Positions 1 through 64,000 of a stretch of 64,000 nt of DNA are shown here, one piece after another (position 1 is the stretch's first letter; each line of letters starts with the position of its first letter). This DNA is from Undaria pinnatifida (Eukaryota; Sar; Phaeophyceae; Laminariales; Alariaceae), in NCBI GenBank assembly GCA_012845835.1, contig JABAKD010000023.1, positions 5,872,137 to 5,936,136 on the forward strand, in the 5' to 3' direction. The position numbers were made by a program, and so were the translations under genes. Under the pieces are notes generated by a model, which ran no database searches, had not been told where the DNA came from, and worked only from the letters and a program-made list of their open reading frames with translations.

Positions 1-343
1 ATCCTCGGCCAAGGAGCTCCGTCAGACAGATTGTGCTTAGATAAAACAATGCATTGGCTGTCGCACCACGAGTTTTATCGTGTCCCGACACCATGGTGTG
101 CAGATGAAATGAAATAGTTGCTCCGTTAGATTAGAAAATCCAATCGGGTTTGGTCTGAGTACTCCATGCCCCACCAATCTTAGCGAACGTCAAGCGTTTC
201 AAGCCGCCTCTGTATACGCACGCAATGGGCCGTTCCTACCGACCGTGGAGAATCCCCGCCAGTCTGTTAGTACTTGCTACAAAGTCCCTTTGCCTATGTT
301 TAACTGAAACAAAAACGAAACCCGCCTGCGTATTCACACGCGC
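1..343. other. Unassigned flank of the left-edge pseudo-exon
   Basis: No gene or repeat is recognised here. On the minus strand it lies downstream of the pseudo-exon at 344-782, where an intron would be expected. The decayed donor site and a short stretch of intron-like sequence match the start of intron 9 of the central gene. Confidence 0.4.
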
Positions 344-782
344 CATTGCTTGTATGACGCCCTCTCGCCGCTAGGGTCGGTGACCCACAGGTCGAGGTCG
401 TCATTCGATTCCAACTGGAGCCTGATTCTTGACTCGTTTCTGCACCCCTCGTTGACGATATCTACGTTAAACTCGACGTCCCCCTGCGCCGTCGGATGCT
501 TCGAACAGAACGAACAAACGAACTCCCTCGCTGTAGCCGATGGGGATATCGTGAATGCTAGCCGAACAGTTTACCGATCGATGTGTATATCACGCCTTGA
601 TCGCGCTCAAAATTTGCTCGTCGCGGCTTCGCTGTAGAGGTAAGAGATACATCCCGGTGAAGGCGGGAAACGTCGTGTCGTCGTATTCCGCCAAGTTTCC
701 CGACGCCGCAATCGCAGGTATACCGGCTCCGTCGGCAACATAAAACTTGTCACACTCCTGTTAACGAACCGCGGCCTTCAGC
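344..782 (-). pseudogene. Decayed paralogue of exon 9 of the central mosaic gene
   Basis: On the minus strand this stretch matches exon 9 (49061-49540) along its whole length. Seen directly: EYDDTTFPAFTGMYL against KYDDTALPESTGLYL, IHDIPIGYSEGV against IDDIPVGYSRGV, VDIVNEGC against IDIANEGC, and DLDLWVTDPSGERASY against YIDLWVTDPKGNRVSY. It carries an in-frame TGA after the DEQILSAIKA block and a frame change between GYSEGV and VDIVNEGC. The acceptor-side AAG/GCT is preserved. The donor GT has become GC (GCGCGT for GTGCGT). Keeping both exon borders and a little intron points to a DNA-level duplicate rather than a retrocopy. The next exon of this copy would lie left of the window. Modules represented: the pre-peptidase-C-like module and the first half of a YfaP/DUF2135-like module. 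Confidence 0.85.
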
Positions 783-799
783 CTTGAGATCTAGAGTCA

Positions 800-949
800 T
801 GGGGTGAGACAAGCATGCATACATAGTCTATAGAAAGATAATGACGTGATATCAACTGCGTAGAGGTGTTTATTACTATGGCCGATTTCGACTGCAAGTG
901 GGGCGTTTAAACAAACTGGGTGGAAAAAAAAAAAAAAAAAACGGAGGCA

Positions 950-981
<32 letters not shown>

Positions 982-1085
982 GGGATCGGAGGAGGGGGAG
1001 GGAAGGGGTGGGGGGGGGTTCACAAGAAGGATCGAGGGAGGGGGGGGGGGGGGGCGGGGCGGGGCGGGGCATTTCAATATGTGCG
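800..1085 (+). repeat. R1 repeat fragment with long G tracts
   Basis: Shares the block around GTAGAGGTGTTTATTACT and TGGGGCGTTT with the R1 copy near 7200-7270. G runs of up to about 30 bases follow, then the R1 signature GTGCGCGGAAACTATA. The G tracts could form G-quadruplexes. Glycine- or proline-rich ORFs here are composition artefacts. Confidence 0.6.
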
Positions 1086-1104
1086 CGGAAACTATAGAAG
1101 AAGT

Positions 1105-1215
1105 TTATTATGGTGGATGTGGGGTTTGAACCCACGACCCAAAAACCCATGGTCTGTCGACGACCCCATTTTGTTAACGTATTAATGGGGTATTAGTCCG
1201 TTTGACCACTTGCAA
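1105..1215 (-). other. tRNA-like remnant with T-arm and class-II-like D region
   Basis: The minus strand has a perfect T-arm (GTGGG, loop TTCAAAC, CCCAC) followed by ATCCACC. Upstream are an AAGTGGTCAAACGGACT block like the D region of Leu/Ser tRNAs and a CCCCATT/AATGGGG stem. The 5' acceptor strand that should pair with ATCCACC was not found. It is therefore a tRNA pseudogene or a SINE head rather than a working tRNA gene. Confidence 0.35.
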
Positions 1216-1289
1216 AAGCTTTACGACCCATAGCTTACCCAAACCAACCCTCATAGCGCTTGTGTCTGTCGTGCGGATGCGTAGTGATA

Positions 1290-1605
1290 TAGATACTACG
1301 TGTAATGTATACGTGGTAGTCTCTCTTGATGGGCGAGCGTTATACTGGTAGACGGTTTCTCCAGACGTGAGTAATAACGCACCGGTATGGACCTGGCTCA
1401 TCGTTGACAGACTCCTGATTTCAGTTTTGTATGTTTCTGGTGGGGGCATGAACTGCGTCAGCTGTGATATATGCGTGTACGACCTTGGGCTGTTTGTGTT
1501 TTTCCCTGGGGTATTCCTCAGCTCCAGAGTGACCGGAGCCTGTCCTGTGACGACGGACTTGATTATGTGAGTTAATGTGAGAACAACAACAAGATAACTT
1601 TGATC
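1290..1605. repeat. R5 dispersed repeat, copy 1
   Basis: Closely matches 2595-2695 plus 3017-3255: shared blocks include ATACGTGGTAGTCT, CAGCTGTGATATATG and TTGTTTGTGTTTTTCCC. This copy is uninterrupted and shows the empty site of the LTR relic that splits copy 2. No coding capacity is recognised. Confidence 0.7.
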
Positions 1606-1741
1606 CATTTCGTACTCTCCTAGCCCCCAAAGCGTGAACGCCACACCATCAAGTCAAAGAGTGCCTCACCTTGCACTATTGAGGGATATTCAAAGCCTCC
1701 ATAACGCCGAACCTGCCCTATTAAGGCACTCTTATAAGTAG

Positions 1742-1882
1742 TGCAGGTGCCCGCAACGAGTTCAGGTAAAATCTCTGGACACACCCGGCACTATAGCGGG
1801 CCCAGTACTCTTATGAGTAGTGCAGGTGCCCAGGTAAAATCTCTGGACACACCCCGGCACTATAGCGGGCCCAGTACTACGG
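1742..1882. repeat. Tandem duplication of about 70 bp
   Basis: Two neighbouring units share AGGTAAAATCTCTGGACACA and GGCACTATAGCGGGCCCAGT. No gene is recognised between 1605 and 1955. Confidence 0.7.
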
Positions 1883-1954
1883 CTGTGCGTTGGCCCTTGA
1901 GTGCGATTCCCACCGTGCGTGCTGATGTTTCACATTATTTTAAAAATTAAAATA

Positions 1955-2275
1955 CACTCAAGCTGTGAGATCGAAGATTTTGTCGAAACTCATCTTTGCA
2001 AGCTGTGTGTGATACTCCGATCGCGCGTATTACGGGTTGTGTGTCCTCATTAAGGATATAGGTCGGCGACTCCCTTTGCAACTACAGTGTAGCTATCAGG
2101 GTCAACATGGTGATGTCAGGCAGTCTGTGCGCGGAAACTATATAACCCGTTTCTGAGGGGGACAAAATCTGACTGCTGTTGAAGGAAATGCATCAGTTTA
2201 TCAAGTGAATCCTGTAAATCGAATATCCGGTGAGGGGAGGGCGGAGTTTTTAAGTTATGTGCAAAAACAAGTGAA
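1955..2275 (+). repeat. R1 repeat head, copy near 2 kb
   Basis: Runs from AGCTGTGAGATCGAAGATTT through CATCTTTGCAAGCTGTG, TCCGATCGCGCGTATTA, a CAGTGTAGCTATCAGGGTCA block and GTGCGCGGAAACTATA to a GGTGAGGGGAGGGC end. The same order recurs near 6483, 8690 (inverted), 20740 and 43185 (inverted). Confidence 0.75.
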
Positions 2276-2594
2276 AGGATAATAGATGGGATTAAAAGAA
2301 GAAAAAAAAAAATACAACGTTGTTGTTGTTAGGTCACCACCGCTTTTGCTGTGCTGTGCTGCTGCCGTGCTGCTGCTGGGGTGCTCGTGTGGTGTGCCTG
2401 TGATGGTTTCGATGGCGGCGGTGGTGGTGCTGTCGCGTTTGCGAGAGGACGAAGCTCTGTCTCGCACACTACAAGCGCGGTATGCTGTCGTAGGTGTGTT
2501 TGTGATTCTTTGTTGTGGGTGATAGGTAACGTGTACACCAGACACAGGTATCATACCAGGTACAGTATAGGGAGTGCTGACATTACTATTGATG

Positions 2595-3255
2595 GTGATA
2601 GATACTTCGTGTAAAAGACCTATTGTCTATACGTGGTAGTCTTTCTTGGGTGGCAACCGGTATAATCGGTTTTTCCAGGCGCGAGCAATGATACGTGTTA
2701 AATTAAAGGTGGGGGACACAGAGTGCCCCCTGCAGGTGTCCTGCCGACGACGCCACATGTTAAATCAAAGGTGGGGGACACAGAGTGCCCCCTGCAGGTC
2801 TGCCAATTGAGCAGGTCCTCGGAGAATACTCACTTTCGTTCCTTCGTAGAGATGTAGCTTTATTCGTTTCCACCAGAGCCCGGGATAGCTTCAGAGATCG
2901 GAGGAGCGTGCCTCCGATCTAACTCCTAACTTCCCCGAATATAAACCGCATACGAAACCCATCCAAATGATCTCAAATTCGGACACCTGCAGGCCTTTCG
3001 AGGCCGTGTCTTAACATACTTATGTACCAGGTATAGACCTGGCACATCGTAGACTGACTCCCGATTTCACTTTTATATGTTTCAGGTGGAGGCATGAACT
3101 TCGTCAGCTGTGATATATGTGTGTACCACCTTGGGTTGTTTGTGTTTTTCCCGTCGGTACTCCTCAGCTCCAGAGTAATAATGGAAGCCTGTCTTGTGAC
3201 CACGGACTTGAAAATTCGAGTTAATCTGAGAACAACAACCACAACAACAACTTGG
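2595..3255. repeat. R5 dispersed repeat, copy 2, split by an LTR relic
   Basis: The repeat covers 2595-2695 and resumes at 3017-3255. The LTR relic at 2696-3016 lies between. Copy 1 at 1290-1605 is continuous across the same point, so the LTR sequence inserted into this copy. Confidence 0.7.
2696..3016 (-). mobile_element. Relic of a TGTTAAG-type LTR retroelement
   Basis: On the minus strand an LTR of about 260 bp (2758-3016) begins TGTTAAGA, carries an AATAAA-type signal and ends TTTAACA. It is the same family as the LTR at 17362-17630. A short stretch matching the start of that family's internal region (TGTGGCGTCG) and a second LTR tip follow at 2696-2757. It is a broken fossil with almost no internal part. 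No clean target duplication was seen. Confidence 0.75.
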
Positions 3256-3271
3256 TACAAGGTAGTGAACA

Positions 3272-3876
3272 GGTCGCCCCGGTGACGTATCAGGTTGTCC
3301 TCGAGCCTGGTATAGGTAGTTTGAGCACCAACGAGTGCATACTCGTAAAATTCCGTTGGGAATTTTTCTTGTGCACAAATTCACTTGCGGAAAGGGCGAG
3401 AAGGTCATTTTTTTTTTTTCTCACACTTCTACTCTCCAGTTCCTGGACAAGCCGTGGTCACAGGTGTCGTCCCTTCTCCCCCCCGGTTCTTGCCTTCATT
3501 TTTTATCGCGCACAGGGTCCATCAATCCCACTGCTCGATGATTTTTCATCGAGTATTGCTAACTCACGCTCTCGCGCTTTCCGCAAGTCAATTTGTGCAC
3601 AAGAAAAAGTCCCAACGAATTTATACACCACGTATGCACTCCGCGGGGCTCGAACTCACGAAACTGACCTATACCAGGCTCGAAGATAACCTGATACGCC
3701 ACCGGGGCGATCGAGTTAGCAACACTCGATGAAATCTCGACGAGCAGTGGGATTGCTGAACCCTATGCGCGATAAAAATTGAAGGCAAGGACCGGGGGGG
3801 AGAAGGGACGACACCTGTGATCACGGCTTGTCCAAAAGCTGGAAAGTAGAAGTGTGAGAACAAGAAAAAAAAAAAG
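3272..3876 (+). mobile_element. tRNA-derived SINE 1, interrupted by SINE 2
   Basis: The head (from 3272) has TCGCCCCGGTGACGTATCAGG, a box-A-like tRNA start, then a GAGTGCATACTCG junction and a TTGTGCACAAATT block. The tail (3717-3876) has TTAGCAACACTCG, AGCAGTGGGATTGCTGA, GGACGACACCTGTGATCA and an A-rich end. The two parts flank the inverted SINE 2. Together they match the uninterrupted SINE 3, so SINE 2 jumped into SINE 1. The box B region of this copy is diverged. Confidence 0.75.
3408..3711 (-). mobile_element. tRNA-derived SINE 2, nested inside SINE 1
   Basis: On the minus strand it starts TCGCCCCGGTGGCGTATCAGG (box A region), continues GTGAGTTCGAGCCCCGC (box B match, GTTCGAGCC) and ends GTGTGAG plus an A run, seen as a T run at 3408 on the plus strand. 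Length is about 300 bp. It is transcribed away from SINE 1. Pol III promoter function is inferred from the boxes. Confidence 0.8.
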
Positions 3877-4086
3877 TATCCAAAAGTGGAATAATGCCAG
3901 TTCTGAGAAGTTGGAAGAGCTGTTATTTCTGGGCTTTAGAAATCACTAAAAAATCCGCTGATTTCTGGCCTCGATTAGTCTATTTCTGGCCCCAGAAAAA
4001 CGAACGATGATTTCTGTGAATAATAATATTTTGGGCGTCGGAGATCCCTGTTAAAGAGAGAAATAATCGCTGAAAATATTTCCCAA

Positions 4087-5030
4087 ACTCTTGTCAAACA
4101 TCTTGAGTCCATGTCACACGAAGGTGAATCAGTCGCCCTGGTGGCGTATCAGGTTGTTCTCGAGCCTGGTATAGGTCAGTTTCGTGAGTTCGAGCCCCGC
4201 CGAGTGCATACTCGTAACAATTCGTTGGGACTTTTTCTTGTGCACAAAATGGCCTACGGAAAGCTCAAGAGCGTGAGTTAGCAACACTCGATGAGAAATC
4301 GACGATCAGTGGGATCGCTGAGCCCCATGCGCGATGAGAATTGAAGGCAAGAACCGGGGGGGGGAAAGGGACGACACCTGTGACCACGGCTCGTCTAGAA
4401 ACTGGAAAGTAGAAGTGTGAGACAAAAAATATAATAATATATGGCGCTGGAGCCCTAGGAAGATCCGCAAAACCAACTGAAATCAACATTCGTCTGGGAA
4501 ATACTCCCAAAACGGACGATACGAAGAAGGCGCACAAGTGAAATGATCCAAGGTGCAAACTGAACTCACATGGCCGTGGGTATCCACTCAACTACGGCAT
4601 AGAGTTCGCCCGTTCCCACAACTAACAAACTCGCGGCTACAAACTACAGCGGTTGGGCTGCCTGCACCGTGCGAACCGCAAGGTAATGTCGTGAGCACAG
4701 ACGAACGCGCCTGCTGTCTGGAGTGCTGTCACAGTGACGACCGGCGGGCATGCAGTGAAAAAAGAGCAATCGAACCAAAAACCACCATACAAATATCAAT
4801 GATCGCCCTGTCTTCCCGGGTTATCTGAACGGTTGCAGCGCAACTACGACGCCCGAGCCTTAAAATTGAAAATTGTGGGGGTTCGTTCCCCATGAAGGGT
4901 ATACAACTCTACCAACACTCTACACAGTACAAAAATCAGTGACGCAAGTAACATGTTGTACTTCTGCCTCGTAAAAAAAAAACTTGAAAAGACGATCGCT
5001 GCTCTCGTGATGACGGTGTCCGTGCGGGTC
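4087..5030 (+). repeat. R4 repeat, copy 1 (contains SINE 3)
   Basis: Matches 22237-22883: TGGAGCCCTA, ACTGAACTCACATGGCCG, GCGCAACTACGACGCCCG, GTGACGCAAGTAACAT and CGATCGCTGCTCTCGTGATG occur in the same order and orientation. The match starts before SINE 3 (CACACGAAGGTG against GCACGAAGGTG) and resumes after it. Copy 2 is therefore the empty site. No coding function is recognised. Confidence 0.75.
4131..4430 (+). mobile_element. tRNA-derived SINE 3, the most complete copy
   Basis: About 300 bp. The tRNA-related head has box A (GGTGGCGTATCAGG) and box B (GAGTTCGAGCCCC). The body has GTGCATACTCG, GGGACTTTTTCTTGTGCAC and TTAGCAACACTCGATGA. The tail has GACGACACCTGTGACCACGG, AAGTAGAAGTGTGAG and an A-rich end. 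It sits inside R4 copy 1. Confidence 0.8.
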
Positions 5031-5621
5031 GTGGGTCTCCGTGTGCTATTCTCCTGCTGTGATTCTCCATGGCCGCCTTATCGCCTTAGCTCACTCGGCC
5101 CGCTCATTCGCACTTGCTCTCGTTGACGCTCATTTTCAATTGGTACTCCTTCTCCCCCGTCTAAAAAAATAAAATGCTCCTCGTAGCTTGCAGTGCTGAT
5201 CTGAAAACAAGAGTTCTTGTTCGAGAAGAGTTCAATCCGTCTCTTCCCCGCCCGTCGACGCTCAGTCGCCTTCCTCCTTCGTCGTCGAATCCCGCCTCCC
5301 GCCAGCGCAGTTCCATCCACTCAAACCAAGACTACGCAGTAGTGTGGCTCTTGGTGGCGCCTGCCTCCGCGCGCGAGCATCCCGATCAAGCATTGCTGCT
5401 CCGCCGCTGCTCCCTAAAAAGACGCCCTGATCGTAGGTGACCATGCCTAACGCACCACGTACGACCCAACTCTCCCGCCACGCCTAAGCTTTGCGGGCAG
5501 ACGCAGCAGCAAGAAGGTATCACTCCTCCTCGAGGGTATGATATCCCCGCCGTACAAATACTAATGCCGCAATACGGTTATCCGACGCCTGTGTTGACTG
5601 CCCGAACAACCTCTGCATGCC
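5031..5621. other. Unassigned region upstream of the tandem duplication
   Basis: No gene is recognised. Short ORFs on both strands lack recognisable motifs. Part of 5440-5621 resembles a decayed relative of the 230-bp unit that follows, with shared fragments such as GACGC and TTGACTGCCC. Confidence 0.35.
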
Positions 5622-6075
5622 TGGTTGTTGTATTTAGCTGTTGTTGACTACCCCGTGCCCCGTACGTGTTACACGCCTCTCACCGAACGGTATGTCTGCA
5701 GACAACCCGAACCACCTCACCCCCCACGCCATACCTTCCTGCACGCCCAAGCTTGACTGACTTTATTCCAACTTCTACACTGCCTGTGATCTCGCTGCAC
5801 GCCAAAGGTACAAACAAACGCGCAAGGCTACAACAAGAAGAGACGATGCGGAGGTTGTTGTATTTAGCTGTTGTTGACTGCCCCGTGCCCTGTACGTGTG
5901 ACACGACTTTCACCGAACGGTATGTCTGCAGATAACCCGAACCACATCACCCCTCACACCACACCTTCCTGTACGGCCCAGCTCGACTGACATTATTCCA
6001 ACTTCTACACTGTCATCTCGCTGCACGCCAGAGGTACACACAAACGCGCAAGGCTACAACAAGAAGAGAAGACGA
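5622..6075. repeat. 230-bp tandem duplication upstream of the candidate first exon
   Basis: Units 5622-5851 and 5852-6075 both start GGTTGTTGTATTTAGCTGTT and share CACCGAACGGTATGTCTGCA, ATTCCAACTTCTACACTG and GGCTACAACAAGAAGAG. The array ends 39 bp before the ATG at 6115. If that exon is real, the array lies in its promoter or 5' untranslated region. Confidence 0.8.
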
Positions 6076-6114
6076 AGTAAACATTTTCCCGGCCTGAACT
6101 ATTTCTTGGCCAAC

Positions 6115-6175
6115 ATGCGGCGTGGCTTCTCTCTCGCCACGCTTGCGTCCGCCTGCGTCTGCGGTTCTTCGTCTG
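6115..6175 (+). CDS. Candidate first exon encoding a signal peptide
   Basis: ATG at 6115 in context CCAACATGCGG opens a 61-nt frame starting MRRGFSLATLASACVC. It has a basic start, a hydrophobic core and small residues near the end, the usual layout of a secretory signal peptide. It stops in phase 1 at a strong donor, TCTG/GTGAGT, at 6176. The central gene's exon 1 (34607) starts with two bases that complete a codon, so the join is in phase and gives Ala. With this exon the model is 766 codons plus stop. The link is inference: the intron would be about 28 kb, filled by retroelements and a sequence gap. The exon could instead belong to another gene or be chance. Confidence 0.4.
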
Positions 6176-6200
6176 GTGAGTGGTTGATGTATGGTTAACA

Positions 6201-6482
6201 TTTTTTTTTTCCTGCACACTTCAACTTTCCAGCTTCTGGATAATCCGTGGTCACAGGTGTCGTCCCTTCTTTCCCCCTGTTCTTGCTGTCAATATTTATC
6301 GATTAAAGGGTTCGGCAATCCCACTGCTCGTCGATTTTTATCCATTGTGCTAAATCACGCTCTCGCGCTTTCCGCGAGTCAATTTGTGCACAAGAAAAAG
6401 TCCCCAACACGAGTTCATACGAGTATGCACTCGGGGGGGCTCGAACTCACGAAAATGCTCGAGGACAACCTGGTACGCCCCA
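6201..6482 (-). mobile_element. tRNA-derived SINE 4
   Basis: The minus strand carries the head GGGGCGTACCAGGTTGTCCTC, box B GTGAGTTCGAGCCCCC, the TTGTGCACAAATTGACTCG block and the tail GACACCTGTGACCACGG with an A run (T run at 6201-6210). It begins 25 bp after the candidate donor at 6176 and abuts an R1 repeat at 6483. Confidence 0.75.
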
Positions 6483-7510
6483 CTCCAGCTGTGAGATCGA
6501 AGATTTTGTCGAACTCATCTTTGCACGCTGGTGTGTGATAATCCGATCGCGCGTATTACAGGTTATGTGTCCTCATGAAGGATATATGTCGGCAACTACC
6601 CTTGCATTTATAGTGTAACTATCAGGGTCAACAGGGTGATGTTAGTCAGTCTGTGCGTGGAAACTATAAAACCCGTTTTTGAGAGGGGAAAAATCTGACA
6701 GCCGCATATATGGAATGAAATGCATCAGATTATTTTATTATGAAGATTAAATTGCACTCCAGCTGTGAGATCGAATACTTTGTCGAAACTCATATTTTCA
6801 AGCTGTGTGTGATACTGAAGTGAATGCTGTTTAGTCGAATAACCGGTGAGGGGAGGGCATAGTTTTTAATGACGTGGGTTCCTGGGTTTGATCAAGAGGG
6901 AGCGGGGGGGGGGGGGGCGGGGGGCGGGACGGGCGGGGCAGCTCAATCTGTGCGTGGAAACTATAAATCCTATCCTGAAATTGTGCAACCAGTGAGGAGA
7001 GGGCAGAGCGTTCGAGGGGGTGGCGGTGGGGGTAGGGTGGGGAGGGGGTTGGGGGGGGGCGCAAGGTTTTTTCAAACATCAGGTCGCACAGATGGGGTTT
7101 CGCCATACGCGTGGTGCTAGGTCTAGGCGATGGTGCGGGTGGTGGGGAAGGAGGGGGCGTTGGGTTAATTGCAGAAGCGGCATGGATGGCTCGAGAAAGA
7201 TACTGAGGTTATATCAAGTGCGTGGAGGTGTTTATTACTCTGTCAGCTTTCGATGTTAAGTGGGGCGTTTGAGCAAGAAAAAGGAGCGGGGAAAAAAAAG
7301 GGGGGGGGGGGGGCGGGGAGGGGGGGGGGGGGGGGGGGGGAGGGTTTTCAAGTGGTTTAACTCACATGACATATAAAAATACACTCTACCTGTGAGATCA
7401 ATTTTTTGGTCGAAAGTCATCTTTGCAAGCTTGTGTGTGATACTCCGATCGCGCGTCTGACGCATATATGCAAGGGCTTGCTATACGCGTGGTGCTAGGT
7501 CTAGGCGATC
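6483..7510 (+). repeat. R1 repeat array running into the gap
   Basis: Three R1 heads (6483, 6755, 7378; CTGTGAGATCGA followed by CTTTGCAAGCT or a variant) alternate with G-tract blocks and GTGCGTGGAAACTATA signatures. The last copy ends in GTGGTGCTAGGTCTAGGCGA next to the N run. In other copies G-rich sequence follows that motif. ORFs here are Gly/Pro-rich composition artefacts. Confidence 0.75.
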
Positions 7511-8010
7511 NNNNNNNNNNNNNNNNNNNNNNNNNNNNNNNNNNNNNNNNNNNNNNNNNNNNNNNNNNNNNNNNNNNNNNNNNNNNNNNNNNNNNNNNNN
7601 NNNNNNNNNNNNNNNNNNNNNNNNNNNNNNNNNNNNNNNNNNNNNNNNNNNNNNNNNNNNNNNNNNNNNNNNNNNNNNNNNNNNNNNNNNNNNNNNNNNN
7701 NNNNNNNNNNNNNNNNNNNNNNNNNNNNNNNNNNNNNNNNNNNNNNNNNNNNNNNNNNNNNNNNNNNNNNNNNNNNNNNNNNNNNNNNNNNNNNNNNNNN
7801 NNNNNNNNNNNNNNNNNNNNNNNNNNNNNNNNNNNNNNNNNNNNNNNNNNNNNNNNNNNNNNNNNNNNNNNNNNNNNNNNNNNNNNNNNNNNNNNNNNNN
7901 NNNNNNNNNNNNNNNNNNNNNNNNNNNNNNNNNNNNNNNNNNNNNNNNNNNNNNNNNNNNNNNNNNNNNNNNNNNNNNNNNNNNNNNNNNNNNNNNNNNN
8001 NNNNNNNNNN
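7511..8010. other. Assembly gap of 500 N
   Basis: Exactly 500 N, probably a placeholder length. R1 in plus orientation ends at its left edge and R1 in minus orientation (C tracts) starts at its right edge. The gap therefore spans the junction of an inverted repeat with long homopolymers. Confidence 0.98.
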
Positions 8011-8245
8011 CCCCCCCCCCCCCCACCCCCCCCCCCCCCTCTCCCCCACCCCCCACCCCCGCCCCCACCCCCCCACGCTCCCCCCCCAACCCATCCCAAC
8101 CCCACCCCCTCGAACACTCCACCCTCTCTTTACTCACTGATTGTACGACTTACCCCAAGATATACACGATAAACTGATGTATTATTTCCAAAAATGTCAC
8201 ATTTATCCCCTCGAAATAATGTATAGTTTCCAGGCACATATCGAG

Positions 8246-8285
<40 letters not shown>

Positions 8286-8690
8286 CCCCCAATAATATAC
8301 TGGTGCCAAAACCGTCAGATTTATCCCCTCGAAAGGATTTATAGCTTACATGCACAAATTGCCCCTTCCCCCCCCCCCCCCCCCCCCCCCCGCCCCCCTC
8401 CAAACCCGCTCGCTTTTGATCACAACCAGGCCCCCCCCTTTCCCTTCACAGCTGTCAGATTTTGTCCCCCTCAGAAACGGGTTTTATAGTTTCCGCGCAC
8501 AGACTGACTAAAATCATCCTGTTGACCCTGATAGCTACACTGTAGCTGTAAGGGGAGTCGCCGACCTCTATCCTTAATGAGGACACACAACTCGTAATGC
8601 GCGCGATCGGAGTATCACACACAGCTTGCAAAGATGAGTTTCGACGAAATCTTCGATCTCACAGCTGGAGTGTATTTTAATTTTTATAAT
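8011..8690 (-). repeat. R1 repeat, inverted copy
   Basis: Long C tracts, then TATAGTTTCCGCGCACAGA, GTTGACCCTGATAGCTACA, GATCGGAGTATCACACACAG and CTTCGATCTCACAGCTGGAG: the reverse complement of the R1 head order. The copy ends at 8690 where the AT-rich flank begins. Confidence 0.75.
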
Positions 8691-8819
8691 ATAGTATGCA
8701 ACCCAGTTCTTAGGTGCAGTAAACAACGTGTTAAAAGCTTCTTAATTTGTTATTGTACATGGATCGAAAGATAGAATATTTCAATCGATAGGTACAATCA
8801 TGTAGATTCCATTATTTTC

Positions 8820-9450
8820 TGACATCGCTAATTATATGAAAGAGATACATAATGCCAAATACAACAGGCGAGGTGATGTGGTCATGCAATGTCACCGCCA
8901 TTGAGAACGAAAGGGAGAGATGCGAATCGTTATTGTTTGAAAGGAACGCTTAGTGTACACGCGCTCAATTACGTTACTTCGTTAGTCATACTTCGCTTGG
9001 CATAGGTTGGAAAGCGATCATGCAGACGGTACGTACGGAATAACTTACGTAATAAGTTGGTAGTGCGGTTTACCTCAATTTCAGCGTATCTGTCTGTATC
9101 TCCTTTTCACATTATTGTTGTCTCACATATACGATTTTGCGCATATGATCTTCTCCGTGCGGATGTGGGGCTCTGAGGCCGATAAATCCAAGAGAGAGAT
9201 ACATGTTACAAATACCCCAAGTGAGGTGACGTGGGCATGTCACCACTATTGAACGCAAGGGTGACTTTATTTTGTTAGGCATATGCTACTTCGTTTCGTC
9301 GAGGTTGTCAGGCGATCATGCATGCAAACGGCCGGAGGCACGAAATACCCTGCGTATTAGGTTGGTAGTGTGGTCGACCGCAGTGTTAACATAACTGTCT
9401 GTACTTCTTTTTCACATTATTATTATCTAGCGTACGATTATACGCCCTGT
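8820..9450 (+). repeat. R8 tandem repeat, two units
   Basis: Units at about 8820-9177 and 9178-9450 share AGAGATACAT, GAGGTGA, GCGATCATGCA, TTGGTAGTG and TTTTCACATTATT in order. A third copy lies inverted at 12730-13100. No coding potential is recognised. Confidence 0.65.
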
Positions 9451-11394
9451 TTCGTCCCCACTGTCGTCAAAGATGTTGTGGTCCTGTAGATGTCCCGTCC
9501 ATGTCTGGTGCTCTTGTTAGTGGTTCTCATGAAAACATGCCCAAGCGTGTAGTAGGTGATCGCTGAGTGGTGTTCCTTTCCTTTACATCAAGCCAGGTAG
9601 TATATGTCAACGCAACCGCTTGCTTGAAAACGACAAATAAACTTCCGCACACACCTGATACAGAGGAGACGCGGCCCGAAGATTGTTCAGTATACCCACG
9701 GTCAGGAACAGGTTATCGAGCAGCGCACTTCATTTTTACTACCGCTCCTCACTCCACCTAAGACACTACGGGCATGTGTTGGACCCAGTTCGCTGATGCC
9801 CAAAACCAATTCGAAGGAGGTGATGTGGTGGGCGAGTGCCTTAATGATGGGCGCTGCTACGATTACCTCGTCTCTTGTTCTGTTCGTTCTCGCGTTCTTG
9901 ATGAACCTGTTATTTGGCAACGAACAGTTTCGACGTATTTTACGTGTGTGCAAAGACTTTATGTAGACTATGCGATGTTTCCGAGTTGTAGGGACCTCAA
10001 CTTGGAATCCAGGGTACATCTGTTCCATCTTTTGTCTAGGTTTCGTAGACGTGTATGTGGTTTCAGTGTGTGGGCATTCTTGGTTGACGGTCTAGACTTC
10101 GTTATCGTGTTGTTTCAGAGTGGTGTTTTTCGAATACATATTAGTGTGCTGTGGTTGGGGGGAGGGGGGGGGCTGTTGTTCATATCCGCAAAACGTCATG
10201 ATATACGCCAAGAAAACTGACTCGGGGGGCTGAAAAAGAAGTTGCGAGGGACGTTTGGGAATTTCAACGTTCTCCCTCGCGGCTTTTGTCAAGTGTGGTT
10301 GAATGCATATTTATCCCTGGAGATAAACATGCAACAACCAACCTCGACAGCTATGGGTTGTAGTGGTATTATATTACACTTAATATACCGTTACTGTTCA
10401 TAGTTTGACTATGGGTGTATTCATAATTTTGCTACACTGTGTGGGTTGAATAGAAACACTTCGCGAGGCTAGGGTTGAAGCCTTGAAATAAGAGTTTATT
10501 AGAAGGTTTTGAATATGTGATTTGCCTGATTACTGAATAATTTGGTGTGGACGAAGTAGTGGGAGGTTTAACGCGACAGATATTGCAGTGTTATATGATA
10601 AATTTCATGTGTTTAAACCTGTGGCATGTAGTGGGGCGGACAAAAGGAGTTTAACTCTGTGGCATAGTTATGTTTAATCTGCTAGGAAGGGAGAGAGGGG
10701 CGCGGGGGGGGTAAACCCGGTGCTTTGTCTCTTGTCTATCTTGTGGGTCCGAATTTCCTACCAATTGGACGGCTACATTAGCCTTTCGTGGCAGTGTCAG
10801 GTTTGGTAACACAACCTAAGGTGGGGGAGGGGGGGTTTAAGTACGTTTGTGCTGAGGGTATACAAGGTCGCAGCATTTTACTGTACTTCTTGTGTGTGGA
10901 CGCATGTGGCATATTTATGTTTTTTTGGGTGGGGAGGGGAAAAAGAGAAAGGGGGAGGAGGGGACCAAGAGGAAGGGGGGGAACAAAGGGGGTAAAAAAT
11001 GAAGGGGGAGGGGCTGGGGGGAGGGGGGGCAGGGGGAGGGGAGGGGGTTGGAAGCGGGTGTCCCCCCGCCTACCTTTGGGTTACTTGCCTTTATCGTTTT
11101 TATCTACTAGTTTCGAAACATCTCACAATTTATTGACTTTTTCAGCCTTTGTAGCATTTCAATTTGTATGAAATATTAAAACACTCTTCATTCGTCACAA
11201 TAGTATATCCGTGAGGGACTGGAACAAATTTCAAGGGGGGCATAATAAAGCATACCAGGGTGGGTCAAAATCTCCTGAGAGCCGACGTGTTAAGACAAGC
11301 CTCCTTGCGTAAGTTGCCGTCAACCACCCCAGTTTCTCGGGTCACTCAGGCTACCACGTGGGGCCGTCTCTGAGCGCTTGATATATTTTAAAAT
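9451..11394. other. Region with no recognised gene
   Basis: ORFs up to about 148 codons (9774-10220) lack recognisable motifs. A near-perfect hairpin at about 10240-10280 pairs TGCGAGGGACGTT with AACGTTCTCCCTCGC. From 10690 to 11060 the plus strand is purine-rich with G runs. The Gly/Arg-rich ORF at 10788-11171 is explained by that composition. Confidence 0.5.
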
Positions 11395-11510
11395 TTACAA
11401 TACACTCCTGCTGTAAGATCGAATATTTTGTCGACACTCGTCTTTGCAAGCTGTGTGTGATACTCCGATCGCGCGTATTAGGGGTTGTGTGTCCTCATTG
11501 AGGATATGGT
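11395..11510 (+). repeat. R1 repeat head fragment
   Basis: CTGTAAGATCGAATATTTTG, CTTTGCAAGCTGTGTGTGAT and TCCGATCGCGCGTATTA are present. The copy stops after TGTCCTCATTGAGGATAT. Confidence 0.7.
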
Positions 11511-11567
11511 CTTTAGTGATATAAATCTATATATCTTAGTTCGCTTATCACATATGCACATCCTTAC

Positions 11568-11738
11568 GTCTGCGGATATCTCCCGCCTCTGACCGCCTTT
11601 CCGCGCGGTTTCTTCGCTGAGGCGTGCCCCCGCCTCGCCTGCAACCACCGGCTCAGCTGATCCGCCCGCTCGACGCCGTAGCGCGCGCGCGAGGCCTCGA
11701 TGTCGAGATCTACGACGAGATCTCCGAAAATTCGTGCC
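11568..11738 (-). CDS. Possible isolated exon, function unknown
   Basis: A GC-rich block on the minus strand is bounded by an acceptor (CGTCTCACAG/GGC) and a strong donor (GCAGAC/GTAAGG). It is 171 nt, in phase at both ends, and reads GSAEPVVAGEAGARLSEET in one frame. A second frame (FGDLVVDLDIEASRARYGVE) is also open with GC-rich third positions but reaches a stop just past the donor. No family is recognised. It may be a host exon, part of a transposon, or chance. Confidence 0.25.
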
Positions 11739-11949
11739 CTGTGAGACGTTTGGTGCGTAGTCTGCACACAGGGCCAATGTCTTCGCGTTATTTCTTCGGT
11801 ACGTGTTCTCTGACCTCCGACACACGGGGGGGGGTCGATTACCTGGCCGGCGTTGCCATTGTAAAGGCCACTAAGCGAGGTTTGTGCTAGGATCTGGGGA
11901 AGAAAAGTTCGTAATCCCCGAGAACACATGCCACCCAGGCGTAGTGGAG

Positions 11950-12440
11950 AACTGCGAAGTCTACAGCAGCACGTATACATGTACATGATGTACAGCAGTA
12001 GCTGAAGCTATGATGAGCCTGCAGCATCACGAAGCTACAAAGGGTATATGCACAGCAGCATCACGAAGCTACAAATGGTATATGCACAGCAGAATCACGA
12101 AGCTACAAATGGTATATGCACAGCAGCATCACGAAGCTACAAATGGTATATGCACAGCAGAATCACGAAGCTACAAATGGTATATGCACAGCAGCAGCTA
12201 GGCGTCGTGGAGAACTGCGAACTCTCAAATTTTTTGAACCCCCGGTAGTCTACAGCAGCACGTATCAATCAGCAGCACGTACATATACATGATGTACAGC
12301 AGTAGCTGAAGCTATGATGAGCCTGCAGCATGACGAAGCTACAAATGGTATATGCACAGCAGCATCACGAAGCTACAAATGGTATATGCACAGCAGGTAT
12401 ATGCACAGCAGGTATATGCACAGCAGCAGCTGTGGCCGCG
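11950..12440 (+). repeat. 34-bp minisatellite in a duplicated block
   Basis: The unit GCATCACGAAGCTACAAATG plus GTATATGCACAGCA (34 bp) is repeated about five times at 12030-12200 and twice at 12330-12395, followed by three 15-bp GGTATATGCACAGCA units. Both arrays are preceded by the same ATGATGTACAGCAGTAGCTG block, so the unit plus flank was itself duplicated. Repeats are contiguous with no spacers. Confidence 0.85.
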
Positions 12441-12729
12441 CCTTCCTGCGTAGCAACGCAGAGCGTCACCCAGCTGGGGTGAACCGCCATGCTCTCCCAT
12501 AATTTCCAGGCTGCCTTCTCGCATTGTTCCGCCGCACACGGGAAATCGGGAAAAATTTGTCGGCATTTTCCCTTTCCAGTATCTCCCATATATGAATTAA
12601 CAAACTTCGTCTAACTCTTGGCATTACTTCTTACCCTCTTAATATTTACTATCCTGCGCTGCGACCGGCGGCCGTCCAGGCCGCCGGCGTAGCCCCTTGT
12701 ATAGTCCATGTATGTCCGTCTTTAAATTG

Positions 12730-13100
12730 GCGCCCTCAGAGCCCCACATCGGCAAGGTAAAAATCAAAAATCGTACATGAGCTAATAATCACAATTGTGA
12801 AAAGGAAGTACAGGGAGATCTGTTACAATTGCGGTAGACCACGTTACCAACTTATTACGTAGAGTATTTAGTACTAACCGTCTGCATGATCTCCTAACAA
12901 CGAAGTAACGCATGAATGTGAGGGCGGATACACCAAGCGTTCCTTTCAAAACATTGACAATTTGCATTCTTCTTCCCCTCGTCCTCAATGGTGGTGACAT
13001 TGAATGACCACATCACCTCGTCTGTTGTGTTTTGCAATATGTATAATATCACTTATATTTATCGATGTCAGAGCCTCACACCGGCACGGTGAAAGAATGG
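12730..13100 (-). repeat. R8 repeat, inverted third copy
   Basis: The reverse complement of the 8820-9450 unit: ACCAACTTATTACGTA, CCACATCACCTCGTCTGTTG and GAGCCTCACACCGG are recognised. Its flanks are AT-rich. Confidence 0.6.
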
Positions 13101-13369
13101 TAATTACATGGTTGTCCCTATCGATTAAAATGCTATATGTTGCGATCTACTAACAATAACAAAACCGGCCACTATATTGCAAAAAAATATAATAAAATAA
13201 AAAAAATAAATATAAAAAAAAATTGAAAAAAAAAAATTACATAACTAATATATAAAATATAAGCCCAACCCCAGGTACAAAAAACTCACTTACCAGGTAC
13301 GCACTTAACTGGTTAAACCGCACGTACAACAACCCTGACCAAGCTATCCATCCGCAAACCATTTACCAT

Positions 13370-14085
13370 ACATATGGTAGAGCAATATGGTGGAGACTAC
13401 ATGAAAAAATTAAAAAAATAGATATAATGTTAAATCTACTTCAAAAATCGCCACCTAGAGTGAAAATACCAACATTAATCATTGCAGTGGAGACTTTTTA
13501 ATTTTTTTTTTTTCAAATAATTAGAACAGGACCCTCCCATTGAGAAAAATTCACCCACATAGTATATTACAAGTACCAACAGGCAGCTTGTACTGACCCG
13601 AATTCGTCGAACTCACACCTGACGTCGTCCTGAAATATTTCCATAAAATGTTAAAGTAACAATTTAACGATTTAGAACCGTGAGTCCGACTCCCACAGAG
13701 TTTTTATAGTCTCGAATCCTCTACTTATATTAACGTATTAGATAACTAATACGAGTAATACTCTGTATTCGTACGCCTCCCGATAATAAAGCGGGGGGAA
13801 GAAAAATCAAAAATAAACCACCTACCGTACATATCATAGAGCAGTATAGTGAAAACTACAGTAACACATTTATAAAATAGATATATGTTAGACCTAGCTC
13901 AAAATTCCCCACCTAAAGTAAAATCACCAACACTAACCATTATAGTAGACAAAAAATAGAACCTCGCTCACTAAAGAACTGAAGCATATAGGATATTAAA
14001 AGTACGAACAACGCAGCTTGCAAATATTAGTATTGACCCGAAAGTTGTGGAACTCACGGCTGACGTCCTCAATTTTTTTCTTATT
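13370..14085. repeat. R9 repeat, two copies in AT-rich DNA
   Basis: Copies at 13370-13655 and 13815-14085 share TAGAGCA(A/G)TAT, a TAAAATAGATAT-like block, CCCCACCTA, ATAGGATATTA-like sequence, CGCAGCTTG and CACCTGACGTC or CACGGCTGACGTC. A third copy lies at 33675-33950 and a partial one at 21375-21455. The DNA from 13140 to 13370 is A/T-rich with no gene. Confidence 0.65.
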
Positions 14086-14179
14086 AAATAACAAATTATG
14101 AAGCTCTATCATCAAATCTGCTAGAATAATCTGCTAGAATATGAAACAATACCAGGCAGGCGATATAAGGATATGTATT

Positions 14180-14492
14180 CTTGCTGCAACACCGTCAGAT
14201 TTGTCCCCTTCAAGGATGTAAAGCTTCCGTGCACATATTGAAGTGTCGCGCCCGCCCCCTGCCCTCTTGTTTTAACGCCCTACCAAAAACCAAAATCTGC
14301 TACAGTAGTAAACACTACCAGCCAGCTGATATCACCTCAATTTTTTTCTAGCCATCTATGCCGTAGCTCAAGTTAATTTCCGCCACCCCGCCCCCCCCCC
14401 TCCTCCCTTTTCATTTTTTTTCCTGTTCCCTCTTGTTCAAACGACCCTCCTAAAACGAAATCGGCCAGAGTAATAAACACTCCTACGCAATT
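14180..14492 (-). repeat. R1 repeat, left part, split by element A
   Basis: ACCGTCAGATTTGTCCCC, GTGCACATATTGA and C tracts mark an inverted R1 copy. It stops at CAATT next to element A and resumes after CAATT at 19860. Confidence 0.65.
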
Positions 14493-14930
14493 TGTGAATA
14501 CCCTGTGAACACAATAGTCTGGTGGAGGCTGTGTCTTCTAACGAAGAAATGCAGAGGTGGCACCGAAGTGTCTGTCAAGATCACTTGTGACAAGAAAGAA
14601 AAGGGATAGTTTGGCAAGGGCGCTTGAGGCCAAAGAGAGAAGAAGAAGAAGAAGAAGAAGAAGAATAAACAGAAGAAGAAGAAGGGAAAGAAGGAAGAGT
14701 GATCATGGATGGTTGAGTCACCACTTGATCATCACGGAACAATTCCAGTAGTCCGGTAGAATACCGGGACAACGAGATAACCTTAACATACTTACATCTA
14801 AGTTTCACCGAAGATTCAACGTATCAACATTCAACGTAAGATTCAACTGCATGTTTTACTTGTGCGAATACACTGCTTGAATAGACTGCGCATTAACTTA
14901 GATTTGAATCCAAGGTTCATTTTTTCAACA
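14493..14930 (-). repeat. 3' LTR of element A
   Basis: 438 bp. Carries a GAA microsatellite (about 14638-14695) at the place where the LTRs of B carry CTT runs on the other strand. Confidence 0.85.
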
Positions 14931-17361
14931 CGCCCCCATAATGCAAAGTCAGATTGCTAGAGAAGCTCCATACTTCAAAAATCAAATTCGTAATAAAATC
15001 AAAAACAAATGGGTCTGATATTCAGCCCGGTGTATCAACCGCGGTAATATGAATGTATCCATGTTATTCACGCACTTGCAAAAAGTAAAAACCTTACAAG
15101 GAAAGATACGTATAAAAGCTACGCTTAGTGTAATTACCAGCGATAAAGACCCTAGAAGATAAAATGCAACGATACGTCTACTGGATTTTAAACACGCTTC
15201 CTGAATTGTACCAAATAGATGAACAAATATATACAAATAAAGAGAACTGTGGACATGTGTCCATCACGACAAAATGAAACATTATCACTATTCAGTTAAA
15301 CCGAAAACCGTCCTTGCCGTTCATGCTTCGACGACTCCTGAAGCGACTTTCCTGCCTAAAACCGTTCCAGGTAATATCTGGCACAAGAGGTTGGGTCACC
15401 CCAATTGGCAGGTGGTGGCTAAGGTTAAAAGTATTGCAGAGTGTAGGGTGAAGTTTTCAGACACTTTATCGGCATGTGATACGTGCAAATTCAAAAATAG
15501 CACTAATCAGGATTACTGCACGACTTTGCAACCTAACCTTTCCAGCGAACGAACAAAGCTGGTGAGTACTGACCTGCTGGGATACCCCTACATAGCAAAA
15601 TATACAGAGCATCACAGCAGGGTAAACGCAGCCTCCTGAATCGAAAAGTCGCCTTACGTTCTACCAACAGCAGACTCGGCCACTTCTCCAGTAAGAGCAC
15701 GTCAGCTGGCCCTACAATGTCAAGGATCTCCGGAACAGTCAGTTCGATACCGTTTCGCAGTACACCAGGGGTATTAGAATGGACAAAATATACCGCCCGG
15801 CATCTATTTCGGTACCCAACACCTACGCGCAACCTATGGCCTCATCACAAGCGGAAGAATGCAAACTTTCAGCGACCTCTGCTCGAAGATCAACAACTCC
15901 AGCACAGAGAACTCCTTCTAAGCTCCAACACCTTGAAGTCGCAACTACAGCTCCAGCTCGCAAGACCGCCTTTGACCATCGCGACGTCCTTGTAAATTTT
16001 CTCAGGCAACCTCCATGATCGAAAAAATCATTGCTTCATGGAGTTCTAACGTTTCAAAATTGGAAAAAAAACTAAGCCCGTTTTTTATTCTGTCGTGTAC
16101 GGTGTCCGGCCCGATTCTACCGTGTGCTATCGGACTTTTCAATAACCGACAAACCGCGATGAACCGAGGACGTAGAAGCGAGTTACGCACAATTAATTAG
16201 GCAGTGCACCGACAAAACGGTTGGCCCGTAGTAATTCAGCTACAAGACTGCAATGGACCGAAGACGGGGAAGTATCACTGGAAGGATCACGCGCCCATCT
16301 CATCACAACCTTTCTCCCCCTCTCTGTCCAAGCGCTTCTTCAGCCTTCCTTAACCCCTTTACAGCTGAAACCCCTTTTTGGGAACAAAATTACTTAGAAT
16401 TAGTATAGGGAAGGGTTTGGGGGCTCGAAGGAGGTTAACCTTCTAGTGGATGGATCATGTGTCACTGGGACGTAAGCTTCCATTTGCGTTGTTAAAGTTG
16501 GAGTTGTGGTGGTGTTGGCGTGAGCGCTGCGGTTGTTATTATGCCGGCTATTTTGTTGACCGCGACGAGGGCGACGGGGTATACTGTCGTCCCGCATTTG
16601 AGACCGACAGTCGCTATTATCGTGGCGGTCGGTATTATGCAGGCTACACCCTGAATTATTTCGAGTTGTCGGGGGAGGTTTCTTATCCGACATCGTTCCC
16701 TTACGTTTATAGCCATTTTGGAATCGATGGCCTGTATTTTTGCAGTGTGAACAGGTCACTACTGCTGAGGGTGTTGACGTGACTGCAATTACAGATTCAC
16801 GCCCCTTCGCGTTTCGCAAACGCCCGTTTCGCATAGCTCTATTCGCGTACATATCACGCAATGTTATCACAGCTCGGTAGAGTGTGAAGTCATCATCTGC
16901 TTCGGTGCTATATTTTATTCGCAGGTATTCATCCGTTAGTCCTTCCAGCACTATGTCCAATATGCTGTCATCGTTGAATACCCATCCCATGTCCACCAAT
17001 TCATCCCGAAAATAGTATGCTTCATTTACAAACACGTCCGGGTCTTGCCCATCCGTCATGACCATATGCGTAAGTTGTTGTTTGAGTATACGTCTACGTT
17101 GGCTGGTGGAATTTTGATGTTTTCTAACCATACCATCCCAATCAGCCTTTCCATTCGCAAGTTCAACTGGTTTCGGCCTGAATTGTAGAAGAAAGCTGGC
17201 CGCAGCTCCCGATGTACTTAGAAACAAGAAGTCGAAGAGAAGACGGTTGTCGCGGCCGCCAGTACTAGACGTCTTCCAAATTCCAGATGTTATCATCCGT
17301 GGCAGATAAATCTGATGTTTCGGCTGCAAGTGTAGAATATCCTGAAGATGATGGTAGCAGA

Positions 17362-18948
17362 TGTTAAGATACGGCCTCCAAAGGCCTGTAGGTATCCGAA
17401 TTTGAGATCATTTGGATGGGTTTCGTATGATAAGGTTGGCGGTTTATATTCGGGGAAGTTAGGAATTAGATCGGAGGCACGCGCCTCCGATCTCAGAAGC
17501 TATCTCGGGCTCTGGTGGAAACGAATAAAGCTACATCTCTACTAAGGAACGAAGGTGAGTACTCTCCGAGGACCTGCTCAATTGGCAGACCTGCAGGGGG
17601 CACTCTGTATCCTCCATCCTTAATTTCACATGTGGCGTCGACGAGCTTGATATGCTATTGTGGCAGCGTTCTTCCAATCTCTCCAATTTGTTTTTCGTAG
17701 CGATTTTGCTTTTGCTCTCCATCGAGCCCACAGCCCCTGTTCCTCCTCGGGTGGCTTCTCAATGGAGGGCTATACTAAGTTGCATACTTTTGGAATGTGT
17801 AACGGCATGCCTTTTTCTGATTTCAGTGGAGTTTCGCGTACTTATGCCGACCGCTACGGGGAGTGAGCGTGTTTTGTCTCCGGGAACGGATGTGGTGTTG
17901 GAGGTGAATCGGGTGGCGGCGAATGAGCAATATCCGTTGTACCCTGGTTCAAAGGCAACAGACTCGCGGCCATACGCCTCGTCGGATGCTATGTGGCGGG
18001 CGTTTAGTGACTAATAAGACACCTGCCGTCAACGGTGAAACATTTGTTTTTTTCTCTCCCTGTTTCTTCGACGGGAGCGTGGTCATGCGCCCTGCCGGGG
18101 CCCCGGCCCGCCGATCACACGCGCGGCCAGGGCCGAGTGCCGTCCCAGTCGCTTTCGTGGCAGACGGGATCGAGCCATCATTCAACTGTCACGCCCATCG
18201 ATGATTCATCTGACCCTTGGCTGGACCACACATCGAACTGCTGGCCACTAGAAGAGCATCATTATGCAGAAGGTTTCGCCGTTAAGGCCTCGTTTAAAAC
18301 AGACGACCCTCCCCTTTGGAGCGGCCTCCTTTCACCCCGCGCTAATGCCCTCCGAGAAAACCGGGGGCTTTGCCTCAACTGCCTCGAAGACAACCATTCC
18401 TTCAAGCATTGTAGGCATCCTTTAATTACTGCGAGTGGCTGTTTGAACCCTGAACTTGGCCAGCTTGGCGACGATGACGCACACCGACGTTGACAAACAC
18501 GCATGGTCTGCTACCGCCGAGACGACAAATCTTCTCGCCCGAACAACCATAAGAAGAATCCTTGCCATCTTTCAAGACCAGGGCCAAGTAGACTGTCACA
18601 ATGATGCCACATAGACGTCGGATCACCATGGTGATATCCTGCGCTCGCCCGCCTCTTCTGCCCCCGCTCCCGCTTCTCGAATGCGCTTTGGAGCCGCCCA
18701 CAATCCGGGCGAAAATAAATTTGCGCGCCAACCTGGCACATTCCGTAACGGCAATCGACAGCTCGACGGCGGTACGGCACCGTCGACAATACTGTCGGGG
18801 ACATCTATTTTGGTTTCAGAAGATGCTCGTGTTCTGTTGCTAGCCTGTCCAGTAACGCATCACAGATTGCCTCTGTCATGAGCCCACGGGCTCCTACGCC
18901 GTCTGCGGACGATTCTCACGGCGTAGTACCCCCACCTTTCATTTACCA
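17362..18948 (+). mobile_element. Element E: TGTTAAG-type LTR element with a gag zinc knuckle, broken
   Basis: An LTR at 17362-17630 starts TGTTAAG and contains AATAAA. It is the same family as the relic at 2696-3016. The internal part holds one recognisable Gag feature, a zinc knuckle CLNCLEDNHSFKHC (C-X2-C-X4-H-X4-C) at about 18370-18415. No protease, integrase or reverse transcriptase is seen. The right end matches only the family's terminal tip. Flanks GCAGA and CAGA are a near target duplication. It lies inside the gag of element A, in the opposite orientation. This is a broken fossil. Possible class: non-autonomous TR-GAG-like. Confidence 0.65.
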
Positions 18949-19289
18949 CAGATGCGCCGTGTCCACGGGAGTACTCGCTGCGTCCGGCTGTACAATCTCT
19001 GCTGTTTCAGGCGGGGGTGTTTCCCCCGACTGAGTGCCCGTTTCGTCGGCGGCCTGACTGCGAGTTACAGCTCGTGAAGGTCTACTTCTTCTAGAAGATG
19101 GATGAGCACTAACTAGTTTGGGCTCGGGGCAAGGACGCCCTTCCAGGATATCAGAGATCCCGGCGTGACGCATGCTTATCACGTACTGAGCCGTGCGTTT
19201 CCATATATCGAACTAAAGCCCATTAAATTTGCCGTTGAGAGCTCTAACGAGCTTGTCTACGTCATCACCTGCTTTCGGGGACCCTCCAA

Positions 19290-19346
19290 TGGTGATGCTG
19301 ATGCTGATGCTGATGCTGATGCTGATGCTGATGCTGAACATTGATG
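19290..19346. repeat. GATGCT hexanucleotide run in the leader of element A
   Basis: About eight GATGCT units lie between the 5' LTR and gag of element A. Element B has the related GCATCA-rich run on the plus strand at 27187-27257, the same position in the element. Confidence 0.85.
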
Positions 19347-19475
19347 CTGATCACTCATGCTGTAGCCGGCTTAATGAAGGTTTCCCTCAAACGTCCCGGT
19401 AAGATGCAACCAACTTCAATGAGATGTCTCTTGGTGCCGATCGATGTTTATATCGGAGGTCGAAGGCTCATAACC

Positions 19476-19859
19476 TGTGAATAGCCTGTGAGCACAATGG
19501 CTTTGTGGAGGCTCCGTCTTCTATTCGAAGAGATGCAGAGGTGGCACCGAAGCTTCTGTTGAGATCACTTGTGACAAGAAAGAAAAGGGAAGTTTGGAAA
19601 CAAGGGATAAAAGGGAGAGTGATCATGGTGGGTTGCATCACCACTTGATCATCACGGAACAATGCCAGTAGTCCGGTAGAATACCGGGACAACGGGACAA
19701 CCTTAACATACCTAAATCTACGTTTACATCTAAGTTTCACCGAAGATTTGACGTAAGATGCAACGTAAGATTTAACTACATATCTCATTCGTGCGAATAC
19801 ACTGCTCGAATAGACTGCGCATTGACTTAGATTTGAATCCAAGGTTCATACTCTCAACA
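19476..19859 (-). repeat. 5' LTR of element A
   Basis: 384 bp, minus-strand start TGTTGAGAGTATGAACC, end CTATTCACA. Lacks the GAA microsatellite of the other copy. Confidence 0.85.
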
Positions 19860-20730
19860 CAATTGATATTACGTCATTATCGTTTCAGCCATCCATGACG
19901 CTGCTTTAATCCATTCCCCCCCCCAACGCCCCCTCCTTCCCCACCACCTGCACGATCGCCTAGACCTAGCACCACGCGTACAGCAGGCCCCTACATGTAT
20001 GCGAGCTAAACCTGCTAAACCTCCCTCCCCCCCCACCCCTTATTGTGCCCCCGCTCCCTCTTGCTCGAATGGCCCACCTTACATCGAAATCACCTCATTA
20101 TCTTTCTAGAGCCATCCATGCCGCTGCTCCAATAACCCCCCCCCCCCCTCCCACGCCCCCTCCTTCCCCACCACCCGCAACAGCGCCTAGACCAAGCACC
20201 ACGCGCATAGCTCAAGCCCCTACATCTATGCTACCCAAAGCTGTTGAAAGTTTAAAACCCTCTTGTCCCAACCACCCCCACCTACCCCCTGAAACACCCC
20301 GCCCTCTCCTTTCTGGTTGTACAACTTACAATATATAAATGATAAACTGGTGCATTCCTTCAAAACCGTCAGGTGTGTCCCCAAAAATGATTTATAGTTT
20401 CCACGCACATGTTGAGTTGCCCCGCCCGTCCGCCCTCCCCCCCGCTCCCTCTTGTTCAAACCCAGGCCCCTACGCCCTTCAAACCTCCGCCCTCCCCTCA
20501 CCGGTTATACCACTTACAGGATACACCTGATAAACTGATGCATTTCCTTCCATATGTGCAGCTGTCAGATTTTTTCCCCCTCAAAAACGGGTTTTATAGT
20601 TTTCGCCCACAGGCTAAATAAATCACCCTGTTGACCCTGATAGCTATACTGTAGTTCCAAGGGGGGTCGCCGACCTATATCCTTGAATGGGACAAAACAC
20701 CCCGAAGTTTTTTCAGTGTATCATATAAAT
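19860..20730 (-). repeat. R1 repeat array, right of element A
   Basis: Continues the R1 copy split by A: repeated CAGCCATCCATGACGCTGCT-type blocks, C tracts, ACCACGCGTA and TATAGTTTCC. It ends in the GTTGACCCTGATAGCTATAC to CCTATATCCTTGAATG head part. Confidence 0.7.
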
Positions 20731-20739
20731 AAATGTATA

Positions 20740-20885
20740 CTGCAGCTGTGCGATCGAAGATTTTGTCCGAACTCATCTTCGCAAGCTGTGTTTGATACTC
20801 CGATCGCGCGTATTTCGGTGTTTGTTCCCTTATTCAGGGTATAGGTCGACGACTCCCTTTGGAACTACAGTGTAGCTTGTACCGG
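20740..20885 (+). repeat. R1 repeat head in opposite orientation
   Basis: GCTGTGCGATCGAAGATTTT, CAAGCTGTGTTTGATACTCC and ACTACAGTGTAGCTT in plus orientation directly face the inverted copy ending near 20730, making a head-to-head pair. Confidence 0.7.
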
Positions 20886-22236
20886 GGTCTATATATGTAT
20901 ACGGTGTGGAGGCTTTACCACACAGCTACAACAGATGACAGTGATCGCGCGCCGCGCGATAAAACCTGCGATCCCACGGCCCTTCGGGACCTCCTGCTCC
21001 ACCCGGGGCGAGCGTGCTACCACTCATTACGGCTGAAGTCGTCGTCACTACGCAGCTGTGTCCGATAAATCGCCTCCAAGTAGAGTGATATATAGCAATA
21101 CATGGAAGGCGTTGTATTTGTCAAGGTGGGAGGGGCGCGGCTATTTACCGTCCCCTGTGCTCGGTTATATATAGAATTTAGTATTATGGCGTTTCGGCAC
21201 TGTGCAAGGCCTTGCATCTAGCATAGGGGGGGGGGAAGCTCTTTACCGTCCCCTTTTTCGGTTGACATGCTTATCGAAATTGTACGAGTATGAAATCCAT
21301 TTGTTACTCGTTTTGTTTTCGTTTTTGTTTTTCATTTTCTGAGAAAAAAAACAGCGGTGAAAGTTCGTTTGGGCAATTGACAAATAGAACTTGCAAAGTT
21401 GAGTTTCAACCAACCATCGGGGTCGTACTCACAGCTGACGTTTTTCATTTTGCTTTTCTAAAATTGTGCACTCGGTACCATTTTCCTCTTTTCGAACGTT
21501 GTCTCCTCCCGCCCGCGACCGACCCCGATCGATCGTGTTCCCAACCATTCTGGACTGCATATCTCGGCCGGCTCCCGACTAAGTTCCCGACCAATTTCCA
21601 GACTGTGTTCCAGACCGTTTCCCCGACGATGTTCCCGAGCGATTTTCGACTCTGTTCCCGGCCGATTTCCCGACTAGGTTCCCGAACGATTTCCCGACCT
21701 GTTCCCAACCCGTTCCATATATCGTCCCGCGTAGAAAATTGTGGACGCCCGTCCCGTCCCTTCAACCAAATGGCTTCCCGCCTTCTCGTCCCATTCCCGT
21801 CCTGCGGTAAGCAAACGACAACATTTTCCTACCGTCGCTCGAGAAGACCCAAAAAAACAACTTTCCACCTTCGGCGGGCTAAACTGTTACCGTCCGATAC
21901 CGACCGGTGCCTTCGTTACCCCGCGTACCCTGGGTATATTCTGAGAGGAGTCTAAGACGTGCCAAGACGCGATACGGCGAGTAAGACGCGCCTCTCTCTC
22001 TCTGAAAAGCTGATTCGAGACAATTTAATACAGTGTTGGAAGATTGGGCCCACTCGGAGTTGGAAAATGGGACGTGAGGAGTCGGAATGATAAATCCGGG
22101 CGCCCTTGGTACGTCCTTCATTTTCATATCCGGAGAACAGGTCAGCGGTTACTTTCTTCCCTCGTTGCCTCGCGTCGAACCATAGTGGCGGTATGTAATC
22201 TATACCTACTATACAGCTGTTGTTGTTGTTGAATTA
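20886..22236. other. No recognised gene; degenerate TTCCCGAC array
   Basis: From about 21570 to 21720 the sequence is a degenerate array of TTCCCGAC-type units about 12-14 bp apart. It makes repetitive ORFs on both strands. A partial R9 repeat lies at 21375-21455. The 221-codon ORF at 21290-21955 reads through these repeats and is not accepted as a gene. Confidence 0.5.
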
Positions 22237-22883
22237 ACTCTTGATAAAACTCTAGAGTGTGTCCTTGGTCGCACGAAGGTGTTGGAGCCCTACGAAGACC
22301 CGAAAAACCAAATGAATTCAAAACTCGTCCGGGGAATACTGCGCTTTCCCACCCAATATGCACGATTCACCAAGAGGGCCACGATACACGAAGGTTGCGC
22401 ACAAATGAAATTATCCAATATGCTAACTGAACTCACATGGCCGCGGGTATCCTCTCAACTACAGCACAAGAGTTCATGCGTACCCACAACAACCAAGTCA
22501 CGGTTACAAACTACCGCGGTTGCTGTCTGGAGTGCTTCATGCACCGTACTAACTGCACGATAATCGTGACCACAGGGACGAACACGCCTACTGTCTGGAA
22601 TGCTGTCAGAGTGATGACCCGCGGGCATGTTCAGTGAAAAATAGAGTAATCAGATCAAAGACCCCCGTAAAAATATCAATGTTCGCCACGTCTGAGCTAT
22701 CTGACACAGGTTGCAGCGCAGCTACGACGCCCGTGCCCGAAAATTGGGAGGGGTCGTTCTCCACGAAGGGTGCACAACTCTACCACCTCTACAAAAATAT
22801 GTGACGCAAGTAACATTACTACTTACTTCCTCGTAAAAAGTCCAGGAAAACGCCGATCGCTGCTCTCGTGATGTTGGCGTGCG
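22237..22883 (+). repeat. R4 repeat, copy 2 (SINE-free)
   Basis: Matches 4087-5030 without SINE 3. It ends where the LTR of element C begins (about 22885), so C inserted into or next to this repeat. Confidence 0.75.
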
Positions 22884-22884
22884 A

Positions 22885-23320
22885 TATTCAATGACACAAT
22901 GTTCAGGAGACGGAGTAGCAACAACAGCCCCGAGCTGCGTGCTTAGACAAAGTACTGCCCTCTGCAGTATGCCCAATATAAAAGAAAATGGTGTTTGTGT
23001 CTTGAATATTACAGCAGTACCTAAGCGAAAACGCAGGGAAAACGGGGGAGAGGTGGGTGTAGAGAAGAGTGAGATGGAGGGGGGCACAAGCTGCTCCCCA
23101 CCACGCCCTCCCACGAGCCATTATCCCCCGTACCTCCCCAAACCACAAATACACTGTCCATCAATTGGCCGCAATGTAACAATTCTCACTATGGCGGATA
23201 CCCCGCAATGTCCCGGTTGCTATAGGCAACAGACTTTCCAAATATTTTTCCTGGGCTACCGTACATCCCGCAATACCGTGAGTACCACACTCTATTGGTT
23301 GGTATAAGCTACATTTAACA
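22885..23320 (-). repeat. 3' LTR of element C
   Basis: About 436 bp. The plus-strand right end is CTACATTTAACA. The left limit is approximate. Confidence 0.8.
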
Positions 23321-23456
23321 CCCTCCCTAGTTGTATCAACTAACAAGACTAGGCGATGACATGGTGGTTATCGGGAAAACGTAGATCGAACCTTCTACCA
23401 TTCACGCCTACCTCCAACAACCGGATCCACTAGAAAGACCAAGAAAATATTGAATC

Positions 23457-26400
23457 CTAAATCGTGCCCAAATAGAAATCGCAGTGTCCTTCGAAACTCT
23501 TCCTACCAATAGCTTTCGTCAGGATGTCCGCATGCTGATCTCCCGTTCGGAGATACTGCACTGAGATGTCACCACTGGCAGCCAGCTCCCTGAGAGAATG
23601 GTACCGGACGTCAATGTGCTTGCTGTTGGACGAGCTCAAGTGGTTTCTAGCTAAGCCTATCGCCCCTTGTTGTCTTCGTACACGCTAATGCTCATCGTCT
23701 CTAGACTGGGCATCAGAAATGCCAGTATACCCCTCACATATAGGGCTTCCTTGACCCCCTCTGCCATTGCTACGCACTCTGCCTCAGTGGTAGATAGGGT
23801 GACACACTTTTGTGTCTTACAGAACCAAGACGCTAGCGTACCCCCGCACCAAACAGCTACACTAGAAACGGAACGCCTGTCCTCCGCCTTGTGGGCGTAG
23901 TCCGCGTCTACGTACGTCTCTAAATCAAACTCCATCTGCACCGACTCCAAGTCACTATCCCTCCTGAAAGTTAAGCTTAAATCGGAGGTGGCATTCAGAT
24001 ACTCAAGTATCTTCTGTGCAGCCTTGTAGTGAATCGGCTTGGGATCATGAGAAAACCGGGCGGCTGCCCGAACTCCATTCGCGATATCGGGTCTCGTCTG
24101 GTTCGCGATCCACATCAGGCTCCCCACCATCTCGCGGAAGGGGACATCCACCACGGTCTCTTCATCGCTCACGTGCCTGAGGTGTCCAAGGAAGGGGTTG
24201 TGGGGATGGGGCTGGATATCGAAACACTAAAGCGATTCAGTACGCTCTGAATGAACTGAGTCTGAGAAATCTCCTAAGTACCTTTCTCCCGATCCCTCTT
24301 GTACTCACTGCCCATGTACCACGCTACCTCCCCGAGATGTTTGGTGGGAAATCTCTGATTGAGGGCACTAAATAGCACCCCAGTCACCTTCTCAGTAGCT
24401 GCAATCTTGATGTCGTCCACATGGAAGACCAACATCGCCACAACGTCACCAGCAACCATCAGACGAAATACACAGGGATGTACAAAGCATTGGTCGGAAC
24501 CACACTCCACCAGAGTTGACGACAACAGCTGATACCACGCTCAATCACTCTACTTGAGGCCATAAAGAGCCTTGTTGAGGAGAAGACCAAAGCAGATATC
24601 GGTGTCCAACTCCGACTGAATGAATGCCTGGTCTACATCTGAGTGCCTCAGGTCCCAGTCTAGCTTACATGCCATGGCCGCTGCCAACTTGTTAGAAGTC
24701 CCGGAGGCTGCAGGGGCAAACGTTTCAAAGTAGTCTACCCCCTCTACCTGGCTGTACCCCATAGCTACCACACGGGCCTTTGCCCTATCAACGATACCAT
24801 GCGAATCACCCTTCCACTTGAATAGCCGCTTGGCATCTACGATATTGCATCGCCCAGGAATTTCAGTCACTTGCGCAAAGTTTCCGGCCACCACGAGCCC
24901 GTTGAACTCTTTCGACATTGCCTCCATCCACACGTCGGAGTACCCCGATGAGCACGCCGCAGGGTACCAAACAGGCTCCGGCCCCGCTTCCCGGGCGAGA
25001 CATTTAGGCAACTCGCCCGGCGTACGGATAACCTCCTGTACCGCCAGTAGCCCATGGATTAGTTTGCCCTCTTCATCGGGCCCAAACACTGTCTACAGGT
25101 ATGCTGCATCTTCATTGAGCGCTCACGTCTGCGCTCTAGTCCGTCCAAGCTGTTTTCCATCTCCTGGTCCAACCAGGTGCGATTCAAGTTGGCGCGCCGC
25201 AGTCCGCGCAATCGAAGAAACCAGACCATTCTCGTCCGATGATGATGCCTTGCCCGGGTTTTCTCCGTCGACGGACGATTCACTGCTTACCGACGACAAA
25301 TAATCACCCGACGGGGCAGTTGTAGCGTCGGGAGCCGGCTTAATAACACCGTCAGCAGCACCCCGCTCATCTTGACCACCATTGCCTACACTCCCCGCCG
25401 GAGAAGCCACTCGAGGTTGATGGGGGATTCCTCTTCCCAGCATCGGCAATCGAGTCGCTGGGCCGGAATCGAAATAATCTAGCCCTCCCATCTCTGCCGT
25501 TTCTCCCAGCTCCGATGCCCCTTCCTGTTCTAACGTCCCTTCCAGCTCCGGTGCCCCTGCCAGCTCCGGCGATACCAGTTGTTGCAGTTGCACCGGCGGC
25601 ACCTCCATGACCGGTAGTGCCTCCCAGGTGACGTCCCTTGTTTTCACCACCTTGTTCGCCCGCGTCAGCATCCGTAATGAGTCACGAGGGTGGTTGATGC
25701 GCGGCCCGAGGTAGAATCTACTCTCGCACCCGGGGAACGATTTCGACGGACAGTTCCAGTAGCAATATCCCGGACGAAGAAACGGGTGCGGCGATGCGGG
25801 TGCTGCCTTACCATGCAACAATTCGTACGGCGACTTGCTTCCAGGTTTGGACGTGGTCGCTGTGCGGTTCGAGGCTTCGCACGCCCAGTGTACTGCCTCC
25901 CAGAGGGTCTCCGACAGTGGCAATTCCACGTTAGAGAACGGAATGGGGGCTTGGATGCGCGCGGCAAGTGCCGCGTTCTGGATGATACCCAGAGCTCTCT
26001 CGGCAACGCCGTTTAGCTCCGGACTCTTTGCGTTGGTGAATTCCTGTTTTACGCGATACTGCCTGCACACGTCCCCGACTTCCCCCCAAAGAACTCTCCT
26101 CCGTGGTCACACCTCTCTCTCTCTGCTTCTGACGGCACACCATCCCCACGCCCGTCAGACAAAAACTTCCTGCAGGCGTCTGCAGCATCGGACTGACGCT
26201 CGAGAAAGTATACCCATGCGTACCGGGTAAAGTCGTCCTTCGCTATCATGACGTATTTTTTAATAAGCAACGAAGGGGTACTCTTAGAGCCACTAATTCC
26301 ACGGAAACTCTTTCTCCCTAGCTTCTTCGTGACGCGTGATTTCGTACTGTTAGTGTTCGGCTTACGATACCCCTCAGCCATGGAACACCGAGTGCACGGT

Positions 26401-26569
26401 CATATCCTACCCAGTAGCTCTACTCCTAGGGATTTTGCAATCTCTCTCAACAAACCCTCGTCTTCATGGCCGTGTACGCAGTGGAAGTCGTTGATGTCTA
26501 CAGTAGTATCATGCAAGTTAGCGCTGCCGGGGGCTATCACAGGGCACGCCAGGGAAATAGTATGGGCAG
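23457..26569 (-). mobile_element. Element C, integrase to RNase H part
   Basis: The minus strand shows an integrase C-terminal region (EFTNAKSPELNGVAER), a copia reverse transcriptase block (VDYFETFAPAAS, DVDQAFIQSELD, FHVDD) and RNase H (YVDADYAHKAEDRRSVS, TLSTTEAECVAMAEGVKEA). This order is diagnostic of Ty1/copia. It is a fossil and is broken. Confidence 0.9.
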
Positions 26570-27071
26570 TGTTGAGAGTATGAACATTGGATTCAAATAA
26601 GAGAGCATGCGCAGTCTATTCGAGCGGTCTATTCGCACCAATAAGATATGCAGTTGAATCTTACGTTGAATTTTCGGTGGAACTTAGATGTAAACGTATA
26701 TTTGGGTATGTTAAGGTTGTCCCGTTGTCCCGGTATGCTACCGGACTACGGGCATTGTTCCGTGATGATCAAGTGGTGATGCAACCCACTATGATAACTC
26801 TCCCTGCTCCCCCTTCTCTTCTTCTTCTTCTTCTTCTTCTTCTTCTTCTTCTTCTTCTTCTTCTTCTTCTTCTTCTTCTTCTTCTTCTTCTTCTTCTTCT
26901 TCTTCTTCTTCTTCTTCTTCTTCTTCTCTCTTTGGCCTCAAGCGCCCTTCCAAACTATCCATTTTCTTTCTTATCAAAAGTGATCTTGACATACACTTCG
27001 GTGCCACCTCTGCATCTCTTCGCATAGAAACAGAGCCTCCACACAACCATTGTGTTCACAGGCTATTCACG
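26570..27071 (+). repeat. 5' LTR of element B
   Basis: Starts TGTTGAGAGTATGAACATTG. Contains the CTT microsatellite that makes it longer than the 3' LTR. Confidence 0.88.
26816..26927 (+). repeat. CTT/GAA microsatellite of about 37 units
   Basis: About 112 bp of uninterrupted TTC units in the 5' LTR of element B. The other LTR has about five units. GAA/TTC runs of this length can form triplex DNA. The Leu-rich and Glu-rich ORFs here are artefacts. Confidence 0.95.
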
Positions 27072-27365
27072 GGTCATGAGCGTTCGACCTTTAATATAAA
27101 CATCGATCGGCACCAAGCGAAATATCCTTTAGGTTTGTCGCATCTTACCGGGACGTTTGATGGAAACCTTCATTAAGCCGGCTACAGCATCAGCATCAGT
27201 GATCAGCATCAGTGATCAGCATCAGCGATCAACATCAGCATCACCATCACCATCACCATGGGAGAGTCCCCGAAAGCAGGTGACGACGTAGACAAGCTCG
27301 TTAGAGCTCTCAACGGCAAATTGAATGGGATTTAGTTCGACATATAGAAACGCACGGCTCAGTCC

Positions 27366-28463
27366 GTGATAAGCATGCGTCACGCCGGGATCTCTGACAT
27401 CTTGGAAGCGCGACCTTGCCCCGAGCCCAAACTAATCAGTCCTCGTACATCTTCTAGAAGAAGTAGGCCTTCACGAGCTGTAACTCACAGTCAGGCCGCC
27501 GACGAAACGGGCACTCAGTCCGGGGAAGCACCCTCGCTTGAAACAGCAGAGATTGTACAGCCCGACGCAGGGAGTACTCCCGTGGACACGGCGCATCTGC
27601 TACCACCATCTTCGGGATATTCTACACTCCCAGCCGAAACATCAGTTTTATCTGCCACGGATGACAACATCTCGAATTTGGAAGACATCAAGCACGGCCA
27701 CCGCAACAACCGTCTTTTCTTCAACTTTTTGTTCCTGAGTACATCGGGAGCTGCGGCCAGCTGTCTTCTACAATTCAGGCCGAAACGAGGTGAACTTGCG
27801 AATGGAAAGGCTGCTTGGGATGGTATGGTTAGAAAACATCAAAATTCCACCCGCCAACGTAGACATATACTCAACCAACAACTAACGCATATGGTCATGA
27901 CGGATGGGCAAGACCCAAACGTGTTTGTAAATCAAGTATGCTATTTACGGGATGAATTGGTGGACATGGGAGAGGTATTCAACGATGACAGCATATTGGA
28001 CATAGTGCTAGAAGGACCCACGGATAGATACCTGCAAGTAAATTATAGCGCCAAAGCAGACGATGACTTCACACTCGACCGAACTGTGATAACAATGCGA
28101 AATATGTACGCAAATAGAGCTATGCGAAACGGGCCTTCGCGAAACGCGAAGGGGCGTGAATCTGCTATGGCAGTCACATCAACACCCTCAGCAGTATTGA
28201 CCTGTTCACACTGCAAAACGCCAGGCCATGGATTCAAAATTGCTGTAAACGTAAGGGAACGATGTCGGGTAAGAAACCTCCCCCAACAACTCGAAATAAT
28301 TCGGGGTGAAGCCTGCATAATACGGATCGCCACGATAATAGCGACTGTCGGTCTCAAATGCGGGACGACAATATACCCCGTCGCCCTCGTCGCGGTCAAC
28401 AAAATAGCCGGCATAATAACAACCGCAGCGCTCACGCCAGCACCACCACAACTCCAACTTTAA
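27366..28463 (+). mobile_element. Element B, gag part
   Basis: Its start is closely similar to the gag start of element A (MISMRHAGISDILE in both). It includes a Gag-like block around VMTDGQDPNVFVNQ and a decayed zinc knuckle region CSHCKTPGHGF. It is a fossil relative of the A gag. Confidence 0.8.
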
Positions 28464-31028
28464 CAACGCAAATGGAAGTATACGTCCCAGTGACACATGC
28501 TTAATCCACTACTGCGGCTGCGACTACAGCAGCTACTTCTACGTTCTTCGCGACTCCTCTCTGTCCATCCTCACCTCCAGTCACCTCCAGTCGATATAGG
28601 ATATTCTTCCATCGATGCACCTCTGATCAACATCGCCGCGCAGCCCGTCGACTTCTTCATGACTGCGGACAGCAGAGCTTCTAGCCACTTCATCGACAAT
28701 CCGCTTCTACCGGGCGTTGGACATAAAATGAAGAGCTACGTACAGCTGTACCCTCTCGTAACAGTAAACGTAGCGGGAAACCATCGCCTTTATGGCGTTG
28801 GTCAAGGGGTCTTGTTCGTTCAAGTGTTGGATCATATAGGCTCTAAGCACTCTGTACAGCTTTCTGTCACGGTCGTTCCAGGGCTAGGAAGGCACTTATT
28901 TTCGGGGGGATCAGATGCTGCGAGAGGGGTCACTATGATCATCGCCACGAAGTCGTATCTGCACATGGATGCATTTTCTCTCTCTCTACGTAAAAACAGG
29001 CACTGCTATTCGCTTCATCATCTCGACCTGACCACTGGTGCTACCAGCCGAACACCTGAGACGGCGTTTCCGATAATTTCTGGCAAAAAATTCAACCGGA
29101 AACCGTCCTCGCTGTTCATGCTATTCCTGAAGCAACTTCCCTGCCTAAACCCGTTCTAGCTAATATCGGGCATAGGAGGTTAGATCATCCCAATGGGCAG
29201 GTGATGGCCAAGGTGAAAAATTTCCCAGAGTGTGGGGTAGCTTTTTCAGACACTTTATCGGCATGTGATAGTGCAAATTCAATAAGAGCACTCAACAAAA
29301 AACACCGTAAGACATTGCTGCCTAACCTTTCCAGCACACGTATAAAACTGGTGAGTACTGACCTGCTAGGATATGCGTACATGGCAAAATATACCGACCA
29401 TCACAGCAGGGTAAAAGCAGCCTTCTTAATCGGAGAGCCGCCTTCCGTTCCAAAAACAGCAGACTCGGCCACTTCTCAAGTAAGAGCGCGTCAGCTGGCC
29501 CTACGACGTCAAGGATCTCCGAAACAGCAGTTCGATACCGTTTCGAAGTACACCAGGGGTGTCAGAATGGACAAAACAAACCGTCCGGTATCTATTTCGG
29601 TACCCAACACGTACCCGCAATCTATGGCCTCACCACAAGCGGAAGAATACAAATCTTCAGCGACCTCTGCTTGAAGATCGACGACTTCAGGACGTTGAAC
29701 TCCTTCTAAGCTCCAACACCTTGAAGTCGCAACAACAGCTCCGGCTCGCAAGACCGCCTTTAACCATCGCGACTGCCTTGCAAATTATCTCAGGCAACCT
29801 CCATGATCGAAAGCATCATTGCTTTATGGAGTTCCATACAAAATTGCGGCGTTTCGTTAGCGGGAAAAAAATTAGCCTGTTTCCAATTCTGCCGTGTGCT
29901 GTCGGACTTTTCAATCACCGACAAACAGCGATGTACCGAGGACGGAGAAGCGCGTTATGCACTAACCAAATAGGCTATGTACCGACAAACGATTAGCCCA
30001 TTATAATTCATCTACTAGACTGCAATGCATCGGGGAAGAACAAGGCCGATGTACACATCGCGTCACAAGCCTTTTCCCTGTCTCTGTCCAAGCGCTTCTT
30101 CAGCCTTCCTTTACCTTCTATACAAATGAGCTCCATGAACAGCTACCCGAACGGCACTCCCGTCAACAATCGGGGACAGGCGCTGGACATGTGGGTACGG
30201 TTGAAATTGATACTCAAGTAGAGCATATTACTTATTGCAGCAGTTCTTTGTCAACTCTTAAGTTACAACTGCTCGCCAGTTACGTATTAGTAAAGGTGGA
30301 ACTATGGGTCGCATGAACTTGAGTCAACGATCGTACGGCAATGAGCTACGTTCTACAGGACAATGCGTACGAGTATATACTCCAGCATTGAGGAGTTAAG
30401 GCTCACAAAGACTGTCTATCTTATGCTCTTCAGCGTACGGTTAGCATCAGACAGTTTATCGTTACATGCGTATCCTAGGATTATATTGATGTGGCGTGGT
30501 TAACTTACAGCAGAGACCTTTGTTTGTATGTTTTTTTGTCCAGGATATCGCTCGTTGATGGACTATGACTACACCCATTATAATCTATTACATTACTATC
30601 AGTTTTCGTAGTTCTATCTGTTTATAATTTTTCAAGTGCGGAAGTACGTAAGTTCACAAAACAAACAACTGGATAGTGATGATTTTTTTTTTGTCGTAAT
30701 GGACACTTGTCCACAATTCTCTCTATTTGTCTAGTATTGTTTATCTGTTCATACAATTCAGGAAGCGTGTTCAAAACCCAGTAGACGTATCTTTGCGTTT
30801 TATCTTCTACGGTCTTTATCGCTGGTAATTACACCAAGCGCATTTTTATACGTATATTTCCTTGTAAGGTTTTATTTTTTGTAAATATGTGAATAACATG
30901 GATACATTCATATTGCCGCAGTTGATACACCGGATTGAAGATGTGACCCATTTTTTTTTTATATTTTTACAAATTTGATTTTTAAGTATGAGGCTTCTCT
31001 AGCAATCTGACTTTGCATTATGGTGGCG

Positions 31029-31464
31029 TGTTAAGAGCATAAACCTTGGATTCAAGTATAAGTTAATGCGCAATATATTCGAGCAGTCTATTTGCACGAA
31101 TAAAATATGCAGCTGGATATTACGTTGAATTTTACGCCGAGCCTTCAATGGAACTTAGATGTAAACGTAGATTTGAGTAAGTTAAGATATTCCCGTTGTC
31201 CCGGTATTTTACCGGACTACTGGCATTGTTCCGTGATGATCAAGTGGTGGTGCAGCCCACCATGATCACTCTCCCCTATCTGCCTTCTCTCCCATTTTTT
31301 CCTTGTTCTTCTTCTTCTTCTCTCTTGGGCCCCAAGCGCCCTTTCTTAACTATCCCTTTTCTTTATCACAATTGATCTTGACAGACACTTCGGTGCCACC
31401 TCTGCATCTCTTCGCATAAAAGACAGAGCCTCCACACAACCATTGTGTTCACAGGCTATTCACA
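31029..31464 (+). repeat. 3' LTR of element B
   Basis: 436 bp, TGTTAAGAGCATAAACC to CTATTCACA, followed by GGCAG. Confidence 0.88.
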
Positions 31465-33160
31465 GGCAGGTTGCATGGGGTTCCCGTGCAAGAAGATCAA
31501 ACTACTGCGCCATTCAGTCTCACACGAGTTAGCACTACCGGGGGCTTCAATAAGAAACTCCAAGGAAATGGGGTGGGCAGGTTGCACGACGTTCTCGATG
31601 GGTTCGGGAACCAACAAGGGGAAGGCGATGCAGTCGTCATCGGGATCAATCCTTCTACCAATATTACAGTATTTAGATCCATCACTCCAAAACCTTAGAC
31701 GCCCATCCGCTAGGATCATGCCTATATCCTTATCGTCAGTTGCGAAATTCACTCCTCGTGTCTGCGCAGCCATTGAAGAAAAAAGGTTGAAAGCCAAGCT
31801 AGGTGCGTATGCCACTTTGTCTAGCCTTGCAGTGACACCTTCTGCCTTGTTTCGGGAAAACTACAGTCAGCGACCCGTAACCCTCAACATCTACCAGGGT
31901 GTCATTGCCAACATTGACCTTGTCCTCGGTAGGCTGCATCTCACGGAGTAAGTCAGCTGGTCTAGTAATGTGAAAGGTCGCACCACTGTCAGCTATATAT
32001 TTCTCTGTGCCGTCCGTACCCTGCTCGCGCTTTCCTACCGCATCTCTCTCACCAAGCATACCAACCGCCAAACATCCTATAATCTCACCAGAGCCGTTTT
32101 GCCACTTCTTCGCGGCAGGGATGACGTGCGCGTTGCAGTTGAATCACCGATGGCGTGGCTCCAAGCATCGATGACACTTGTTTCGCATGTCGTCGTACTT
32201 CTCGACCTTCGTACTGCTGCTGTTGTCATTCTTGGCTGCAACAACACCATCGGAAACACCCTCACCAGCTCGGTCACCCTTTCCATTACCTTCCTGCTTA
32301 CGATTTCGGCGGCCAGGTTTGTTCGCAATTAGGACTTGTCCTACATTTCGAGCTCGCACCTCTTGACTTGATGGTGTGTCTTCGCCTGACTATACCCTCT
32401 ATCTCGGCCCGGGTGATGTTATCTCTATACAATGTGGTACGCTGCTCGAACTCGTAGTCGTCAGTGAGAACATCTACGGTTTTCAGGTTCACATCCTCTG
32501 TAGGTAAGTGCACTCCCAGGAACCCCAAAACGCCGACAATTATGTCTACACGCGCGAAAAATCTCATCGGTTCTCCCTTTACCTCCATGACCAGATCGTT
32601 GAACTGTCGTTTCCACTTGGACTTCTCAGCCAGTGTTTTGGGCAAGAACCAGCCGTTGAGCATACGCCAAGCTACACTACGAGAATTGGTGTCGAACACC
32701 CTGCTCAACAACTCGCGGTCGGGAATATTTTCCGTCATGCAAATCCAAGCTAATCGCGACCTCTTCACGCCAATTTCAGTAATCCTTGGTCTAGCAAAAC
32801 ACGGGACGCCACAGATGGATCACCTACCATCATATCAGTCACAGTCGTAAAGGCTTGCATGCAACCGCTAGTGACTGCATAGCCTTCAAAACGTCGCTTC
32901 CACAGAGGGTATTCCACATCACTACCGTTGAATTTAGGAGCGGCCGATTTGATGCTACTGTCTCCCTAGGTCCAATGGATAGACTGCTACCCGCTGAAAT
33001 ATCTATACTTGATGAGGGCAGGTCTCCACCGGTGGGTGCCGCTTGCAGTCCGTCAGTGTTATCCGGGCCCTCCTCGATCGCCAACAGCCTTTCCTCGAAG
33101 ATCGTTGCCTGCGAAGCGCGGTGCTCCTTCGAATCTTCTATGCTCTCGTGGTCCCCCATC
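31465..33160 (-). mobile_element. Element C, gag and protease part
   Basis: The minus strand shows a copia Gag region (WKRQFNDLVMEVKGEPMRFF, about 32300-32770) and an aspartic protease start (YIADSGATFHITRPADLL, about 31980-32000). It is a fossil and broken. Confidence 0.85.
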
Positions 33161-33200
33161 TCAGTTCAACCACCGTCAAGTTCAAACCATTTCGTTAACG

Positions 33201-33636
33201 TATTCAATGACAGTGATGTTCAGGAGACGGAGCAGCAACAACAGCCCCGAGCGGTGTGTTTCGACAAAGTACTGCCCTCTGCAGTATGCCCGAGATAAAA
33301 GACGATGGTGTTTATGTCTTGAACATTACAGCAGTACCTAAGCGAAAACGCAGAGAACACGGGGAGAGGTGGGTGTATAGAAGAGTTAGATAAGGGGGGG
33401 CACGAGCTGCTCCCCACCACGCTCGCCCACGAGCCATAATCCCCCGTACCTCCCCAAACCACAAAAACACTGTCCATCAACTGGCCACAATGTAACAATT
33501 CTCACTATGGCGGATACCCCGCAATGTCCCGTTCGCTATAGCCAACAGACTTTCCGCATATTATTCCTAGGCTACCGTACATCCCGTAATACACCGAGTA
33601 CCACACTATATCGGTTGATATACGCTACGTTTAACA
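33201..33636 (-). repeat. 5' LTR of element C
   Basis: About 436 bp. Shares TGTTCAGGAGACGGAG, ACTATGGCGGATACCCCGCA and GGCTACCGTACATCCCG with the 3' LTR. Confidence 0.8.
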
Positions 33637-33674
33637 TAGTACCCTACATGTCGCCAGCTGGTGTACAACAAAAA

Positions 33675-33950
33675 AAACGCCTGTGATAGAGCAGTACAGT
33701 GGAAACTACAGCAATTATTTTATAAAATAGATGTTATTTTTGATCTAGCCTAAAACTCCCCACCTAACGTATAGATACCCACACTTAACATTATAGTGGA
33801 CAAGAAATAGGACCCCTCCTAATAAACATCACCCATATAGGATATTACAAGTACCAACAACGCAGCTTGCAAAGATAAGTATTGACCTGAGATTGGTCGA
33901 ATTCACGGCTGACGTCCTTGAAATATTTTTCATAAAATAAACACCGTATC
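33675..33950. repeat. R9 repeat, third copy
   Basis: ATAGAGCAGTACAGTGGAAA, CAACGCAGCTTGCAAAGATA and CACGGCTGACGTCCTTGAAA match the copies at 13370-14085. It begins about 40 bp beyond element C. The next 650 bp (33951-34606) hold no recognised exon. Confidence 0.7.
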
Positions 33951-34606
33951 CCAAAATAGCAGCATCATTTTAGAACGTAGATGGTCGTCACCATCATGAC
34001 CTTTGAACTCCCTTCGGGTTTAGGGTACCGACATTGAGCGGACCCCACCCGAGTTAGTGCGCGGCATAATCACAGCCTCTTTCGGGTATTCCCCCCGCCA
34101 GCTCGTCGTGATGCTCGCAAAATGGGGAAACGTTTGGATAAGTCAGCAATTTCAAGTTTCGGATTATGTTAGGCACCAATTCGGAAAATTGTTGTGTATA
34201 GCTTTCCTTGTGGAGGGAACAAAGTTTGCGTACCTCCACATGACGCCTGGTAACATCTTTGGTTTTAAGGTTCGGATGTGGCTGGAAGAGAAGTGGCCGC
34301 CGCTAGGGTAGCGAGTGTGCGCCGCGCGTCACACCTTGTAATACAGTATGGGATGTCTGATGCTAAAGTATGGTTCCGTAGCTCGACTTTGCGTGAATCA
34401 GTAGTCCGCACCGTACTGTGCACTGATGATAGCCAAGAGCATACGTAGTCATTGTTCGCGCAACACAACCCAGGTAGCTCTCACCGAATATGACGGCCTA
34501 CCGTGCACTGAAGATTGCACGTATACCGCATGTACATTTTCGAGAAACTAATCCTGGCTGTATTTGTCTATTTTGCTTTTTTCGTGTCTTAATTAAATTG
34601 TTACAG

Positions 34607-35019
34607 CTGCCGTTACCGAGGTGACCGATGTAACCGTTTCCGCCAATGCATGGGACACCAGGACAGCCGGCTATGGCTGCGCTCCAGTCGGCTGCGTTCC
34701 AGCCAACGTGCTCAACGCTTCCATCGCAGACGAGTCGCGCTGGTCGTGCAGGTCATCAAGCTTAGGCGTTGACACTTGCGAGTTGACATTCGTTTTCAGT
34801 GAACCCACGGATATCTTCGAGGTAAGGATGGCCATGTGGAAGGGAAACGAGCGCAACCGCACGGTCAGCTTTTGGGTGGACGGTGTTCTGACGACCACGG
34901 TCGAGACGAGCGCGGATACGCTTGAATACGAGGCCTACCCTTTGTCCGCCAACCAAGCCAGCACCATTGTGCTGCAGGACGCCGGAGGAGACCCATTGGC
35001 TTGGCTCAGCATCACGGGG
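34607..35019 (+). CDS. Exon 1: discoidin (F5/8 type C)-like module
   Basis: Acceptor TTGTTACAG at 34606; two bases complete a codon begun upstream. About 137 residues: VSANAWDTRTAGYGC, ADESRWSC, CELTFVFSEPTDIFEVRMAM, RTVSFWVDG and LSITG have the strand pattern of a jelly-roll sugar-binding module. The four cysteines near the start are unusual for plain F5/8 C modules. Family assignment is by eye. Donor GTAAGA, phase 0. Confidence 0.75.
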
Positions 35020-38000
35020 GTAAGATGGTTATAAGGCTTCAGCCCCTAGGGTTTCAGGTGCACATCTGCACACGTAGCGCGATCAGTTCCGTCTGTAAAC
35101 AGCCTGAATGTTATGTCTTCATATACATGGGCATGTAATTTAGATGTGCCTCTGTCATCAAACACGCCAAGCCGTCACTAAACCATTAGGATCGCGGAAC
35201 CTTGTCACGCGAACAATCCAGCTGTTTCCTTGATTGCATACTTCGTAGCTCATTTATATTTTACGCCTTAGCTTGCATTGTCCGCGCATCGACCCAAACG
35301 GCCCCAGGTTCAGCTGATGACGGACTACGATGCAGACGTATCTTCGCCCGGTGTTGTCCCAACTAGCGTCGACTACATTGGGTGCTACAACGACCTTGTC
35401 GGCGACCGTATCCTTACCTCCGTGTCGACCGACGACGCGCTGACACCGGCTGTGAGTATGTCATCGAAACATATGTGTTGCATCTATTCACGACAAGTCG
35501 TCATTCTCCGCGTGCAAAGGACAAGAAACGATGTTATTCGACCTCTCCCTGTGAGAGGATGGCATGAGTCCGTCCACCTCGGAAACAAATTGTACACTCT
35601 CCGTCCTCCGTGGCAAGCTTACCAACCTCTTGTGTCAAACACATGTTGCGCAACCTCTATGGTCTCCACTTGAGATTTTTCAATGCACAATGCGTACACC
35701 ATCAAACCTTTGAAAGGAGTAACGTCAAGGTGCGCGAAATTTTCGTCTGGCGTAGCCTTGATTACGATAACGGGGAGATATCCCCTTCTTCTTGCGCGGT
35801 AATCTATGCAGTTTCAACCTAGATGGTGCATGCCAACATGCAGTGAAAGGCAGTGCGTACCACATATAACAAGATCTTGTCTGTACGACTGCACATCAGG
35901 TGCCGAGACCTGGACCCTATGTGGCGATGTCGTATCGCCTCTTGCGTTACACACAGATTCGGAAATATTCGGGTCATATTCCACACACAGTGTGACCGCA
36001 AGCATTCCCGGCGCTATAAAGTCTCTTGCGACAAAGGAGATTTATATACGCTACACGAGCGTGCGAGGCTTTTGGGTTGCACTACAGTCGTGCACTGGCC
36101 AGCGGTGGTGGATATGGTGAAACCGGTGGATTGTGTATATGAGTCCCAAGCGGGAGAATTCAGCGACGTCGAATCGAGTCCATGTTTCTGTGAGCTGTGG
36201 AGGTACATTGTTCGACTCGAGTCGTACAGAGCTAGGAAATGTATACCTGGTATGTTTTATGATGCTCAACTGTCTGATATTCCTTTTACGGCTACGAAGC
36301 GTTGACTACTTCTCAACTGTTTTGTCCTTTGGTTGCTGTTCAAGATTTGTGAGGCGGCCTGCGCGGAATCGAGCAAGTACTACTACGGCCTGCAGCAAGG
36401 CAATGAGTGAGTGTCACGGTTTCCATCCATGACCAGAATGGCTGGTTTGATTTTTCATTTGCAAAGTTCGACGAAGAAGGGCGCGCCTCTTGCCTCGTGG
36501 TTGCTCAGTCATCCACGGAGGCACACATTTGATACATTCAACCGTCTTGCTGACCAAGATCCCCGGTGTGCTCATGGCCCGTGTTGTCTTTAGTAACCTG
36601 AAAGGTTTTATTTATGCTCCTCTTTTTTTGTTCAGTCACACGTCCGTTTTGGTATAGCATAACCTGGTACACGCATGTCACCACCTTTGCCGCACAGATG
36701 CAACGATATGTTTTCAGGACGCCTGCTACGATAGAGTTGCACCACTTTCTCTCTGAGGATCTAAACTTTGGAAGCTTAAGACCTCTCCCTAATACTTTTA
36801 TTATGGAGGAAAATCGAAAATGCTAATGAATGAAAAACCCCATGGCCTAGCTTCACAACGATATTCATGCGATAATTCAGGATATTTCCGAAGACTTTGG
36901 GGGAAAGAGCCGCGTCATTCAGAAACCGTTTCACTCGAAGAGTGCTACCTCTATCGTAACACGCGTCTCAGGCCCCTTCACTCGACGAGGTCTCAACCAT
37001 ACGCAAAATTTCGCCTTGAGATCATAGAGAAAGCGGAAACTTTAGGTGCAATGTCACAACGAAGACTGCGTACGAGTAGTTCCGTGCAGTACGTCCGATG
37101 AGCATGAGTAGTTATTCGTTCTGTCTGGTCGGCCATACCGTGCTACCAGGTACGATTATCATACACGCTGTTGTCTCAGTACGTTGATTCCACTAGCGCA
37201 CCGTATTCTGTGCTCGCTGGTACAGGTGCTGGTGCGCCGGATGCGACATCACAGAGCTGGAGACCAACACGGACTACGACCGACATGGCGAGGGAAGCTG
37301 CTCCACTCCATGCTCGGGCGACTCCACCTCTACGTGCGGGGGCGACTTTGCTGTCAGTCTATACCAAACTACCACGTGCCGTGAGATTCGGGGTCTGCTG
37401 TTGTTTTTACGGAACCTGCGTCCGTCGGATTAGATGACGTAAGGGTATGCGCTAGAGCGGTGTATTGTAGTGAGATGTATGAACCGGCATTGGGACCTTC
37501 CCTTCGATGGTAGCGGTATGATAGAAAGTACCTTTTCTGCAGCTCCTCCCAAGCGACTGCTGTATATACCCCACCCAACAGTCTAACATTGTGGGCGTTA
37601 AACGTTGAGCTATTAATACGAGCGATTCAGTGCCATGGGCCAGATATTATTAAATTGCACCTTTCTTTGGTGTTGATGTACTGTAGTCTGTCCGGGCAAT
37701 TTTTTGGACGATTTCCCCCAAGCACTTGAAAATAAATCCCGAGTGACTGGCGTACCCCCTGGCCCGGGTAAAAGGACGGTCGGAAAGCTCTGTTCTAGGC
37801 GGAGGTTTTAATCCGAGCAGATTTTTTGTCCTCTTTGCGCGATCGGCGAGAAAATCTCGACTTCGTCCACGATTATAGCGATTTTCCATGGTTATGTTAG
37901 GTTGAGCGTGGAGTCCATTTTTTTTTACACTGGTTTAAAACAGATCTCGCCGAGGGGCTCACAGCAAACCAACCAGTGTCTGGATTACCGAGAAAGGAGC

Positions 38001-41000
38001 ATAAAAGATGCTCCATAAGAACAGCGTAAGTGTACCATTTTTTGTGGCGTATTGGGCATAGATCGTGAAAAACTCCTCGGATTCGGGTGGATTGGACCTC
38101 CGCACCCATTTTAGCCCGCGGAAGTTGTCGCTGGTGTGCACACACCACCTGCAACACGCCGGGGGGCTGTGTTGGTTGGCATTTAAAGGTGTGTCTATAT
38201 GTTGGTGGTGTTAATGATCTAGTGCATCTGCATGTGATTACGGGCCGGCGGTGCACGGTTCGGGGGTAATTTGTTTATACTCGAGGCAATTTTGTGCCGT
38301 TTCGGGGTGATCTCGGGGTGTGTTTCCGAAACGTGGCCAAATTCACGAAAAAGCAATACGTAGAAAAGATACCCGATTTCGATTCTCTCGACCCCGCCGT
38401 TCGTGCTGTTATTGTTTCACGTATCAGCTCTAGATATTCAGCGAGAACAAGGAGGGTTCACATGCCTTCATAATATTTGCCCGGGTGGACCATAGTATTG
38501 TAATGCATCCATAGATATCCGTTTAATCCTCAGATATCAGGAGTGCGGTGAGTGGGAAACGTCAAGGCCCGCGCCCACGAAATTTGCGGTATCACATATA
38601 CAGAGAACACGCTTGCTTTGGTTCCTACAGTACGTTGTTATTCGGTTTGTGTAACGGAATGATCGACGGCGAGGCGGGTGAATGCGCTCCTGTCGTTTAG
38701 ATTTTGACACCGAAGGATGTGTAGCCAAAATATCTGTTTAATGTGCATCACGCGTTAGTAGCGTATCCTGCGATCGTTCGTCGTAGTCTGGTACCAGCGT
38801 CAGATAATCCTGAACGGCTTGAGATTTGAATCAATACAGCAGTAGTATATCAAATCCTATATTCTTGAGAGATGCGCATGTTGGTTACGCGATTGTAGCA
38901 ACTCGGGCTCCGGGGCCGATATCCTCGCAGCACAACGGAGGACTGTACGGATGTGCTACCCTTAGGGGGTGCGTGTGTGACAACACGACTGCATGACGTT
39001 GCGACATTCTAACCGTTGCCCTTGTCACTTTCAACCTCTGCACCCTCGTTTTTTTCGCTTTTTGTTTCAATTACTCCGGTGTCAGGCGCCACGCCAGCAC
39101 CTACTCCTGCGATCATAGCCTCAGGTACGGAGACGCGTCATACGGTAGAGATGTCATTTTTTTTTGTCGGAAACGGGGTCTGACTTACGCGGCTCCTTAA
39201 CCAGAAATCGTAGAAAGCAGGTCGTTTTTTTTTTGTGGCACCAGTCTCGTCGTGTGCGTAGGCCCTGGTGACATTTTTATCTCGTAGCAGTTTTATTTTT
39301 GCTCCAAATGGGTTTTCGCGGGAGGTCTCTGAAGCTCCCCCAGATTGAACAAAATATTGAGGATACCTCAGAAAAAAGGTGGTGCATCTCTATCGTGGAA
39401 CGGGTATCGTGGCACGGGTCGACAATCCCTTGTTTTTGGTTGTGTGTTCCTTCCTGGCTGTGGAGAAAATCAGTAGTGAAATCCTCGTACTTTTACAAAA
39501 CGTGACTTAGATGTGACTGAAGAGTTTGAACCCCAGGCCTACGTTCTTGTGTAGCCATTTCGGAACACTTCGTTTTTCAAATCGACTTCGTTTTTCAAAT
39601 CGTTGGAATTCCAACATCGTCTATTACGGGGGGGGAACACAGCAGTAATAAGAACCAACTATTATGGCTCGTAGCAAAAACAGGGGAAGTGTATTTTTTT
39701 TTGTGTCTACCGTGGGTCCTCGAATATTTATGTACGGTTGACGCGCGTGCTACGATAGAGGTAAACGCTTTCAGTGCGAAATGGTTTCTGAATGACCGGG
39801 CTTACCTGCCCCAAAACCGTCGGAAAAAAATAAGTAATATGCATGGGCCATTTTTTTTCAGGACTATTGTTGTGGAAATAGGGCATGGGGCTTTTCATCC
39901 TGTAACAAGTTGTATTTTCATCAAAATCGGTCTTTAGGAGAGGTCTTCACCTCCCAAACTGACGGACCTCAGAAATATTGTGGTGAACCTCTAGACTACA
40001 GGTACAGTAGCACGCGTCGGTTTCCCACAATGGCAGCAACCCACGGAACCCATCGATGTAGATCTTGGGCGGGAACATCGTCACAACGTATCTTGTACGA
40101 GTGAAGTAAGTGTCACTTGAGGGTTGCGAAGACAAAACGACTGAGCTCCCAACATGAAATGTTTACCTGTGATACCCTACCGTCAAGCGTGTTCATGTTT
40201 CATCGGTACACCCTCGTGATGGTGATGCCCCGTACAACAGAGTGTCCAAGCGGGTCTACCCAGGCGGCGCTAGAAATTACCGCAACGTGGGACAACAGCT
40301 ATGGACTCGACCTTCACGTCATTGAACCTGGAGGAACGGAAGTGAACGACTACAACACGCTCGGCGTGAGTAATCGAACAATTTTTGAGTGGATCGACCG
40401 TTTTCGAGTGATTCCTTGAAGCCTTGGTAGAGGAAAAGATGATGAGCGCGTATGACGATGGAGAGTGTCCTGTATACTAGAGATGATATTGTCAGTAACC
40501 ATCATGTCCTTACTTGATAACACTTGAAGTCATCTGGTAAACATTGCGAGGTGCTAAATATAGTTCTCAACAGGCACTTTTTGGCCTGATAGTTGTCGTT
40601 TATCGATACAGCAGTATTTAACAAGCAGGTCTCTCAGCAGTAATATCTTGGCTATATATTATGCACAGCAGTTTACGTGGTGCATGCAGTACGTACTGGT
40701 ACATTGAGAGGGACAGTCTTCAATATCCTTCCGGAACAGGTAGCATGGTCTTTAGGGTCATAAGTCCACTACAAGTAGATGATGCCAAAAGTAACAATAT
40801 CGGCTACATTGGGCCATGATGACATACCCTGAGATTCGAGTTGTTCTACATAAACAAGACTGTAGTGTCTCGTGCCGGGGTCTTGATTTGTTGGGGTCAT
40901 AACTTGCCTTTTTGGCTTTTGTTCGTGTCTGATTCTGACGGTATTTTGTCTTGGAGCTACGAGAGGCGCATCACACCCACCGTCGTCATGTGGTCACTCC

Positions 41001-44000
41001 ACATCTCCGCGTCTCCACATCTGAGCTTTTCGAACAATCAACATTTATCTGCTGACCAAAGCAAGTCAGTAATCAGCATCGGATTAGGGTCGCCGAACAA
41101 CATCATCTTCTCTTCTGTACTTGAAGCTCTTCACCTACAGGCTCGCCTTACCGTGGCCTGCGTTTGCTTCTAAACTCATAGACTATAGGCTGGGTCTTCA
41201 TCGCGTCATCTGAAAGCGAACCAGCTAAGAGTTGATACACGTAAGAGCTGATACTAGCCACGTGCCACATCATATATTAAAGGTTTTAATGCGGGCTCCG
41301 ACCAAGAAGAACCAACCTACAGCTCGAATGTCGTTTCCAACAAAAACGCTGGTGCGTTTCCCCCCCTCCCGAAAATATACTAGCGTTTACCTTAAGTGTC
41401 TTCAAGAGCTTAATCATACGTTGTTCCGGCACTTTGACAGCGGTTTTATTCCTTGGCCACCTTGTACAGCCCTCGAGATACACAAGTATTGCGGACGTCT
41501 TCCCTGCTGTGTTCACACGATCATGTCAACATGTCCAACGCCGATTTACATGACGCGCTAGCCTGTTTATGACCTACAGACTCACACATATAGTGTTGTG
41601 CACTGTTGAATTTGGAGTGGCGGCGATGTTGGTATGAGCGCTGCGTTGGTTATTAGGCCAGATATTAGAAATCTCAGTGCATTCATCATCGTCCGCTCAA
41701 GTAATACGGATAATCCACACACATGGTCATGTTCGGCTCCCACGCCAACATCAGCCTAACCGATGGGCTCCCCTCGTTGATGCGGTCACGTTAACTTGTT
41801 GAGCGTTGTGGTTTTTAGTATGTTCAACGCAGTATGGGCCGAACAGTCGAAACTGTGTTTGTGGTAGCAACCAGCGCGTAGGTACACGATGTGCGTAACC
41901 ATTGCGGTGTAGGCCGAACGAAGGGAGCTGAACTGCGGGTGTAACATACGAGGTTTTTTATGGTCTTCTGGTTTCAATTAACTCCCCCCCTCCCGCCCCC
42001 TCCTTCACGGCCACCCACACCGTCGCCCAGACCTGGCACCACGCGTACAGTAAGCTCCTACTTCGTATATATTTGTTCGACCTAATCCTATTGAACCCTC
42101 CCCCCCCCTCCCCTTCCCGCCCACTTCCTATCCCCCGCCGCTCCGTCAATGATTCCACCCTTCTCTTACCGGTTATATGACTTACAGGATGTACATGATA
42201 ACGTGATGCATTCCTTCCTCCACGCCCTTACATTTTGTCCCTCTCAAAAACGGAATGTATAGTCTCCGCGTGTAGATTGATTTTCCCCCCTCCCCCTTAA
42301 AATACACACAATAGTTGGCCTCGGTTGGCACCGATGTTATATAACATATTACGAAATTTGGGGTTGGTGCTGGTTGGCAACGACGCTGTACATGTCAATC
42401 ACTGCGTGACCCGGAAAACGGGGGTACCGTTGCTTTGTTTTTCATTTTTTGGCGGTCACCATGATGGTTTTCGAGGTACCGTGCATCATATTGTGCGGGG
42501 CAGAGACACCAACTCCGCACAGGGGAGTAATGGCATTGCGTAGTGTGATATAGTCAGGCACCCACTAGGCAGTTACATAGTAATACCCATTGCTCTCTCT
42601 GGAGTGGCCACACCCGAAAATATAGGAACCCATGGGCGATGTCATACGTAGACTAGATAGTAGGCACAAGGTGCCGAAGTCCGTCTTGCGAGCGATTCTT
42701 GGAAGGATGCAGTCCACCCTTCTTGCGACTCGCCGAACACCTCACAGCGCTTCGCGCGTGGTGCAAGCAATGTCTGCCTGGTTGGCGAAAGCCCGACGTG
42801 CTCCGTCCCGGCACATTAGGGATGCGAGGGTCGACAGCCGTAAGACTACCGCCATGCACAAACGGAGTACCCTCGCCCCTAAAACCTCCGCCGTCCCATC
42901 ACCAATTATACGACCTACAGGATATACTTGATAAACTGGATCAGTATTTCCACAGCCGTCATTTTTGTTCCTCCTCAACAACGGGTTATATCTGGTTTCC
43001 GCGCAGATGGATTAACATCACTTTGTTGACCCTGCTAGGATCTACACTGTAGTTTAAAGGTAAGTCGACGACCAATATCCATAGTGAGGACACACATCTA
43101 GTTATATTCGCGATCGGAATATCACACACAGCCTGAAAATATGAGTTTGGACGATACCTTCGATCTCACAGCTTGAGTGTATTATATTTTTGCAACAAAT
43201 CTCATCTTCCATGTAAAGAACAGCGCATCAAATACGCATCATCGAGAGTATTTTGCTGCTGTACCGTCACCATAGTGGCTTTGGCAACACGTCGCACTCA
43301 CAGTTGTCGCAACAGAGACACACGTCGAAAACACGCAACGCACAGCTGAAACGCGTGATTCTATCACCAACCCTCTCCCAGGATGTTGGCCATTATTGTG
43401 ATGGGCGCGACGGATACGGGTTCGATAATCCCGGATCTGAAACCTACTTGAGCCTGAACGGTCTCAATGTCGGCGATGACGCCGTACTTGGCGACTACAT
43501 TGTCTGGGGAAAAGCGAGTGAGGGCACGATATGGTCCATAACCGCGCGGTCGGGGGGGGAGCTACTTTGGATCGCGGGCGGTGTGATCGGAGAACTTGAA
43601 TCAGAAACGGACAGGTACACCGCCACGGTGTCCTCCTATGCCGAGAGCGACTGCACCATTGACGCTTACGGTGAGTCGGGCCTGGTCAAGTTTAAACGTA
43701 GAGTAGCCCCTTTTATGCCCGTGTTGTTAGATGCTTGTAGCTACTCGCGCCAGTTCCAACCTTACGCAACTCCTGGACATGCGCAACCTTCCTTGACCTA
43801 CTGAGCGTTGCGATTTCACAATGCGAACCGGCGTAGAGGATTTTTTTCTGCGACGACGAAACAGCATTCGGTGCACGTTTGAGTGACGTTGGAACCCCCT
43901 CACGTGAGGGGTCTTAACTCTGTTAGAAAAACGATTATACTCCTCTCCCTTTCGTCTCTCGGATCATACAGGCTAGCTTTGCCCAATAGGTATTCATTAG

Positions 44001-47000
44001 AATCCGACAAAATAATGAACTACAACGAATGGTGTCTGTGTTTCTGTCTCAATCGCCGGGTCGGTGACAGGGTAGTTACCCTTACGCATATTTGACGTGA
44101 TACCCAATCCGTTTGATTTTGGCGCATGCATGTGTGTGCGCGCGCAGACAAGTGTCCACGAGACTCATACAGCGGGGATGGTCTACCACCCTGTACAGCG
44201 TGCGCGGAAGGGTTGAGCTCGAGAAGTGGTTCAACCTACTGCACCGTTGAAGGTACCTTTGGATTGCCTTGCTTCTCGTACGTTCGGGTGGATAATTCTT
44301 TTCGCCCCTGCGTGTTGTGCTTGTGCCTGGTTATGCAGTATTTAAGACGGATAATCCGTGTTTTTCGGTAAACATGGTCTCCATACTATAATATTTACTT
44401 GGGCAGGCACACGTTTGGCGGTAAAGGTATGAGCTTGTATACGGTAAATTTCGGAAGTCCTTAAGCTGCCCAAGTTCGTTCTGTATATGTGTTCTCAGGT
44501 ATGCCTATTGTTCACTCTGCCCGTAGCGATTGTAGAGTTCGCTCCAATTAGAGCAATAAATGTGTGCACGACCGTCTCTTCCTTAAATATATATGTATAT
44601 ATATATATATGTGGCTACGCCTGCATGCGGTGCGGGTTTTTCACGAGTCGAGCAGATCAGGTCCCTGTTTGTGACATACCTGGTATGCCGTTCAAAGTCG
44701 ACTGGTGCTCCCGACCATCATGATACCGTATTTAGGCTATTGGTCGAAGTTATTGGTGGGATCCGTTTGATTTTAACTGTCGACCTCGTGCACTGGGTCG
44801 GAACTGTACGTCACAGATCCTGCACAGCTTATATATATAGGCTATATACATCGTGGCACCTAAAATAGTTGCTTCATGCATACAGAATTTCACAGGTGTC
44901 TGGCTTTGTCCCCCTGAATGCGGGTGGTACAGTTTCCGTGTACAGAACAAGGCTGACCGTCTTAGTCCTGTTGACCTTGGCATTAGCAGGGGAGTCACTA
45001 AACTGTACGCTTCACGAGGGTATGCACCCCCTGTCGCATGCTCGACCGAAGTATCACACGCGCAGCTTGGAAAACTGAACTTCGATCATAATCCTTTTTT
45101 GGTCGATCTGGCAACTGAAGTGTATTTTTTCATTTTTTCAACATATGGTGAGGACGGACACAAATGCGGGGTTTTTGCCGATCACAGTGTTTCCGTGGCG
45201 GTACAGCAGTTCCAGATAAAAAAATTGAAAACGGCTGCATGTACGACAAGATGGAAGTGCTCGGAATTTCCGGCTTGTGGTCCGAAGCAAAATATATTAA
45301 TCTGACCCTTCCTTGTACGATTGTTCTTGATAGTTTTGATGTGCCGACTGCATATGTGGGTAAGGTTATGGTGTGTTATGTTCGGAAACATTCCGACTTC
45401 GTACCGCCAGGGACGTTGCTGGGTCTAGCGCATGTATGTTCCATGCCTGCGGTCGACAGGGTAAGCAATCATCGATTTCAAACGAGGGCAGACGAGCAGT
45501 CTTGTTTCAAGCTGATGAATGCGCGCGTCTGCCGTTTTTCCGATCGAAACTCTTTTCTTCCAGCACTGGTGTACCTCCAATTACCGGAAGCAGTCAGCGA
45601 CGCCATCATCGCCGACGTGAGTTGGGTGTCAACGGGGTTGTAGTTTGACGTCCGTCATATGCCTTGTCAAGTTGAAATTTTTGGATCCATGTGGTTTTTC
45701 TCGCTATTTTGTTTTTCTTTGGTGTGGTCAAGGTCGGGAAGAACGGCATACACCTTCACCCAAGCGTTTGGGAACGAATACCTTGAAATTAATGGAACCT
45801 GATTCCGCAGCCCAAAAGGCCCAAGGGCGTTACTTTTGAGCCCATATAATATATAAATATGCGGACCACATTTTCGTTTCGGGGTCCTGTTGTAGCAACC
45901 CTTCCCCCTTTCCCCCCCCCCCCCCGCCGTCACCCGCTTCCCCACCAACAATCAAAACCGCCTAGGTGGTAAAACACTACCCGACAGGTGACATAATCTC
46001 TTTAGTTTCAGAGCAATCCATGCACTAGCTCCAACTCATTTATTTGGTACTTTTAGTTCCAATCAACCCCCGCCCTCTCCCCGCCGCCCCCATTGTCGCC
46101 TGAGATCTGGCATCATAGGTGTGCAGGAAAATCCTACCTGGTATTCAATTCCACGGCCTAAATATTCGAGAACCCCCCCCCCCCCCCCCCCCCCGCGGCC
46201 TCTCGAAAACGAAGCCACCCTCCCATCAACGTCATACGACTGATTGCATACGCAATGAAATGGTGCGTTCCACAGCGGTCAGACTGTATCCCGTCAAAAG
46301 CATGTTTATAGTTTTCGTGCACAGGTTGGCATACATGAACCTGTTGACCCTGTTACAAGGTAACCTTTAGGTGAGTCACCGACCTATAGCCTCAATAGGG
46401 ACACAACCCTCAGTAACACGCGTGCGATCGGAGTATCACACACAGCTTCAGCTCCGAAAATGTGGTTTTCGACAAAAATCTTCGACCTAACAGGTGCAGC
46501 GCACTTTTATCGACTATTATATCTGTTTCGTAATACAAGGGTCAAAGCAAGAAAGAATAAGGCCCAAATCATCCTGACGGAATAGTTTACTCGCGTACGT
46601 ACATATTCGTCTTTCGCTCTGGCAAGTGACACGGTTTTCCTTATAACCCCGGCGACCTGTATTGAACCCGGGCGACCTGTATTGAACCCCGGCGACCTGT
46701 ATTGAACCCGCGCGACCTGTATTAAACCCGGGCGACCTGTATTGATGGTGGTGGTTACTCAGGGAGACGCAAATCGTGTGAGTACGAAAAGAGTCAGCTG
46801 GTGAAAGCAATGGAAAGCGGCAAACAACGGAGAAGAGTAGCACAATTAGTTCCCGATGCAGGCAGACCACAGCAACAGCAGCGAAACAGCGGCGGAAAAG
46901 TATAGATGCTACGAGAACAGCGCTCCCATCGTTTGGCCAATAGAGTGGGAACGTAGTCGTGTAGCTGACGAGTGCTACGACAGAGGTAGCACTTTTCTTC

Positions 47001-50000
47001 GGAAAATGTTTTCTGAATGACGGAACTCCTTAACCATAATCGTCGGAAACAGGTATTTTTTTTGTTGCATGATTCCCGTTCTATACCTAGGCCATGGGAA
47101 TTTTACCCGGTAGCAGTTTTGGTTTTCTCCAACTCGGTGTTTGGGTTGAGACAGATCTTAAGCTCCCAAATTGAGGAACCTCGGAAAAAAAAAAAAAGTG
47201 GTGCACAGATTGATTCTACGATACCCCCCCCCCCAAAAAAAAAAACAGCGATTTGCGTCAACGAAGGTTTCATGGCTCCTCGACAGGAGCAAGGATGCCT
47301 TAAAAGCAGATATCTTGATACAATATGTTGCTCGCAAAGGACTATCGAATGATGACATCGGGGTGGTAAGAGGCACCGTAGTTCAGGAGATACCGCCCGG
47401 AGTTGGTTTCACACCGGCGATTTCGTTAACGAAGTTGGGGTGGGCTACCGTAGAACGACGCCACACCTCTATCCTAGCACGAGTCGGCTATCATATCATA
47501 GGGCTACGTGCAGCAGCAAAACGTGGTTCACCATCCGGAAAATGAGAAGAAAAGCATTCAACGAGTGGTGCCGCGGAATGCCATAAATATAAACCAACAG
47601 GGGTAGAAAATTAACGTTAAAAATCATGGTTTGATTCTTTTACGGCCAGGCATTGACAACAAATATACCGTACTCATACAATAGTAGGTACCAGGTAGAC
47701 TACGAATTAATAGAGTACCGGCTGAAAAGTGCCACTGCCTTATGCAATGGTGGCGAAATCGCTAGGTGCGACTGCGCCTCAATGATAGTAACAGTATAGG
47801 TATGACACTATAGGTATGGCAATCGTTTTCCAGTAGCGCCGGTGTCCCACTCAGTGCCGGCATATTTGGCTGCCGCATACCGGCATTATTCTAGTGACCC
47901 CAATGTAAACAGTTTACAGCGAGCATGTACAAAACATGGCCATACACAGCCCACATCAGATACCAACAAAGGGAGTTCCAGACACATTCATACACAGTAG
48001 TAGAGCAGCACCAGGCAGAGATGAGCAGACCGCGACCTTTCTCCGACGTCTTGTTTCCTTTTCTTCCTGTGATGCTGTCTAGCGTGGTGTCAAGGTCGAC
48101 GTTTTGCTCGAAGGTATGTATACGGTTCCATGTATTGCTTAAAAACTACCCGCCATGTATAGGGTCGGTTCAACAGTGCCACCGCTCTCTACAAAGCTGA
48201 GAAGTAGCTTAGTACGTCTGGAACAACCTATAGAAGGTATGCATGGCCACTATGTTCTCAATAGTGCCGGTTCTTTGTGGTGGCACATACCCGTGGCACA
48301 TATCGACGCCGTTGGGAGTGCCTAATCTCTGTAGATTAGAGTATTGTGTACGAGTATGCTTGGTATCCTGGTAAAGCGACTAAAGCCAAAACACACGTGT
48401 GTGCACCGCGCACCACAGTCAAGCCGGTGTAAGATACAGACACATTCGTACAGCAGCACAGTAGCAGTAGCAACAACAGCAGCAGCCAGCCAGCGTAGCG
48501 CAGGATATTTCCCCATCCTGTTTCGTGGCTCCAGCTGAGTGTTATCGGAGGTGTCGCGTGCGGTCAGCGGCCATAAACTAATTGCTGACAATGTTTCAAC
48601 GGTTTTTGCCATGTGCTGTCAATAGTACGGGATAGTCGCACGAAAATTCCAAAAGAAAACTTGACGTGCTTCGGGTTATTCGTCCGTTGCGTACGTCGCC
48701 TGCTGTGAGCCAGAAGGAAGCCTGCTTGTATTATCAACGGTCGGGCTAACAAGTCTGGGATAAGACCTACTTGAGCTAACAGTCCTAGCGGCCAAAACTC
48801 CGCACATCTGCATTGTTTCTATTTGTACCTGATACATAGCCTTAATCGACCAGTCTTGTAAGTTCCTTGAATTGCTATCGACGCGTGCATTGTGTTTCAG
48901 GGTTTTGGCGGGCGGGAGAGCGCCCCCTTGACGGTGCAGACTCCGATATAGACCACAGGAAGGAGCATTCCAACCCTAAACATATTTTTTAGGTGTGCCG
49001 CAAATGGCAACCAGCGTCTTACTGCTCTTGTTTCGATGATGATGCGTTCGATTTTTTAAGGCTGTCGGGGGATTCGTGGGTCCCGGGATGGCCGAGCTTA
49101 ACGACGGCGAGGAGTTCTACAAGTTCATCGTCACGAAGGGGGCTGAATCGGCGACGATATCCGTGTCTGGATTCTTCGAGAAGTACGATGATACGGCGCT
49201 TCCAGAATCAACCGGGCTGTACCTCTACCTCTACAACGAAGACTCGCCGACCGATTTTGAACGTGGCCAAGGTGTGATAGACGTGGGGTCGGGGAATTTC
49301 TCGGCAACCATCGACGATATCCCCGTCGGCTACAGCAGGGGCGTCTTCAGCTTTGTCGCTCTTGACGCTGATGATGGCGGGAACCTGACTGCGGGCAACT
49401 CTGTGTATGGCATAGATATCGCCAACGAGGGCTGCAGTGACGAGCTTAGGATCAAGCTAGAGTGGAACTCAAACGACTATATCGACCTTTGGGTCACCGA
49501 TCCCAAGGGGAACAGGGTCTCGTACTCCGATCGGGCCACGGTGCGTGTGTTCACGTATCCAATTTGTGTTGTATATTGTGCCTGTGCTACCGCATGGGAG
49601 GGGAAACCGTTTATCAAAGACTATTTTGGTGGCAGTTCTCGTTAACCAAGCAACCGCCGACCATTTGCGGAATACGCATGCGTCTTACGCCAGTAAAAGG
49701 TATATGCATGTGCTGCATCGGGATACGCTTTCGTTTCTTCTTTATAGAGTGCCAACCTATATGTGAGAGTCTTAGGAAAGATTAGGTGGATCCTTACCGT
49801 ACCCTGCGAAGTTTTTGTCTGGCGCAGATGTTGAGGTATTCTCGACGTGGTAGGGATTTTTCGCTGGTTTTGGGTCTGTGTACCATAGAACGCCAGCAAA
49901 TTTCTCTTAGCAATTACGCCATGAAATCACTGTTGCGCTAAAGAGCACGGGGTGATGTCTTGTGTTCTCCGCCCCAAGGTACCCCGCCACCCTCTTGTCG

Positions 50001-50540
50001 CTCCCATTCCGTCGGTATGTGCGGAGTGTCGCCAAATCTCCTTCAATATTTCGTATTCCCCGCCTTACCGCCTATCTCCCTGTGTGCTGCAAACGACAAC
50101 TCCGGGAATGCCTCTAACGATTTCAGGATATTGGCTACATCAACGACCGAAACGGTGGCGGCTGGACCGCTGGCAACCCGGACGAGGGCTACGACAGCTC
50201 CTACGAGGAGTACGTGCTGTTTAGCGGACTGTCCGGAGACGCCATGATCGGCGACTACAGCGTCTTCGCGAGGCGCGACTACGCTCCTTCTGCAAACGAC
50301 TGGACGCTAACCGTGACCATGCACGGAGAGGTGGTGTCGATCGAGACGGGGTCTTTCCCTGGCAGCAGCACGACCGGGTCCTACGACGACGACGACTTCT
50401 CGTCGTCTGGCTCGTCTTCGTCCAGACGCCAGCTGTTTACGGATGACGACTCCACCTATGACCCCTACTATTACACCTGGTATCCTCAAAGTGACACGTT
50501 TGTCGTCACCCTTGGTTCCTACGACCCCGTTGGATGTTAA
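34607..50540 (+). CDS. Secreted or surface mosaic protein with WSC and YfaP/DUF2135-like modules (ten-exon model)
   Basis: Exons: 34607-35019, 35308-35451, 36345-36406, 37226-37380, 40241-40365, 43382-43670, 44148-44252, 45564-45616, 49061-49540, 50127-50540. All introns are GT-AG, all phases match, and the frame ends at TAA (50538-50540). Module order: discoidin-like, WSC, YfaP/DUF2135-like, GCC2/GCC3 Cys-rich, pre-peptidase-C-like, YfaP/DUF2135-like. WSC modules bind carbohydrate in fungal wall sensors and many algal wall proteins. YfaP, GCC2/GCC3 and PPC modules are extracellular types. No catalytic site or membrane segment was seen, so a secreted, wall-binding or adhesive role is inferred. 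The start is not within these exons. The candidate signal-peptide exon at 6115-6175 fits in phase and would give 766 residues. Intron lengths of 288-3444 bp suit a brown alga. Confidence 0.8.
35308..35451 (+). CDS. Exon 2: start of the WSC module
   Basis: Encodes VQLMTDYDADVSS then the WSC opening YIGCYNDLVGDRILTS and DDALTPA. Two in-frame acceptors are possible. CCCCAG at 35307 lets ITG-VQLM continue the discoidin-like strand. CGCCTTAG at 35271 has the better pyrimidine tract and would add 12 residues. Donor GTGAGT, phase 0. Confidence 0.8.
36345..36406 (+). CDS. Exon 3: WSC middle
   Basis: Only 62 nt: ICEAACAESSKYYYGLQQGN plus two bases of Glu. It matches the WSC core C..C.....YFGLQ.G..C. 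Acceptor GCTGTTCAAG, donor GTGAGT. Confidence 0.85.
37226..37380 (+). CDS. Exon 4: WSC end
   Basis: Completes the WSC module: CWCAGCDI, then GSCSTPCSGDSTSTCGGDFA and VSLYQTTTC. The conserved C.C, PC.GD, TCGG and LY features are all present, giving an apparently complete cysteine set across exons 2-4. Donor GTGAGA, phase 1. Confidence 0.88.
39132..39420. mobile_element. MITE-like element T, copy 1 (intron 4)
   Basis: About 290 bp. The left end GACGCGTCATACGGTAGAGA mirrors the right end TCTCTATCGTGG...GGCACGGGTC. It carries the internal ACTCCTTAACC-like and CTCAGAAAAAAGGTGGTGCA blocks shared with the other copies. Confidence 0.6.
39740..40018. mobile_element. MITE-like element T, copy 2 (intron 4)
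   Basis: Ends GACGCGCGTGCTACGATAGA and TACAGTAGCACGCGTC are inverted repeats. GGTT occurs on both outer sides, a possible target duplication. It ends 222 bp before exon 5. Confidence 0.7.
40241..40365 (+). CDS. Exon 5: first half of YfaP/DUF2135-like module 1
   Basis: Encodes CPSGSTQAALEITATWDNSY then GLDLHVIEPGGTEVNDYNTLG. The L-x-V/A-T-W-x(5)-DLxV-x-x-P-x-G pattern is the DUF2135/YfaP hallmark and recurs in exon 9. Acceptor CGTACAACAG, donor GTGAGT, phase 0. Confidence 0.82.
40366..41974. other. Intron 5, left part, no features recognised
   Basis: Sequence of ordinary composition; ORFs of about 110 codons (40841-41173, 41232-41561) lack motifs and are not accepted as exons. An R1 copy fills most of the rest of this intron. 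Confidence 0.5.
41975..43185 (-). repeat. R1 repeat array in intron 5
   Basis: Inverted R1: CCCAGACCTGGCACCACGCG, C tracts, TATAGTCTCCGCGTG, GTTGACCCTG, ATCGGAATATCACACACAG and CTTCGATCTCACAGCTTGAG. It ends 196 bp before exon 6. The segment 42300-42900 is more diverged or foreign. Confidence 0.65.
43382..43670 (+). CDS. Exon 6: second half of YfaP/DUF2135-like module 1
   Basis: Starts DVGHYCDGRDGYGFDNPGSE, then YLSLNGLNVGDDAVLGDYIV and WSITARSGGELLW, ending DCTIDAY plus one base. It corresponds piece by piece to exon 10. Acceptor CCCTCTCCCAG, donor GTGAGT, phase 1. Confidence 0.85.
44148..44252 (+). CDS. Exon 7: GCC2/GCC3 (ephrin-receptor-like) Cys-rich module
   Basis: After completing Asp it reads KCPRDSYSGDGLPPCTACAE then GLSSRSGSTYCTVE. 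This fits the C-P-x-G-x-Y-S-x-x-G-x-x-x-C-x-x-C pattern of GCC2/GCC3 modules. Acceptor GCGCGCAG, donor GTACCT, phase 1. Confidence 0.8.
44870..45130 (-). repeat. Diverged R1 copy in intron 7
   Basis: AGGTGTCTGGCTTTGTCCCC, TACAGTTTCCGTGTACAGA, CTGTTGACCTTGGC, GAAGTATCACACGCGCAGCT and AACTTCGATC follow the inverted R1 order with many changes. Confidence 0.6.
45564..45616 (+). CDS. Exon 8: 53-nt microexon
   Basis: Acceptor TCTTTTCTTCCAG, donor GTGAGT. It enters in phase 1 from exon 7 and leaves in phase 0 into exon 9, which is exactly what those exons need. It reads ALVYLQLPEAVSDAIIAD, which leads smoothly into the pre-peptidase-C-like module. Without it exons 7 and 9 are out of phase. It was chosen on splice signals, phase and sense, so it is less certain than the others. 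Confidence 0.6.
45890..46505 (-). repeat. R1 repeat in intron 8
   Basis: CAATCCATGCACTAGCTCCA, C tracts, TATAGTTTTCGTGCACAGG, CTGTTGACCCTGTTA and ATCGGAGTATCACACACAG in inverted R1 order. Confidence 0.65.
46651..46746. repeat. 20-bp minisatellite, five units (intron 8)
   Basis: The unit GGCGACCTGTATTGAACCCG is repeated nearly exactly. Variation is confined to one or two bases per unit. Confidence 0.92.
46967..47485. mobile_element. MITE-like element T, copy 3, enlarged (intron 8)
   Basis: Left end GACGAGTGCTACGACAGAGG and right end CCTCTATCCTAGCACGAGTC are near-perfect inverted repeats of 20 bp. At 519 bp it is about twice as long as its siblings. Internal blocks TTTCTGAATGACGG and GAACCTCGGAAAAA are shared. 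Confidence 0.75.
47486..49060. other. Intron 8, right part, no features recognised
   Basis: Two CA-rich stretches near 47925-48010 and 48420-48490 share ACAGACACATTC(A/G)TAC and CAGCAGCA words. No exon is supported. Confidence 0.45.
49061..49540 (+). CDS. Exon 9: pre-peptidase-C-like module and first half of YfaP/DUF2135-like module 2
   Basis: Acceptor CGATTTTTTAAG. It reads AVGGFVGPGMAELNDGEEFY and KFIVTKGAESATISVSGFF, then TGLYLYLYNEDSP, the layout of a PPC beta-sandwich. VFSFVALDADDGGN follows, then GCSDELRIKLEWNSNDYIDL and WVTDPKGNRVSY, the YfaP hallmark. Donor GTGCGT, phase 0. The upstream stop at 49040-49042 fixes the acceptor. Exon 9 has a decayed relative at 344-782. Confidence 0.85.
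50127..50540 (+). CDS. Exon 10: second half of YfaP/DUF2135-like module 2 and C-terminus
   Basis: Acceptor ACGATTTCAG. It reads DIGYINDRNGGGWTAGNPDE, YVLFSGLSGDAMIGDYSVFA and NDWTLTVTMHGEVVSIETG. An Asp/Ser-rich loop (YDDDDFSSSGSSSSRRQLF) and the end FVVTLGSYDPVGC follow, then TAA. No transmembrane segment or GPI-type tail is seen. Exon 6 and the right-edge pseudo-exon are relatives. Confidence 0.88.
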   Translation, partial: DIGYINDRNGGGWTAGNPDEGYDSSYEEYVLFSGLSGDAMIGDYSVFARRDYAPSANDWTLTVTMHGEVVSIETGSFPGSSTTGSYDDDDFSSSGSSSSRRQLFTDDDSTYDPYYYTWYPQSDTFVVTLGSYDPVGC

Positions 50541-51654
50541 CATACCAGCCTCACCCACCCTTGCGTCTCACGATCCATGATTAGACGACATATGCATATG
50601 TCCACGGTTGTCCATTCTCTCACACGGTCGCTTTGGAGGGACCAATGGGCCACTGTCAACGTCAAACTCTGCGGTGCGGTTAGGGTTCTGAGTCACCTGT
50701 GATGGCCATCCTCGTCGAGACCTTACGATGCCTTAAAATTTCTGAGATATGCGTTCTTCATTGCCCTCACGAATCCCACTTTGAGGTTGAAAACTAAGTA
50801 GAGAGACTTGAGTACTCGTCCGGCGTTCTTGCGATCGACTAGCAACGCAGGACGGTGGGCGCAATCGTCAAAACGTCCCGAGTTTTGTAGGGTATTGGTG
50901 CGGACGATGCTATTAGAGGAGGGGCACTATGCCGAAGGATTGGGGAGGGGAGGGGGGGGGGGCGGGGGATATGAAAGCGTCCACGGTAGTATTCGTGACG
51001 GCTCTGGTATATGTTAAGTAGCACGGCGAAGGAAGCTTTGTCATTTCCACGGACCGGTTCAATACTGTGTGATCCAGGCTACGGTAGGCTATCCTCACAA
51101 ACGAGTTTTCATCCCGTTCGCACGCGTGACTCCGTGCCTTACGGAAGAATATTTTTTCATAAGTTGGAAGATTGTTTCGGCGCAGCGTACCTTCGCATTC
51201 CGATTGCAAATTACTATAGAAAAATTACAACAGCATCACCAAAGCACAATATGTCGCCAAGGAACGGAGGGGGGTCAGTCGCGCGAGTTACCCCGAGCCA
51301 CCGCAAACAGAGGCCCCAGGAGGAGTTACCGCCCGACCGTAGCCTTCGTTGCGGGCACCAACACGGGTGAGGCGCTCGGTCAGTCGCATTGAGGCTACGC
51401 TTGCGTAGTGCTGGAGTAGCTGCTGAACGAAGCGGGCCCCGGCACCTTCTGTTCATGTTCTGCATGTCGTTTTTATAAGAGAGCCGAATAAGTTGTTCTT
51501 TTTCGTGAGCGAGGCCAACACCGAAAGACCAATTGGCACACTAACTGCCTCGAGTGTGAAACACCATATACAACACTGCGAGATACTGTCGCCCCCCTTT
51601 GGCTAAAGTTCGGGTGTCCGCCGAAGAACAGAAAAGCCGCTTATGGCCTACAGT
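50541..51654. other. Downstream of the mosaic gene, no gene recognised
   Basis: Holds the 3' untranslated region and terminator of the gene, neither of which can be placed. A short G run (50945-50970) recalls R1. ORFs near 51011-51465 have no motif support. Confidence 0.45.
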
Positions 51655-51923
51655 AGCTGAGTCATCCCACGATAGGGGTTGCACCCGAAAGTCCCTGAGC
51701 TCCTCACACGAGGAACTCAATATCTCACCCGAAAAATGACTTCGAAGGCATTCGTTCGCAAAACCCGACCAAGCTTCTATGCCTTAGTCCGAAAAATAAG
51801 TACTCGTAAAAATACTTCATTGACCGGCAGTTCCTCACATGAAGAACTCAATCGTAAAGAACTCAACTGCCCAGGGACTTTTTGGTGCAGAAAGTGCAAC
51901 CCCTACCGTGGGATGACTCAGCT
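51655..51923. mobile_element. MITE-like element with about 30-bp inverted ends
   Basis: Left end AGCTGAGTCATCCCACGATA then GGGGTTGCAC; right end GTGCAACCCC then TACCGTGGGATGACTCAGCT. The two match with about one difference in 30. Inside, AGTCCCTG.GC and its inverted partner extend the similarity. 269 bp, no coding capacity. Target duplication not resolved. Confidence 0.8.
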
Positions 51924-51960
51924 CACGCAATGAGCTGTGTGATTTGCACCGTCGGAATGG

Positions 51961-52235
51961 GAGCGCGTGCTATGGTAGAGAGTAGAGCACTTGATGGCTA
52001 CTCTAATTTTATGAATGACGGGACTCCTTGAATCAAAATCGCAGGAATGCCATTATTGTTTTCCTATCTTGCTTGCATTAATACGTGGGCCATGGACTCC
52101 GGGTTATTCCTCGGGTTACGCATTCATTTTTCTCAAGGTCTTGGTTGTTTGAGCGAGCTATGGAGAGCGCTTCGAGTGGTTGAGGGCCTCTGAAAAATAA
52201 AAATCTGTTGTACCTCTACTGTAGAATGTGTATGG
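51961..52235. mobile_element. MITE-like element T, copy 4
   Basis: GAGCGCGTGCTATGGTAGAG at the left and ACCTCTACTGTAGAATGTG at the right. Inside are ATGAATGACGGGACTCCTTG and GGGCCTCTGAAAAATAAAAA blocks shared with copies 1-3. Confidence 0.6.
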
Positions 52236-52544
52236 ACGGATATTGGGGGGGGTGGGGGGGAGGTGGTTGTTGCAGGCCAGTGACGAAGAAGTTTACCCCT
52301 ACCGATTAAAAATTCATAAAACTGCGTACATTTTGAAAGGACACAAATCGCGGAAAATTCTAATTTCAATATTCGGAAACCCTTTGTTCAGGGATCATTG
52401 GGCATGTCCATCTTGCGGTGCTGAATAAGGTGTGGCACAAAAGTATGATAGGGCGACCTTATGTTGATATTCGGTGTATCCAGGGCTCTTCGCGGGTCAG
52501 GGGGTCTTTAAAATGTCTCGGGCCCGGTCAGGTCATCGTGTGTT

Positions 52545-53845
52545 GCGTTTCGTGCCGTGAAATACGTATAATAGTAGATGGAAGGCATGTCTTCCCCGGG
52601 CATTTACATATTTTCGTAACTGCAGTGACGGACCAAAGGCTCGACGACCGAGGATTTTTTCTCTGCTCTCTCGCTGATGATATGACAACAAAAGTTGTTT
52701 CAACCATGATCATGAGTGTTGTTTACCTGCCACCTGCTGACGTCCTGACAAGCCTCTGACACTCGACCATGCTAGCGGGAACGATGTTGAGACATCATGG
52801 GCTAGGGGCACCAGATAGAGCTATCCCCACCTCGAAATATAGAGGAAACCATGGTAGAGAGATCATGAGTTCATCGGACGAGGAATCCCGCTCTTGACGA
52901 AGGTGCTGGAAGAAGCGCGAGCCTCTCGGATAGGCACGAGCGGAGGTGGGTTATGAGATGGAGCGGAATAGTGGGGGAAGTGGGCATCAAGCGGCTGGGC
53001 GGTAGGGATGGAGAGGACGGGGGGACGGAGTACCTAGCGAACAGCAGTGGTCGCATTAGTACTCGCTTTAGCAGCAGCAGCAACAGAAATGGAGGATGAA
53101 CATGGAGGAGAAGGTTTGCGTTGATTCAAAATGGATGAGCATAGAGAACCTTGAAGGGACCATCATTTTGCTTAGATAATGTACAAAGGGCTTTTCGGAG
53201 GAGACGACTTTTATCACGCCCGAGTAGGAAGTATATGCCGTGGCAGATGGGTGATCTGAACATTTGCGCAAAATGCGGTGGAGATAGATCTGCAGTTGGT
53301 TATGTATGGGGAAGTTGGTATACGCATTCAGAAGTTTGTGTTGGGAGTTTAATTGCCGCTCGTCCTTGGCAGTTATTATTTATGTGTGTGCTGGGTTTAG
53401 GTGCTTGAGTATTTGCCGTTTTACCTGGCAATGTTGATGATACACCGAGGGGCTTGGCAACAGGGGGGCTGTTGAAGTTCATGGAGGTTGTTTCGATTTG
53501 GTTTGGCCTGAGAGTTGTTATAGGTTCCCCATGAAGCTTTCAAGTAAGGGGCTACACCATGTTGTTCACGAGCAGAGGGGCTGTTGAGTGTGGTTGGAGG
53601 GTGTTACGTGTCACACACAGTCCTGTGCGGAGGAATACGTATAACGGATGGAAGGCATGTTTTCCCTGGATATTTTCATATTTCCGTAGCTGCCGTGAGG
53701 AACCGACGCCTCGACAACCGAGATGAACGTCTCTACACTATTTTTTTCCCTCTCGCTGATGCCAATGCAACAAGAGTTCTTTCAACCAGGATCATAAGTG
53801 CTGCTTTTACCGCCGAATTGCCGATGACCTGACAAGCCTCTGATT
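52545..53845 (+). repeat. R7 repeat: two direct copies about 1 kb apart
   Basis: Copies at about 52545-52765 and 53590-53845 share AATACGTATAA, GATGGAAGGCATGT, CTCTCGCTGATG, TTTCAACCA and CTGACAAGCCTCTGA. The DNA between them (52766-53589) has no recognised gene. Confidence 0.65.
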
Positions 53846-53879
53846 CTCGATCATTGTGTTTCAAAATCTCCTGGGTCGA

Positions 53880-54080
53880 GCCGGGTCAAGAAGATTCGAA
53901 GTATCGCGGGTCGGATCGGACCCAGAGCTTTAGGTATCTGGCCGGTCGGGTCGGGTCGGGTCCAGAGTTTTGGTAATCTCGCGGGCCGGGGAAGGTAGGG
54001 TAAATTGGGTCAGAAATCGCGCGTATTGAGTCGGGTCGGGTAGGGTAAGGTAAAGCGGCTTGGAAGTCTCGCGGGCCGAG
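53880..54080 (+). repeat. Degenerate GGGTC/GGGTA array
   Basis: Runs of GGTCGGGTCGGGTCGGGTCC and GGGTAGGGTAAGG are arranged in about 55-bp higher units with CGCGGGCCG boundaries. Confidence 0.7.
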
Positions 54081-54984
54081 TCGGTTTATGAACTGCAGGT
54101 TATTTAGAGCTGACAGGCGGGTCGAGCCCGTGGATCCCGCCTGCGGATTCCACTTTATTAGACCCACAGGTGCCTGTCGGAGGGCCCTTGTCGGGCCGTC
54201 GCTTCGCGGGGCGGACCCGCGGATCTCACCCGCGGGTCCGAAAATGACGCCGCACTTGCCGCCTCCTGCACGAAAGCCTCTTTCGTGAAGATACCCTCAT
54301 GGTATCTTATCACACAGCGTGCAGACCAGTCATACATACGAGACAGTAACTTCTCGTACACCGAATTAGGTGTTACTATTACCCGAATCCCGTGTGGGAT
54401 GAATCCATATTTATATCAATCAGGAATGTCATCATCTATCCATGTCCAGAAAAACGAAAAACAAGCCGGACGCATCCCTGCAGGGTTTCAACAAAAAAAA
54501 CGACACACAGACAAGCATATGGCAGCAGAATAAGCACCCATGTACGACGTACTTACACGGTAAATACAGGTAAGAAATGCCCTACCAATACGAAATATGA
54601 CCCACAGCGTAAAACGGTATGAGCACTGACTCGTCGAAGCAGCAGCCCCGGCGGCAGATCCCGACCGCTCATGGCAGATCCACCGCCCCGGTTGTGGGCT
54701 AGCTGCCGGGGGCGGATCGGCTAGTCTGTTTCCCGGGGCCGGAGAGTGCATCTAGCTAGCCCGCCAGTCGGGGTGGAAGAACACGAAGCCATCGGGTGAG
54801 ACGACACTGAGCTACATAGTCACGTGAATTAAGTAGCCCAGTGGCCAGTGCTAATATTACCGAAACACAATCTGTTTCAGTGTTCGTTGATTCATTGTCA
54901 CCGACTTGTAAGAGGGATCTCCGGTGCTCTCACCTCGCGCCACGTGATGTAAGTGTCTAGGAATGCTAGAAACGTCGGGCTTTT
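54081..54984. other. No gene recognised
   Basis: GC-rich islands at 54110-54270 and 54640-54760 have ORFs without motifs. Nothing can be assigned. Confidence 0.45.
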
Positions 54985-55030
54985 TTACCGATGATACGAA
55001 CCCACGCACCTATGCCTCAGAAGCGGACAG
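54985..55030 (-). other. tRNA-like fragment, 3' part, cut by element D
   Basis: The minus strand reads CCGCTTCTGAGGCATAGG then TGCGTGGGTTCGTATC, an anticodon-arm-like and T-arm-like run. The sequence on the other side of element D (61243-61270, minus strand GTGGTCTTGTGGATAGGC) resembles a tRNA D-arm. The T stem is not well paired, so it is a tRNA-derived repeat or pseudogene. Confidence 0.35.
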
Positions 55031-55496
55031 TGTTATGGAAATGTTAGCACATAGCCAGTATGAGTCCATGTTTAGTAGCACTGCACTTGTACGTCGTAGA
55101 TCATTGTAGATCTGTTATGTGTCGGTTGGTATGTAGCGTGCGTATGAATATGCGGAGTAATTACTTCTGTAGGATTCTCTGTTGCCTTGACGAGTAGCTC
55201 ACCCTCTCGTGTAGCCTTGATATCCAGGTAGCCCACTCTCTCGTGTGGATCCTTCCGGATTGTCTAGCATCGTAGCCATCCTGGTCATCTCCAGTAACCG
55301 GCCAACCTCTGGACTCTTGCAAAGTCTGCGGTTTATCTGTGTGTGTTGGCTACATAAGCACAAGTGTTTACAACATCTTGATATCTTCTCCTCAACACGG
55401 AAACACTCGAATCGTCCAGGCTATCCACTGCGCAGTGTCACCCGGGGACACGGCCTCTCTGCCACCGTGCTGGGGTATACCACAATATCCATAATA
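55031..55496 (+). repeat. 5' LTR of element D
   Basis: 466 bp, from TGTTATGGAAATGTTAGCAC to CACAATATCCATAATA. Confidence 0.92.
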
Positions 55497-56299
55497 GGTT
55501 ATTATAGCCTCGTGTGTGTGAGTGGAGGCCCGCTACGGCTGCGTCTGGAGGCCACACTGAGTCAACCCGCTTGCCTATTGGGCCCGGACTGATCACCTGG
55601 GCTCTCGGCTGCACATTCGGTACGCAACTGTCTGTGTAAAGCATTCAGGGGCGCAATTCCTAGGCGCTGACTCCGGTCGGTGAATAGAGTTGTGCAGGTT
55701 GTTGGTTCTGCGCGCGGAGTTCCTTTATTTCTTATACTCGGTTCCGCGTGTTTGCAACTGACTTCCAAATACCAAATCACCTGCGCTTAGACTGTTCGAG
55801 AGGCGTAGTCTGTCCAAGACACCTTCCACATACCTTGTTGCCGGCGTGGTCGCTTGTGTAGGTTGAGGATACGACTGCTAGCTGGTAGATGGTCGTTGCT
55901 ACAGCTGTTCACACGTGCTAGCTCACGTAAAGTTTGCGCTGAAAGACGCGTAACACTACGCAGTGCACCACGCTGTGTACCAGCAGGACCAGGTAAATGG
56001 CCGGCGCTGACTACTCGCCACATCACCGCAGCCTCGTCAACTGAGGTTGGTCACAGCTGTGCTCACGGGAGCGCAGTCGTCCTAGCGGGGGGCTTGCGAG
56101 CTTCCGGCGGACTCGGGTTGCCAGCTACGGCTCTGCGACCTACCTTTCACCCTACCTCTGTATAGAGCTTCCCCACACATGCCAGGCGCACCGGCCCGTC
56201 TCAGTGATCGGGGCGTTATGCGGGTGCAGCGCTTTTGATCACACCCATCGCGTGTCCCTGTCTTACGCTATGGCGTGCTCATCAAGCTCTACTTCTTAG

Positions 56300-57400
56300 C
56301 TCCACCGTTTACTAGATTCCATCGGACAATGCTCTGGGTCTACCTTTCGCGTGTGGAAGGAGAGCTTTGAGCACGTCATCAACATCCATGCGGCGGAGCT
56401 TCTCACGGTCTTACGCGGATCGGCCCGGCCAGACCCTCTGGCTGCTACTCTGGCCGACGTTACCGCTTGAGACAAGGCCGACAGCCACCTCTACTCCCTG
56501 CTGTTCTTCGTGACTACCGGCTCGGCGCGGATCACCGTTCAGGCTCACCGAAAGGCGGGCACTGGCGCCGAAGGCAACGGACAGTTGGCTCGGGCGGCTC
56601 TGAACGCGCGGTTCGACGCCCACACCCAGGAAGCTCGGCGTGATTGCCACAAGGAGCTCTTCGCCCTCACGCACGTTGCGGGTGGTGATCTTGTTGACTT
56701 CTTCTCCAAAAGATGCGAGCTCAAGCTCGGCCTCGAGACTATGGGGGAGAAAGTATCAGACGAAGTCTACCTGGATATTATGCTCTCGGGCCTGACGTCT
56801 GCCCCGGAATTCCACTTTATCCGGGAGATGCACTCTACCGAAACGAATTTACATCGGTCGACTGTCTTCAAGACACGGCCAACCACTTCTTTGTGGACCA
56901 GCAGTCGCGCAAGGCGGCGGGGCCCGCGGTCTCGGGCAGGGGAGCCACGATGGCCGCGTCCAGCAGCGACCAGTGCCACCGCTACAAGGACTTCGGATAT
57001 TTCCAGCGAGACTGTTCGAAGTCTGGGCAGCCGTCCCGACCAACGCAAGGGGAGAAGCCAGGCAAGAAGCGCGGAAGTGGGGGGAGTGGGCAGTCCAAGT
57101 GGTGCTCCTTTCACCGCACGAAGACGCGCAGCGATGCTGAGTGCAAGGCTCAGCAAGACAACCGAAACGAGAAGAATCAAGAGGAGTTCCGAGGGTTGGC
57201 TGCGAACCTGGCCCTGAAGGATCCTCGAGGGTCGGCTGCGAACCTGGCCCTGCTTCAGGCAGCCGGTCCGGCCAATTTCTCCCACCTCGGGAGCGCCAAC
57301 TTCGCGCAGCCGCTTCAGGAGGCGGCGCCCCAGGCGTCTCAGGCCCCTTCGGAACCAACCACGTTCGGGTTCTCCTTCAGAGCTCTCGGCGTCTCTGCAG
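56300..57400 (+). mobile_element. Element D, gag part
   Basis: Gag-like motifs are seen, such as LKLGLETMGEKVSDEVYLDI and a zinc-knuckle-like region near 56970-57020 (CHRYKDFGYFQRDC). Fossil. Confidence 0.7.
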
Positions 57401-57479
57401 CTCCCGCCGCCTTACCAGCAGCTTCCGCGTCTGCCTCATCCGCGTCGTCTGCGCGGGACCACCACCTGCCTTATCGATT

Positions 57480-58290
57480 ACACCGGCGACGTGCAGGACT
57501 GCAGTGCGTGCCCTCTCAGTAAGAGCTCTCAACAGCCGCACTCAAAGCACGCCGTTTACGGCGTTTCACGCGCCTTTCAGATCGTATTCATCGATACCCT
57601 TGGTCCCATCACGCCTACCGCGCTGGGCGGCTTCAAATACGCCGCCAAGTTTGTCGACCAACAAACCAAGTGGAAGGAGGGCGACCTCATGAAGGATAAG
57701 ACTTCCTCGACTGACGCCCTCGAGTTGTTCAACAAGGGGACCGTCATCCCCCGCAGCGAGCGCATCCACGTGCTTTGTGCGAACTGAGTTTACGAGCGCC
57801 GTCTACCGACAGTACTGCCTGGACATCGGCATCCAGCTACAATTTGCATCGCCGGACACCCCCCATCAAATCGGAGCGAATGAGCGTGCAGGCAGGACAA
57901 TCATGAATATCGTGCGTTGCATGCTCGCTAATTCTACGCTGCCGAGCCTTCTTTGGGGAGAACCGATGCACACGGCGGTCTACCTGAGCAACCGGACGCC
58001 GTACAAGGCGCTCTACGGCAAGGACGCGCACCTTGGACACCTTCGGGTGGTCGGGGCACGGGCGTTTGTGCATGAAGAGACGCACACCAAGAAGTTGGAA
58101 AGCCGTGCGTGGGAAGGACGGTTGGTGGGCTACAGCCTGGACAGCAAATCCTACCGTCTCTACAACGCTCAGACGAGACGAGTGCGGGAGAGTCGCAACG
58201 TTATCTACATTGAAACGACTCCCGCGCCGCCTTCGTTGGACGAGCGTGGTTTTGACGACGGGGAGTCACTTACGCCGACCAGAACGACAT
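57480..58290 (+). mobile_element. Element D, integrase part
   Basis: KHAVYGVSRAFQIVFIDTLG, PHQIGANERAGRTIMNIVRC and LWGEPMHTAVYLSNRTP are classical copia integrase stretches. RLVGYSLDSKSYRLYNAQTR is the usual C-terminal GYS..SK.YR pattern. Fossil. Confidence 0.9.
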
Positions 58291-58899
58291 GATCCGAGAT
58301 GTGCGGAACTACACCACCAACCACTCGGTCGATGCGCTTTCTCCCAATTATGCCGTCGGGGACACGTCTGTTCTCGAGCTTCTCGAGGACATCTCCACCG
58401 TCAACAAACCGTGACCTTCGGCTCAGGTTCGCTGACCCTTCTCCTGCCGCCGAGGATGCGCCTGCGGACGACAGCCTTGCCTCGCCTAGAGAAATCAGCC
58501 CTTCTGAGTCAGGTAACGGTGCACCTTCACCTGCCGCATCACCTTCCGGTCCTGCTCCAGCCGGTTCATCACCTGGTCCTGCGTCGCCGCCTGGTACGTC
58601 GGGTACTGGTTCTGCTCCAGTCGGTGCTGCATCGCGGGGTCGTTCCGCGTGTGGGCGTGGTTCATCTCGCGGTGGGCGTGACACCCGCGGTGGCGCTTCG
58701 CGTGGTGCATCTGCGCGGGGAGGGATCGCGACGCGTGGTAGACGTGGTTCGGTGAGTGGGCGTGGTTCTCGTGGTGGTCGTGGCTTCATGTCAGCCCCTC
58801 GTGACACCAGGATTACCCGGGCGATATCGCGCGTGCCCAACCAGAAGACCCTCAGCGAGCTTCGTCGGCTTTCGCACGCGTTCCCCGCGATGGGGGAGT

Positions 58900-60556
58900 T
58901 TCCTTGACGTCGCGCACAGGGACGCCACATTGGTATTCACAGAATACGCATACGCCGTAGGGGCAGTGCCACCAGACGTTCCTCGCACCATCCAGGAAGC
59001 ACGGGCCTCATGGACGCAGCGGAGTGGAACTCAGCTGCCGAACGCGAGATGAAAAGCCTCAACGACCGCAAGGTCTACACATTCGTCCCGCGCTCAGCCG
59101 TCCCTCCGGGAATGAAGCGCATCAAGTGCAAGTGAGTGTTCAAACGCAAGGCCGACGGCTCCTTCAAGGGACGTGTCGTGGCCCAGGGCTGGAACCAAGT
59201 ACCCGGACTCGACTGCGGCAGCACCTACGCTCCGGTGTGCAGGATCCAGAGCGTGCGATTGGTGGCGTGCATCACCGTGGAGTTCAACCTCATCTTCGAC
59301 CAGATGGATGTTTCTACCGCTTTCTTCTGCGCGGACATCCAAGAACAAGTGTTCGTTGAACAACCACCCGGTTTCGAGGCCAAGGACAAGGATGGAGGTG
59401 ACATGGTAATGCAGCTGAAGATAGCCTCTACGGATATGCTCAAAACCCAGGCAACTGGTTAAACACCATCGATCCCGTGCTTGTCGAGATTGGCTTCGTC
59501 GCACTCAAGTCAGACCCGTGCGTGTATTTGTACGATCACAACGGCGCCAAGATCCATCTGACTCTCTACGTCGATGACCTTCTCCTGGCCGGCAACGACT
59601 CTAACGCCATTTCGATGGTGAAAGGGAAGTTGCAAAATCGCTTCAAAATGACCGACATGGGGGAAGCATCTCTCGTACTTGATATGGAAATCAAGAGGGA
59701 TCGCGAGGCAGGTACCTTGACTATTTCCCAAGAGGCATACTGCAAATCGATCCTTGAACGGCTCGGGATGTCGGACTGCAAGCCGACTAGTACACCTGGG
59801 TACGGCTCCATAATCTCGAACAACCAGCCCGAGGACACACGTCTCAACGAGTAGGAGACGCGCAAGTACCAAGGGATCGTCGGATCGCTCATGTACATTG
59901 CGCAAGTGCTGATGCATGACATCATGTACGCGACAGGCCAACTGACTCGCCCGATGGCGGAACCCAGCAAGGTGCACATGGTGGCGGCAAAGCATATTCT
60001 TCGCTATCTGGCAGGAACGACCAAGTTCAGCGCCACCTACAAGAAAGTTAGTTTTAGGCTCGCGACCGTCTCGGACTCGAACTGGGCAAACAACCCTGAC
60101 AACGGGAAGTCGACCTCAAGCTACGTGACGATGCTGGCAAACGCTCCGATGAGCTTCAGGTCGGGGCTGCAAGGTCTGACTGCGATGTCCACCATACAAG
60201 CGGAGCTGGTCGCATCCGCCCTGGCGATGAAGGAAGCAGTGTTTTTCTCAAACATGCTGACCGAGCTTGGACTCGGGAAGGAGTTTACACAAATGCCTGT
60301 GTACTGCGACAACACGGCTACCCTACATGCATTGGGGAACCGGTCCTTCAGCTCGAGGACCAAGCACATCGCATTGCCCTTCTTCTTTATGCGAGAACCA
60401 GTAACGGAGGGGAGGATCTCCATCCATTACGTTCCGACGGAGGACAGCCTCGCCGACATCGTTACAAAGCACTTCAACAAGCACAGGTTCAAGCACCTTA
60501 TTGACCTCATCAACAAGTTCGACGTCAACAAGTTCACCACCGTAGAATTCAATTGA
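58900..60556 (+). mobile_element. Element D, reverse transcriptase and RNase H part
   Basis: Copia RT stretches are VVAQGWNQVPGLDCGSTYAP, FDQMDVSTAFFCADIQEQVF and LTLYVDDLLLAGND (YVDD). RNase H follows with VSDSNWANNPDNGKSTSSY, AELVASALAMKEAVF and HYVPTEDSLADIVTKHF. Fossil. Confidence 0.92.
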
Positions 60557-60762
60557 AAATGAGTAAATTGTTTGTTTGACTCTGTCTGTTTGAAATAAGC
60601 TCACACTTTAGATTTCTTTCGTAGAATTGAAGATTGTAGTTGGTTGTGTAGAAAACAATGAATATCATCACTTGGTTGAAACACGCATGACACGCATTTG
60701 TTTGCTTAAATTTATCATCATTAGTTTTGGTACAATTCAGAGCAACTTTCATTGAGGAGGAG

Positions 60763-61242
60763 TGTTATGGAACTGTTAGCACATAGCCAGTATGAATCAA
60801 TGTTCAGTAGCACTGCACTTGTACGTCGTCGATCATCGTAGATCTGTTATGTGTCGGTCGGCATGTAACGTGCGTATGAATATGCGGAGGAATTGCTTCT
60901 GTAGGATTCTCTGTTGCCTTGACGAGTAGCTCACTCTCTCTTGTGGCCTTGATATCCAGGTAGCCCACTCTCTCGTGTGGATCCTTCCGGATTGTCTAGC
61001 ATCGTAGCCATCCTGGTCATCTCCAGTAACCAGCCAACCTCTGGACTCCGGCATAGTCTGCGGTTTATCTGTGTGTGTTGGCCACATAAGCGCCAGTGTT
61101 TACAACATCTTGGTATCTTCTCCTCAACACGGAAGCACTCGAGTCTTCCAGGCAATCCACCGCACAGTGTCACCAACCAGACTAGCGTCGGGGGCATAGC
61201 GTCCCTGCCACCGTGCTGGGGTATACCACAATATCCATAATA
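60763..61242 (+). repeat. 3' LTR of element D
   Basis: 480 bp. Compared with the 5' LTR it differs by scattered substitutions and a small length change near its end. Confidence 0.92.
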
Positions 61243-61271
61243 GACAGCCTATCCACAAGACCACGCAGTCA

Positions 61272-61356
61272 CGTCACTAAGCGGTCTAGTAGATAGTGCT
61301 GCGATATAACTAACACTCGTGTGTCGTGGGGGTTCGAATCCCTCCGCGACGTCATA
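61272..61356 (+). other. tRNA-like sequence, degenerate
   Basis: ACGTCAC near 61270 can pair with GCGACGT near 61350, with one mismatch. A T-arm-like GGGGGTTCGAATCCCTC precedes the 3' strand with one extra base, and a GTCTAGTAGATAG stretch recalls a D loop. No proper anticodon arm was found. A related block (GATAGTGCTATAGACTATAA) recurs near 61590. Probably a tRNA pseudogene or SINE head. Confidence 0.4.
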
Positions 61357-61359
61357 TGA

Positions 61360-63784
61360 ATGCTTTGTTTCGGAGCGTGCTCGTTGGAGACTTTGTTTAA
61401 TGGCTGTGTGGCAGTTTCTTGATAGACAATGACAAATTTGGGTGAGGAGAGAGCCCCGGAAATCCATGTGAAGAAAAGACGGAGAAAGCAAGTTAATGAA
61501 CTCCAAAACATATGTCTAGTTGGTTATATAACACCGCCCACTGAGCGATATGCTTAGTCTAGTCACTTGGCCAAGCAGATAAAAGGATAGTGCTATAGAC
61601 TATAACTAATACAGTGGGATGAGTTAGTGTTTTCCCCCCTCCGAAGTTGTCAAGCGACAGCACCACTCTTTCAGCCGCTCTGTCGACTGTTCTTAGTCCG
61701 GAATCTGACTATCTTTTCATTTTTTGTCGTATAGACTGCTCTCTACTCTTACCTCCAATTCTCAGTGCTCGTACTCGACCAATGTCCCCTTGGCAGCACC
61801 ACTGTAATGACACCTCCGGATCTCATCCTCACACATCACAAATGTATAAAGACTTGCGATACCCAGCATCGGGACACGGTCGTGTCGTTCAGGGTTCCGC
61901 TATTTATCTGGAGCAACAAGGCTGATATCCTCAATATATGCCTGAAAAAGCTGTCTCCGCCATGAAACACCTGAGTGCCCTCCTAATGGGTAGCTGAGTT
62001 GGTAGACACCTGCAATACGGATACCAAGTAAGTGGCTGCGTACGGGATTCACCATAACCCGTGAGTGACATTTGTGTTTGGCGTTCGTCACGAAGATACG
62101 CTTACGTTGCCAACCTGTTCTCAGCCTCTCACACGTCGGCTCGCAGCCCTACACAGAATTGAGTACAAAAGGTTTGATAACCTTAAATATATAGCATAGA
62201 TCTCACATGCACTGAGTGTTGAACAATCCCCCGACTGTGGCCGTTTTTTCAGAAATCCTGTGACAATATACATTTCTACGCTACCAACCTTGAACGAAAT
62301 GAACCCCTACAATACCCCCACCCCAGTCTAAGCCCGGGCGTTTGACGTCATTTAGCACACATTATGTATGAAATACCTCACTCGCTGAGTCAGCTGGGCA
62401 ATCAGTGATATTACCTCTGCAAGGCTTGGTCGAATATCTATATGTTTATTGGAGTTTTGTGGCATTCATTGCGCAAGGTGAAGAATCAACACCATACGTA
62501 AAGCAGGATCGCTCACCACTTCAGTGTACATAATGTCAAGCACCTACAAGGCAATATAATGAGATTCCCAAATCTTTTTCTCGAGGTTTTGTCACGCACA
62601 AAATGACTGCGCACACAAGATGTCACAAGGATGTCGGAGATCACCTCAGCATTGGGTCTATGCAGGATACGCAGCTTAGCCTTCGCTGAACACATTTTCG
62701 TCGATCCTAACTTGGTGCCCGAAACGTTTGCCGATACAATAAAACAGCTAGTAGTGCTCCCGCACCGCTATTTATGAGTGCCAGAGAGATCTAAGTCCTA
62801 TGTCCACGTACGATGCACGATTTGCCGCATCCCCTCCACAGTCCTCAAACCCTCATCTTCATTCCGCTTACCCCACCTAAAGAATGGCATACGTACGCTA
62901 CTTCGTCACTGAAGTGTCTTTGTTTCATTCAACCCTACAGTGTGCCCACATTTTCTGTAATGTCGTTTGCGGTGCATATAACACGTCTACACCAAGCACG
63001 CCCGAAAATTGGCCAAGCTCTCATCTTGTTAGGAACAAGTAACAAACTCCTTTGATCCAAGGTTCGCTCGTAAACACGTTGGATATCCTTGGTCTGAGAT
63101 GTACCGGGCATACTCGTAGCTCTAAAGTGTTCACAGTATCGTATCACCAGTCTGCATGGTACGATCCAACGGTGGCGTTAGACGCAAATTGTTAGGATCT
63201 TGAAGCATCGAAGATCCAAGGGTGACCCAGAACACACGTGCTACAGTTGTAAATAACGAAGTGGCAAGATCCAAGCGTGACGTATAGCATGCGTATCCTA
63301 GGAGCCAACGAAATTAAGAGGTTTCGGCGTGACATTGCACAGGTACGTTAGGGCTCTGCGACATCGCAAGATCTACGAACTGGCGCAGCATATTCGGGCT
63401 GAACCGTTTCCTAAATTGATTGATCGGGCTCCTTGACTCACCTCAACCTAATATGGCCGGAAAGCCATTCTTGTTTTGCGGGATGATGTGTTTGTAAACC
63501 ACAAGACCATGGAATCGGCTAATCGAGTCATTACACTTGGCGTTTCTCAAAATCGTTCTATCTGGGTGAGGTTATAGGACTCAACGAGGTGCAGTATGCA
63601 GTAAGTATCTTAAGACAGAAAAGAGTGCACCTCTCCCGTGGCTTGTATGACCGCAAGGTCTACGAGGTGCGGTACGCGCATTGGCTTAGCGTCGAACGCG
63701 ACCCCGTAGGATTCCATGGCGACGGAAACCACAAATCTATCTTCTTAGCGTTCAACTGGCCGTACACGCCAAGAGTGACTAGCG
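61360..63784. other. No gene recognised
   Basis: Short ORFs only. Near 61985-62075 the sequence GGTAGCTGAGTTGGTAGACA matches tRNA box A, followed by a poor box B (GGGATTCACCATAACCCG). This is a further tRNA-like fragment. The 95-codon ORF at 63589-63876 overlaps the minus-strand pseudo-exon and is not accepted. Confidence 0.45.
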
Positions 63785-64000
63785 ACGCCAAGTGTCATGT
63801 GCCTTGTCGCTCTCGGGATATGATTTATCACCGTAGGGATGAACAATCTTTGGCCGTGCAATTAGCTTGCCGCTGAAGTGGTCGTCGTCCAAGAAATGAG
63901 TGAGTGGTACTGGTGGGGTCGACCACTACATCTTCCTGTACCGCCAGCACCACTCCGTTCGTCGCCACGGTTAGAGTCACAGCAGTGTTTGCGGACGGGT
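63785..64000 (-). pseudogene. Decayed paralogue of exon 10 of the central mosaic gene, running off the window
   Basis: The minus strand reads PSANTAVTLTVATNGVVLAV against PSANDWTLTVTMHGEVVSIE of exon 10, then PTSTT against GSSTT. After a change of frame come FLDDDHFSG against SYDDDDFSS and YPESDKAHDT against YPQSDTFVVT. The order and spacing match exon 10, including the acidic loop. The frame change and a stop before the family's usual end suggest a pseudogene. More of this gene should lie beyond position 64000. Confidence 0.75.

Follow-up and report, generated by a model that had tools for sequence, protein, structure and literature searches.

The complex multicellularity of brown algae is built on a matrix of alginate and fucan, and to our knowledge few proteins of this matrix have been described. 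In fungi, wall sensors of the Wsc1 type carry a membrane span after their ectodomain. As far as the accessible parts of the sources go, WSC proteins have been reported from brown-algal walls (PMC8307928), WSC domains occur fused to CAP (PR-1) domains in brown algae (PMC12879055), and transmembrane WSC proteins of Ectocarpus have been named as mechanosensor candidates (PMC6347293). The CBM32 module of AlyQ, in turn, binds cleaved but not intact alginate and adjoins a lyase domain (accessible part of PMC5651945).

Here, we analyze a gene in a 64,000-nucleotide stretch of the Undaria pinnatifida contig JABAKD010000023.1 (the window), in which an earlier note, made from the letters alone, had read a mosaic secreted protein combining a WSC module with two YfaP/DUF2135-like modules. 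Judged from its sequence, the gene is one member of a small family of predicted secreted multi-module proteins in this brown alga. The reading that we favor, with some reserve, is that its product is probably a soluble extracellular-matrix protein that binds wall polysaccharide, perhaps alginate.

Gene model and family copies

The gene extends from 6115 to 50540 on the plus strand, on which all features given below lie, and comprises 12 exons with 779 codons plus a stop, which is larger than first read. The ten exons initially proposed were all recovered at their positions with GT-AG borders, but they do not form a single reading frame, because exon 8 ends in phase 1 and exon 9 starts in phase 0; exons 1 to 8 are in phase, as are exons 9 and 10 with each other, and the break between the two groups rules out the ten-exon chain as a complete gene. 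The frame is restored once a missed 53-nt exon is added (exon 8b, 45564..45616, phase 1 to 0), and the 779 codons replace the 746-codon translation of the earlier note. The region of exon 8b weakly matches the diverged paralogues P35b (E 0.002) and P35a (E 0.037), and its borders and phase are kept in three near copies; it is only faint in P57, and a search for it in P25 did not find it. The search for missed exons by paralogue matches covered the window outside roughly 11.4-42.9 kb, and the phases call for no more exons.

The first of the ten exons (exon 1) contains no start codon. We place the start in exon 0 (6115..6175), which encodes the signal peptide MRRGFSLATLASACVCGSSS and ends at the donor GTGAGT, 28 kb upstream of exon 1 across a first intron (6176..34606, 28.4 kb) with Copia-like ORFs inside; in two near copies this intron is only about 13-14 kb long. 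Exon 0 was recovered at two of the three near copies (P5845 and P6301). In P5845, for which the scan gave four candidates including this one, it is identical at 59 of 61 positions, compared with 80-88% in the flanks. Immediately upstream of exon 1, the scan of P6301 and P6225 also offered a hydrophobic ATG stretch as an alternative start, and the DNA of other copies contains it as well; we set it aside because its donor would leave a 35-nt intron and because it lies within the pre-acceptor stretch.

The ten original exons, each matched by paralogues, recur in the same order at six of the 11 regions compared, the window included. Relative to the three near copies, identity is 95% in the exons, which carry indels of 3 nt only, and 86% in the introns, where most indels are frame-breaking (all exons but exon 0 and all introns but the first were compared). 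This contrast is as expected of coding sequence and, together with the ordered recurrence, argues for a gene beyond chance. The dN/dS values against the diverged copy P35a were 0.17 for exon 1, 0.13 for the WSC domain and 0.24 for exon 9, whereas five of the six pairs of near copies gave 0.48, 0.61, 0.57, 0.58 and 1.18 (calculated without exons 0 and 10, intron-split codons and the pair P5845-P6225), suggesting that some copies may be loosening. In P5845 and P6301, Asp residues of the first YfaP-like module are lost. It is worth asking whether the window gene is itself decaying or silent, turning into a pseudogene as its other copies remain functional, a reading that would draw on the Copia-like ORFs of the first intron, on the higher dN/dS among near copies and on decayed fragments of the exon-9 module found nearby. 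We consider it distinctly unlikely, as all 12 exons are open, introns are GT-AG, phases are kept and the exon indels against the near copies are confined to 3 nt.

WSC domain and CBM32-like module

The WSC domain is encoded by exon 2 (35308..35451, its start), exon 3 (36345..36406, its middle) and exon 4 (37226..37380, its end). It is the only named domain to pass in Pfam (PF01822, 1.6e-12, 47.9 bits against a curated cut-off of 27.8, covering model positions 1-82 of 82), so that this element of the original reading stands as proposed. In phmmer, it matched Kremen-1 (1.2e-6) and chain 7pz2 (9.5e-4), which we take to be a WSC structure, and the genome holds at least 65 WSC exon matches. The domain is followed by a Pro/Thr/Ala linker in exon 5 (39086..39124). 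A WSC domain could also mark a wall-integrity sensor like fungal Wsc1 that signals the state of the wall to the cell, and the accessible part of PMC6347293 lends this idea a brown-algal precedent in the Ectocarpus mechanosensor candidates. By hydropathy, however, no membrane span is predicted after residue 30 (best 19-aa mean 1.18), and we hold a sensor of this type to be highly improbable. A signal-peptide-like start without a later span, the WSC domain and the two YfaP-like modules bear out the mosaic secreted protein of the earlier note.

Exon 1 (34607..35019) encodes an N-terminal CBM32/F5-8-like module that had been called discoidin-like. A weak match allows this label to be refined to a CBM32 like that of alginate lyases, whereas Pfam F5_F8_type_C hit neither the window copy nor any of the three members of alignment A3 (limit E 10). 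A profile of three copies matched AlyQ CBM32 at E 0.0056, the top of three PDB sequences listed, and the alignment scored 18.8 bits, whereas none of 2000 shuffles exceeded 7.9. Residues Arg248, Trp303, Asn206 and Thr307 of AlyQ align to identical residues and Thr214 to Ser, and the ligand Arg and Trp are kept in all three aligned copies. At the calcium site, Asp209 is replaced by Asn in one of these three copies, that of the window; more widely, Asn is found in the window copy, P5845 and P6225 and Asp in P35a and P25, while the main-chain ligand Asn211 corresponds to Ser. The single-sequence fold of this module was poor (pLDDT 55.8). A stray match to CIDR1_gamma (0.24, below cut-off) appeared in the Pfam search with alignment A3.

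Kelps respond to oligo-alginate damage signals. In the CBM32-like module, the Arg and Trp by which a bacterial binder of cleaved alginate contacts uronate are kept, and the family could therefore sense or carry such signals, reading the broken alginate of the alginate-making alga itself outside the cell with WSC as wall anchor; we give this idea only a slim chance.

YfaP-like modules and the exon 8 and 9 regions

The first YfaP-like module is encoded by exons 6 (40241..40365) and 7 (43382..43670), whereas the second begins in exon 9 (49061..49540, after an unassigned module) and continues in exon 10 (50127..50540), which adds a Ser/Asp-rich stretch and the stop TAA. Against a profile of 18 bacterial YfaP domains, chosen for spread from 80 fetched loci, hhalign gave P 93% and E 2.8e-7 for module 2 and P 85% and E 6e-6 for module 1 (single-comparison E-values), and seven pairs with an unrelated module stayed at P below 1%. 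Module 2 reached 13.0-19.1 bits in all eight copies, above the best of 750 shuffles (9.6 bits); module 1 ranged from 2.5 to 18.1 bits, with three of seven copies above that best shuffle and the window copy at 9.5 bits. Only the 18-locus set is quoted here, as the profile sets ext and bacext include four extra sequences found with the algal query. Against the bacterial profile, the YfaP-like identity is thus clear for module 2 and only tentative, by a weak match, for module 1; it is not recovered with Pfam DUF2135 (PF09906), which matched none of the seven proteins with a YfaP-like module (limit E 10) and matched the positive control, E. coli YfaP, at 2.3e-18. Of the two HMM matches on which the original reading had been staked, WSC and DUF2135, only the first was obtained. 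The DUF2135 miss is not decisive because this model has 48 positions and, in E. coli YfaP, covers residues 199-244, which come after the W..DLDLHV stretch.

The two modules resemble each other (BLASTP E 6e-9, hhalign E 6.4e-13) and are interrupted by an intron at an identical position and phase, which points to one internal duplication of an intron-bearing ancestor and leads us to reject two independent YfaP acquisitions. Such a duplication of a module together with its intron within a single gene argues against the view that each bacterial-looking module was a separate lateral gain. A lateral, perhaps bacterial, origin of the modules may be considered. Beyond the bacterial profile, PHROGs yielded weak matches to phrog_1735 (E 0.022 and 0.17), with the two modules falling on almost identical positions of the profile, and plasmid and phage tblastn gave matches only at E 0.3 to 1. 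Among four proteins retrieved after these searches, one was above and one below (0.062) the Pfam DUF2135 cut-off, one had a weak PPC match (0.13) and one was without any hit. Searches of viral contigs, for which both the module alignment and the full protein served as queries, of PDB with a two-sequence alignment and of NCBIfam returned nothing useful.

Exon 8 (44148..44252) encodes a short Cys-rich stretch whose likeness to GCC2/GCC3 presumably lies in its Cys and Gly spacing; that label is not upheld by Pfam, as GCC2_GCC3 (PF07699) matched none of the three proteins with the whole stretch (limit E 10), nor did any other family. The PPC label at the start of exon 9 fared likewise: PPC (PF04151) matched none of the four proteins with this module (limit E 10), and PPC identity was rejected. 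In these Pfam searches, most matches with E above about 0.1 are lost to the filters. In PDB, eight sequences were listed for the module, the best (E 0.011) being designed repeat proteins, and no stretch passes alone; hhalign revealed no kinship to the YfaP-like or CBM32-like modules (P below 1%), and the single-sequence fold of exon 9 was poor (pLDDT 48.1). Stray Pfam matches to DUF5006 (0.021) and the LtfC beta-sandwich (0.037) were both below cut-off.

A middle module without assigned family leaves room for a polysaccharide-modifying or defense protein, in which this or a YfaP-like module would be active or inhibitory and WSC and CBM32 would only aim it. The fusion of brown-algal WSC to CAP (PR-1) domains and the lyase domain beside AlyQ CBM32 (accessible parts of PMC12879055 and PMC5651945) agree with such an arrangement, but Pfam and NCBIfam gave no catalytic family for any module, and we regard it as unlikely.

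Proposed function and comparison with described proteins

For the matrix-binding protein that we favor, a role in wall or mucilage is suggested. Once the protein is exported, its CBM32-like and WSC modules would bind wall polysaccharide, with alginate or alginate ends as the best guess for the ligand of the former, and the YfaP-like and middle modules could serve as spacers or form sandwiches that bind protein or calcium. The protein would thereby tie matrix components together or mark wall sites, and the extra near copies on one chromosome may raise dose or diversify binding.

By its sequence, the protein combines modules of known kinds in a new way. The accessible parts of PMC8307928, PMC11333212, PMC12879055, PMC6347293, PMC5651945 and PMC7058681 give no account of this architecture, and accounts may exist elsewhere. 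The finding is modest but useful rather than a new principle: a multi-copy family in which WSC is combined with a module resembling the CBM32 of alginate lyases supplies concrete matrix-binding candidates.

The best PDB match of the YfaP-like profile was the C-terminal part of subtilisin-like proteases (3afg, 9ues; E 0.015-0.022), which we take to be a beta-jelly-roll; the match is weak and spans only 47 profile positions, and the window gene contains no protease. With bacterial YfaP/DUF2135 proteins (E. coli YfaP and the end of an Aureibacter VIT protein), the W(D/N)...DLxLxVxxPxG stretch and the following part align, but the window protein has the module twice, each time split by an intron, and gave no VIT or vWA hit. 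Its exon-1 module has AlyQ CBM32 (7d29, 5xnr) as best, though weak, PDB sequence match, with which it shares the ligand Arg and Trp as well as some of the calcium site; unlike in AlyQ, no lyase domain was found beside it and, in the window copy, Asn takes the place of the calcium Asp. Like Kremen-1, yeast Wsc1 and the brown-algal WSC proteins, the window protein has a full WSC domain; compared with Wsc1, it is predicted to do without the membrane span, and its WSC domain is accompanied by a CBM32-like and two YfaP-like modules.

Exon structure and first intron

In the genome searched (511,146,479 bases in 68 contigs), where the window occupies C30:5872137-5936136 and has a GC content of about one half, all ten exons of the earlier note are present on the plus strand and separated by GT-AG introns (exons 1 to 10: 34607-35019, 35308-35451, 36345-36406, 37226-37380, 39086-39124, 40241-40365, 43382-43670, 44148-44252, 49061-49540 and 50127-50540), but they do not all join in phase, as had been claimed, since the junction of exons 8 and 9 is out of frame. 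Among the matches listed when reading frames of the window were compared with diverged paralogues, a stretch in the gap between these exons matched the paralogue regions P35b (E 0.002) and P35a (E 0.037), in both cases between the paralogue's own exons 8 and 9. The exon placed here from frame and these matches, exon 8b (45564-45616, 53 nt, plus strand), mends the reading frame in the window and in the three near copies of the gene, P5845, P6225 and P6301; it was not found in the paralogue P25 and is merely faint in P57. Exon 1 needs one upstream base, and six copies were scanned for exons that encode a signal peptide and end in a compatible donor. One of four candidates in P5845, MRRGFSLAALASACVCGSSS, has a counterpart in the window at 6115-6175 (plus strand), identical at 59 of 61 positions with flanks at 80-88%. 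This exon 0, assigned by that likeness, also occurs in P6301, ~13 kb upstream of exon 1, and was not found within ~16 kb upstream in P6225, in 8.5 kb upstream of exon 1 of P35a or in 2.2 kb upstream of that of P25. With exons 0 and 8b added, the 746-codon translation gives way to a model of 779 aa.

The 28 kb first intron (6176-34606) carries Copia-like ORFs on both strands, namely an RVT_2 ORF (24550-25089, minus) and gag ORFs at 16400-17404 (minus) and 27348-28460 (plus), all detected by Pfam, and a further gag ORF at 32298-32816 (minus) just below the Pfam cut-off; 500 N lie at about 7.5-8.1 kb of the window. The first introns of two near copies measure ~13-14 kb. Another Copia-type element is located at 57693-60553 on the plus strand (SH3_retrovirus 1.9e-21, RVT_2 3.9e-24).

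Gene copies and selection

A genome search with the last two exons yielded 23 matches, with both exons at eight loci including the window. Of 11 regions examined side by side, six carry the complete ordered set of the ten original exons, namely the window, P5845, P6225 and P6301 (all on contig C30), P35a (C35) and P25 (C25). P57 comprises exons 2-10, exon 1 not being found in 9.2 kb upstream, and P30c, P35b, P38 and the right flank each hold a partial gene. Together with the window copy, the three near copies cluster within 0.5 Mb (C30:5.83-6.33 Mb), two of the four on each strand. Decayed fragments of the exon 9 module lie at 346-760 of the window (minus strand), and similar ones at C30:5938163-5938390, just right of the window, and C30:6285335-6285556.

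Between the window and each near copy, exons 1-10 and 8b share 95.1-95.5% identity and show one or two indels, each 3 nt long, whereas the intervening introns share 86.2-86.4% identity and show 172-175 indels, of which 139-148 are not multiples of 3. The dN/dS values against P35a were 0.17 (exon 1), 0.13 (WSC) and 0.24 (exon 9); over all exons except 0 and 10, they were 0.48, 0.61 and 0.57 between the window copy and the near copies, and two of the three remaining near-copy pairs gave 0.58 and 1.18. Together, the divergence of exons versus introns and these ratios argue that the gene family is under purifying selection, with constraint that appears looser or shifting among recent copies. Exon 1 is nearly identical in the four C30 copies (dS 0.00-0.02, 5 pairs counted), which may reflect gene conversion or extra constraint; for the WSC module, YfaP-like module 1 and exon 9, dS against the window copy is 0.07-0.12, and the introns differ by ~14%. 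In exons 8 and 8b, amino-acid changes exceed silent ones when the window copy is set against each near copy (dN/dS 1.4-3.7, from just 10-11 changes per pair).

WSC and YfaP-like modules

Pfam confirmed the WSC module (1.6e-12, about residues 181-266), and PDB sequences matching it include Kremen-1 and 7pz2. The genome has a large WSC family, with at least 65 exon matches (E up to 0.001), some with internal stops, a count that omits the window's own WSC, which is split over three exons. Published work reports WSC proteins in walls of brown algae (PMC8307928), WSC fused to PR-1 (PMC12879055) and one WSC protein raised in sorus tissue of kelp (PMC11333212). In exon 8 and in the stretch that opens exon 9, no family scored above a cut-off, and the GCC2/GCC3 and PPC labels of the earlier note are not supported there.

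The proposed YfaP/DUF2135-like modules (residues 293-430 and 607-779) were upheld as YfaP-like, firmly for module 2 and weakly for module 1, although Pfam DUF2135 matched neither. In E. coli YfaP, that family extends no further than residues 199-244, which follow the W..DLDLHVVTPDG part, and it is the latter that the algal modules share. A bacterial YfaP profile of 18 domains picked from 80 loci scored 13.0-19.1 bits with module 2 in eight of eight copies and 2.5-18.1 bits with module 1, exceeding the best of 750 shuffles (9.6 bits, next 5.7) in three of seven; the window's own module 1 reached 9.5 bits, below that shuffle. Profile-profile comparison with bacterial YfaP gave E 2.8e-7 (module 2) and 6e-6 (module 1), against a probability of <1% for seven control pairs with an unrelated module. 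The likeness is concentrated towards the start of the domain, and the bacterial matches are distant ones. For a seven-module algal profile, the best PDB sequences were a pair of subtilisin-like proteases (E 0.015 and 0.022). The two modules match each other (BLASTP 6e-9; hhalign 6.4e-13), and each is interrupted by a phase-0 intron immediately ahead of a D(V/I)G motif. Because this intron is shared in place and phase, the modules stem from a duplication within one gene that already bore it.

Probable working and comparison with AlyQ

The protein has 25 Cys, 120 acidic versus 35 basic residues and a signal-peptide-like start, after which the 779-aa model contains no membrane stretch; on these features it is probably a soluble matrix protein. 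Once expressed and located in the matrix, it would target wall polysaccharide, to which the two carbohydrate-binding-type modules point as the putative binding partner, with the sandwich modules acting as spacers or bridges. The CBM32-like module would make alginate the best single guess for the ligand. The order CBM32-like, WSC, YfaP-like, Cys-rich, unassigned, YfaP-like was not encountered in the portions of the literature searched on WSC, YfaP and DUF2135.

Exon 1 (residues 22-158), previously described as discoidin-like, matched no Pfam family in the window copy, but the best PDB match of a three-copy profile was the CBM32 of the alginate lyase AlyQ, a weak likeness (E 0.0056 and 0.056). 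In the AlyQ study (PMC5651945), Arg248 and Trp303 are connected with uronate binding, and cleaved, not intact, alginate is bound by the module. As in AlyQ, this Arg and Trp are present, aligning to the invariant Arg103 and Trp153 of the exon 1 module, and the calcium site is partly kept (Asn206 and Thr307, with Thr214 replaced by Ser). Unlike in AlyQ, Asn211 of that site is replaced by Ser and Asp209 by Asn57 in the window copy, the Asp being retained in P35a and P25.
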